In this document: piece after piece, positions 1 to 36,887 of the stretch
Layout of the letters: every line of letters begins with the position of its first letter
Position numbering within the stretch: the first letter of the stretch is position 1
Virus record (IMG/VR): IMGVR_UViG_3300037540_000125
Span: 1-36,887 of that record
Length of the DNA: 36,887 nucleotides
Reading direction: 5' to 3' (one strand)
Origin: a virus
Notes under the pieces: generated by a model
Told to the model about the DNA's origin: nothing
Database searches by the model: none
What the model saw: only the letters and a program-made list of their open reading frames with translations
Position numbers and translations under genes: made by a program

Positions 1-1285
1 CCCAGGTCGCGTCGTCGATTCCGAGCACGTCGGCCGCGAGGTCGAAGTCCGCGGCCGCGGCCGACACGAGCCGGAGGTCGAAGCTACTCTTCGGCGTCGA
101 GTGTGTGAGAGCCAGGGCGCCCTCCGGTCTCGAGATCGTATTCGCCTCGCCGCCTCCGCCGGTCGGCGTGAGGATACAGGTCGGAGCGCCGGCCGCGTCG
201 TATTCGACGATCCGGTTCGCCGCGCCGGTGCAGGCGATCAGCTCGTCGAGCCCGACCGTGTCGTCGTCGAGCGAGAGGCCGCCGCCGATCGTCCCGGTCA
301 CGTCGCCGGCGGCGACGGTCTCCGCCTGGACAAACGCCGTCGTCGCGGCGAGCGTCGAGTCGTCGTTAACGGACGGACTCGCGTCCGCGGTAAAACTCGC
401 CGCCTCGAGGCCCATCGTAAAATCAAGCGTGTCGACGAGAGTTAGCGAGGAGAACTCGACCGTGTTCGTCGAGTGTGTAAGGCGGAGCCGCTCGACTCCG
501 TCGAAAAAGAACTCGAAATAATCCGCCGGCGTCCCCTCGACCGTGAGGCTCGAGTTCGAGTGTGCGATCGTCGTCTGAAAGGTAGAGAGCGAATCGCACA
601 CGTCGCAGGCATCGTTTAGGTCGGCGTCATAGTCGACCTTGAACATCATTCCAGTAACGAGCGTTGAACATTGCTTGACCTCGCGCGAGCTATCAGACTG
701 GAAGCACAGATACTCGTCCGTGATCCCGCCGCCGCCGAACGGTTGCGTGACGACCTTCGAGAAATCCGTGATCCCGTGGACGTCCGACTCGTCGGACGCG
801 TGCGTAGAGAGGTCCCCATCGGACGCCCATTTCGCGTCATCGATCACGAGCAAGTCGAAGGCCGCGATATCAAAATCCGCGGCCGCGGCCGACACGAGCC
901 GGAGGTCGACTCCGGCCTTCGGCGTCGAGTGCGTCAGAGCGAGGTCGCCCCCTGGGCTCGAGATCGTATTCGCCTCGCCGGCTCCGGCGAGCGGTTCGTC
1001 CAGGACCCAAGCGTCCGCCTCATCGCTCCAACGGCATACGTTTTCATCTGTACCGCCGCCCGTGTCGCCGGCGTTCCCGCACTCGGCGCTCGTGTCGCCG
1101 TCTATAACGACGATCCGGACGCCGAGGAGTTCCGCCGAACACGTTCCGGCCTGGACCTCGGCGACGGTACAGGCGACCGGCGCGCGGATCCCGGGCGACG
1201 AGGGCGAGGACGTCACCGGCTGAGCGAGCGCCGGCGCGGCGATCACGAGGGCGGCGAGGGCGGCGAGCTGCGCGCGTAGGCTCAC
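1..1285 (-). CDS. Tail fibre-like protein with signal peptide, 5' part (continues across the contig join)
   Basis: The gene starts at GTG 1283-1285 behind a GGAGG at about 1291-1297 and stays open to base 1. If the contig is circular it continues into 36860-35248, giving about 965 aa. The first 21 residues form a textbook Sec signal: a short basic start, an Ala/Leu core and an A-L-A|Q cleavage site. Next comes a cysteine-containing domain, then fibre-like sequence including DDSTLAATTAFVQ, the 'ATTAFVQ' motif common in phage tail fibres. A 142-residue module then begins that recurs in the other part. The position directly after the baseplate genes and the motif support a fibre or receptor-binding role. 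The signal peptide is unusual for a virion fibre. The exact role is inferred. Confidence 0.75.
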   Translation of the reverse strand, partial: MSLRAQLAALAALVIAAPALAQPVTSSPSSPGIRAPVACTVAEVQAGTCSAELLGVRIVVIDGDTSAECGNAGDTGGGTDENVCRWSDEADAWVLDEPLAGAGEANTISSPGGDLALTHSTPKAGVDLRLVSAAAADFDIAAFDLLVIDDAKWASDGDLSTHASDESDVHGITDFSKVVTQPFGGGGITDEYLCFQSDSSREVKQCSTLVTGMMFKVDYDADLNDACDVCDSLSTFQTTIAHSNSSLTVEGTPADYFEFFFDGVERLRLTHSTNTVEFSSLTLVDTLDFTMGLEAASFTADASPSVNDDSTLAATTAFVQAETVAAGDVTGTIGGGLSLDDDTVGLDELIACTGAANRIVEYDAAGAPTCILTPTGGGGEANTISRPEGALALTHSTPKSSFDLRLVSAAAADFDLAADVLGIDDATW

Positions 1286-1296
1286 GTTCGGACCTC

Positions 1297-1638
1297 CTAG
1301 ACGCGACGGCGCGCGGCGACCCAGAGACCGATCACACCCTGGGGATAGGTCACCTCGACCCGTCGAAACGTGCTGTTATAGCGGGAGATCGAGAACCGCC
1401 CGAACGTGATCCGCTTCCCGGCGCCGACCGTTGCGAGCTGGGAGGTGTGGACGTTGAGGTCGCCGTAAGGGCACGCCCTTTGCTCGGTCACGTGGACCTC
1501 GAGGTCCGCGCCGCTCTGGTTGTAGGCGTTCAGGATCGCGTCGCCGCGCGTGTTATCGAACTCGTCGCCGCCGGCCTCCGCCGCGACCTCGTTCCCCTCG
1601 AGCGGGTCGGAGGCCTCGAGGAGGACTAGGATCGCCAT
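1297..1638 (-). CDS. Hypothetical protein between two fibre genes
   Basis: This 113-aa protein has no signal peptide and no membrane segment. It is rich in short beta-like stretches, such as the LNAYNQSGADLEVHV region and the ITFGRFSISRYN region. Its ATG overlaps the stop of the upstream fibre gene as TAATG, with GGAGG ahead of it, so the two are translationally coupled. It sits between two fibre genes, which suggests an accessory virion protein or fibre chaperone. I do not recognise a family. The coding call rests on spacing, RBS and orderly codon use; any function is a guess from position. Confidence 0.7.
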   Translation of the reverse strand: MAILVLLEASDPLEGNEVAAEAGGDEFDNTRGDAILNAYNQSGADLEVHVTEQRACPYGDLNVHTSQLATVGAGKRITFGRFSISRYNSTFRRVEVTYPQGVIGLWVAARRRV

Positions 1639-2630
1639 TAAGCGACCTCCGGCGCGTAGTCGTCAACCCACCCGAGGACCTCGATAATTTGAACGCCGTT
1701 CGCCGTCTTGTACTTGATCCTCGAGGCGACCGTCTGATCGTCGTTCGGGACGAGCCCGGTGTCGTCGCCGTAGTGGACGTCGCCGCCGCCGCCGCCGCCG
1801 CAATGGAGGATCGCGTCGGAGTCGGCGTTCCCGTCTCCGGGCGCGATCCAAATCTCCTCGGAGCCGTTCGTCGTCTCGCATTCCGCGTGCAGGTAAAACG
1901 CCGACGCCGTCCGCGGCGCGTTGATCGTTAGCGCCGTGTAGGCGGCGTTATTCGGCGCCTCCGTGAAACTTGAATCACGATCGAACAGGACGATCAGGCC
2001 GCCGCGGCACGCGTTGAAGTTGGCGACGTCCTCGCCGGCATCATTCCAGAACGAGCCGACACACCTCCACGTCGTATTCGTCGGATGGTATCCGACCTTA
2101 TCTGCCGAGCCGCGAGGCTCCGGCCCGGTCGCGGAAAGGTGCTGGACGAGCGTCCCGGACGAGTTCTCGAGATACAGATAGTAGGGTGTGTCGGTTGCCT
2201 CGCTCCCCGTGTCGAGGTCGGAGCCGCCGACGCCGGAGTCGCCCAGCTCCCACACGATATTCGCAGACTGGGAGAGGACGACATTATCGATCTCGACCGT
2301 AATCAGGCCGCCGAGTCCGGGCGTGAATCGAACTTGATTGACCGCGACCCACTCGAAATTCGCGCGGAGGAGCCCAGTCGCCGCCGTCCCGAGGATCGCG
2401 TTCATCGCGTCGATTAGATCACTATCTCCGCCCGGCCCTTTCGTCCCGGTGATTCCGCCGGCGACGAGGACGGCCTCGAGGTTCGCCTGGATATCGTTCA
2501 GCCAGTCGGCTTCGATCACGGTCGCCGGGACTCCGCCTCCCGGGTCGCCGTTGTGCCACCACTTTTCGGTCCCGGCGGCGGTGATCGTCGGACGAACCGC
2601 GTTCGCCGTGTCGTTATCGATTCGGATCAC
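1638..2630 (-). CDS. Putative tail fibre / receptor-binding protein
   Basis: 330 aa, GTG start at 2630 with GGAGG in front. The N-terminal 80 residues (TVIEADWLNDIQANLEAVLVAG region) resemble the baseplate-attachment part of many phage tail fibre proteins, where a 'WLN.iQ.el' pattern is followed by a helix. The middle and C-terminal parts are Gly-, Asn- and Thr-rich with beta-type composition and a CGGGGGG run near residue 280. It follows the gp48-like baseplate gene, the usual place of fibre genes in Mu- and P2-like phages. It is probably attached to the baseplate; the receptor is unknown. Confidence 0.7.
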   Translation of the reverse strand: MIRIDNDTANAVRPTITAAGTEKWWHNGDPGGGVPATVIEADWLNDIQANLEAVLVAGGITGTKGPGGDSDLIDAMNAILGTAATGLLRANFEWVAVNQVRFTPGLGGLITVEIDNVVLSQSANIVWELGDSGVGGSDLDTGSEATDTPYYLYLENSSGTLVQHLSATGPEPRGSADKVGYHPTNTTWRCVGSFWNDAGEDVANFNACRGGLIVLFDRDSSFTEAPNNAAYTALTINAPRTASAFYLHAECETTNGSEEIWIAPGDGNADSDAILHCGGGGGGDVHYGDDTGLVPNDDQTVASRIKYKTANGVQIIEVLGWVDDYAPEVA

Positions 2631-2639
2631 GGGAGCCTC

Positions 2640-3224
2640 CTACGTATAGGAAAAGATCAGGAAAACGTGGGCTTGTTGCATCCCCTGAATCGTGCACTCG
2701 AGGAGTTCGTTTCCCCACCACCTGAGCGGATCGCCGGCGACGGCCTCGCCCGCTTTCGCCTCGAATATCGTCGTTTCCGGCGCGTTGACCTGGAGGACGA
2801 ACCACCACTCCCAGCCGTTGATCGGGAGGCCGCACGGATCGCCGCAGCGTAGCGGCGTGAACTCGTCGACGGTGATCGTATATCCGATCGCGAGCGCCGC
2901 GGCTTCGTAATCTTCGAGGCGTTGGAGTCCGAAGTCCGTCAATTTTCGGACGAGTACGTCGCGGCGCGCCTCGAGGGTTCCGGCGGCGCCGGAACATTCG
3001 TCGGGGAGGCCGGCGTCGTTCTCCCATTCGACGATCAGCTCCTCCGTCGTGTCCGCGTAGGCCTCGACGTCGAGGAGCGAGAGCCCGCGGCCGTGGACGC
3101 GCGCGAGTTCGTCGGCCCAGGCATAGAGGAGCTGGGAGAGGTTCGTCCCGATCTCCGTCGCCCAGGCCCGCCCAGGCGGGAGGAGTCGGAGGAGTTGATC
3201 GCGATAGTCCTCGGCTAGAGCCAC
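2640..3224 (-). CDS. Baseplate wedge/tail protein, Mu gp48 (YmfQ, DUF2313) family
   Basis: 194 aa, GTG start overlapping the end of the gp47-like gene by about 10 bases. The N-terminus (DYRDQLLRLLPPGRAW) is characteristic of the YmfQ/Mu gp48 family. That family completes the baseplate wedge and links it to the fibres, and its length is normally about 190-200 aa, as here. The mid-region 'VRKLTDFGLQRLEDYEAAALAIGY' also fits. Order gp46-gp47-gp48-fibre matches Mu. Confidence in the family is good; the fine structural role is taken from the family. Confidence 0.88.
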   Translation of the reverse strand: MALAEDYRDQLLRLLPPGRAWATEIGTNLSQLLYAWADELARVHGRGLSLLDVEAYADTTEELIVEWENDAGLPDECSGAAGTLEARRDVLVRKLTDFGLQRLEDYEAAALAIGYTITVDEFTPLRCGDPCGLPINGWEWWFVLQVNAPETTIFEAKAGEAVAGDPLRWWGNELLECTIQGMQQAHVFLIFSYT

Positions 3225-4300
3225 GTGATCGACCCAAGCGTCCGGATTTGATTCGTCGTCGATGTGACGTCAGCGGACGGGACGCTGACCGTATTATCCG
3301 TTTCGCCGGCGGCCGCGGAGACCGCCTCGCGGATCTGAGAGAGATAGATCGTCCCGCCCGGCGTCCCCTCGCGGAGGTGGAGGTCCTCGAGTTCGGCCTG
3401 GACGGCGGCGCGGATCTCCGCGGTATCCGGCGTGATCGCGATCGAGTAGGCCTGAGCGAGCGCCGTCGGCGCGACGACGAATAGCTCGACCGTTGCGGGC
3501 TTCCCGACCGTCCGCCCGGTCTCCGGGTCGACGTGTTCGAGGAGGTAGGCCTCGACGGCGGCGACGTCGGCGGAGTCCGGGATCAGGCCGTCCGGATCGT
3601 CGTCACGAACGAATGTTACGGAGACCGTCCCGAAACCGAGCGCGCGTTCCGTCGCCCAGGCGCGCGTAACGCCCGGGACCTCGAGCGCCCAGGCCTCATA
3701 GTCGTTAGTGTGACCGCCTCGAGGCGGCGTCCGGATCCGGCGGAGCGTCCGCGCGCGGAGCGCCGCGTCGCTCTCGTCGTCGGCGCCGTCGGCCATTCCG
3801 CCGGCGGAGACGGTCCCGGTCGCATCGACGCCGGCGATCGGAGACGAGAACGTGAGGACGGTTCCCGCGTCGGCGTTGCCGTCCTCGCCCGCCTCGACCG
3901 CGGTCCCGGCGACGGTGATCGTTCCGCCGGAGATCACGCCCTCCTCCGTCGTCACATACTCGACGGCGTCGCCGCGGAGTAACTCCGTCCCGATCGGGAT
4001 CACAATCGCGTCGCCACCGGTGATCGTAATCCCGCCGACCGCGAACTGGGCCGGCGTCCGATCCGTTCCCCAGAAGGCGGAGTGCCGCGTGAGGTGTTCG
4101 GAGTCGGCGCTATCGACGAATAGCTGGCGGGAGAGGTAGTCGAGGAACCCGTAGAGGCCGTGAACGGCGCCGGCGGATACCTGGGCGAGGACCCCCAGGA
4201 CGGAGCGCCGGAGGAGCGCGTCCGCGCCCGGGAGGCGCGCCGATAGGTCGGCCTTCGCGCGTTGGATCAATTCCGTAAGCGTAGGCCGCGCGAACGCCAT
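3215..4300 (-). CDS. Baseplate J-like protein (Mu gp47 family)
   Basis: 361 aa from ATG 4298-4300, directly after the gp46-like stop (TGATATG). An upstream ATG at 4420 would run through the previous gene and is rejected. The start 'ARPTLTELIQRAKADLSARLPGADALLRRS' and the later 'HLTRHSAFWGTDRTPA' and 'ALRARTLRRIRTPPRGGHTNDYEAWALEVPGVTRAW' blocks are hallmarks of the P2 gpJ/Mu gp47 baseplate wedge family. It forms part of the wedge that opens on contraction. Neighbours on both sides are the expected partners. Confidence 0.93.
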   Translation of the reverse strand: MAFARPTLTELIQRAKADLSARLPGADALLRRSVLGVLAQVSAGAVHGLYGFLDYLSRQLFVDSADSEHLTRHSAFWGTDRTPAQFAVGGITITGGDAIVIPIGTELLRGDAVEYVTTEEGVISGGTITVAGTAVEAGEDGNADAGTVLTFSSPIAGVDATGTVSAGGMADGADDESDAALRARTLRRIRTPPRGGHTNDYEAWALEVPGVTRAWATERALGFGTVSVTFVRDDDPDGLIPDSADVAAVEAYLLEHVDPETGRTVGKPATVELFVVAPTALAQAYSIAITPDTAEIRAAVQAELEDLHLREGTPGGTIYLSQIREAVSAAAGETDNTVSVPSADVTSTTNQIRTLGSITWL

Positions 4301-4301
4301 A

Positions 4302-4751
4302 TCAGACCGCCTCCCAGACGTAGCTAAATCGGAAATCAATCCTCGTTCCGCGCGGCTCGTAAATTTCGACCTGGAGGGCGGCGAGGTCGTCGTCGAGGAT
4401 CTCGCCGACGGCGTCGACACGAGTCGCGATCCCGTCCTCGACGAGCCACGCCAGCGCGTCGCGCGCGCGCTCCTCGAGCTGCGCGCGGGTCCGTTCGATA
4501 TTCAGCTCCCGGTCGAGGAGCCAGAGAAGCGACCCGGTTTGATCGCCGGCGAGCTGCGCGAACGAGTCCCCCCAGAAACCACGGCGATCCGTCGACTCCG
4601 CCGGGAGCCGAACGTCTCGAGGCGCGCGAGCGTCAGAGAACAGCGAAACGACGACGGCCGTTAGGAGGCCGTCGTCGGCCTGGAGATCCGCGGCCTCGAG
4701 GGCGAGGTCGTAGGTTCCGTCCGTCGAATCGAACACGAGCGCGGCGTCCAT
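4302..4751 (-). CDS. Baseplate wedge protein, Mu GP46 family
   Basis: 149 aa, a typical size for the family. The 'DLQADDGLLTAVVVSLFSDARA' stretch followed by 'RRGFWGDSF' is the signature of Mu gp46-type proteins, the counterpart of the small gp25-like baseplate subunit. The ATG at 4749-4751 has only a modest purine-rich RBS (AGGGGA). It is followed almost without a gap by the gp47-like gene. A 128-base noncoding stretch separates it from the spike gene upstream, unusual within this tightly packed operon. Confidence 0.9.
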   Translation of the reverse strand: MDAALVFDSTDGTYDLALEAADLQADDGLLTAVVVSLFSDARAPRDVRLPAESTDRRGFWGDSFAQLAGDQTGSLLWLLDRELNIERTRAQLEERARDALAWLVEDGIATRVDAVGEILDDDLAALQVEIYEPRGTRIDFRFSYVWEAV

Positions 4752-4879
4752 CCCAGGCGGTCCCCTTTCTCTGGATCACTAGGTCCTAGCGGTCGGACCT
4801 CCTCGAGAACTCTCGACCTGGGCGATCCTCGAGCGCCTCTTTTCTGGGCACTCCAAGCGAAACCCGCGCAGCTCGCGAT
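4752..4879 (-). repeat. Intergenic element R1 (GGTCCTAG ... CGATCCTCGAG)
   Basis: This 128-base gap inside the tail operon holds an inverted repeat AGGTCC/GGACCT (4781-4800). Bases 4802-4833 match 19897-19928 at 27 of 32 positions by eye. The parts GGTCCTAG and GCGATCCTCGAG also recur near 31810-31861. All three sites sit at the 3' end of a minus-strand gene. A terminator or RNA-processing role is possible but no U-run is present. Confidence 0.45.
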
Positions 4880-5599
4880 TCAGTCCGCTTTCGTGATAAT
4901 CGTGGTGTCGACGTCGAGGACGGCGACATCCGAGACGAAAACTCCGGTGAGGTCGCCGGAGTGTCGATGAGCGTTGAACGTCGCGAGGAACGTCTCATTA
5001 CATAGCTTTTGTAGCGCGGCGAGCGCGCCGAGATTGACGTTCGTTAAACCCTTCACATTGACGACGCCGGCGGTCGCCTCGAGATCGATATCTCCGACCG
5101 TCGCGACGACCGTTATCCCTCCCGCCGCCGCCTTGATATCGACGCCGGTCGCGCCGTCGATCGTCACGTCGCCCTCGGAGTCGACCGTGACGTCGCCCTC
5201 GGCGTCGACGTCGACGTCGAGCGGCGTCTCGACGACGACGCCCGTCCGCTTTAGGTGGACGCTCTGGCCGAGGTCGTCGTGAATCGCGACCTCGCCGTCC
5301 TCGAGCGTCACCTTGTAGCGGCGGTCCGCAGTCGCGATTATCACCGCGTGATCCCGGAGCCCGGCGATCGCCGCGGCGATCGCTTCCGAGCCCGCCTTCG
5401 GCCGGCTCGCGAATCCGTATTCCTGGAATAGCTCGACGCCCTCGAGGATCTCGTCCGCCAGGCCGGCGAGCTGCGCGGTCCGGAGGAGCGGATCCTCCCG
5501 GATCGCCTGGACGACGAACCGGCCGATGATAAGCTGAATCCGCGTCCAGAGCGGCGCGAGGAGCCGGTTTAATCCTCGGACGTTTCGGACGTTGTCCAC
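4880..5599 (-). CDS. Baseplate spike / assembly protein, Mu gp45 (gpV-like)
   Basis: 239 aa, GTG start at 5599 overlapping the hub gene, with GGGAG ahead. The N-terminal half is the OB-fold type of the gp45/gpV family. Then comes a long run of short beta repeats rich in Val, Asp and Gly (DVDVDAEGDVTVDSEGDVTI region), as expected for a trimeric beta-helix spike. Near the C-terminus lies an H-R-H motif (FNAHRHSGD), matching the HxH iron-binding tip of P2 gpV and Mu gp45. The protein forms the membrane-piercing tip of the contractile tail. Confidence 0.9.
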   Translation of the reverse strand: MDNVRNVRGLNRLLAPLWTRIQLIIGRFVVQAIREDPLLRTAQLAGLADEILEGVELFQEYGFASRPKAGSEAIAAAIAGLRDHAVIIATADRRYKVTLEDGEVAIHDDLGQSVHLKRTGVVVETPLDVDVDAEGDVTVDSEGDVTIDGATGVDIKAAAGGITVVATVGDIDLEATAGVVNVKGLTNVNLGALAALQKLCNETFLATFNAHRHSGDLTGVFVSDVAVLDVDTTIITKAD

Positions 5600-6651
5600 A
5601 GTGAATCACTCCCGCTCTCTGGGATCGCCTGGACGCCGAACGCCTCGCGCGGCGCGAGGTCAAGCTCGGCACGCGTTCCGCCGGAGTCCTTTAGGTAAGT
5701 AACGCCGGCGATCAGGAGGCGGCGGTCGATCTCGAGGAACTCGTCGCGGACGTGAACGAATGTATTAGGCCGCCAGAGAGCGCCCTCGTCGTCGCGCCAG
5801 TCCCGGACCGTGATCGTCGCGGTCCGACCGTTCGCGCTCCGCCGGTTCGCCTCGAGGCGCGCGCGGATCCCGAGCGTCGAGGGATCCGCCTGGGCCTCCG
5901 CGATAATCGTCCGCGGCCGATAGCGCCCGACTCCCGGATCGGTCGCTCGCGCGAACGGCGACGTCACCGGCTCGGCGAAATCGAAATCGGATCCGGCGCG
6001 TTGTCCCTTGACGGTGTAAACGCTGAACCGATCGCGGGTCGAATACTCGACGGAGCCCGCGAGCACGTTCGAGCCCAGGACGAGCGGCGCGGCGACACGG
6101 CTCCCGGCGCCCGCTTCCGTCAGGATGAGCATTCCGAGCCCGTCCGTCGTCACGAGGACGCCGCGGTGACGTGCCATTCTTTCTATCGACGCGAACGCCG
6201 TCTCCGACTCCTGGACTCGCCAGCGCGTAAACGGTTCGCCGAGCGAGACCTCGGAGCGGACACCGACGTCGAACGGCGCCGCGAGCGCCTGGGCGATCCG
6301 GAGCATTCCGGCGCCGTGCCACTCGCCCGGGACGTGGACCGCCGAACAGTCGACGAGATCGGACGTCCGATCTCGGCCGGCGACGAGGATCGCGTGAGAG
6401 TTCGCGTCGTAGGACGGGACGCGCCGGTCGATATATCCGGTGATTACGATCTCGCCGTGAATCGCGACCGAGCACTCCGCGCCGAGCTGGATCTCGCGGG
6501 CGGCGACGTCCTCCGGGTTCGATTGTGAGACAGAGAACGAGAACGAGCCGGACGCGTTCGTGATCGAGAGCGAGACCGCGACTGTCGTCCAGGAGGTAAA
6601 CCGTTTCCCGCTCGCGCGCAGCTCGACCGGGGCAGCGGTCGTTTCAGGCAT
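5569..6651 (-). CDS. Baseplate hub protein, Mu gp44 (gpP/gpD-like)
   Basis: 360 aa. The sequence opens with a beta-rich part (WTTVAVSLSITNASGSFSFSVS) and continues with 'VITGYIDRRVPSYDANSHAILVAGRDRTSDLVDCS', a pattern typical of Mu gp44/P2 gpD hub proteins. The length fits the family. It lies between the gp43-like and spike genes, as in Mu, and overlaps both by a few bases. It forms the central hub between tube and spike. Confidence 0.88.
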   Translation of the reverse strand: MPETTAAPVELRASGKRFTSWTTVAVSLSITNASGSFSFSVSQSNPEDVAAREIQLGAECSVAIHGEIVITGYIDRRVPSYDANSHAILVAGRDRTSDLVDCSAVHVPGEWHGAGMLRIAQALAAPFDVGVRSEVSLGEPFTRWRVQESETAFASIERMARHRGVLVTTDGLGMLILTEAGAGSRVAAPLVLGSNVLAGSVEYSTRDRFSVYTVKGQRAGSDFDFAEPVTSPFARATDPGVGRYRPRTIIAEAQADPSTLGIRARLEANRRSANGRTATITVRDWRDDEGALWRPNTFVHVRDEFLEIDRRLLIAGVTYLKDSGGTRAELDLAPREAFGVQAIPESGSDSLWTTSETSED

Positions 6652-7849
6652 CCGTCAAAACCTGGAGGGCGCTCCCGCCCGGCGTAAACCCAGGGTGAGG
6701 GATCCCGTTCCGGGCGATCAGCTCCTCGTCGCGTGTCGCGTCGCCGTAGAGGTGCTGCGCGATCGCGAGCGCGGGCATCGTCGCCGGCGGCGTGAACCTC
6801 GAGAGCCGCGCCAGCGTCGACGCGCGGGCCTGGATATCGTCGGCAACGGCGGCATATAACGCGCGCAGCTCGAGATAGGTGTCGTCCGTGTAGAACTCGC
6901 CGGCCGCAAGTAGCTCGACGTCGAGGGCCTCGAGGACGCGGCCGCGGACGTCCTGGGCCTCCTCGTAACTCGCGAACTCGACGTCCGGGACGGCGGCCGC
7001 GGCGCGGGCGATCGCGGCGCGGCGTTGGAGCGAGACGATCGCCTCCTGATTGACGCCGGCCTGAATCCGCGCCGGCGTCGATGTCGTTTGAGGCTCGAGG
7101 TCGACGAGGGTCTCGGCGAGTTCAAGCATCCGATCGATCCGATCGTTCGGATCGGTCGCGAGATCCGCGACGGATCCGGTTAGCCGATCGATCTCCGTTC
7201 CGAGACTCGCCGGCGTGTAGGAGAGCGCGACGATATCCTCGCGGAAATTCGCGAGGTCCCGGAATACCTCCGCGGCCGGCTCGAGGCCTCCGCGGGCGAG
7301 GCGCTCCGCCGTCTCGAGTCCGTCGGCGACGTCGCCGAGGACGACCTGGGAGAGGCCGGCGAGGTAGGAGGGCCGGGTCGAGGTCGAATAGGTCGCGCCG
7401 AACGTCGTCACGGACGACGCCGCGGCGCTCGAGGCCGTATCCGTCACCGCCCAGGCCGTGTCGGTCTCGGCGACCGGCGCGACGTTCACGCCCGCCTCCT
7501 CGAACGTCAGCGTAAACCGGGCGAACGCGCCCTCCTGGAGATTCTCGCGGAGTTGGCATCGGACGCATACGACGGAGAGAACACCCTCCCAGGGATCGAT
7601 CAGCTCGCCGGCGCCGGCCTCCTCGCACGCCGCGAGGAGTTCGTCGCGGGCGGTCATGTAGTCATCGCCGACGACAAAGGCGGATTGCGAGATCGTTCGA
7701 GCCCGCCGGCCCAGGTCCTCGGAGTAGGGTTCGTCCCGTTGGGGGTACTCGTGGAGGACGGTACGGCGCCCAGTCCCGAGCCCGCGCTCCTCGACGACGT
7801 AACGGACGCCGCGAAAACTCGCGTCGCGGAGATTCTCACGCCAGCCCAC
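6644..7849 (-). CDS. DNA circularization/hub-associated tail protein (Mu gp43/gpN-like)
   Basis: 401 aa, GTG start at 7847-7849 behind GGGAG. The start 'WRENLRDASFRGVRYVVEERGLGTGRRTVLHEYPQRDEPYSEDLGR' matches the N-terminal domain called 'DNA circulation protein' in Mu-like phages. In those structures the protein connects hub and tube, and the DNA-circularization name is historical. The remainder is mostly helical with many Ala and Glu. It overlaps the hub gene by 8 bases and follows the tape measure directly. Confidence 0.88.
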   Translation of the reverse strand: MGWRENLRDASFRGVRYVVEERGLGTGRRTVLHEYPQRDEPYSEDLGRRARTISQSAFVVGDDYMTARDELLAACEEAGAGELIDPWEGVLSVVCVRCQLRENLQEGAFARFTLTFEEAGVNVAPVAETDTAWAVTDTASSAAASSVTTFGATYSTSTRPSYLAGLSQVVLGDVADGLETAERLARGGLEPAAEVFRDLANFREDIVALSYTPASLGTEIDRLTGSVADLATDPNDRIDRMLELAETLVDLEPQTTSTPARIQAGVNQEAIVSLQRRAAIARAAAAVPDVEFASYEEAQDVRGRVLEALDVELLAAGEFYTDDTYLELRALYAAVADDIQARASTLARLSRFTPPATMPALAIAQHLYGDATRDEELIARNGIPHPGFTPGGSALQVLTDA

Positions 7850-7851
7850 GG

Positions 7852-9399
7852 TTAGCTCCCGACCGGGATTAGAGTCATTCCCGTTTCGACCTCGAGGTCG
7901 AACGAGGGCGCGCCGGAGGTCATAAGGCGCCGGACCTCCGGCGGCCGATCCTGGGAGATCGAGACCTCGAGGCGCCCGTCGAACGTCTCACGCGGCCCGA
8001 CCGCCGCGGCCGCCAGTCCTGAGAGGACTGGCCGCACGGTCGGCGCGCCCGGCCTGGAGGCCGCCTCATCGCCCGCGCCGAACAGTCGTCCGACGCTACC
8101 TCCCAGGCGGCCGGCGTGTCGGCCGACCCATTGAACGAGGTCGACAACTTGACCTAGCTTCTCGAGGACCCCATCCCAGAGACCCGAGAAAAACGGTCCG
8201 ACGCCTTTCCAACTCTTGATAACCCAGACACCGGCGGCCGCGAGGGCGACGACGCCGAGGACGACGGCCCCGATCGGCGAGGCGAGCGCGCCGATCACGG
8301 TCACGAGCGCGCCGATCAGAACGACGAGGGCCGTCACGATCGGCGCGAGAACCGCGGCTCCCATGACGGCGCCGAGGATTTTCGCGACGCGGATCCAGCC
8401 TCCCATATCCTCGACGGTTTGCTGGACCTTCGGCGCCAGCTCGCGAACCGCCTGGAGGAGTTCGAGGAATCCCTCCGCGGCGCGGACCCCCCAGTCGTGG
8501 ACCTTCGCGCGGAGGAGTTCGCGATTAGCGATCGCCCATTTCGTCCAGAGCTGGAAGAGATCCGCAAGCGTCGTAATCAGCGGACCGCCGAACACGAACG
8601 CGAGCCCCTGGGCAACGCTCTTGACCTCGAGCCAAGAGTCAACGAACCGCTCGGACTCGCGCGCGAGCTGTTCCCCCATGACAAACCCGAGGGCCTCCGC
8701 GTGTTCCATCATTTCCTGAATCCCGGCGGAGCCCAGGTCGAGCATTTTAACCATCCGAGTTCCGGACCGGGAGAAAAGCGTCTGAGCGAGGAACGCCTTC
8801 AGGGTCGGAGACGTCACGCGAGAGAACGCGTCGCCCAGTTCGCCGAGGAGCTGGGCGTGATCTTTGACGTTTCCCTGGGAGTCGACTATCTCGACATTGA
8901 GGGTCTCGAACGCGAATTTCGCCTCGACCGATCCGCGGAGCGCGTCGCCGACCGTCTTCGAAAGGCGCGACATACTCTTTGCGAATTTCTCGTTCGAGAC
9001 ACCCGCCAGCTCGGCGACGTGCATTAGCTTCTGATACTGCTCGATCCCGAGGCCGAGGTTATCCGCCGTTTTTGCGATCTCGTCGCCTTGAGCCGCGATC
9101 GCGGAGATCCCGCGCGCAATCCCCGCGAGGCCCACGACGCCGACGAGCCCTCCGATCATAGCGAGGCGCGAGGCGACGGCTCCGACGCTCGTCGCGAGGC
9201 CTCGCATCGCAAGGCCGGCGGCGACGACGGAGCGGCGAAGGTTCTTGAATCCGGCCGCGCGGTCGAGCGTCCGGAGCCGGTTCGTTACGGTCCGGATAGG
9301 ACGGGTGAGCCGATCGATCCGACGATTAATCCGCTCAATCGGCGCCGAGATTCTATCGACGCCCGCGAGAACTAGCTTTAACGGCTTCGGCCTGGGCAT
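7852..9399 (-). CDS. Tail tape measure protein
   Basis: 515 aa. It has a basic N-terminus, long amphipathic helices and hydrophobic glycine-rich segments (about residues 75-105 and 340-395, e.g. VVLIGALVTVIGALASPIGAVVLGVVALAAAG). These are typical of tape measure proteins, which set tail length and leave with the DNA. It sits directly after the chaperone pair, as in nearly all long-tailed phages. At about 0.15 nm per residue it would predict a rather short tail of around 75-80 nm. The first 47 bases overlap the frameshifted extension of the chaperone. Confidence 0.93.
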   Translation of the reverse strand: MPRPKPLKLVLAGVDRISAPIERINRRIDRLTRPIRTVTNRLRTLDRAAGFKNLRRSVVAAGLAMRGLATSVGAVASRLAMIGGLVGVVGLAGIARGISAIAAQGDEIAKTADNLGLGIEQYQKLMHVAELAGVSNEKFAKSMSRLSKTVGDALRGSVEAKFAFETLNVEIVDSQGNVKDHAQLLGELGDAFSRVTSPTLKAFLAQTLFSRSGTRMVKMLDLGSAGIQEMMEHAEALGFVMGEQLARESERFVDSWLEVKSVAQGLAFVFGGPLITTLADLFQLWTKWAIANRELLRAKVHDWGVRAAEGFLELLQAVRELAPKVQQTVEDMGGWIRVAKILGAVMGAAVLAPIVTALVVLIGALVTVIGALASPIGAVVLGVVALAAAGVWVIKSWKGVGPFFSGLWDGVLEKLGQVVDLVQWVGRHAGRLGGSVGRLFGAGDEAASRPGAPTVRPVLSGLAAAAVGPRETFDGRLEVSISQDRPPEVRRLMTSGAPSFDLEVETGMTLIPVGS

Positions 9400-9882
9400 C
9401 GATTACCCTCTCCGCTTCCTGGACCCAACGGCGAAACTCCTCGAACTCGAGCGCGTCGATCTCCGACGGCGAGAACCCGAACGGTTCCGACCGTCCGAGG
9501 ACGACGCATCCCGCCCAGATATCCGGCGGGACGAGGACCTCGAGGGCTATTCCTCCTCGTCGTCCCCCAGAGTCACGCCGAAAAAACCCGCGACGATCTC
9601 CTGAGCCTTCGCGAACTCGAGCGCCTCGATCTCATCGACGACGGAGGTCGGAACCCGGGCGGCCTTCGCGACGAGCGCGATTCCCTGCGAGACCTTTCCC
9701 TCGATCTTATCGAGGATCCGCATATCTCGGACCTTGAGGCCGTAGAACGTGAGCCGCTCGACGTCGGCCGCGTTCTTTCGCTCGACCGGCGTCGCGAGTT
9801 CGATATACGGCCGCCCCTCGGCGTCGACCTCCCACGCGGTCGCCTCCGGCTCGACTCCCTCGTCGCGTTCGTCCTCTTTCAC
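9353..9882 (-). CDS. Tail assembly chaperone, -1 frameshift fusion (gpE+E'/gp41-42 type)
   Basis: Frameshift product of about 176 aa. Residues 1-101 come from the chaperone reading frame. After a -1 slip at U UUU UUC (9586-9580) the ribosome would read 75 more codons to TAG 9353-9355. The extension contains PDIWAGCVVLGRSEPFGFSP and then DALEFEEFRRWVQEAERV, the style of second chaperone halves in Mu- and P2-like phages (helix with aromatic residues next to Glu). Conserved frameshifting in this position is well established for tailed phages. Production here is inferred. Confidence 0.75.
9547..9882 (-). CDS. Tail assembly chaperone, unshifted product (Mu gp41 / gpE family)
   Basis: 111 aa from GTG 9880-9882. 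This start overlaps the tail tube stop as GTGA and has GAGGAG upstream; the ATG at 10017 would lie inside the tube gene. 'VERKNAADVERLTFYGLKVRDMRILDKI' is typical of the E/41/14 tail chaperone family (in this family the helix 'ltlr.l.grdl..l' recurs). It would coat the tape measure during tail assembly. An acidic tail (GDDEEE) follows the slippery site. Confidence 0.88.
   Translation of the reverse strand: MKEDERDEGVEPEATAWEVDAEGRPYIELATPVERKNAADVERLTFYGLKVRDMRILDKIEGKVSQGIALVAKAARVPTSVVDEIEALEFAKAQEIVAGFFGVTLGDDEEE
9580..9586 (-). promoter_or_regulatory. Programmed -1 frameshift slippery site U UUU UUC
   Basis: In the chaperone frame the codons are GGT TTT TTC, giving the canonical heptamer T TTT TTC. 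G GGT TTT just upstream is a second heptamer of the right form. The -1 frame is open from here to 9353 and encodes a chaperone-like extension. The zero frame stops 31 bases after the heptamer. Confidence 0.78.
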
Positions 9883-10244
9883 GCGTTGATCTCCTCGGCC
9901 GATTCGCCGACGAAACGGACCGGGATCAAACCCTCCTCGGTTCCGGACTCGCCGGCGCCGGCTTGATTCGCGTTCCGGAGGATGATCGTCTTTCCGTTCC
10001 GGAGCTGAGCCGCACACGTCGCGCCTTCAGTCTGGAGGAGGGCGGCCTGATCGACGTCCGGACCGTCCCGGATCTCCAACTCCATAAAAGAGATTCCGGG
10101 CGCTTCTTTGAACCCGTGGTGACGATCGGCTCCCGTCAGTTCCTCCGAGATCGGGAGACCGAGCGAATAGGTGATATTTCCGACGACGTCAAACACGACG
10201 CCGTCGACGTCGAAGGCCCGGAGGCCGGCTCGAATACCGCTCAC
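9879..10244 (-). CDS. Tail tube protein (Mu gpM-like)
   Basis: 121 aa, a typical tube length. GTG start at 10242-10244 with GGAGG about 10 bases upstream. The sequence is beta-rich with 'GITYSLG'-type strands and a loop 'HHGFKEAPGISFMELEIRDG' that resembles the Mu-like tube family, in which 'GykE.p.vp.ie..l.d' is conserved. It lies between sheath and chaperone exactly as expected. The tube forms the inner conduit for DNA. Confidence 0.9.
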   Translation of the reverse strand: MSGIRAGLRAFDVDGVVFDVVGNITYSLGLPISEELTGADRHHGFKEAPGISFMELEIRDGPDVDQAALLQTEGATCAAQLRNGKTIILRNANQAGAGESGTEEGLIPVRFVGESAEEINA

Positions 10245-10270
10245 TTGTGACCCTCCTCGAGGGTTAGGGG

Positions 10271-11746
10271 TTAAGAGTTGAGGCGGAACTGGAGTTTCAC
10301 GCCCAGTTTCCGTAGCTGATTCGCGAGGTCGGGCGGGAGGAGGATATTCAGTTGATCCGGATCCGTTTCGTCCCGCTCGACGACGAGGTCCGCCTTGAAC
10401 TGAGAGACGTTCTCGACGTAGCCCGCGACCTCCCAGTCCCGGAAGATTGCGACCGCCTCCGCCGTCGCCCTCGAGGGCGTGATCGTCGCCTGACCGGGCG
10501 CGACGTTCGTCTCGTCGCCGACGAGTTTCGCGCGCGGGAATTTCGTCGCGAACCGCGTCCGGAACGTCGACCGGAGAAGCGAGAGCGTCAACAACGTATT
10601 GACGTTCAGGTAAGCGATATCCGGGAGCGCGAGCGCGTTCGTTTGCGAGTTCGTAATCATGCGCTGGATCCGGAGCGTATCGCCCTCGTCCGTGTAGAGG
10701 GTCGCTATTCCGTTGTGGAGAAGGGTGTCCTGTTCGCTCAGCGTAAACCGATCCTCCCGCCTCGAGGCGAGGATCCCGACGAGCGCGAGGGTTTGGAACG
10801 GACGCGCCGGATCGATATTCCCCTTTTGTGCGACCTGGGCGGCGGCCGCGGCCGCGACGTCGTTCGCGGAGTTCGGGATCCCGGGCTCGACGCCGACGAC
10901 CGTCACGTGAGGCGAGTTCCGGAGCCCGCCGGCCGTTACGAGATTGGTCACCGTCTCAGCGACGCCGCCGAACGCGTGCCCGTCGTTCTGGCGGATCGGT
11001 CCCCAGCGGTCGGCGAGTTCGGTCTCGAGAGCCGTATAGTCCGCGGCCTCGAGCTGCGGGAACACGAGGATGTGATATCGATCCTCGCCGATCGCCGTGA
11101 TCACGTCCGATAGCGTGATCGACCCGACGCCCGGAACGGAGTTGGCGACCGCGATCGCGAGATCCGACGGGAGCGCCTCGCCTACGTTGTGATTAAGGAC
11201 GACCGGGCTCGCGTCCGCGTCGCGTCCGGCGGCCTTCGCCTCGAGCGTGACGACGCCGACGGCGCTCGTCGCCGAGAACGGGGAATCCTGTTCGGCCTCG
11301 ACCGCCGCGGCGATCGCGGACGCGACCTCCGTCACCGATGCGCTATCGGCAACGGCCGCCGTAATCCGGAGCCCGCCCAGGTAGAGGTAGACCGTCCCCG
11401 CCGTGATCGCCGCGCCGGTACAGGTCAGCGTGTACTCCGAGGGCGTTCCGGCGCTCGTGTCAATCGAGATTTGCCAGGTCTCCGTGAACCGGTTGTTCGC
11501 ACGCCACGCGCGCGCCATGTTCGCGAGCGGCGACCCGGGGCCGTGATCGTTCCGCGCCTGATCGTCCGAGATCGAGAGCGTCGGAGTGAGCGCGGCGACG
11601 ACCGCGCCGGTGTCGTTCCTCGGCGCGATCAGGAGAGCGCGATAGGGTTCGACCTGGAGACCCTGGACGGCCTGGGAGGAGTCGAACTCGACAAATACTC
11701 CGGGGGTCCGGAGCGTTACGGGAATCTGATCGAAAGAGATCGTCAC
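10271..11746 (-). CDS. Contractile tail sheath protein (Mu gpL-like)
   Basis: 491 aa, GTG start at 11744-11746 behind AGGAGGAG. The N-terminus 'TISFDQIPVTLRTPGVFVEFDSSQA' is diagnostic for Mu-like sheaths. The central part contains 'DVITAIGEDRYHILVFPQLEAAD' and 'EAVAIFRDWEVAGYVEN' blocks that fit the subtilisin-like and C-terminal sheath domains. Its presence shows that the virion is a myovirus. The DUF2635 gene precedes it and the tube gene follows, the standard order. Confidence 0.95.
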   Translation of the reverse strand: MTISFDQIPVTLRTPGVFVEFDSSQAVQGLQVEPYRALLIAPRNDTGAVVAALTPTLSISDDQARNDHGPGSPLANMARAWRANNRFTETWQISIDTSAGTPSEYTLTCTGAAITAGTVYLYLGGLRITAAVADSASVTEVASAIAAAVEAEQDSPFSATSAVGVVTLEAKAAGRDADASPVVLNHNVGEALPSDLAIAVANSVPGVGSITLSDVITAIGEDRYHILVFPQLEAADYTALETELADRWGPIRQNDGHAFGGVAETVTNLVTAGGLRNSPHVTVVGVEPGIPNSANDVAAAAAAQVAQKGNIDPARPFQTLALVGILASRREDRFTLSEQDTLLHNGIATLYTDEGDTLRIQRMITNSQTNALALPDIAYLNVNTLLTLSLLRSTFRTRFATKFPRAKLVGDETNVAPGQATITPSRATAEAVAIFRDWEVAGYVENVSQFKADLVVERDETDPDQLNILLPPDLANQLRKLGVKLQFRLNS

Positions 11747-11749
11747 GGG

Positions 11750-11956
11750 TTACTCCTCCTGGGTATCGGGCGCGCGAGTCCGCGCGCGCGTTGCTTTCTT
11801 GGGTTCGGGCGGAGAGATCAATTCGCAGTCGCCGTCGATGATTCTCCGGCGCCAGTAGGTGTCGATCTCGACGCGCTCGCCGGCATCCTTCAGGACGCGA
11901 CGACTCCGCGGAAACACGACGCGTTTCCCGGCCTTCGGTTTGATCGTTTGCAGCAT
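11750..11956 (-). CDS. Small tail-region protein, DUF2635 family
   Basis: 68 aa from ATG 11954-11956 with AGGAG upstream; an earlier in-frame ATG at 12028 lies inside the tail terminator gene and has no RBS. 'IKPKAGKRVVFPRSRRVL' followed by 'ERVEIDTYWRRRIIDGD' matches the short DUF2635 proteins that precede the sheath gene in Mu-like phages (pattern 'vkPa.G..VrdP...l...G..V....yW.RRl.dGDv'). Its function is not established. The C-terminus is basic and Thr-rich. Confidence 0.82.
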   Translation of the reverse strand: MLQTIKPKAGKRVVFPRSRRVLKDAGERVEIDTYWRRRIIDGDCELISPPEPKKATRARTRAPDTQEE

Positions 11957-11964
11957 GACGGCTC

Positions 11965-12492
11965 CTAAGTAGAGAGATCGATCTCGTCGGTCGCCTCGAG
12001 GACGCCGTCCGCGATCGCGATATCCCATTGTGCGAGGAGGAGGTCGAGGTCGGCGAGCGTCGCCGGGTCGACGAAATCGCTCGTATAAATGATGTCGAAT
12101 CCGAGCCGGAGGGCCGCGAGCGTATACTTCCCCTCCCTCGAGGGTTCAGGCCGGAGCACGGTTACGAGTTCGCACTCGAGCACGGATCCGCCCAGGGTCT
12201 CGTCGACGGCGACGACGGCCTCGACCTGGGCGGCGATCACCTCGAGGACGTCGTCAAACTCCGGCTTGAACCGGGAGATTACGTCGACCCAGAGGCGGGC
12301 CGTGTGTCGATAGCTGCCGGGGCGCGCGTTGTACTCCTCGAGGGTCTCGTCGCCCGCGTAGACGAGGAGCGCCGGGAGGAGGACGACCTCGAGCGGGAAT
12401 ACGCGGGAGCGGTAGACCCGGTCGCCGGCGAGCGTCGTCGCGGTGAGCTGGCGCGCGAAATGCTCGCGGGCGACGAGGACGTCGAGCCCCAC
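11965..12492 (-). CDS. Tail terminator-like protein
   Basis: 175 aa, GTG start at 12490-12492, directly adjoining the head-tail joiner. The composition fits terminator proteins: an N-terminal helix, then strands such as 'RHTARLWVDVI', 'GSVLECELVTVLRPEP' and 'ALRLGFDIIYTSDF'. In lambda/Mu-type gene order the terminator lies between the head-tail joiner and the tail sheath/tube. It would cap the tube and connect it to the head. The assignment is by position and general form rather than a strong motif. Confidence 0.7.
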   Translation of the reverse strand: MGLDVLVAREHFARQLTATTLAGDRVYRSRVFPLEVVLLPALLVYAGDETLEEYNARPGSYRHTARLWVDVISRFKPEFDDVLEVIAAQVEAVVAVDETLGGSVLECELVTVLRPEPSREGKYTLAALRLGFDIIYTSDFVDPATLADLDLLLAQWDIAIADGVLEATDEIDLST

Positions 12493-12831
12493 CTAGACGA
12501 CCTCCAGCTCGAGGAGCGCGCCGCCTTGGCCGTCCGGCTGGACGCTCCGGACATCGTAGTCGACGCCGTCGAGGACGAGCCGCCCCCCTTGAGTCGGCCC
12601 GACCCCAACGGCGGCGACGAAATCGGCGAGTTTCACGCCCACGACCTCGGCGGTCGTGTCGACCGGGACGCCCGAGTCGAGGTCGACGGCGACGTGATCG
12701 CCTGAAAAGACGCCGACGATTGCGACGGCCGTCGCAGGGTCCGCGCCCGGAGGAGCGTATAGGAGGCCGCCGTGATCGAAACGTTCCGTCGTAACGCTCA
12801 GCACGCGATCGGCGAGATCACTCCACGCCAT
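12493..12831 (-). CDS. Head-tail joining protein (lambda gpFII-like)
   Basis: 112 aa, the size of gpFII. It has the expected pattern of a short helical start (WSDLADRVLSVTTERF) followed by beta strands: 'AVAIVGVFSGDHVAV', 'GVKLADFVAAVGVGPTQGGRLVLDGVDYDVRSVQPDGQGGALLELEV'. The last part resembles the gpFII-type 'G..l...g..y.V..v..dg.G...l.L'. It lies between the decoration protein and the tail terminator, matching the neck module. It would sit at the base of the portal. Confidence 0.78.
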   Translation of the reverse strand: MAWSDLADRVLSVTTERFDHGGLLYAPPGADPATAVAIVGVFSGDHVAVDLDSGVPVDTTAEVVGVKLADFVAAVGVGPTQGGRLVLDGVDYDVRSVQPDGQGGALLELEVV

Positions 12832-12879
12832 AACGGATGGAACGGCCGGAGGGGGAGCCAGCTCCCCCTCCGTCCGAGC

Positions 12880-13233
12880 CTAAATCTCGCCAGCGACCGG
12901 CGTGTCGTGGCCGAGGAGCACGCGGACGGTCGAGGTCCCGGAGGCCTCATCGCGCGTTGCGACGCCGCAGCGGTAATTCGCGGCCGCGGTGGCGTTGACC
13001 TCCTCCGTCGTCGCGTCGCAATAGGCGGGATCACCCTGGGAGAAGGTGGTCGTCGCCTCCTTCGTGAGGTCGAACTCGCCCTCCATCGCCAACTCGAGGT
13101 CCGCGGCGGCGGCGGCGTCGTGAGTCGCGACGCCGATCAGGGAGCCGATTCGCACGAGATCGCCGGACGACCGGCCGCCCGAGGGACAGACGACCGTCAG
13201 GACCTTTCCATTACCAACGAAATTCTTCGCCAT
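12880..13233 (-). CDS. Head decoration / DUF2190 family protein
   Basis: 117 aa. The start 'AKNFVGNGKVLTVVCPSGGRSSGDLVRIGSLIGVATHDA' is a clear DUF2190 signature ('G.vl....p.g.tsGd.v.vG.l.GVa'). The rest alternates short strands. Members of this family lie next to capsid genes in many Mu-, HK97- and lambda-like phages and are thought to decorate or stabilise the head. It follows the capsid gene with one small gene between. The ATG has AGGAG about 10 bases upstream. Confidence 0.87.
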   Translation of the reverse strand: MAKNFVGNGKVLTVVCPSGGRSSGDLVRIGSLIGVATHDAAAAADLELAMEGEFDLTKEATTTFSQGDPAYCDATTEEVNATAAANYRCGVATRDEASGTSTVRVLLGHDTPVAGEI

Positions 13234-13300
13234 TGAAATTCTCCTCTCGAGAATGTTTCAGGCCGCACGCGGAGCGCGGCGCGTTCACTGATAGATCCGA

Positions 13301-13318
13301 CGCCCTCGATCGAGGGCG
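13301..13318 (-). terminator. 18-bp perfect palindrome after the small head-region gene
   Basis: CGCCCTCGATCGAGGGCG is perfectly self-complementary and begins 5 bases past the stop of the 86-aa gene. It could form a tight hairpin acting as an attenuator or mRNA-stability element between capsid-region genes. No T-run follows on the minus strand, so simple termination is uncertain. Confidence 0.5.
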
Positions 13319-13322
13319 CGGG

Positions 13323-13583
13323 TTATTTCCTCCGGGAGCCCTTTCCTTTCGATTCCTTTTCCGGCGGCGACGCCGGCGGCGGCGTCGGCGGAGCCGAGGG
13401 CTCGGAGGCGGGCGGCGGCGGAGCCGAGCCCGTAGCGTCCTGGATCTCGATCTCTCCGGGAACCTTCCGGCGGAGGGTCTCGAGGACGTCGTCGATCACG
13501 TCGACCCAGTCCTCGGTTATTCGGAGCCGGCGGCCGGCGTACCGAACGAGGAGATCCCCTTTGCGGCTTCGAATGTTTGTCAT
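13323..13583 (-). CDS. Hypothetical head-region protein with proline-rich tail
   Basis: 86 aa. The first 45 residues are structured-looking and charged ('GDLLVRYAGRRLRITEDWVDVIDDVLETLRRKV'). The rest is a low-complexity Pro/Ala/Ser linker (PPPPASEPSAPPTPPPASPP) ending in a lysine-rich tail. It lies between the major capsid and decoration genes, each side bounded by a strong hairpin. I do not recognise the family; a minor head component or connector accessory is plausible from position only. Confidence 0.65.
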   Translation of the reverse strand: MTNIRSRKGDLLVRYAGRRLRITEDWVDVIDDVLETLRRKVPGEIEIQDATGSAPPPPASEPSAPPTPPPASPPEKESKGKGSRRK

Positions 13584-13613
13584 CGATCGACCTCCTCGAG
13601 GTTCGAGTTTTCG

Positions 13614-13643
13614 CGGCGCCCGGCATTGACGCGCCGGGCGCCG
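13614..13643 (-). terminator. Strong 11-bp hairpin after the capsid gene
   Basis: CGGCGCCCGGC and GCCGGGCGCCG form a perfect 11-bp stem around an 8-base loop, 13 bases past the capsid stop. A hairpin here is common after highly expressed capsid genes, as a partial terminator or 3' stabiliser. No U-run follows. Confidence 0.6.
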
Positions 13644-13656
13644 TGAGGTTCAGACG

Positions 13657-15675
13657 CTAGGCGCCGGCGCCAGTCACGCCGCCGCGGTAGTCGATCGCGC
13701 CGACCGCGAAGTCGAGCGAAATCTTGAACTCGACTCCGTCGATCTCGAAGCCGGCCCGGACGTCCGTCCGCGGACCCTCATCTCCGGCGAGATAGCCATA
13801 GATGTAGTTCGCGAGCTGGCTCGGATCCGCGAGCATGTAGAACCGCGTCCCGGTCAGGTTCGCGTCTCCGATCGCGGTCATCTCGCCCGCGAACGGGTTT
13901 ACCTCCGAGGCCTGGGTCGGCATGATCGCCGCGAGGAACGTCTTCGCGGCGACGACGCTCGTCGGAGAGACGAGAACGAAACGCGGAACGATGTTGAGTT
14001 TCAGCCCGTCGAGGCTCGTCTGGGCCATCATAAGCCCGAGACCCTCGCCGAGGAGAGCGTTACTCAACGCGCCGGCCGCCGTAATGTTCCCGTGTGCGGC
14101 GTTGTAGACGACGACCGTGTCCGAGAGCGCCGGCCCGAGACCGGCGCCCGCCGAGATACAGACGAGGAAAAACGTCGCGTTCTCGAAATCGGCGATCCGG
14201 CGGGCCGCCTTGGTGGCGAGGTTCGCAAACGCCGAAAGGTCGTCGTTCACGATCGTTTGACGCGAAAGCCCGATAATCCGCCCGTAGGTCGCGAGCGTGA
14301 CGGTCTCCGCGTTCTCGCCCATCGTTCCGTACTTGTACTCGCCGTGCTCATTCACCTGGAGAGGCACCGGGAAGTCTCCGCTCCGGTTGAACGTGTGCGG
14401 CCGGAAATCGTTGAACGTCTTTCGCTCAGCGATCATCCGATAGGTCGGCGCCGCCAGGGCGTACTCCGGGAGGAGAACCTTGTTCAACGCGTTGGCGAGG
14501 AGGAGCGGGAAATCGCTCGTGGTGTGGAGTGCGAGCTGGAGGATCCGAGTCCCGTCCCGCCGCACGTCGAGCCCCTGGTGCTTCCCGGTCCAGGAGAGCG
14601 CCTCGAGCGCGCACTCGAGGAGCGTCGTGTGGGCATACTGCCGCGCCGATTCCGGCGGATCGATCCGCCTCGCACGCGCGGCGATCGCGCTCTCCATCTG
14701 TTCTCGGCGCCAGTGACTCGAGTCCCTGTCGTCGCCGAATCCGATCTCATTCGTCGTTTTCGGTGCGCGACGCGCCCGCTCGTCGGCCGCCTCCGCGAGA
14801 GCCTGATCGATCGTCGTTCCGAGATTGATGTGACGCTGCGCCCAGACGGAGTCGAGCCCGTAATGCGCCGCAATTCGCTTCAGCTCGGCGGCGTGTTCTT
14901 TGTCGCGCTTGATCGTCGCCGCGACCGTCTCCTCCGCGGTCTCAAGTTCCTTCGAGTGGAGCGTTTCGTCGAAGTCGTTCTCTTCGATCTCGACGATCTC
15001 TCCGCTCTTGCCGTTGTCGGTGTCCGCCAGTAGGCGTACCTTGATTATCATTTCGTTTCCCCTTTGACGCGCATCGGCAAGAGCCTCCGCGCAGAAAGTG
15101 ACCGAGCACGGAGACGCCTCGCGCTCCCCCGATGCCTGGACCTGGGCGCCGGCGTCCGCCGGGACGGCGACGAGTGAAATCTCGTAGGGTTCCCAGGAGG
15201 TCGCGCGGAACCGTTTCCGCGGAGCGCCCTCCTCGGTCACCTCCTCGAGTTCGTGGAGATAGACCCCCATGCTTACGTTCTGAATCACCTTGTCCTCGAC
15301 GTCCTGCCAAACCGGCTCGACCTCGTCGCGCTTGGAAAATCGCACGCGCGCGCGAGCCATCCCGTCCGCGAGCCATGCTTTCTCGACGACGCCGAGGATC
15401 GCATTCACGCCGCGGTAGGTTCCGTGACTGTCGATCAGAGCGGCGCCGGCGTTGAGGCGCTCGAGGTTCGCGGCCTTTTTCGAGACCACGAACTCCAGCT
15501 CGAAAGGGTCGTCGAACATCGGGATCCGGAGGACCGGAACGCCGCTATAGAAAACGAGTTCGACCGTCCGCGTCTCCGAGTCGATCGTCGAGGCGTCGAG
15601 CGTGACCGATCGGAGGATCGGCGAGAGACTTACCTCCTCCGTCTTTCGATTAGGCCGCTTGGGAATCTTCGCCAT
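13657..15675 (-). CDS. Prohead protease / major capsid fusion protein
   Basis: 672 aa from ATG 15673-15675 with GGAGGAG upstream; an ATG at 15858 would give an arginine-rich extension that is out of frame with the portal gene and is rejected. Residues about 20-180 are an HK97/U35-type protease, with a likely catalytic His in DSHG (84), a Ser in NVSMGV (135) and the conserved WEPYEISLVAVPAD block (161-174). A charged helical linker (about 225-345) leads into the capsid domain (350-672), whose FNDFRPHTFNRSG and ENAETVTLATYGRIIGLSRQ blocks match Mu gpT-like capsids. Such fusions are known; the protease probably removes itself and the linker during maturation. The start overlaps the portal end by 26 bases. 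Confidence 0.92.
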   Translation of the reverse strand: MAKIPKRPNRKTEEVSLSPILRSVTLDASTIDSETRTVELVFYSGVPVLRIPMFDDPFELEFVVSKKAANLERLNAGAALIDSHGTYRGVNAILGVVEKAWLADGMARARVRFSKRDEVEPVWQDVEDKVIQNVSMGVYLHELEEVTEEGAPRKRFRATSWEPYEISLVAVPADAGAQVQASGEREASPCSVTFCAEALADARQRGNEMIIKVRLLADTDNGKSGEIVEIEENDFDETLHSKELETAEETVAATIKRDKEHAAELKRIAAHYGLDSVWAQRHINLGTTIDQALAEAADERARRAPKTTNEIGFGDDRDSSHWRREQMESAIAARARRIDPPESARQYAHTTLLECALEALSWTGKHQGLDVRRDGTRILQLALHTTSDFPLLLANALNKVLLPEYALAAPTYRMIAERKTFNDFRPHTFNRSGDFPVPLQVNEHGEYKYGTMGENAETVTLATYGRIIGLSRQTIVNDDLSAFANLATKAARRIADFENATFFLVCISAGAGLGPALSDTVVVYNAAHGNITAAGALSNALLGEGLGLMMAQTSLDGLKLNIVPRFVLVSPTSVVAAKTFLAAIMPTQASEVNPFAGEMTAIGDANLTGTRFYMLADPSQLANYIYGYLAGDEGPRTDVRAGFEIDGVEFKISLDFAVGAIDYRGGVTGAGA

Positions 15676-17143
15676 TTCCGTTCTCCTCCTCCGACGTCGT
15701 CGAGGTCTCCGACCCGCTCGCCGTCGCCGGGTTACAAGTGAGCACGACCCCGCGTTTCGCGAGGTCCTTTTGCCATTTCTCGATCTCGTCGAGCTGTTCC
15801 GAGGCGGTCCAGCCGCGCCGGCGGACGATCTCGTCCCACGTGTCGAAGCCGGCGCCACAGGATGCGATCTCGGCTTGCGTTTCCTTTAGCGGATCGATCA
15901 GCTCGAAACGCGGAGGCGTCCAGTCGATCGACGCGCGCGCGCCGGCGTTCGGCGTCCTCCCGCGGGCCTCCTCGAGGAATCGGAGCCAGATCCGGTTACA
16001 CACCTGGGGGATGTGGAGGAGCCATTGATCCTGTTCGACGCGGCGACGGAACTCGACGAGCCCAGCCCGATAGCTTGAATAATTGACCTGAGAGAGATCG
16101 CCGGTCATTAGCTCGTATGGCACGCCGTAACCGGCGGCGATCGCGCGCAATCCGAAGCGTTGGAAATCGGCATAACCGCCGGAGGCCTTCGGCTCGGCGA
16201 CCTTGACGTCCTCGCCGGCGCGCATGTATTCGATCATTCCAGGATAGAGCGTCTCGATCCGTCCCTCGGTATCGGTCGAGACTGGACCGAGGCGCGCCGC
16301 ACTCGTCCCCTCTGGAGAGGTGACAAACGCCGCTAGACACGCCTCGATTTTCTTTCGCATCACCTCGGCGTCGTCGTAGTCGTCCAGGCCGCGGGCGCGC
16401 AGCATCACCGGCGCGAAATCCGTCACGCCGCGCGACTGACCAGCGCGCAGTTTGCGAAATAGGTGGATCACGTCCTCGGCGGCGACGCGGTCACTCTGCG
16501 CGCCCCTCGCTCCGAACCCAGAAACGGAGAACGCGTCGCCCGGGTGATTCCGAAAGAGATAATAGGCGACGACGCGGCCGAACGCGTCGCGCTCGAGGCC
16601 GTAGCTAATCCGATTCCCGTTTTTCTCGACGCCGTTCTTCGTCGTATCGATAAAATCCGGCTCGAGAACGCGGAGTTTCAGCGGGACGCCGTCCCTATCC
16701 GATATCGGCGACGGGATAAATCGGATCAAGGCTTCGCCCGACTCCGAACGCGTCCGCTCCGTGAGCGCCTGAATCCCGTAGAGGTCGTGATCCCCGTCGG
16801 CGTCGCACTCGTCGACGAATTGATCCCAGGATTTCCGAAGCGCACGACCGCTGACCTCGGCCGTAATCCCCGTTCCGATTGTGTTCGCGACCTTGATCCC
16901 GAGGGCGCTCGAGGCGTAGGGATTGTTTCGCACGAGATCGCGAGAGCGGTCTCGGAGCACTTCGAGCGTTTTATGGACCTCCGCGTCGGCCGATCCGCTC
17001 GCCGTGATCCATCCCTCGGTAGTCCGGTCCTTCCGTCCCCCCTCGTAGCTGAGCGACTCAGTCAATAGGCGCGCTTGAACGCGACGGAAGCCGGCGGCAG
17101 GAGAGGCCCAGGAGATCGCGCGATCGAGCCAGTTCCGGCGCAT
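15650..17143 (-). CDS. Portal protein (lambda gpB family)
   Basis: 497 aa with GGAGG seven bases ahead of the ATG. The N-terminal 'RRVQARLLTES.SYEGG' and 'DLVRNNPYASSALGIKVANTIGTGI' blocks are diagnostic of lambda-type portals. The 'RIIPSPISDRDGVPLKLRVLEPDFIDT' and 'GYGVPYELMTGDLSQVNYSSYRAGLVEFRR' blocks also fit. It forms the dodecameric ring through which DNA enters the head. It follows gpW and overlaps the protease-capsid gene. Confidence 0.95.
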   Translation of the reverse strand: MRRNWLDRAISWASPAAGFRRVQARLLTESLSYEGGRKDRTTEGWITASGSADAEVHKTLEVLRDRSRDLVRNNPYASSALGIKVANTIGTGITAEVSGRALRKSWDQFVDECDADGDHDLYGIQALTERTRSESGEALIRFIPSPISDRDGVPLKLRVLEPDFIDTTKNGVEKNGNRISYGLERDAFGRVVAYYLFRNHPGDAFSVSGFGARGAQSDRVAAEDVIHLFRKLRAGQSRGVTDFAPVMLRARGLDDYDDAEVMRKKIEACLAAFVTSPEGTSAARLGPVSTDTEGRIETLYPGMIEYMRAGEDVKVAEPKASGGYADFQRFGLRAIAAGYGVPYELMTGDLSQVNYSSYRAGLVEFRRRVEQDQWLLHIPQVCNRIWLRFLEEARGRTPNAGARASIDWTPPRFELIDPLKETQAEIASCGAGFDTWDEIVRRRGWTASEQLDEIEKWQKDLAKRGVVLTCNPATASGSETSTTSEEENGNGEDSQAA

Positions 17144-17144
17144 C

Positions 17145-17354
17145 TTACCTCCTCGACGTTGCGACGCGACTCGTTCGCGCGTCGGCCTGGGATGGATTCA
17201 AGTAGTCGTCCATTTCCGCGAGAACGCTGCGCATCGACTCGAGGGACGCATACTTGACGCGCTTGTCGCCGTAGCCCGTCTCGAGGACGCCGCTCTTAAT
17301 ATTGGCGGCGAGCGTGTCGCGCTCCTCCTGGGTACAGGTAAATAACGACGCCAT
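17145..17354 (-). CDS. Head-tail joining protein gpW
   Basis: 69 aa from ATG 17352-17354, five bases after GGAGG and just past the terminase stop. An upstream ATG at 17393 lies within the terminase gene and is less likely. 'CTQEERDTLAANIKSGVLETGYGDKRVKYASLESMRSVLAEMDDYL' has the lambda gpW pattern of a helix, a short beta hairpin (GDKRVKYAS) and a second helix. Lambda gpW is 68 aa, nearly the same. It joins the portal side of the head to the tail. The order TerL-gpW-portal is that of lambda. Confidence 0.9.
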   Translation of the reverse strand: MASLFTCTQEERDTLAANIKSGVLETGYGDKRVKYASLESMRSVLAEMDDYLNPSQADARTSRVATSRR

Positions 17355-17356
17355 TT

Positions 17357-19246
17357 CTACCTCCGGACCCAGTCCCGTTGTGATCCGACCCAATCGGCGC
17401 GGCGCTTGCGCGACCGCGGCGACGAGGTCGGCGCCGCCGGTAGCGGTGGCGCCCCGCCTTGCCCGACCGGCGCCGAAAAGATCGGCCGCGAATCGAGCGC
17501 TTGAACCTCGGCCTCGAGGTCGAACCCGTTAGCGCGGAGCCCGCAAAGAGCCGCGACCGCATAGACCGCACAGTCGAGCGGCTCGTTTCGGATTCCCGCG
17601 CGTCGCAGCTCCCAGTATCTTTCGACGAACCCGCGCCGGTTCGTTCGCGTCGTAACCCGTTCCGAGGTCAACCCCTCGAAAAAATCGTCTCCGAGCTGTT
17701 CGTGAAAGTGGACGAACCCAGGCCCGGGCTCCGCGAGCGCAAGCCGCCCGTATATCTGATCCTTCGCGGGATCGACCCGGATCGGCCAGAGCGGAACCTT
17801 CGTCGTTATCTTACTTGGACGCCTCGGCCAAATCTCGCCGGAGCCGTGAGATCCCTTGACCGCGAACACGAACGCGCGTCCGCCGTCCGGCGTCACTCGC
17901 CGGAAACGCGGGCCGCAGAAATCATAGGCCGCCTGGGTATGATGCCCGCCCGTGTCAACGCACGCGCCGCGGACGTAATCGACTCCGCCCGCTTCCCTCG
18001 GCCAGGGCGTCAAGAGCCACCGATCCAGCTCATCCCAAGTTGCTAGGACCGAGGGATCGCCAAATAGGATCGAATGCGCGATCAGCCACGATTCCTCGGC
18101 GTGTCCCCATCCGTAGACCGAGCCCTCGATCCGATTGTCCTGGACGTCGATCCCCGCCGTTAGGAGCGCCACGGGAGCGGGGACCGCGAGGCTCCCCTCG
18201 ACGATCGGATAGGGTTCGCGGCGCGCTTTTAGTCCGGTGTCGTCGACCGTCGTATATTGCTCATCCCACCACTCGGAGAGAACGGTCGTTTTGAAAACTT
18301 TGATCTCCTCCGGGTTCCCCTGGGCGTTGACCCAACGCCGGACGAGTTTCTCGAGCGAAACGTGAGCGATCCCGAGGGCGGAGATTCGGAAGCCCGCGAG
18401 TCCGGAGAAATCGGCCGTCGCCACATAATCCCCGCGTTCGCACGCCCGCCAGCGTTCGACCTCGTCCAACTCCGAACCACAGTGGAGGCAGGCATAAGTC
18501 GCCGTTTCGGGGAGGTGATTCCCGCCAGAGTCCTTCCGCCATTGAACGTTTTCATACCAGTCCGGAACGTGGGTCGCGTCGCAATGTGGGCAACGGATCG
18601 TCCACTCGCGCTGATCGCTCCGCTCCCATAGACGCCACGACCTCGAGGCGTTACGGATCCCGGGCGACGTCGCATAGACCTTGACCGAGTTCCAATACGA
18701 TTCGAGGCGGTTCAACGCCAGCGCGAGCGGGTCGCCTTCGGTCCCCGCGGAGGCGCTCCATCGGTCCAGCTCGTCGAAGAGTCCGACGCGTTTCGGCGAC
18801 ATTGAGAGCCCGCCCGCGCTGTTCGATCCGACGAGCGTCAGATCGCCGCCGGCGAACTCTTTCTCGAGGATCGTATTCCCCGAGTCACGGCTCCGCGCCT
18901 CGCGGACCTTCCCGCGGAGCGCCGGCGTCTCGCGGAACATTCCGGCGAACCGTTGTTTCGAGAGTTTTTTCGCCATGTCGAGGGAATACGTAACGACGAT
19001 TTGCGACGCCGGATCGCTGTCGATGTAGTAACCGCTCGCGTTCAAGAGAATTTCGGTTTTCCCGCCGCGTTGCGACGGCCCGATGTAGACGACGCCGTCC
19101 GCGTTCGCGGGATCCGTGATCGCCTCGAGGACCGGCCTTTGAAACACGTCGGAGCGCCACGGGCCAGGCCGCGAGCTAGTCCCGTGCGGAACCATCCGAC
19201 GCGCCTCGGCCCATTCGTGGATCGTTTGCCGCGGTGGCGGCCGCAT
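17357..19246 (-). CDS. Terminase large subunit, GpA family
   Basis: 629 aa. It has a Walker-A-like GPSQRGGKT (56-64) and a Walker B VGLFDEL (154-160). A zinc-ribbon pair follows, CPHC (219-222) and CLHC (253-256). The nuclease part begins near TAGIDVQD (D367), has VDTGG (D431) and ends with NEPLDCAVYA (D558). The segment GSVYGWGHAEESWLI closely parallels lambda GpA. It is the packaging ATPase and the nuclease that cuts the genome ends. The frame is open upstream into the small-subunit gene, so a slightly longer N-terminus is possible; the ATG at 19246 is the conservative choice. Confidence 0.96.
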   Translation of the reverse strand: MRPPPRQTIHEWAEARRMVPHGTSSRPGPWRSDVFQRPVLEAITDPANADGVVYIGPSQRGGKTEILLNASGYYIDSDPASQIVVTYSLDMAKKLSKQRFAGMFRETPALRGKVREARSRDSGNTILEKEFAGGDLTLVGSNSAGGLSMSPKRVGLFDELDRWSASAGTEGDPLALALNRLESYWNSVKVYATSPGIRNASRSWRLWERSDQREWTIRCPHCDATHVPDWYENVQWRKDSGGNHLPETATYACLHCGSELDEVERWRACERGDYVATADFSGLAGFRISALGIAHVSLEKLVRRWVNAQGNPEEIKVFKTTVLSEWWDEQYTTVDDTGLKARREPYPIVEGSLAVPAPVALLTAGIDVQDNRIEGSVYGWGHAEESWLIAHSILFGDPSVLATWDELDRWLLTPWPREAGGVDYVRGACVDTGGHHTQAAYDFCGPRFRRVTPDGGRAFVFAVKGSHGSGEIWPRRPSKITTKVPLWPIRVDPAKDQIYGRLALAEPGPGFVHFHEQLGDDFFEGLTSERVTTRTNRRGFVERYWELRRAGIRNEPLDCAVYAVAALCGLRANGFDLEAEVQALDSRPIFSAPVGQGGAPPLPAAPTSSPRSRKRRADWVGSQRDWVRR

Positions 19247-19271
19247 TCCGCGGAGCGCCTTTTCGAGACTG

Positions 19272-19781
19272 TTACGGACTCGCGGCTCGAGGTCCTCGAC
19301 CGCGTCCGGGACGGGCGCGCGCGCGCGCTTTGTCCGCCGTTTCGCTGAGTTCGTGGAGCGCTTGATCGACCGCGCCGTCGACGATTTTCTGGCAGCCAGG
19401 GACGCTCCCCTCTACGGCCAGCGCGGGCGCGGTCCGCGTGCCGATCGCTTGTAGTCGCGAGCTGACCGCGGTCGCGAGGGCGATCGTCGCGCGATCCATT
19501 GCGTCCGGGAGCACGAGATCGCCGCGCGCGAGGGCGTTCTTTAGTTCTTGTCCGTCGGCCTGTTCTTTCGCGAGCCGAGCCCGCTCCGCCGTGAGGTCCA
19601 GGCCGCCGATTCCAACTAGCAGCGGGAGCGCCTCGCGCGGCGCGTACCAGACGGTACGGCCGTCTTTCGCGATCGGTTTTAGGCCGTTGAGGCGTTTCCG
19701 GACGGTCCTCGGGGTTCGGCCGGTCAGCTCGTGGAGTTGACTGATCGAGAGTCGAGAGAGATCCGTTTTATGTGTCGGCAC
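19272..19781 (-). CDS. Terminase small subunit (Nu1-like)
   Basis: 169 aa, GTG start at 19779-19781. The N-terminus 'LSISQLHELTGRTPRTVRKRLNGLKPIAKDGRTVWYAPREALPLLVG' is a winged helix of the lambda Nu1 type, including the recognition helix and the wing-like 'DGRTVWY'. A central 'AERARLAKEQADGQELKNALARGDLVLP' is a charged helix typical of Nu1-like proteins. It would bind the cos site and recruit the GpA subunit encoded just downstream. The RBS is weak. Confidence 0.88.
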   Translation of the reverse strand: MPTHKTDLSRLSISQLHELTGRTPRTVRKRLNGLKPIAKDGRTVWYAPREALPLLVGIGGLDLTAERARLAKEQADGQELKNALARGDLVLPDAMDRATIALATAVSSRLQAIGTRTAPALAVEGSVPGCQKIVDGAVDQALHELSETADKARARARPGRGRGPRAASP

Positions 19782-19896
19782 TATCGCTGCCCTATGGGGG
19801 TTCCCACACTGGCGCGAGCGAATGCCTTCGCGTTACCCGTTCCTTTCAACGCCAGGAAGGACCCGTAATAGTGGGGGGTGTTAGAGGTCCGGGGTC
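19782..19896 (-). other. Gap before terminase genes; candidate cos/late promoter region
   Basis: 115 bases without a gene, directly upstream of Nu1/GpA. In lambda-like phages the cos site lies here. I see a small hairpin (GCGAA TGCC TTCGC near 19818) and runs of G/C, but no sequence that identifies cos or a promoter with certainty. Confidence 0.35.
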
Positions 19897-19928
19897 CTAG
19901 AGAACTCTCGTCCTAAACGATCCTCGAG
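19897..19928 (-). repeat. Dispersed element R2, overlapping the end of the FnIII-like gene
   Basis: These 32 bases match 4802-4833 at 27 positions by eye (mismatches at element positions 3, 15 and 19-21). The core GAGAACTCTCG and the end CGATCCTCGAG are kept. GGTCCTAG precedes it here as at R1. It spans the stop codon of the upstream gene. Confidence 0.5.
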
Positions 19929-20454
19929 GGCCGAATCCCATCGCGACGAGGGCGATTAGGCCGGCTCCGAGCTGCAACGCTCGAGGAGGCTCTGGGAGGG
20001 GGTTGTAGTAATAGACCCGGTCCGACTCGTTAGAGAGCGGACCGAGGTTCCCCTCCGCGTCCGCGGCCCGAACACGGAGCACGACGAAACCGCCCTCGCG
20101 GACCTCGACCTGGGCGGCGTTGCATGGTTGCCGAACGCACAGGACAAACGGCGAGCCATTGATCGAGGCCTCGAGTTCGTACCCGACGACGTCCGGCCCA
20201 GGCGCCGGCGTCCAGGCCCAAGTAGCGACGGTCCCGTGATAGTGGCGGACCGATCCCTCCGCGATCGTCGCGACGGAGATGGCCGTCACGATCGCGAAGG
20301 CGACCCAGCCCAGGCGCTCGAGCCAATCATGCGAGGGGCGAGTGAAGAGAGCGCGCGGCCGATCGTAAGGCGCGCAACGGCGCGCCGCGCGGATCTCAAT
20401 TCTCCGTTTCGCCGCCTCGAGGACGTCCGGGGGAATGATTGGCTGATAGCTCAT
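19897..20454 (-). CDS. Membrane-anchored FnIII-like protein, possible lysogenic gene
   Basis: 185 aa. A basic N-terminal 45 residues precede a membrane segment (about 49-66, WVAFAIVTAISVATIAEG). Then comes a fibronectin-III-like domain (about 75-150) with 'WAWTPAPGPDVVGYELEASINGSPF' and 'VVLRVRAADAEGNLGPLSNESD', typical FnIII strand patterns. A second hydrophobic stretch near 160-175 (QLGAGLIALVAMGFG) and a basic end follow. Its ATG overlaps the integrase stop as ATGA, so it may be expressed in the lysogen. Roles such as superinfection exclusion or surface change are possible but unproven. Confidence 0.75.
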   Translation of the reverse strand: MSYQPIIPPDVLEAAKRRIEIRAARRCAPYDRPRALFTRPSHDWLERLGWVAFAIVTAISVATIAEGSVRHYHGTVATWAWTPAPGPDVVGYELEASINGSPFVLCVRQPCNAAQVEVREGGFVVLRVRAADAEGNLGPLSNESDRVYYYNPLPEPPRALQLGAGLIALVAMGFGPRGSFRTRVL

Positions 20455-21431
20455 GCTTCTATCGGCACGTGGAGAGACTCGACGGCGGTCCTTCTCCGAC
20501 TGTCGCCGCGGATATCATAGAGCGCGGTCGTTTCTAGCTTCGCGTGTCCGAGCTGTTCGCTCACGGTCGAGAGATCGAACCCGGCGGAGAGTAGGTCGGA
20601 CGCGTGAGAGCGTCTGAAATCGTGCGGCGAACAGTCCGTAACGCCGGCCGCCTTGCAACGCCTCGCCCAGACATGGCGGATCGCCTGGGGGCTCATGCGA
20701 CGGCGGACGAGCTTTCCCTTCGACGTCGAGGCCGGGAATAGCGCGCCCGCGTTTCGCCCTCGGCTCTCGATCCAACGCTCGAGGGCGACGCGCGTTCCTC
20801 CGACGATCGCGACGGCCCGCTCGCGCCGGCCTTTCCCGTGGACCTTGAGGACGCCGCGCTCGAGGTCCAGGTCCGCGAGATTCGAGGCCGCCAGCTCAGC
20901 GCGTCGAAGGCCTCCGCCGTAGCCCAGGGCGAGGAGGGCGACGTCGCGCGTCCCGATCGCTCTCGAGTCCTGGGCGGTCGTGGCGAATAGCGCGCGCAGC
21001 TCGCCCGCTGTTATGTGACGCCCTCGCGGGAGGTGGGCTCCGCGAACCGCCGGGAGATCGATCGTCCTCTGATACTCCTCCGAGGTGAGCCACTCGAGGC
21101 GCCACGCCTCGCGGAGGACGCCGCGGAGCGCCGCCACGCGAAGGCGCGCGCCGTGAGGCGTATAGGTCGCGACGGCGGCCTCCACGATCGCCAGCGCGTC
21201 GACGTAGCGGATCCTGTGCCACGGATAACGGTTCGCGGAAATCTCGTCTCCTGACGCGACCTTCGAGAGCCATCGGAGCGAGGCGCGGATCGTCGCGCGG
21301 GACTCGTGCGTTCCGAGCCGTTTCACATAAGAGAGAGCCGGATTCCGATCCGGCGGATAATCGAAAGCCTCGAGATCGAGGAGGGCCTCGAGACCGGCGT
21401 CTAATCTCTTGAGTTTAGACGCCGAGGTCAC
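20451..21431 (-). CDS. Tyrosine recombinase integrase
   Basis: 326 aa, GTG start overlapping the upstream stop as GTGA. The N-terminal half has a SAM-like core-binding domain (about 30-125). The catalytic domain shows Arg176 (GGLRRAEL), Lys200 (VHGKGRRERAV), His270-x-x-Arg273 (HDFRRSHASDLL), His296 (QLGHAKLETT) and Tyr305 (ALYD), a complete set for an active XerC/D-like recombinase. It would insert the phage into the host chromosome at an attP that I could not locate. Neighbours are small unknown genes and the FnIII-like gene. Confidence 0.94.
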   Translation of the reverse strand: MTSASKLKRLDAGLEALLDLEAFDYPPDRNPALSYVKRLGTHESRATIRASLRWLSKVASGDEISANRYPWHRIRYVDALAIVEAAVATYTPHGARLRVAALRGVLREAWRLEWLTSEEYQRTIDLPAVRGAHLPRGRHITAGELRALFATTAQDSRAIGTRDVALLALGYGGGLRRAELAASNLADLDLERGVLKVHGKGRRERAVAIVGGTRVALERWIESRGRNAGALFPASTSKGKLVRRRMSPQAIRHVWARRCKAAGVTDCSPHDFRRSHASDLLSAGFDLSTVSEQLGHAKLETTALYDIRGDSRRRTAVESLHVPIEA

Positions 21432-21661
21432 GAGCCCGGAGGCGGCGGATCGCGCCGCTCGCCTTGCCCGTCGCGTAGCACTCGAGGCGCGGGGCGCGGG
21501 GCGCGCTCGATCGGCGCGCGCTCCGGACGTCGTTCGCGAGTTCGGACCTGGGCGCCGTCCTCTGGAGTGGAGAGTCGAACCCCGGAGGGATCGACGTGGA
21601 CCGGCGGGACCGTGGGGATCTCGTAATAGGCCGCGCGGCGACGGCGTCGAATCGGCGTCAT
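21428..21661 (-). CDS. Small basic protein upstream of the integrase
   Basis: 77 aa, strongly basic and proline-rich with no recognisable domain: TPIRRRRRAAYYEIPTVPP at the start, then many Arg, Pro and Glu. The ATG has GGAGG nine bases ahead and follows the previous stop by one base; its stop overlaps the integrase start as GTGA. This spacing supports a real gene in one operon with int. A disordered DNA-binding accessory (recombination-directionality or architectural role) is possible, but no evidence beyond composition and position exists. Confidence 0.55.
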   Translation of the reverse strand: MTPIRRRRRAAYYEIPTVPPVHVDPSGVRLSTPEDGAQVRTRERRPERAPIERAPRPAPRVLRDGQGERRDPPPPGS

Positions 21662-21662
21662 T

Positions 21663-21908
21663 TCAAGGGACCTCCGCCCGGAGATTCACAAGCGACACGC
21701 CCAGGGCGGCGGCGATCTCGAACTCGACGGCCTCGAGAATGATCTCGCGCTCGACCTTGACGGCGTGACCGTCGCCGCCCGGAGCCTCGAGGGCGCGCGC
21801 CCAGGCGGCCGAAATCGTCCTTTCGCAACGCTCGGCGCGCTCCCGGAGCGAGCACGCGACGAACCGCATCCGTTCGCGGTCGTGGAGTCGGCTCTCGTGA
21901 TCGCTCAC
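21663..21908 (-). CDS. Hypothetical small helical protein
   Basis: 81 aa, GTG start overlapping the upstream stop as GTGA. It is largely helical and rich in Arg/Glu ('RMRFVACSLRERAERCERTISAAWARALE'), with a more hydrophobic second half ('REIILEAVEFEIAAALGVSLVNLRAEV'). No signal, membrane segment or known motif. It belongs to the chain of coupled small genes upstream of the integrase. Function unknown. Confidence 0.65.
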   Translation of the reverse strand: MSDHESRLHDRERMRFVACSLRERAERCERTISAAWARALEAPGGDGHAVKVEREIILEAVEFEIAAALGVSLVNLRAEVP

Positions 21909-22135
21909 GGCTCGACCTCGGACGGGAGATCAAAAAGCCAGGTTTCGCGAAGGTCCCAGAGATCGGCGACGCGCTGGGCGCACTCTTGACAGAGCCCGCG
22001 ATACGGCGCGCCAGCGAACGCGAATCGAACCTCGTGATCCCCGGGGACGTCGTCGGCGTGATTCTCCCAGGGATCACAACACGCCGCGAGCCTGACCTCG
22101 TGAACGGTCGCCTTCAATGCAACGTTTCCGCTCAC
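21905..22135 (-). CDS. Hypothetical small cysteine-containing protein
   Basis: 76 aa, GTG start overlapping the upstream gene as GTGA. Two cysteine pairs, CC near residue 19-20 and C-x-x-C (LCQECAQRV) near 49-52, and nearby His suggest a small zinc-binding fold. It ends with an acidic segment. Short zinc proteins of this kind are common in phage early regions and function is not predictable. It is the third of the coupled chain leading to the integrase. Confidence 0.65.
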   Translation of the reverse strand: MSGNVALKATVHEVRLAACCDPWENHADDVPGDHEVRFAFAGAPYRGLCQECAQRVADLWDLRETWLFDLPSEVEP

Positions 22136-22419
22136 GTCTCGGGATACTCCTCGGCGTCTTTCTCGACCTGGGCGGAATCCAGGTTCAAGACGTGGTGCCC
22201 GGTCAATAGGAGGATCAGGATCGCGTCGAGCTGAACTCTGGGCGACGCAGAGCGGCTATGCGGCCCCTCGAGAACGTCGCGGATCGCGCGGACGACGTCC
22301 GCCGGCTCCGACGGATCCAGACATCCGAGCGAGTTTTGAGCGATCGACTCCGAAGGATCGAGCCACTCCCAGGGCATTCCGGGCGACCTCGGAGGCGCTC
22401 GACGTCTCTCGCCGCTCAT
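22132..22419 (-). CDS. Small protein with SLGCLDPS domain (paralogue of the 22666 gene)
   Basis: 95 aa from ATG 22417-22419, which overlaps the upstream stop as ATGA; an ATG at 22515 is too far upstream. The C-terminal 65 residues (SLGCLDPSEPADVVRAIRDVL through LDAILILLLTG) are closely similar to the C-terminus of the 206-aa protein encoded at 22666-23286, and the DNA around 22200 and 22730 also matches. The domain is helical and amphipathic. It is a recent local duplication; function unknown. Confidence 0.75.
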   Translation of the reverse strand: MSGERRRAPPRSPGMPWEWLDPSESIAQNSLGCLDPSEPADVVRAIRDVLEGPHSRSASPRVQLDAILILLLTGHHVLNLDSAQVEKDAEEYPET

Positions 22420-22673
22420 CGGTGCGGCCCGCAGTCCGCGAGGTCGCCGCAACGCGCACACCCGGACGACCCCCGGTGTCCCTCCCGGTAGCGGTGAGGA
22501 AGCGCCACGGCGCAATCGTAGAGGTCGTCGAGGAGCCCCCAGACCGCGTCGCGAACCTTCTCGTCGGGATGCTGGATCCCGCCGAAAAGAACCGCGCGGA
22601 CCGGAACGAGTTCGGCCTCAATTCGCCCGAGGAACTGTTTCTCCGTCTCGATCGCGCACTGATTTTCATTCAC
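22416..22673 (-). CDS. Hypothetical protein with C-terminal cysteine cluster
   Basis: 85 aa. The N-terminal half is helical and charged (ENQCAIETEKQFLGRIEAELVPV). The C-terminus has 'GCARCGDLADCGPHR', a C-x-x-C plus C/H arrangement that could bind zinc. It lies between the two paralogous SLGCLDPS genes, overlapping the first by eight bases and the second as ATGA. No family recognised. Confidence 0.65.
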   Translation of the reverse strand: MNENQCAIETEKQFLGRIEAELVPVRAVLFGGIQHPDEKVRDAVWGLLDDLYDCAVALPHRYREGHRGSSGCARCGDLADCGPHR

Positions 22674-23286
22674 CTCTTTCTCGGCCTCGAGCTTCCCGGG
22701 CTAGACCCAGGCTCACAGCGTCCGCGGTCAATAGGAGGATCCGGATCGCGTCGAGTTTCACCTCGGATGACGCGCCGCGGTAATACGGCCGGCGGAGGAT
22801 ATCCAGGATCGCGCGGAGGACGTCGTCGACGTCAGACGGATCGAGGCATCCGAGCGACTTCGACGCAAGCTCCTCCCCCGATTCGAGGGCTTTCTCCCGG
22901 AGGATCTCCTCCTGGATCACCTCCCAGCCCGCGCGCGTGAGCCAAATCGTCGCATCCGTCGAACGTCTCACGCGGCGAGCGTCGTCGACCGTGATCCAGC
23001 CGAGCCTCTCGAGGTCGTCGATCACTTGACCGGGAAATTTCCGAGTCGGCACATGATCGCGCCCGCAAAGGGTAATCGGCTCCGCGGCCTTGATCTCTCG
23101 GCGCGTTGCGCTCGCTCCGTGTGCCTCGAGCGTCCCGAGGACGCGCCTCCGGGCGGGACTCATTCTCCGAACGGGGGGCGGATTATTAGGCGACACGGCG
23201 GTCGGGCCGCGGCTCGCCCAGGCCTCGAACGCCTCGCGCTCGGCGTCCGTCCTCCAACTAGGGTTATCCGTAGCGTTTTCGGCCAT
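22666..23286 (-). CDS. Winged-helix protein with SLGCLDPS domain
   Basis: 206 aa. Residues about 42-125 resemble a winged helix: 'MSPARRRVLGTLEAHGASATRREIKAAEPITLCGR', then 'VIDDLERLGWITVDDARRVRRSTDATIWLTRAGWEVIQ', with the wing in the middle. The C-terminal 65 residues share the SLGCLDPS domain with the 22132-22419 protein. It heads the chain of small genes that ends with the integrase. It is probably DNA-binding, perhaps a regulator of this block; the target is unknown. Confidence 0.75.
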   Translation of the reverse strand: MAENATDNPSWRTDAEREAFEAWASRGPTAVSPNNPPPVRRMSPARRRVLGTLEAHGASATRREIKAAEPITLCGRDHVPTRKFPGQVIDDLERLGWITVDDARRVRRSTDATIWLTRAGWEVIQEEILREKALESGEELASKSLGCLDPSDVDDVLRAILDILRRPYYRGASSEVKLDAIRILLLTADAVSLGLAREARGRERGE

Positions 23287-23372
23287 TTGACCCCCTCGAG
23301 TCCCGGTCCATTGCCTGTAATGCCGTTTACATTTAGAACACGGGGAAACGAGAGGTTAGGAGATCGAGGACG
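23287..23372 (-). promoter_or_regulatory. Short AT-rich gap; possible promoter for the int-side block
   Basis: An 86-base gap contains an AT-rich patch (about 23315-23340) with the inverted repeat TGTAA/TTACA. A patch of this kind in such GC-rich DNA could hold a minus-strand promoter or operator. I cannot fix -10 and -35 boxes with confidence. Confidence 0.3.
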
Positions 23373-23966
23373 CTATCGCGAGGAGGCGATCGCTTTCGCG
23401 AGGGCCTTTCCAAAATTGCGATTCCATCGGAGATTCACGGTCCTTTCTACATCGTCGTAGAAATGGAAACGCGGGCGGATCCGCGCGCTTGGGTGGAACG
23501 TATAGAGGACGATCGGCGACGCCTTTCCGCGACGTCGGAGGATCGCGGCGCGACCCTTAGCGGTTTCCCCTCGAAAGGTCGTTTTCGCTTGGAGGATCCG
23601 CGCCGGGCGCTTGCCGCGCGGAACGATTCCCTTCGCGGTCGTCTTCAGGAGGGACCGCGTCGGGATCGCGATCGCCTTCCCTCGGGGTCGTTTCTCGCCG
23701 CCCTCCTCCTGGAGAGCCATTACCGGGTCGCGGTGACCGATCGCGCCGCGGAGGGTTCTCTTATTCGAGGGCGTCACGACGACGCCCTTCGCCGTCCAAG
23801 CGTTTCGGATTGTAAATCGCCGCGGGAGGTTCTCGCGGACGACCTTCTGGGCGTCTTTCAACGTCCAGTTGATCCCGAGCGAGGACGCGAAAGGGACCTG
23901 TCGGTGAGCGAACGCCCGGAGCGAGTTCGTTACTTCCGGGATATTCGCCTCGAGAGTGAACGGCAA
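23373..23966 (-). CDS. Tail-completion / minor tail-like protein, isolated from the virion operon
   Basis: 197 aa. A TTG start (23964-23966) is the only usable start, as TAG lies four codons upstream and a G-rich RBS (AGGGGGG) precedes it. The basic composition and blocks such as 'FASSLGINWTLKDAQKVVRENLPRRFTIRN' and 'GHRDPVMALQEEGGEKRPRGKAIAIPT' resemble HK97-gp10-type and related neck/tail-completion proteins. If so, it is far from the other neck genes (11965-12831). It could instead be a different basic DNA-associated protein. Confidence 0.6.
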   Translation of the reverse strand: MPFTLEANIPEVTNSLRAFAHRQVPFASSLGINWTLKDAQKVVRENLPRRFTIRNAWTAKGVVVTPSNKRTLRGAIGHRDPVMALQEEGGEKRPRGKAIAIPTRSLLKTTAKGIVPRGKRPARILQAKTTFRGETAKGRAAILRRRGKASPIVLYTFHPSARIRPRFHFYDDVERTVNLRWNRNFGKALAKAIASSR

Positions 23967-23968
23967 GG

Positions 23969-23999
23969 CGCCCCCCTAAAACGCGGAGACCGGGGGGCG
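23969..23999 (-). promoter_or_regulatory. Hairpin burying the RBS of the 23373-23966 gene
   Basis: On the minus strand CGCCCCCC pairs perfectly with GGGGGGCG, 15 bases apart, and the second arm is the RBS itself, 2 bases before the TTG start. The RBS would thus be blocked in the folded RNA, suggesting translational control. Read on the plus strand, TTCTT follows. Confidence 0.45.
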
Positions 24000-24047
24000 T
24001 TCTTAGCCGACTCCGCGCGACCCTGTTAGATCCTGAGCGTTTTCCTG

Positions 24048-24067
24048 CCCTCTCGTCGAGGGTTTTT
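24048..24067 (+). terminator. Rho-independent terminator, plus orientation
   Basis: CCCTC-TCGTC-GAGGG forms a 5-bp stem followed by TTTTT on the plus strand. No plus-strand gene lies upstream, so it may stop antisense transcripts entering the replication block. The gap around it (23967-24157) holds only this, the RBS hairpin and the direct repeats. Confidence 0.5.
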
Positions 24068-24084
24068 CCGCTGATCTCAAACTC

Positions 24085-24138
24085 TACCTGGGCGAGTTCG
24101 GCCTACCTGGGCGAGTTCGGCCTACCTGGGCGAGCTGG
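24085..24138. repeat. Three tandem 19-bp direct repeats
   Basis: TACCTGGGCGAGTTCGGCC occurs twice in exact tandem (24085-24103, 24104-24122) and a third time partly (24123-24138, diverging after GGCGAG). The cluster is noncoding, between the excisionase-like gene and the tail-like gene. It could be a protein-binding array, such as Xis/regulator sites or a second set of replication iterons. Confidence 0.7.
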
Positions 24139-24157
24139 CGCGCTCGAGGCGGGCGGC

Positions 24158-24478
24158 CTAGGCGTTACGTGAGAGACCGCGGAGCCCCTCGGCGACCCAG
24201 GCGGCCGGGATCCGCCAGCGGTGAACGGTCCCGCGGCCGACGTCGAAGGCCCGGAGGTGGCCGTTTTCGATCAGGCCGCGGAGCGTCTCCCGTGAGAGTT
24301 TCCAGCGCGCCGCCAGCTCGGCGACGGTGAGGACCTCCTCCCGGACGAGGGACTCGTCCTCGAGGGCGTAGCGGAGGGCGTCAATCAAGGCCGTCGGAAC
24401 GAAGGCGTCCCGGTCGAACACCTCGACGACCTTTTGGACGAGCCGCGCGAGTTCCGAGCGCTTCGCCGCCGTAATCAC
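24158..24478 (-). CDS. HTH protein, excisionase/MerR-like
   Basis: 106 aa from GTG 24476-24478, overlapping the upstream gene as GTGA. Residues about 49-100 form an excisionase-family HTH: 'VLTVAELAARWKLSRETLRGLIENGHLRAFDVGRGTVHRWRIPAAWV'. The turn plus 'wing' (GRGTVHRWRIP) is typical of such small DNA-binding proteins that bind repeated sites. The 19-bp direct repeats lie immediately downstream. It may serve as excisionase or as a regulator; no partner is proven. Confidence 0.78.
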   Translation of the reverse strand: MITAAKRSELARLVQKVVEVFDRDAFVPTALIDALRYALEDESLVREEVLTVAELAARWKLSRETLRGLIENGHLRAFDVGRGTVHRWRIPAAWVAEGLRGLSRNA

Positions 24479-25269
24479 TGAGGGATCTCGCGATAGATCG
24501 GGGAGAGTTCGACGCCGCGAGCCGCCTCGCGGCCCAGAGAGAGGAGCCGCGAGCGCGCCGTCGGATTCCGATCGCGGAGCGCCTTGAGGTGAGCCTGGAG
24601 ATCCTCGAGCGTCACCTCCGGCCCCCAGGCCTCGAGGTCGACCGGGACCTGGGCGGAGCGCGGGAGCGGCTCGAGGGCCGCGACGTGAACGACCTCGGCC
24701 TCGAGGAGATAGATCGTCACAAGGCGCGCCATGAGACCCGCCTCCGCGAGGTAGCCCTCGAGGCGCCGGCGTGAGCGGGCGACGGCGCCGCGGACGCGTT
24801 TCGGCGTCCAGCCCGTCCCGGGTGACGGAAACGCCTCCGGATCCGCGGCTCCGATCTCGCGCGCGAGGACGGCGACGTCGTCGTAGGACCGATCGCTCGC
24901 GAGATAAAGGCCGTAGACCCAGGTCTCCGACTCCGGGAGCCGTTCGATACACCTCGAGAGATCGGCGCGGATCACGGCCGACCGATCGGCCGTCGAGGCG
25001 GACGCGCGCGGGATTGTAATCGTCCCTTTCACGACGGCCTCGAGCGAAAACCGCCACGGTTCCCCGCAACGCCGGCAGCGGACGACGAACCCTCCGCGTT
25101 TCGCGCCGACCTCGTGATAGGTCTCGCCGTCGCAGCTCGCACACGACCGCGCGGGAACGCGGCCTACCATCGCGAACGGATCGAGCGCCGGGACGCTCTC
25201 GTCGCGTTGAGTGAGCCGCCACCATGCGCGGACGGCGTCGTCCGGGTGATTGTATCGGCGGACGTTCAC
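24475..25269 (-). CDS. Zinc-ribbon protein with sigma-70 region 4-like helices
   Basis: 264 aa from GTG 25267-25269 (GTGA overlap with the gene before). Two C-x-x-C knuckles, CASC (43-46) and CRRC (65-68), form a zinc ribbon. Residues about 103-178 look like sigma region 4: 'RCIERLPESETWVYGLYLASDRSYDDVAVLAREI', a loop, then 'WTPKRVRGAVARSRRRLEGYLAEAG', where the last helix would be the recognition helix. The C-terminal third is helical and unassigned. It could act as a phage transcription factor for late genes. The sigma-4 similarity is by pattern, not by strong motif. Confidence 0.65.
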   Translation of the reverse strand: MNVRRYNHPDDAVRAWWRLTQRDESVPALDPFAMVGRVPARSCASCDGETYHEVGAKRGGFVVRCRRCGEPWRFSLEAVVKGTITIPRASASTADRSAVIRADLSRCIERLPESETWVYGLYLASDRSYDDVAVLAREIGAADPEAFPSPGTGWTPKRVRGAVARSRRRLEGYLAEAGLMARLVTIYLLEAEVVHVAALEPLPRSAQVPVDLEAWGPEVTLEDLQAHLKALRDRNPTARSRLLSLGREAARGVELSPIYREIPQ

Positions 25270-25592
25270 TCCTGAGCCTTGATCAGGACGCCGAACTGTT
25301 CGCGTACCGTCGACAAGAGGACCGCGGCGAGGAGGTCGGTCGAATCGGCGAGGAGGTTCGCGGTCGACGAACCGATAGCCCCTTGCCGTTCCGCCTCGGA
25401 AAGATAATTCCGGAGGTCGATCAGCTCGACGTAGGCCTCGAGGAGGGGAGGGTGACCTTTCCACGCGTCACCGTAGCGCGAGCGCCCGTCCTCCCAGCGC
25501 GCGGCCTGAGCGTCGGGAAGCGTCATTTTCACGAACTCGAGGGCGCGCTCGAGTGTGTCCATCCGTTGCGCGCGTTTCAGATTGCGGGGCAC
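25266..25592 (-). CDS. Hypothetical helical protein, possibly MazG-like
   Basis: 108 aa, GTG start at 25590-25592 with AGGAGG seven bases ahead. The centre 'GRSRYGDAWKGHPPLLEAYVELIDLRNYLSEAERQG' recalls the 'ygd.w......e...EL.D..nYl' pattern of small all-alpha NTP pyrophosphatases (MazG/dUTPase-like helices). Metal-binding Glu and Asp would be those in 'EAYVELIDL'. It overlaps the next gene as GTGA. The assignment is tentative. Confidence 0.55.
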   Translation of the reverse strand: MPRNLKRAQRMDTLERALEFVKMTLPDAQAARWEDGRSRYGDAWKGHPPLLEAYVELIDLRNYLSEAERQGAIGSSTANLLADSTDLLAAVLLSTVREQFGVLIKAQE

Positions 25593-25613
25593 TCCTGGAC
25601 CTCCTGGGCGCGA

Positions 25614-25976
25614 TTACTCCGCGCCGTTTCTGATCGGGTGGAGCGTGCCCGGGATCTCTTCCTGGACCGGTTCCGGCTGGACCTTGAGACCGCCCTCCCG
25701 CCGGAAGGCCGACCGCATGATCGCCTTCGGCTTCGGGAGTTTCGGCCGGAGCGCGCACGCGGTGACGTGCAGCGTCCGATCCGACGGTTCATAAATCAGC
25801 TCGACCTCGAGCGGGATCGTCGCGAACACCCGTCCGGCTTTCGTAGCGAGCCGAGCGTGATCGTCGAAGGCCTTCAGGACCTCGTGGATCCGTTCTTGAA
25901 ACTGCTCCTCGAGGACGCCGTCGCACACGGAGCCGAGTGTGAGGTCCTCGAGGTTCGCGTCGATATTTCCGGTCAT
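25614..25976 (-). CDS. Hypothetical protein downstream of the O-like gene
   Basis: 120 aa from ATG 25974-25976 behind AGGGGAG; an ATG at 26126 lies inside the O-like gene. The first 50 residues are helical (LEEQFQERIHEVLKAFDDHARLATKAGR), followed by strands ('VFATIPLEVELIYEPSDRTLHVTACALRPKLP') and a Pro-rich end. In lambda the helicase loader P follows O, but I see no P, DnaC or helicase motif here. Function unknown. Confidence 0.6.
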   Translation of the reverse strand: MTGNIDANLEDLTLGSVCDGVLEEQFQERIHEVLKAFDDHARLATKAGRVFATIPLEVELIYEPSDRTLHVTACALRPKLPKPKAIMRSAFRREGGLKVQPEPVQEEIPGTLHPIRNGAE

Positions 25977-25995
25977 TAGGTGATCTCCCCTTTCG

Positions 25996-27045
25996 TTAAT
26001 CAGCGACCGCCGTCTGACCGTCGCCGTAAAACTCGACCTCGAGGCCCTTCGCACGGAGCGCGGCGCGATAGTCGTCCTCGCCCGGGAACCGCCTCGCGTA
26101 ACGTCTCTGAAAATCCTTGCGAACACTCCGAACGACGCTCAACGCCTCGAGCGTCCGCTCGCTCGGAGGAGGCGGCGGCGGTTCGCGGGCGACCTCGAGG
26201 ACCGGGAGCGGGGCTCTCACGCCGGCGACGAACGGCGGACGGCGACCGGACGCGATCGCCGCGTCGAACGCGTCCAGGTAGTCGTCCCGGGACGCGCCGC
26301 AAATTGTCGGGAGCGTGAGCCTCCGCACGGGATCAAATCCCTTCCCGTGCTTCTCGTGGCGCACCATAAAACCGTGAACGAGGAGCGCGCCGAGGATCTC
26401 CGGGCGGCGTTCCGGATAGACCTGGGCGACCTCGAGGAGGAGCCCGGACCGGCGCGCGGTGAGACGCGCGGGAACCTGGGCGCCGTAGGCCGCGAACGCC
26501 GCCCGGGTCCGCGTCCAGCCCTCTTCGATTTTCCGGACGACGAAGTCGACCTGAGCCCGCGGCCTTTCTTTCTCTTCTTCTTCTTTCTTTCCTCCTAGTA
26601 TGGAACCCCGGGCGTAGACGCCCTGGGTTTTTCCCCCCGATCGGACGTAGACGCCCGGGGTTATAGAACCCCGGGCGTAGACGCCCTGGGTTTTTCCCCT
26701 CGTCCGGGCGAGCTGGCGGGCGTTGCTCGTGTCGCCGACCTCCCAGGCCTCGAAATCCTTCGCGATCGAGATTCGGGCACTCCGGCCGACGCTATCTCCG
26801 CGGCGGACGACCCCCCAGGCCGTGAGGTCAGCGAGCGCGCGGCGGACGGTGCGCTCCTCGAGCCCGGTATCGCTCACAAGGTCCGCGATCGAGATCAGCG
26901 CGGAGGAACGCCGCCAGCCGAACGTCCGGCGGACGACGGCGAGGACGACGGCGACGTGAGCCCCTGGGAGTCGCGCGGCGGTCAAGGCCTCGAGGAGCGA
27001 GTTCGCTAGTCGCGTAAACCCCTGTTCGAGTTGCACGTCCGCCAC
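25996..27045 (-). CDS. Replication initiator, phage O-like, containing the putative origin
   Basis: 349 aa from GTG 27043-27045 with AAGGGGGG upstream; an earlier ATG at 27222 lies inside the Cro-like gene. Residues about 5-95 form the O-type winged helix: 'LEQGFTRLANSLLEALTAARLPGAHVAVVLAVVRRTFGWRR', 'ISIADLVSDTGLEERTVRRALADLTAWGVVRR', characteristic of phage O/DnaD-like initiators. Residues 116-150 are a repeat linker (GKTQGVYARGS twice, GVYVRSG between) followed by KKEEEEKE. The C-terminal half is helical and charged, as for an O domain that recruits a helicase. The repeat linker DNA resembles lambda ori. Confidence 0.82.
   Translation of the reverse strand: MADVQLEQGFTRLANSLLEALTAARLPGAHVAVVLAVVRRTFGWRRSSALISIADLVSDTGLEERTVRRALADLTAWGVVRRGDSVGRSARISIAKDFEAWEVGDTSNARQLARTRGKTQGVYARGSITPGVYVRSGGKTQGVYARGSILGGKKEEEEKERPRAQVDFVVRKIEEGWTRTRAAFAAYGAQVPARLTARRSGLLLEVAQVYPERRPEILGALLVHGFMVRHEKHGKGFDPVRRLTLPTICGASRDDYLDAFDAAIASGRRPPFVAGVRAPLPVLEVAREPPPPPPSERTLEALSVVRSVRKDFQRRYARRFPGEDDYRAALRAKGLEVEFYGDGQTAVAD
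26563..26699 (-). other. Putative replication origin (iterons plus purine tract) inside the O-like gene
   Basis: Three copies of CGTAGACGCCC (26613-26623, 26646-26656, 26676-26686) lie 30-33 bases apart. The outer two sit in a dyad GGGCGT-AG-ACGCCC and in identical 34-bp blocks (26603-26636 and 26666-26699); the middle one is imperfect. Next to them is a 34-base pure pyrimidine run on the plus strand (26563-26596), purine on the coding strand. This order, iterons then an A-rich purine tract within the initiator gene, is that of lambda ori. Confidence 0.7.
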
Positions 27046-27069
27046 GGTCCCCCCCTTCGTCCGTGGACG

Positions 27070-27099
27070 GCCGGCGCGTGGGTTCAACCCGCGAGCCGG
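27070..27099 (-). terminator. Hairpin at the 3' end of the Cro-like gene
   Basis: GCCGGC arms enclose a second stem CGCG(T)GGGTT/AACCCGCG around a single C, overlapping the Cro-like stop codon. It lies between the regulator and the O-like gene, a position like lambda tR1. There is no U-run, so attenuation rather than full termination is the more likely role. Confidence 0.45.
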
Positions 27100-27365
27100 C
27101 GCGGTCCTTTCCGTCGGCGTTGCCGGCGCGTGAAGAACTGGCGGAGAAACCGCAACGTCGCGGCGTCCTCTGGGCTCGTCGGAAACTGTTCGGGCTGGAG
27201 GGCGCCCTCGGCCGCACGGCATAGGCGCGCGACGCTCGAGAGCGAGATCGAGCGCCCGCGGCGGGCTTTGTTGACGACCGGCTGAGAAACGCCCGCGGCG
27301 GCCGCGATTTCGGTCTCCGGCTTGCCGGTCGATCGCGTCCAGTCGTCGAAGGCCTTCCCGGTCAC
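27084..27365 (-). CDS. Cro/XRE-type HTH regulator, possibly leaderless
   Basis: 93 aa from GTG 27363-27365. Residues about 14-50 form an XRE HTH: 'GKPETEIAAAAGVSQPVVNKARRGRSISLSSVARLCRAAEG'. A short helical tail follows. No RBS precedes the GTG, but a perfect TATAAT ends seven bases before it, so transcription should start at the first base of the codon, giving a leaderless mRNA as for lambda cI from PRM. It heads the replication block and is followed by O, so by position it is the Cro/CII counterpart. A palindrome GGTGATCACC overlaps its promoter. Confidence 0.83.
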   Translation of the reverse strand: MTGKAFDDWTRSTGKPETEIAAAAGVSQPVVNKARRGRSISLSSVARLCRAAEGALQPEQFPTSPEDAATLRFLRQFFTRRQRRRKGPRRLAG

Positions 27366-27400
27366 GCCGGCATTATAACGGCGGTGATCACCTCCGCCAG
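27366..27400 (-). promoter_or_regulatory. Leftward promoter with operator palindrome
   Basis: On the minus strand: -35 candidate CTGGCG (27400-27395), 17-base spacer and -10 TATAAT (27377-27372), a perfect match to consensus. The palindrome GGTGATCACC (27383-27392) sits in the spacer. Elements CTGGCGGAGGTG and GCCGTTATAA of this promoter recur, inverted, at the rightward promoter. Confidence 0.72.
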
Positions 27401-27431
27401 GGTTCCGCCTCCAGGCGCTCGAGGTCGGCCT
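27400..27431. repeat. 32-bp direct repeat, copy 1
   Basis: An exact 32-bp copy of 27492-27523, 92 bases apart, within the noncoding control region. The unit begins GGGTTCCGCCTCCAGG and ends GAGGTCGGCCT. The two copies flank the TTACAC-TAG-GTGTAA operator and a GCGC-rich stretch. Confidence 0.85.
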
Positions 27432-27472
27432 CCCCCTCCCGCCTGCGCGCGCGCGATTCGCGAACGCGATCT

Positions 27473-27487
27473 TTACACTAGGTGTAA
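27473..27487. promoter_or_regulatory. Operator-like dyad TTACAC-TAG-GTGTAA
   Basis: A perfect 6+6 dyad around TAG, in the centre between the divergent promoters and between the two 32-bp repeats. Length and spacing fit an HTH dimer site. The probable binder is the Cro-like protein or the rightward winged-helix protein. Confidence 0.6.
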
Positions 27488-27491
27488 TGAT

Positions 27492-27523
27492 GGGTTCCGC
27501 CTCCAGGCGCTCGAGGTCGGCCT
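27492..27523. repeat. 32-bp direct repeat, copy 2
   Basis: Identical to 27400-27431 over 32 bases; the copies diverge immediately after (CCCC versus GGGG). Together with copy 1 it frames the operator region. Confidence 0.85.
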
Positions 27524-27545
27524 GGGGGGCGAGATCGGCGGGCCC

Positions 27546-27588
27546 TTGCGGCCCTCTATCACGGCCGTTATAAACACTGGCGGAGGTG
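27546..27588 (+). promoter_or_regulatory. Rightward early promoter
   Basis: TTGCGG (27546-27551), 17-base spacer, TATAAA (27569-27574). Start of transcription would be near 27581. The shared element CTGGCGGAGGTG (27577-27588) follows and contains the GGAGG RBS of the first gene, so a protein bound here would block both promoter and ribosome. Confidence 0.65.
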
Positions 27589-27593
27589 GATTC

Positions 27594-28085
27594 GTGGGAG
27601 CAATGAGAGCGAGGGCGGGAGCCCGCACTACAGATCGAGACTCGAGCCACATCGCGGCCGATCGCGCGGAGGCGTCCGGAGTCGTCGCAAAGGACGCGCG
27701 CGCGACCCTCAAGGCCGTTTCCCTCTTCCCTGGGTGCACGACCCGGGAACTCTCCGCTCACACCGGCCTCGCGGTCCACATGCTCGGACGGCGTCTCGCC
27801 GACCTCCAGGGCGAGGGCTGGATTCGGCCGCGGATCGAATCGGCCGGTCACGGCCGCGCGCTGCGATCCTGGACGACCACCAGAGGGGAGAGCCTCGCCG
27901 CCGAGATCCCGCTCGAGGAACTCGAGAATCGACGCCAGAGGACGCCGCGGGAGGAGCGCCTTTTCGGATATCTCCAGGCCGCCCACGCGCAGCTCGACGA
28001 CCTCAAGGTCCCGCGAACGGACGGGATAAAGCCGCTCGGCCTCCGGCGGCGGATCTTGCTTCTTGCGAAGAGATCGCAGCGATGA
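27594..28085 (+). CDS. Winged-helix early regulator
   Basis: 163 aa from GTG 27594, seven bases after GGAGG; the ATG at 27603 lies too far from it and an ATG at 27384 would cross the promoter region. Residues about 35-100 look MarR-like: 'ARATLKAVSLFPGCTTRELSAHTGLAVHMLGRRLADLQGEGWIRPRIESAGHGRALRSWTTT', with helix-turn-helix and wing. The rest is helical and basic. It is the first gene of the rightward operon and lies opposite the Cro-like gene, so it may be the second partner of a switch. Confidence 0.75.
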   Translation: MGAMRARAGARTTDRDSSHIAADRAEASGVVAKDARATLKAVSLFPGCTTRELSAHTGLAVHMLGRRLADLQGEGWIRPRIESAGHGRALRSWTTTRGESLAAEIPLEELENRRQRTPREERLFGYLQAAHAQLDDLKVPRTDGIKPLGLRRRILLLAKRSQR

Positions 28086-28417
28086 GAATCGGCGATCCCG
28101 TGACCCGATTCGACGACGCCCTCCTCCGTCGGCGACGCCTCGAGGCGACGAGAGGGATCGGCCTGGGTTTCCTCCTGGGCGCGCTCGCCTGGGGGCTCGC
28201 CGCCGCGCTCGTCGGCGTCCTATTCGCCCGCGCTTTTGAACTCGAGCCGCGCCCAGAGCCGGCCGCACTCGAGCAACCCTGGACCCGTGCGACCGCTCCA
28301 GACGGGACACGTCACGCCGCGCCGGCCGACCGCGCGCCGGCGCGCGGAGACGCGGAGAATCGGGAGGGCGACGTCCGTCCTCCGCCGGTCGCACGGCCTT
28401 TCACTTCGAGGAGATAA
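28082..28417 (+). CDS. Small membrane protein in the early operon
   Basis: 111 aa, ATG overlapping the stop of the regulator gene as ATGA. One strong membrane segment (about 25-48, IGLGFLLGALAWGLAAALVGVLFA) follows a basic N-terminus; the C-terminal half is disordered and Pro/Arg-rich. Small membrane proteins of early operons can block superinfection or affect the host membrane. No family recognised. Confidence 0.68.
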   Translation: MRIGDPVTRFDDALLRRRRLEATRGIGLGFLLGALAWGLAAALVGVLFARAFELEPRPEPAALEQPWTRATAPDGTRHAAPADRAPARGDAENREGDVRPPPVARPFTSRR

Positions 28418-28421
28418 TCCT

Positions 28422-28637
28422 TTGTGCCAGAAAAACAATCGGGCGACGGCCGCCGCGCTCGTGCTTTACGATCTCGCCGAGGAGCGCGAGGCCGTCGCGA
28501 ACGCGCGAGGCGAGGAGGTCGTCGATCGGATGGGTCACTTAGTGTTTACCCTGATCGACGAGGTCGCGAAACTCCAGGTCGAGGTCGAGGATCTCAAGGC
28601 CCGCGGCGCCCTCGTAGAGATCGCCAGGCCTTTCTAG
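28422..28637 (+). CDS. Small coiled-coil protein
   Basis: 71 aa from TTG 28422, eight bases after GAGGAG. A helical, acidic sequence (LYDLAEEREAVANARGEEVVDRMGHLVFTLIDEVAKLQVEVEDLKARG) suggests a coiled coil and oligomer formation. The third codon positions are mostly G/C as in neighbouring genes, supporting this frame over the overlapping GTG 28424 frame. Function unknown. Confidence 0.65.
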   Translation: MCQKNNRATAAALVLYDLAEEREAVANARGEEVVDRMGHLVFTLIDEVAKLQVEVEDLKARGALVEIARPF

Positions 28638-28640
28638 TGC

Positions 28641-28757
28641 GAGAGCGAGGACGACGCGACGGCGGAGAGTCCGCCTGGACGCTCGAGAACACTCTGGAAG
28701 AGAACGGACGTCATTCGAATCGGGGTGTAGTGTTCTCGGGTAGTCGTCCTCGCTCTC
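28641..28757. ncRNA. Candidate structured noncoding RNA with three perfect stems
   Basis: An outer 15-bp perfect stem (28641-28655 with 28743-28757) encloses a 6-bp hairpin GGCGGA-GAG-TCCGCC (28661-28675) and a 10-bp stem CGAGAACACT/AGTGTTCTCG (28684-28693 with 28729-28738). The result is a three-way-junction-like fold of 117 bases. It lies in the noncoding gap between two early genes, in the direction of the early operon. A transposon-like element with 15-bp ends is an alternative. Confidence 0.55.
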
Positions 28758-28776
28758 CTACTCCCGCCGGTGACGC

Positions 28777-28965
28777 GTGAACTCGGCGACGCTCGCCCAG
28801 GTTAAAGGACGCCTCCGCCGCCTCGAGGCGCGCCGGCGTCGCCTCGAGATCCAGAACCCGAACGGATTCTCTCCTGATCTCGAGCGCCGCGTCGCGAAAA
28901 TCGACCGCGAGCTAGTGAGCCTCCGCGCCCGCCTCGAGGCCCACGCGCGCGAGGCCTGGACGTGA
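28777..28965 (+). CDS. Small basic coiled-coil protein
   Basis: 62 aa from GTG 28777. Very rich in Arg and Leu with heptad-like spacing: 'AQVKGRLRRLEARRRRLEIQNP', 'LERRVAKIDRELVSLRARLEAHARE', so a basic coiled coil is likely. No clear RBS is present; translation may depend on the upstream structure. The stop overlaps the next start as GTGA. Function unknown; the highly basic helix could bind RNA or DNA. Confidence 0.6.
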   Translation: MNSATLAQVKGRLRRLEARRRRLEIQNPNGFSPDLERRVAKIDRELVSLRARLEAHAREAWT

Positions 28966-29285
28966 GCGGCGACGAACCCCAGCTCCCGCTATTCGTTCCG
29001 GGTTTTTTCAATACAACCGGCGAGCGCGGCGAAACCCTCAAGCGTTACCGTCGCAAGGCGAGACGCCAAGAGGTGAAGGTCCTCAGTTTTTTTGAGAGGG
29101 AACCCGGAGGGCACACTCCGAGCGAGGTTCACCCTCTCACGCTACCGGAGGCGCCGCTGACGTCGGTCCGACGAGCGATCACGGTCCTAACGAAAAAACG
29201 CCAGCTCGAGAAAACCGGCGAGAAACGTCGCGGTCCGTGCGGTCGACCGGAGCTAGTTTGGCGTCTGAGGGAGGCGGGAGAGTGA
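28962..29285 (+). CDS. Winged-helix early protein
   Basis: 107 aa, GTG start coupled to the previous gene as GTGA. The C-terminal half is a likely winged helix: 'EVHPLTLPEAPLTSVRRAITVLTKKRQLEKTGEKRRGPCGRPELVWRLRE', where the wing loop is GEKRRGPCGRPE. The N-terminus has an acidic/hydrophobic PQLPLFVPG segment. It is probably a DNA-binding regulator of the early block, the second of three winged-helix proteins here. Confidence 0.72.
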   Translation: MSGDEPQLPLFVPGFFNTTGERGETLKRYRRKARRQEVKVLSFFEREPGGHTPSEVHPLTLPEAPLTSVRRAITVLTKKRQLEKTGEKRRGPCGRPELVWRLREAGE

Positions 29286-29302
29286 TCGGGCGGGAGGACG
29301 CC

Positions 29303-29330
29303 GGCCTCGAGACCTCGAGGCCTCGAGGCC
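29303..29330. terminator. Palindromic hairpin between convergent genes
   Basis: GGCCTCGA-GACC-TCGAGGCC (29303-29322) and the 16-bp palindrome CCTCGAGGCCTCGAGG (29313-29328) overlap between the plus gene ending at 29285 and the minus gene ending at 29338. Both ends could be served by this element as a bidirectional terminator. No T-run. Confidence 0.5.
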
Positions 29331-29337
29331 AGCGCGG

Positions 29338-29436
29338 TTACAGAAGGCCTACGCTATACGCCGCGGCGAGGAGAATAATCGCGATCGCGACGATTCCGAC
29401 TCCGCGCTCGGTTACGCTCAGTTCAAGCCACTTCAC
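29338..29436 (-). CDS. 32-aa membrane peptide
   Basis: Too short for usual gene finders: from GTG 29434-29436 to TAA 29338-29340. The sequence has a short start KWLELSVTERGVG, then one membrane segment (IVAIAIILLAAAYSVGLL). Its GTG overlaps the upstream stop as GTGA, with GGAGGT ahead, so it is coupled to the 113-aa gene. With that gene it forms a minus-strand pair inside the plus-strand early operon. A small membrane toxin or a membrane partner of the upstream protein are possible. Confidence 0.62.
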   Translation of the reverse strand: MKWLELSVTERGVGIVAIAIILLAAAYSVGLL

Positions 29437-29774
29437 AGCGTCACCTCCTCGTCGAACTGGACGAGCCGGCGGGCTTCCTGATCGATTACGACGAGTTCGC
29501 TCGGCGAGATCGAGAGAAGCGCGAGCGCGTCCAGGGCGACGCGGACGCGGTCCTCCCGTTTCAGCGGACGGAGCGCGATCGTCACGGTCACGAGCGCGTC
29601 GATCCGGTGAGGCTTCACGCCGCCGCGTTCGATCGCGTCGAGGGCTCGATCGGCGAGTTCGAGGAGCGCGTCCTCGGGAGTTCCGGCCGGTTTGGATTCG
29701 GGTCGATCGATGCTATGCGGGCGGCGGTGGTTGCTCTGAACCTTGCCATCTCTCCAATCGAAATATTGACTCAT
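29433..29774 (-). CDS. Hypothetical protein of the minus-strand cassette
   Basis: 113 aa, ATG at 29774 with AGGAGG seven to eight bases ahead. It begins with an aromatic, charged part (SQYFDWRDGKVQSNHRRPHS) and continues with helices: 'TPEDALLELADRALDAIERGG', 'DALVTVTIALRPLKREDRVRVALDALALLSISPSELVVIDQEARR'. No known motif. It runs opposite to its neighbours and is coupled to a 32-aa membrane peptide, suggesting an independent cassette (moron) expressed on its own. Function unknown. Confidence 0.7.
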   Translation of the reverse strand: MSQYFDWRDGKVQSNHRRPHSIDRPESKPAGTPEDALLELADRALDAIERGGVKPHRIDALVTVTIALRPLKREDRVRVALDALALLSISPSELVVIDQEARRLVQFDEEVTL

Positions 29775-29830
29775 CTTCTAGGCCTCCTGGAAAGGGTTTA
29801 GAGGTCTTAACGGACGGCGGAGGTAGAAAC
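29775..29830 (-). promoter_or_regulatory. Gap between divergent genes; promoter not resolved
   Basis: 56 bases separate the minus cassette from the next plus gene. They hold the RBS for both sides (AGGAGG minus; GGAGG plus at 29818-29822) and a moderately AT-rich middle (GGGTTTAGAGGTCTTAACGG). No convincing promoter boxes. Confidence 0.25.
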
Positions 29831-30130
29831 TTGAGTGATAAAATCACGCCGAAACACGGAACCGAGCGGGAGCGCCGGATCGAGGTCGAGCCGAGCGCGG
29901 AGATCGCGCTCGTCGATCCGATGAGCGGCGAGCCGGTCTACGTCGGCCCGGGGTCCTGGGTCGCGCTCTCCTTTTCTGAGCGGTGGTGCGAGAGCTGCGA
30001 TCGCTGGATCGAGGTCCTCGGGGTCCTGGGCGCGCTCCGTTTCATGGCGGAGCACGACAAACACGGCGATTCCACAGTCCCGCGCCCGCGGCGCGTCCGC
30101 TTGTGGGACGACAAGGAGGTGACGCCGTGA
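29831..30130 (+). CDS. Hypothetical protein with C-x-x-C pair
   Basis: 99 aa from TTG 29831, eight bases after GGAGG. The N-terminal part is charged (DKITPKHGTERERRIEVEPSAEI); the middle has 'RWCESCDRWIEVLGVLG', a C-x-x-C that could bind zinc with the following His (EHDKHGD). The protein looks compact, soluble and unassigned. It is coupled to the following gene (GTGA). Confidence 0.62.
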   Translation: MSDKITPKHGTERERRIEVEPSAEIALVDPMSGEPVYVGPGSWVALSFSERWCESCDRWIEVLGVLGALRFMAEHDKHGDSTVPRPRRVRLWDDKEVTP

Positions 30131-30330
30131 GAGCGCCGGACCTTCCGCTCCCGCCGATCACTAACTCGCCCGCTGATCTCCTCCTCGTCCTCGACGTCGC
30201 CCGCGCGCAGATCGCCGGGATCCGCGACGTCACGCCGGCCGATTACGTCGGCGTGATCGCGACGGCGCGCGCGACGAAAATCGCCCTCGACCGTTGGCTC
30301 GAACTCGCGGTCGAGGGGATGGGAGGGTAG
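30127..30330 (+). CDS. Small helical protein
   Basis: 67 aa from GTG 30127, overlapping the preceding stop as GTGA. Helical sequence: 'SPADLLLVLDVARAQIAGIRDVTPADYVGVIATARATKIALDRWLELAVEG'. No motif recognised; the repeated short helices suggest a small protein-binding module. It lies in a run of early genes with regulatory-type products. Confidence 0.6.
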   Translation: MRAPDLPLPPITNSPADLLLVLDVARAQIAGIRDVTPADYVGVIATARATKIALDRWLELAVEGMGG

Positions 30331-30333
30331 AAC

Positions 30334-30633
30334 GTGCGACGCCTCCGGAAGCTATCCGAGACTCAGAAACTCGTCCTCCTCGCGATCGCCGAGGTCGGCG
30401 GCGTCGCCGCGCGAACGGCGATCATCGCGGGGCAACGCGCGAGGCCTGGGGGCAAGTATCGAACGCCGGTCCGTCACTGGCCGGGGCCGGCGGTCCGGAA
30501 CCTCGTCGACCACGGTTTTCTCGAGTTCGTGACCCGGGACGGGACGAGCCCCTGGGAGTTTCAGCGGTATCGGCTCACGGATTCCGGCTGGGATGCGGTC
30601 GGCGAGGAGGCGAGGATCCCGTCGGTCAAGTAG
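30334..30633 (+). CDS. Winged-helix early protein
   Basis: 99 aa from GTG 30334. The HTH part is 'LSETQKLVLLAIAEVGGVAARTAIIAGQR' and the recognition and wing part 'GPAVRNLVDHGFLEFVTRDGTSPWEFQRYRLTDSGWDAVGEEA', a common MarR/PadR-like order. It is the third winged-helix protein of the rightward operon. The targets are unknown; regulation of early or lysogenic genes is likely. Confidence 0.72.
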   Translation: MRRLRKLSETQKLVLLAIAEVGGVAARTAIIAGQRARPGGKYRTPVRHWPGPAVRNLVDHGFLEFVTRDGTSPWEFQRYRLTDSGWDAVGEEARIPSVK

Positions 30634-30880
30634 GCCGGCGGAGAGAGGGGGCGCCCGGCGGACCTCAGAGCCCGGCCGGACGCCTCCTCGAAGCCCCCAG
30701 GCGGAGATCCCCGCCACCCCCAGGCCTTCCCCTTCCAGGCCGCCGGGCGGGCGCCGCCTGGGGGCGATCCTCCGGCGCCCCCCTCGGCGCCCCCCTGGGG
30801 GAGAACTTTCTCGCCTCCGCCCTCATTTTTTCCTTTGATTCTCTGGCAGGTAACCGATAAGCCTGGGAGGAGGTAACACA
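30634..30880 (+). other. 247-base GC-rich gap, no gene seen
   Basis: Very C/G-rich with repeated CGCCCCCCT and CCTGGGGG strings that can fold into many alternative hairpins. From about 30825 the base composition shifts to AT-rich (TTTTTTCCTTTGATT), followed by GGGAGGAGG ahead of the next ATG, so a promoter for 30881 onward may lie here. No convincing start or frame. Confidence 0.4.
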
Positions 30881-31096
30881 ATGACCGAAACAACCCTGAT
30901 TGAAAACACCCTCTCAGAGCTGGGTCTCGATCGAGCCGGACCGGCGATCACGGACGACGACGGTTTTACAACCCAGGTCGATCAGTGCGGAGGGTTCACC
31001 CTCTACTCCCCGAACGGTCGCCCGTTCGCCTGGGCTCAGACGCTCCTCGAGGCCGACGCGAAGGTCGCCCGCGCGCGTCGCGGCCTGATTCTCTGA
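30881..31096 (+). CDS. Small acidic hypothetical protein
   Basis: 71 aa, ATG seven to eight bases after GGAGGAGG, a strong RBS. Acidic N-terminus (TETTLIENTLSELGLDRAGPAITDDDG), then a mixed centre with a Cys (QCGGFTLYSPNGRPFAWAQTLLEADAKVARARR). The last part is a basic helix. Strong RBS and AT-rich upstream region point to high expression. Small acidic early proteins can be anti-defence factors, but nothing here shows that. Confidence 0.7.
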   Translation: MTETTLIENTLSELGLDRAGPAITDDDGFTTQVDQCGGFTLYSPNGRPFAWAQTLLEADAKVARARRGLIL

Positions 31097-31153
31097 AACA
31101 CTAGCAGGCTATCCCCCCGGTCTGCTATAACGATCGCTATAGGAGGAAACGGA

Positions 31154-31513
31154 ATGACGATCGAACTCTACGCGAAACCGATCCGGATCCGCGCGACGAA
31201 ACACGTCCTCGAGGAGGCCTCCGGGTTCGAGTATGGGAGCTGGGAGGATCACGGTAAGCCGGACGACGTCCTGGGCGACGCGCACCCGAAAGAAATTTTC
31301 GAGCGCCGTCAGTCGGTCGTCCTGATCGCGAGCCCGGCGGAGGCCGAGCGCGTGATCGACTCGCTCCTGAACTCCGCCGACATTGCACACGATCAGGCGA
31401 CGTGTGCGGGTTGGCCCGAAGGCGGTCACCGTCGCCAGCTCGCGATCGCTTTCGAGACGGTCGTCGAGAAACTCCGCGCGATTATCGCCGCGCGGCCTGA
31501 AACGAGGAGGTAG
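31154..31513 (+). CDS. Hypothetical early protein
   Basis: 119 aa with ATAGGAGG ahead of the ATG. Mixed alpha/beta composition: an initial strand-like part (TIELYAKPIRIRATKHVLEEA), then 'SWEDHGKPDDVLGDAHPKEIFE', a helix 'AEAERVIDSLLNSADIAH' and a final helix 'QLAIAFETVVEKLRAIIAARPE'. A preceding gap of 57 bases holds inverted repeats TAGCAG/CTGCTA and CTATA/TATAG. No family recognised. Confidence 0.68.
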   Translation: MTIELYAKPIRIRATKHVLEEASGFEYGSWEDHGKPDDVLGDAHPKEIFERRQSVVLIASPAEAERVIDSLLNSADIAHDQATCAGWPEGGHRRQLAIAFETVVEKLRAIIAARPETRR

Positions 31514-31543
31514 AGACGTGGGAGATCGGACCTCGAGGCCGAG

Positions 31544-31762
31544 GTGGTGAGCGGGCGAGGCGGGAAGAGACGCGGGGCCGGACGGCCGCCGCGGTCGCGT
31601 CTCGGACGGACGCGGGAGATATCAATCGCATTGCCGGAGCCGATCGTCGCCTGGATCGACCGGCGAGTCGAGAACTCCGAGGACCTGGGCGCCTCGCGCT
31701 CCCGCGCGATCGCCGAGATCCTAGAGAGGTCCTTTCGGGCCTCCGCGGATCGCGAGGGCTAG
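31544..31762 (+). CDS. Ribbon-helix-helix protein
   Basis: 72 aa from GTG 31544 or 31547 (both possible). It starts with a basic Gly/Arg-rich arm (GGKRRGAGRPPRSR, AT-hook-like) and continues as a CopG/Arc-type RHH: strand 'TREISIALPEPIVAWIDRRV', helix 'ASRSRAIAEILERSFRA'. It is the last gene of the rightward operon, and its stop codon lies within a 15-bp inverted repeat. It is probably a repressor acting on early or neighbouring genes. Confidence 0.72.
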   Translation: MVSGRGGKRRGAGRPPRSRLGRTREISIALPEPIVAWIDRRVENSEDLGASRSRAIAEILERSFRASADREG

Positions 31763-31817
31763 GACCTGGGCGCGGGCCTGGACGCCCTCGGGGAGGATGA
31801 GGGCGCCCAGGTCCTAG
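31759..31817. terminator. 15-bp inverted repeat between convergent operons
   Basis: CTAGGACCTGGGCGC (31759-31773) and GCGCCCAGGTCCTAG (31803-31817) pair perfectly around a 29-base loop, overlapping the RHH stop. It lies between the early plus operon and the late minus operon, so it is a likely bidirectional terminator. No T-run. The right arm includes GGTCCTAG, shared with elements R1 and R2. Confidence 0.62.
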
Positions 31818-31825
31818 CGCCCGGA

Positions 31826-31867
31826 CCGGGCGACGATCGCAGCTTACAAGCGATCCTCGAGGCCCGG
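31826..31867. terminator. Second hairpin between convergent operons (includes element R3)
   Basis: CCGGGC/GCCCGG (31826-31831, 31862-31867) and GATCGC/GCGATC (31835-31840, 31850-31855) form a hairpin with loop AGCTTACAA, ending four bases before the minus-strand lysis block. Its GCGATCCTCGAG is shared with R1 and R2. Confidence 0.55.
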
Positions 31868-31871
31868 CCTC

Positions 31872-31964
31872 TCAGTCGAGCGCCTCGAGCGCGAACACGA
31901 GCCACCCAGCGGTCCCCAGGACGAGGAGCGCCAGTGCTCCGAGGATCCAGAGGATCGCCCTCAC
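31872..31964 (-). CDS. 30-aa membrane peptide at the end of the lysis block
   Basis: From GTG 31962-31964, which overlaps the spanin stop as GTGA, with GGAGGAC further upstream. Sequence: RAILWILGALALLVLGTAG, then WLVFALEALD: one membrane segment with a charged start and acidic end. Too short for routine gene finding but its coupling is the same as for its neighbours. A lysis-timing or spanin-associated peptide would fit the position; no direct evidence. Confidence 0.5.
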   Translation of the reverse strand: MRAILWILGALALLVLGTAGWLVFALEALD

Positions 31965-32296
31965 GGCGCGATCCCGTCCTCCTCGACGTAGCCCTCGCCG
32001 CGGAGACCCATCACGTAATCGGCGAAGTCCTGGACGTCGTGGAGGTAGCGGACGAGCGGATCGCCCTCCGCCGCCAGGAGGCCGGCGCGCCGGAAGGCGG
32101 CGAGCTGCGCGTCGACGGCCTCGCTCGGAACCGGCGGCCGGCGGCGGAGTTGGCACTCAGTCGCCGCCCTCGTCGCGCATCCTACGGCGCCGCTCGCGAG
32201 AACGATTCCAGCGATCCAGAAGGCCGCCCAGGTCCTCACGCGGCGGGCCGTCGAGGTGGACGCTCGCGGCGCCCTCGAGTTCGTCGAGGTCCTCAC
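31961..32296 (-). CDS. Outer-membrane spanin (Rz1-like lipoprotein), overlapping Rz
   Basis: Up to 111 aa. Start GTG 32294-32296 has AGGAG ten bases ahead and is preferred; a later GTG at 32239 gives a shorter signal but has no RBS. 'WAAFWIAGIVLASGAVGCATRA' is a lipoprotein signal with lipobox AVGC. Downstream there is a Pro-containing segment (RRRPPVPSE) and a helix. It overlaps the Rz-like gene in another frame, a typical Rz/Rz1 arrangement. It would link the outer membrane to the inner spanin and disrupt the envelope at lysis. Confidence 0.72.
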   Translation of the reverse strand: MRTSTNSRAPRASTSTARRVRTWAAFWIAGIVLASGAVGCATRAATECQLRRRPPVPSEAVDAQLAAFRRAGLLAAEGDPLVRYLHDVQDFADYVMGLRGEGYVEEDGIAP

Positions 32297-32423
32297 GTCG
32301 TCGGATCTCCTTTTGATAGGCGCTCCGCGCGGCTCGATTTTGGCCGGAGAGATACCACCCCCAGACGAACAGGCCGAGCGCGAGCGCGCCGAGGGCGATT
32401 TTCGCGATCAGGTCGGAAGGCAT
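32157..32423 (-). CDS. Inner-membrane spanin (Rz-like)
   Basis: 88 aa. One N-terminal membrane segment (about 8-25, KIALGALALGLFVWGWYLSG), then a charged helical periplasmic part (NRAARSAYQKEIRRREDLDELE ... DRWNRSRERRRRMRDEG). This is the standard i-spanin form. It lies directly upstream of and overlapping the lipoprotein gene. The two should span the periplasm to fuse the membranes during lysis; this implies a Gram-negative host. Confidence 0.75.
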   Translation of the reverse strand: MPSDLIAKIALGALALGLFVWGWYLSGQNRAARSAYQKEIRRREDLDELEGAASVHLDGPPREDLGGLLDRWNRSRERRRRMRDEGGD

Positions 32424-32424
32424 T

Positions 32425-32727
32425 CTAGGCGTTGGGATCCGGGCGGGCCTTCCCGACCGCCAGCGCGCCCAGGTTCACGACGCGGCCCAGAAACGCGACG
32501 ATCGGCGAAAGGCTCGAGTTCGGCGTCCGGGTCGCGAGGATCGAGAGGATCGTCACGATCGACGAGAACACGGCCCAGACCTCGAGGCCGATCCCCTGCC
32601 AGTCGAGCGGCGCGGTCTCGACGACCGGGACGACCGGCTCGACCTGGGCGAACACGGCGAGCGGGAAGAGGGCGGCCAGGAGGGCGAGGAGGAGCCATAG
32701 AAACACAGAGCGGGGTCGTAGCGTCAT
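32425..32727 (-). CDS. Small membrane protein of the lysis block (holin candidate)
   Basis: 100 aa from ATG 32725-32727 with AGGAGA ahead; an in-frame ATG at 33030 lies inside other genes. It has an N-terminal hydrophobic segment that could be a cleavable signal (FLWLLLALLAALFPLAVFA|Q), then a second (about 47-66, IGLEVWAVFSSIVTILSILA) and a weaker third (about 75-92). Two to three segments, small size and position between membrane protein and spanins fit a holin. No specific motif. Confidence 0.62.
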   Translation of the reverse strand: MTLRPRSVFLWLLLALLAALFPLAVFAQVEPVVPVVETAPLDWQGIGLEVWAVFSSIVTILSILATRTPNSSLSPIVAFLGRVVNLGALAVGKARPDPNA

Positions 32728-32738
32728 GGATTCATCTC

Positions 32739-33038
32739 CTAGATGTAAAAGTGAGCGATTCCGTAGGCCGTAAGGGAACCCACGACGGAGTCGACGACGT
32801 CGCGGATCCGGTCGAGGAGATTCAGCTTGCGGCGTTTGATTCCCTGGACGATCTCCCGGATCAGTTCCGGGAGCGCGCCGACGACGATAATCGTCCAGGG
32901 CGGAACGGCGGAGAGCCACCACACGAGAGCACTCCAGGCGAGCCCGGTCCCGAGTCCGATTCCCCAGTGACCGAGGAAATTCAAGGCCTGTTTCCCGATC
33001 GAAACCTCCGTGAATTTCTGGATCCCCCACGTCGTCAC
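32739..33038 (-). CDS. Small membrane protein next to the endolysin (holin candidate)
   Basis: 99 aa from GTG 33036-33038, overlapping the lysozyme stop as GTGA with GGAGG in front. One long hydrophobic stretch (about 20-56) contains FLGHWGIGLGTGLAWSALV and WWLSAVPPWTIIVVGAL and could form two membrane segments; a basic helix (IKRRKLNLLDRIRD) and a third moderately hydrophobic part follow. Directly after the endolysin, it may be the holin or antiholin. Function by position only. Confidence 0.65.
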   Translation of the reverse strand: MTTWGIQKFTEVSIGKQALNFLGHWGIGLGTGLAWSALVWWLSAVPPWTIIVVGALPELIREIVQGIKRRKLNLLDRIRDVVDSVVGSLTAYGIAHFYI

Positions 33039-33562
33039 GGCGTCCTCCCCTGGGTCCGATTGATCGCGGCCGCCAGCTCGACGAACCGCACGGCCCACCC
33101 CTCGGCGAACTTGATCGAACTCGAGCCCGCCTGAACCCGGTTCATTTGCCGGCGCGTCCGGCGGACGACGATCCGCGTCGCGAGCTGGCGGTCGCCGTAG
33201 CGTTTCACGTAGAGGCGCGCGGCGAGGAGCGTCCGCGGCCCGATCACGCCGTCGGCCTTTGCGCGGACCTCGCGCTGAAAATGCTTTTTCGCGGCGCCGG
33301 CGTGAGCATTCGCGGCGAAGTCGAAGAGAGCCCAGGCCGCGAGCGGGGCGACCTTCGCGACCCGGTCGCATCCGTGACGGCGCCAGTAGCGAACGCGGAG
33401 GATCTCGGCGGCGTCCTCCCACGTGAGCCGACGCACGTCGCCCAGGTCCGGGTTATACGCGGACGCGATCCCCCAGTTAGTCGCGCCGCCTGGGTCGGCG
33501 GCGTGATCGGAGTAACCGCCCTCCGCGCGTTTCCAGAACTCGAGAGCGCGCGCGAGGCTCAC
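33035..33562 (-). CDS. Endolysin, glycoside hydrolase family 108
   Basis: 175 aa from GTG 33560-33562 (GTGA overlap with the gene before); an earlier ATG at 33811 would duplicate another frame. The catalytic motif EGGYSDHAADPGGATNWGI has Glu14, as in the GH108 lysozymes (E-G-G-Y, then D..GG.T..GI). A C-terminal segment 'KADGVIGPRTLLAARLY' is the peptidoglycan-binding part found in these enzymes. It cleaves the host cell wall at the end of infection and has no signal peptide, so it needs a holin. Confidence 0.93.
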   Translation of the reverse strand: MSLARALEFWKRAEGGYSDHAADPGGATNWGIASAYNPDLGDVRRLTWEDAAEILRVRYWRRHGCDRVAKVAPLAAWALFDFAANAHAGAAKKHFQREVRAKADGVIGPRTLLAARLYVKRYGDRQLATRIVVRRTRRQMNRVQAGSSSIKFAEGWAVRFVELAAAINRTQGRTP

Positions 33563-33927
33563 GGCTCGTGGTGCCTCGCCGGGGGCCTGGGTTTCTCGAG
33601 TTCGCCGCCCGGGGCGGCGCCCGCCTTGACGGCGAGTTCGTTTAGGATCCTCCGGTTTACAGCGTCGTTCACGAGGTCGGCCTCCGCCTTGCGGGAGAGA
33701 TAATCGACGTCGTCCTCGATCCGCTCGACCTTCTCCGCGAGCTGCGCGACCTCGGACGCGTCCGCCTTCGCCGCAATATCGCCGGCAAGCGAGGTCCAGA
33801 CGACGCCGCAAAGGATGCTAACGAGAACGAACGCGCCGACGGCGGCCCATTGCGGGATCGTCTTTCCGCTATTCGCGGCCTTGAGGCCCGCGCGAATCTC
33901 GTCGTCGGTGAGGGTTGGGTCAGACAT
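33559..33927 (-). CDS. Membrane-anchored coiled-coil protein upstream of the endolysin
   Basis: 122 aa. An N-terminal cytoplasmic part (TDDEIRAGLKAANSGKTIPQ) leads into one membrane segment (about 25-47, WAAVGAFVLVSILCGVVWTSLAG). It is followed by a helical part with heptads (DIAAKADASEVAQLAEKVERIEDDVDYLSRKAEADLVNDAVNRRI) and a disordered Pro-rich end. The stop overlaps the endolysin start as GTGA. It may regulate lysis or be a class III-type holin; not proven. Confidence 0.62.
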   Translation of the reverse strand: MSDPTLTDDEIRAGLKAANSGKTIPQWAAVGAFVLVSILCGVVWTSLAGDIAAKADASEVAQLAEKVERIEDDVDYLSRKAEADLVNDAVNRRILNELAVKAGAAPGGELEKPRPPARHHEP

Positions 33928-33939
33928 CTTCAGAGCCCC

Positions 33940-34863
33940 CTAGCTACAACACGAATCAGTGAGGTCCGCGCATTCCGCGCACGTTCCTAGACCTAGACCC
34001 GTGCAGCACGGCCACGGTTGGCCCGAGCTAGTGCAAGCGTCGCTACCATAATTACTCTCGCGCGTCGCGCCGGTCGCGTCGCCGTAATAACCGCACAGGA
34101 CGATCTCCTCGATCTCGACTCGCGTCAGAACTTCATCGCGATACCAGCACTCATGCGAAAGCCCGTTGTAATCCCCGCCCTTTGACTCGTTGGCCCCGAT
34201 CACGAAATCGTCGGCGTTGCCGGTTGGATCGTTGCCTGAATCGCAACCCGCGTTGCAGGCGTCGCCGCCGTTGATATAGGCCTTGATTGTCTGAGTGCTA
34301 CTACCGTCATAAGTCACCGCCCAGTGATACCACGAAGTAGAGCCACCAAATATCGGAGTTTGCTCGATGCCGTCGTTAACCTCGGCGTGAAATGCGCCCG
34401 TCGCAAGCGTCTTGAACTCGTAGTTATCTTTGTCGTCCTTACTCATTACCATGTCGTTAGCGATATTATCGGGGTTGATCCAGCAGCCCGCACTAAAATC
34501 GATCGCCTCGAACGCGTTCATCTCGCCGGAGCCGTCGCTCGCGTAGAAATAATCATTGCTGTTTTGGTGATCTGCCCCTTGAGAGCCCGAGGCGCTACCA
34601 GCGGGGCCGCTCGCGTAGGCCCAGTTCCCCACCCACGTGAGGCTATCGTTAGACGAGTCCGCGACACAATTGTCCGCTTGCGCCGTGCTCGACGAGCTAT
34701 CGTCGAAAGTAACCCAGCACCCGAGCGCGGCGGTGTCCGAGCTGTAATCGTAACCCGGCCCGGGCGGCGTCACGTCCGCGCGGCGAGGCCAAATCGGCGC
34801 GACCTGGAGGAGCGCGAGGAGCGCGAGCGCGAGCGTGAGACTACGGGACGTCTTGACAGTCAT
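33940..34863 (-). CDS. Secreted LamG/concanavalin-like lectin protein
   Basis: 307 aa, overlapping the end of the upstream gene by 23 bases. It has a signal peptide (MTVKTSRSLTLALALLALLQ, then VAPIWPRRA). About residues 45-258 form a LamG-like jelly roll: 'SAGCWINPDN', 'DNYEFKTLATGAFHAEVNDG', 'TSWYHWAVTYDGSSTQTIKAYINGG', 'DFVIGANESKGGDYNGLSHECWYRDEVLTRVEIEEIVLCGYYG', a classic LamG-3 pattern. The last 30 residues hold eight Cys (CTSS..CC..C..C..CCS). GC content is visibly lower than in flanking genes, suggesting later acquisition. It probably binds a glycan; its place on virion or cell surface is unknown. Confidence 0.8.
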   Translation of the reverse strand: MTVKTSRSLTLALALLALLQVAPIWPRRADVTPPGPGYDYSSDTAALGCWVTFDDSSSSTAQADNCVADSSNDSLTWVGNWAYASGPAGSASGSQGADHQNSNDYFYASDGSGEMNAFEAIDFSAGCWINPDNIANDMVMSKDDKDNYEFKTLATGAFHAEVNDGIEQTPIFGGSTSWYHWAVTYDGSSTQTIKAYINGGDACNAGCDSGNDPTGNADDFVIGANESKGGDYNGLSHECWYRDEVLTRVEIEEIVLCGYYGDATGATRESNYGSDACTSSGQPWPCCTGLGLGTCAECADLTDSCCS

Positions 34864-35251
34864 CGTCGCACGTCACGCCGGCGTCCGGAGGGTCGCACTC
34901 TTCGCCGAACTCCGTGTCCACGACGTCGTCCCCGCAAAAAGAGACGACCGCGTGAATGCCCCAAATTGAATCGAAGGTATCGAGCGCGTCGTCCACGTCG
35001 CTAGAAACCGTTGCTCTTGATTCGCGTCTAGTGACCTGTTTCTCGAAATCTCTCATTCCGCGCCGGAAGAACTCCGTCGCGCATTCGTTCGTGCTCCAGT
35101 TTGCAACGGTGACATTCAAGTGAACCCGGAGAATCTCGCACAGCTCGACGTTCCGCGTCGCGGCGGCGCTCGGAGCCCAGCAGTTATGTACGGCGGCCGA
35201 CGCCGGCGGCGAACAGATCAAAAAGAGGATTAAAAACAAAGCCCGCATCAT
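34841..35251 (-). CDS. Secreted cysteine-rich protein with a myxobacterial-type disulfide repeat
   Basis: 136 aa, start ATG 35249-35251 overlapping the fibre stop as ATGA. It has a Sec signal (MMRALFLILFLICSPPASA|A). The mature part has Cys at 24, 38, 57 and a C-terminal motif at residues 106-132: CGDDVVDTEFGEECDPP, then DAGVTCDDDC. This matches the 'CGDGvvd.gEeCDdG......C...C' disulfide repeat common in Myxococcota surface proteins. It sits between the fibre and LamG genes, so it may be part of the same exported complex. No enzyme motif. Confidence 0.75.
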   Translation of the reverse strand: MMRALFLILFLICSPPASAAVHNCWAPSAAATRNVELCEILRVHLNVTVANWSTNECATEFFRRGMRDFEKQVTRRESRATVSSDVDDALDTFDSIWGIHAVVSFCGDDVVDTEFGEECDPPDAGVTCDDDCQDVP

Positions 35252-36887
35252 TGCCTCACTATCTCGAAATTAATGCAAATGATATAATCATCGTCCGCCG
35301 TCGGCGTATTGTCCACGTCGAAGCGGAGGACGTCGTACTGATCGAGCGTCGCCTCGGCTCCCGAAAGCCCGGTGTTCGTGTCGCCCGTCGTCGTATCCTC
35401 ACACGTGACGGTTCCCGTTATGTCGGCCGGCGTCCCGTCGTCGTTCTCGAACGAAAGATCCGCCTCGACTGTGCAGGTCCCGATGCAATGGCAGGCCGCG
35501 GACAAGAGCGTGACGGAGGAGTAAGCGGTCGGCATCCAAAACGGTTTATCTGTATCCGAATCCGAGAGCGCCTCTATCGTGTGACATTTCTGCATTCCCG
35601 GGACGAGGACCTGGACGTTAGGAGCGCCGCCGTCGTCCTCCCAGACTAGTTGAGAGGCGGAGATCCCGTTATCCGACGTGTCGATCGCGATCTCGCCGTC
35701 CGCGTCGACCGTCGGATTCGCCGCGTTCGGAACCTCGAGACTCGCGCCGCCGAAATCGTGAGCGCCCGTGTAGGTATCGCCGGTGGCGAGGGCGAGGTTC
35801 GCTGTATCGGCGATCCCGTGGACTGAGGTCGTAACGGCGGCATGAGTCGCGACAATCGAATCGATTTCCGTCGAGGCATCGGTACAGGTAGCGCTGGCAT
35901 CACCGCTCGCATCGACACCCTTCGCGTAGGAACCGGCGGCGCAATCAGCCCCGTCACCGTGACCCGCGACGTAGCTCGAGTGATTTGTTCCCGGATCGGC
36001 GGCCGGGGAGAAGATATCATGCCCGATGATCTCAACCGAATGATTCGCGACGCCGGAGACGACGGTCGAAATCCCAGTCCCGCCAGCGAATGTAATCAAT
36101 TCCCCGTCGTCGACCTGTCGGATCGGACTCGCGTCGTCGTCGGTTATATCAAAAGACGAAAACGTTCCGCTCGGCGTTGCGATACAGCTCGGAGCGCCGG
36201 CCGCGTCGTATTCGACGATCCGGTTCGCCGCGCCGGTGCAGGCGATCAGCTCGTCGAGCCCGACCGTATCGTCGTCGAGCGCGCAGTCCTCGGCGCCCGC
36301 GCCGCACGCCCAGTCGCCGAAATCATCGGTCGCCATATCGGGATCGGTGACCGTCGTTAGGAGCGCGGACGTGTCTGTAATCCCGTGGACCGAGGTCGTT
36401 ACGGCCGCGTGGGTCGTAATGTCGGCGTCCGACGCCCAGGTCGCGTCGTCGATTCCGAGCACGTCGGCCGCGAGGTCGAAGTCCGCGGCCGCGGCCGACA
36501 CGAGCCGGAGGTCGAAGCTACTCTTCGGCGTCGAGTGTGTGAGAGCCAGGGCGCCCTCCGGGCTCGAGATCGTATTCGCCTCGCCGCCTCCGCCGGTCGG
36601 CGTGAGAATACAGGTCGGAGCGCCGGCCGCGTCGTATTCGACGATCCGGTTCGCCGCGCCGGTGCAGGCGATCAGCTCGTCGAGCCCGACCGTGTCGTCG
36701 TCGAGCGCGCAGTCCTCGGCGCCCGCGCCGCACGCCCAGTCGCCGAAATCATCGGTCGCCATATCGGGATCGGTGACCGTCGTTAAGAGCGCGGACGTGT
36801 CTGTAATCCCGTGGACCGAGGTCGTTACGGCCGCGTGGGTCGTAATGTCGGCGTCCGACGCCCAGGTCGCGTCGTCGATTCCGAGCA
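35248..36887 (-). CDS. Tail fibre-like protein with signal peptide, 3' part
   Basis: The reading frame is open from the right end of the window (36885 is the first full codon) to the stop TGA 35248-35250. It joins in frame to the part starting at 1285 if the contig is circular. It carries the 142-residue repeats (36887 down to about 36190), each with 'DDFGDWACGAGAEDCALDDDTVGLDELIACTGAANRIVEYDAAGAP', and VHGI-type fibre motifs. The C-terminal 250 residues are less repetitive and contain several Cys (QKCHTIEAL, CHCIGTC, VTCEDTT). The tip is likely the receptor-binding end. An ATG at 36762 is internal and not the true start. Confidence 0.75.
   Translation of the reverse strand, partial: LGIDDATWASDADITTHAAVTTSVHGITDTSALLTTVTDPDMATDDFGDWACGAGAEDCALDDDTVGLDELIACTGAANRIVEYDAAGAPTCILTPTGGGGEANTISSPEGALALTHSTPKSSFDLRLVSAAAADFDLAADVLGIDDATWASDADITTHAAVTTSVHGITDTSALLTTVTDPDMATDDFGDWACGAGAEDCALDDDTVGLDELIACTGAANRIVEYDAAGAPSCIATPSGTFSSFDITDDDASPIRQVDDGELITFAGGTGISTVVSGVANHSVEIIGHDIFSPAADPGTNHSSYVAGHGDGADCAAGSYAKGVDASGDASATCTDASTEIDSIVATHAAVTTSVHGIADTANLALATGDTYTGAHDFGGASLEVPNAANPTVDADGEIAIDTSDNGISASQLVWEDDGGAPNVQVLVPGMQKCHTIEALSDSDTDKPFWMPTAYSSVTLLSAACHCIGTCTVEADLSFENDDGTPADITGTVTCEDTTTGDTNTGLSGAEATLDQYDVLRFDVDNTPTADDDYIICINFEIVRQ
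36191..36887 (-). repeat. 426-bp tandem repeats of the fibre gene
   Basis: The unit runs from GGAGCGCCGG at 36191 to the same sequence at 36617 (426 bp, 142 codons). The next copy continues past the end of the window to 183-281 at the left end, keeping the period. Copies are nearly identical but carry single differences (e.g. 36356 G versus 36782 A; 127 T versus 36563 G), so they are separate real copies. The unit codes for a cysteine-containing fibre module. Confidence 0.85.
36861..36887. other. 27-base overlap with the window start (circular join)
   Basis: Bases 36861-36887 equal bases 1-27. Removing one copy gives a 36,860-bp circle in which the fibre frame and the 426-bp period both continue exactly; with both copies kept the frame fits but the period does not. 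Overlapping contig ends of this size are usual when an assembler closes a circle. Confidence 0.8.

Follow-up and report, generated by a model that had tools for sequence, protein, structure and literature searches.

In phage lambda, gene O itself contains the inverted-repeat iterons to which dimers of the O protein bind; the DNA is bent, and the adjacent 40-bp AT-rich region then opens (PMC5043065, PMC7466680). In the Bacillus phage SPP1, the origin oriL lies in gene 38, and both its direct repeats and its AT-rich unwinding element are found within the initiator gene (PMC6316719). The locus described here is located in an IMG/VR record of 36,887 bases, the whole of which was analyzed and is referred to as the window. 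Like ori-lambda and the origins of Stx phages, it combines an initiator of the Phage_rep_O family with dyad iterons in the linker codons that follow the winged helix, and, as in lambda, an A/purine-rich unstable stretch lies directly downstream of the iterons on the coding strand. In contrast, lambda possesses four iterons of about 18–19 bp at a pitch of 20–24 bp with gene P next door, whereas the window possesses three iterons of 26 bp at pitches of 30 and 33 bp, facing half-sites that form a perfect 28-bp inverted repeat, and no recognized P gene. The proposal in a preliminary description that the phage uses the same solution as ori-lambda is supported for the in-gene dyad iterons and the unstable purine-rich stretch after them, but not for the pitch. 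SPP1 differs further in that it encodes a loader (gp39) and a helicase (gp40) of its own and has another origin, oriR, at a separate site, whereas neither a second site cluster nor a loader was found in the window. Another comparison is offered by L037 (IMG/VR contig 3300025769_003527), a GC-rich O-family gene with GC-rich dyads (four sites of the TACCCCC-N4-GGGGGTA type), in which, as in the window, the dyads are followed by a tract of purines only whose translation is rich in K and E. Its half-site is nevertheless different, and its dyads measure 16–20 bp and are spaced by 26, 33, and 24 bp. Based on these comparisons and the analyses below, the array is very probably the replication origin of the phage, of the lambda type and embedded in the disordered linker of an O-like initiator.

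The phage and its O-like initiator

The phage is uncultivated, is known from its sequence alone, and has a GC content of 66%. Its genes encode a terminase, a portal, a fused head/protease protein, a tail sheath, a tape measure, baseplate proteins, and a tyrosine integrase, a set that identifies it as a temperate, contractile-tailed phage. All recognized structural genes to the left of the O-like gene are on the minus strand. A second IMG/VR record, L010 (IMGVR_UViG_3300037450_000082), matches window positions 7360–19837 with 99.99% identity across 12.5 kb and, as judged from this identity, represents the same phage from a different sample; the O gene is absent from that record.

The initiator gene occupies positions 25996–27045 on the minus strand. 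Counted from the GTG codon at 27045, the product has 349 amino acids, and the mechanical open reading frame extends to 27222. The protein matches Phage_rep_O (PF04492, the lambda O family) with an E value of 9.6e-17 and 61.7 bits against a Pfam cut-off of 28.7, and its PHROG matches are annotated as replication initiation O-like. The domain order is an N-terminal winged helix, a disordered linker, and a C-terminal domain. In the structure model, the winged helix (residues about 8–105) has a pLDDT of about 95, the linker (residues 120–162) has a pLDDT below 50, is predicted to be disordered and coincides with the repeats, and the C-terminal domain is poorly predicted. A fold search with this model returned generic dimeric MarR/ArsR-like winged helices and nothing more specific, and a PDB sequence search with the initiator gave no matches. 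In the collections searched, neither protein searches nor exact iteron searches in IMG/VR turned up a close homologue of the gene.

Directly upstream of the O-like gene, a minus-strand gene at 27084–27365 encodes a small helix-turn-helix protein (HTH_3, E 0.0017, below the Pfam cut-off), which by its position is a candidate for the place of a Cro/CII-like regulator. No match to lambda P (PF06992), DnaC/IstB (PF01695), or DnaB (PF03796) was found anywhere in the record. A diverged helicase loader may be encoded in it, and the helicase could possibly be recruited through the C-terminal domain of the initiator, through the product of an unrecognized small gene at 25266–25976, or by a host loader.

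Iterons and dyads in the linker codons

Three copies of the iteron CGTAGACGCCC are present on the plus strand at 26613–26623, 26646–26656, and 26676–26686, as the preliminary description had reported for a spacing of 30–33 bases; the 21-mers that contain them start at 26609, 26642, and 26672 and are separated by 33 and 30 bp. The full dyad GGGCGT-AG-ACGCCC, also noted there for two copies, is exact in two of the three, and the middle copy reads GGACGT-AG-ACGCCC. Both strong dyads can be extended to 26 bp, over which 11 of 12 positions pair (AACCC-n-GGGCGT-ct-ACGCCC-n-GGGTT). Read directly from the sequence on the minus strand, these are iteron A at 26667–26692 (center 26679.5) and iteron C at 26604–26629 (center 26616.5), the latter being nearest to the purine tract. 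Iteron B lies between them at 26637–26662 (center 26649.5) and shares their core; its half-site at 26651–26662 is intact and the opposite half is degenerate. Iterons A and B face each other with half-sites that together make up a perfect 12-4-12 inverted repeat of 28 bp at 26651–26678, which reads ACGCCCGGGGTT-N4-AACCCCGGGCGT. The half-site AACCC[C/A]GGGCGT occurs five times, always within 26604–26692, and no further site was detected elsewhere in the phage at 0–1 mismatch. The strong dyads A and C are 63 bp apart, which corresponds to six helical turns at 10.5 bp. Lag analysis of the array revealed no hidden pitch of 22–25 bp; lags of 30, 33, and 63 alone stand out. Exact searches of IMG/VR for the iterons or the 28-bp dyad yielded no usable relative, and the sole match to an iteron pair, L009, was rejected as an unrelated tail-fiber-like gene with peptide repeats.

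The array lies in frame within the minus-strand PF04492 gene, and the placement of the repeats and the purine tract in the linker of an O-type gene was thereby borne out. The linker peptide encoded by the iterons and the purine tract is GGKTQGVYARGSITPGVYVRSGGKTQGVYARGSILGGKKEEEEKERP, corresponding to residues about 116–161 counted from 27045. Synonymous shuffles that kept the peptide and the codon usage of the gene gave a marginal excess of direct repeats (p about 0.06), whereas the dyads were matched in none of 3000 shuffles for one choice of stretch (p 0.0003) and gave p 0.0018 for a second choice. The protein sequence accounts for part of the DNA repetition, but not for the dyads.

The purine tract and local stability

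Next to iteron C, a pure purine tract of 34 nt on the coding (minus) strand at 26563–26596 is the candidate DNA unwinding element; on the plus strand the same run of pyrimidines reads CCTTTCTTTCTCTTCTTCTTCTTTCTTTCCTCCT. This tract, likewise announced in the preliminary description, is by far the longest of its kind; elsewhere in the phage such runs of purines or pyrimidines reach at most 14 nt, and the longest run in 200 first-order Markov genomes was 25, so that none reached 34. The least stable 40-mer of the O-like gene starts at 26563 and is among the least stable 0.04% of the phage, and the AT content at the tract is 67% over 30 nt in this phage of high GC content. The tract encodes GGKKEEEEKER. 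The suggestion that the odd peptide repeats and the KKEEEEKE stretch follow from DNA function is supported, as the relatives have peptide repeats that are specific to each family, with a K/E-rich stretch after them, and the linker is predicted to be disordered, which implies that its peptide is little constrained. The K/E-rich peptide that follows the repeats recurs across the O family and is a coding by-product of the purine tract. A GC-skew switch, which had been expected near 26.6 kb, was not seen there, and the cumulative GC-skew minimum is at 18913. The cumulative purine-skew minimum, at about 27504, coincides with the switch between leftward and rightward genes and not with the origin.

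Survey of O-family genes

Owing to the lack of a close homologue, a broad set of O-family genes was assembled from IMG/VR, from a single phylum of genomes, and from annotated phages, of which 84 remained once redundancy was removed. Conserved motifs of the N-terminal domain served to retrieve the relatives, and the sample is therefore non-random. Iterons were sought with a simple finder (16-mers, at most 4 mismatches), which sometimes adds a spurious distal copy, and each gene was compared with 50–100 synonymous shuffles, for which p values are coarse. By this method, which recovered the annotated lambda iterons, 71 of the 84 genes carry an in-gene iteron array after the winged helix beyond synonymous-codon shuffles, and a significant dyad excess was found in 67 of the 84. 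In 46 of 77 genes, against 7.3 expected (p 1e-27), the start of the gene's least stable 40-mer falls between –10 and +60 nt relative to the end of the last iteron, with an offset of +10 in the window and +5 in lambda. Across the family, instability and the excesses of AT and of purines are each greatest 0–20 nt past the last iteron. Iteron sequences vary from gene to gene, and their position and plan are constant. Among pitches of 17–26 bp, 56% are not multiples of three, which argues that selection there acts on the DNA and not on the peptide. The survey thus indicates that carrying iterons and a melting tract within the initiator gene is the rule in the O family and not a lambdoid peculiarity.

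Two linkers carry very long perfect dyads (13-1-13 in L145 and 11-5-11 in L075), from which iteron architecture appears to vary widely in the family. A minority of genes, among them L004, L063, L075, and L128, gave no significant array of in-gene iterons when assessed by direct repeats.

The window departs from its relatives in pitch, with 30 and 33 bp only against 17–26 bp, and its putative binding sites are approximately one DNA turn further apart than theirs. Apart from one exception, every gene with a significant array includes a pitch of 17–26 bp (single-gene pitches outside this range are to be read with care, given the spurious distal copies of the finder), and in 70 of 77 the pitch adjoining the melting stretch measures 22–25 bp. 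Other GC-rich members (L037, L107, and L108) also contain single gaps of 33 bp, which places the window geometry at the edge of the distribution but not without parallel. The pitch of about 20–24 bp that is typical of lambda is not known to be essential.

Interpretation of the array

The sequence shows that the gene belongs to the O family and carries dyad iterons beside a stability minimum, in a layout shared with most O-family genes. Because the window follows this plan of in-gene iterons and an adjacent unstable tract, an origin of the lambda type bound by O dimers is the best explanation. We infer that the initiator binds the array, that melting follows, and that the origin fires. In the proposed mechanism, dimers of the N-terminal winged-helix domain would bind the dyad iterons and could stack along a single face of the helix. 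This complex may bend the DNA and help to melt the adjacent 34-bp purine tract, at which the host replicative helicase could be loaded. Several features count against a lambda-type origin, namely that there are only three iterons, one with a degenerate half, that the direct-repeat excess is marginal, that the pitch is 30/33, and that no loader or helicase match, no GC-skew switch, and no close relative was found. A distinct O-origin geometry, with 12-bp half-sites that alternate in orientation approximately every 15 bp, one iteron per three turns instead of two, assembly of the initiator on the same face at a longer pitch, and no phage loader, is put forward tentatively, as a possibility that we regard as somewhat doubtful.

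The repeats could instead represent expansion of a repetitive linker peptide, with the DNA repeats and the purine tract as side effects of GC-rich codons and a K/E stretch. The pitches of 30 and 33 are both multiples of three and hence peptide repeats as well, the direct-repeat excess over shuffles is marginal, and L009 illustrates that arrays without origin function exist. This explanation is nevertheless improbable, since the dyads far exceed synonymous shuffles and a peptide does not need palindromes, since the linker is predicted to be disordered, and since members of the O family repeatedly combine dyads with an unstable tract in this position, in many cases out of frame. The same family-wide layout would be left unexplained if the hairpins acted in RNA, either as two plus-strand terminator-like stems with T runs or as mRNA structure controlling O translation. 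A terminator scan does list GGGCGTAGACGCCC followed by TGGGTTTTTC twice on the plus strand, and both strands fold strongly (z –4.1 and –4.4), but the extended stem takes up most of the T run, no Rfam match was found, and the stems are antisense to O with the structural genes on the left all on the minus strand, which leaves no obvious client for a terminator; such a role is very unlikely.

An array of operators for the initiator or another regulator, serving autoregulation and not initiation itself, is comparably hard to credit. Dyads would suit any dimeric winged-helix protein, and the fold of the initiator resembles MarR-type regulators, but no promoter-like site was found nearby when one was looked for, and the array adjoins the part of the gene with the lowest stability, an arrangement shared by most O-family genes, that of lambda included. 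The lambda-type origin thus remains the favored reading and gives a concrete origin candidate for an uncultivated, GC-rich, contractile-tailed phage. Furthermore, the O-gene linker could be used to locate origins in metagenomic phages, and the range of pitches constitutes a natural experiment on the allowable distance between initiator dimers.

Candidate divergent control region and right end

Near the right end of the window, a minus-strand gene at 33940–34863 encodes a Laminin_G_3 domain (concanavalin A-like lectin/glucanase, E 1.7e-12), and its product is possibly a receptor-binding or structural add-on. Between the leftward and rightward genes, a perfect 32-bp direct repeat, GGGTTCCGCCTCCAGGCGCTCGAGGTCGGCCT, is found at 27400–27431 and 27492–27523, 92 bp apart; these copies are candidates for operators or an early control region. 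Two adjacent pairs of 16-nt inverted arms with 94% complementarity, at 27373–27404 and 27558–27588, bracket this region (TTATAACGGCGGTGAT.../...ATCACGGCCGTTATAA), and a palindrome that resembles a repressor operator, TTACAC-TAG-GTGTAA, lies within it at 27473–27487.
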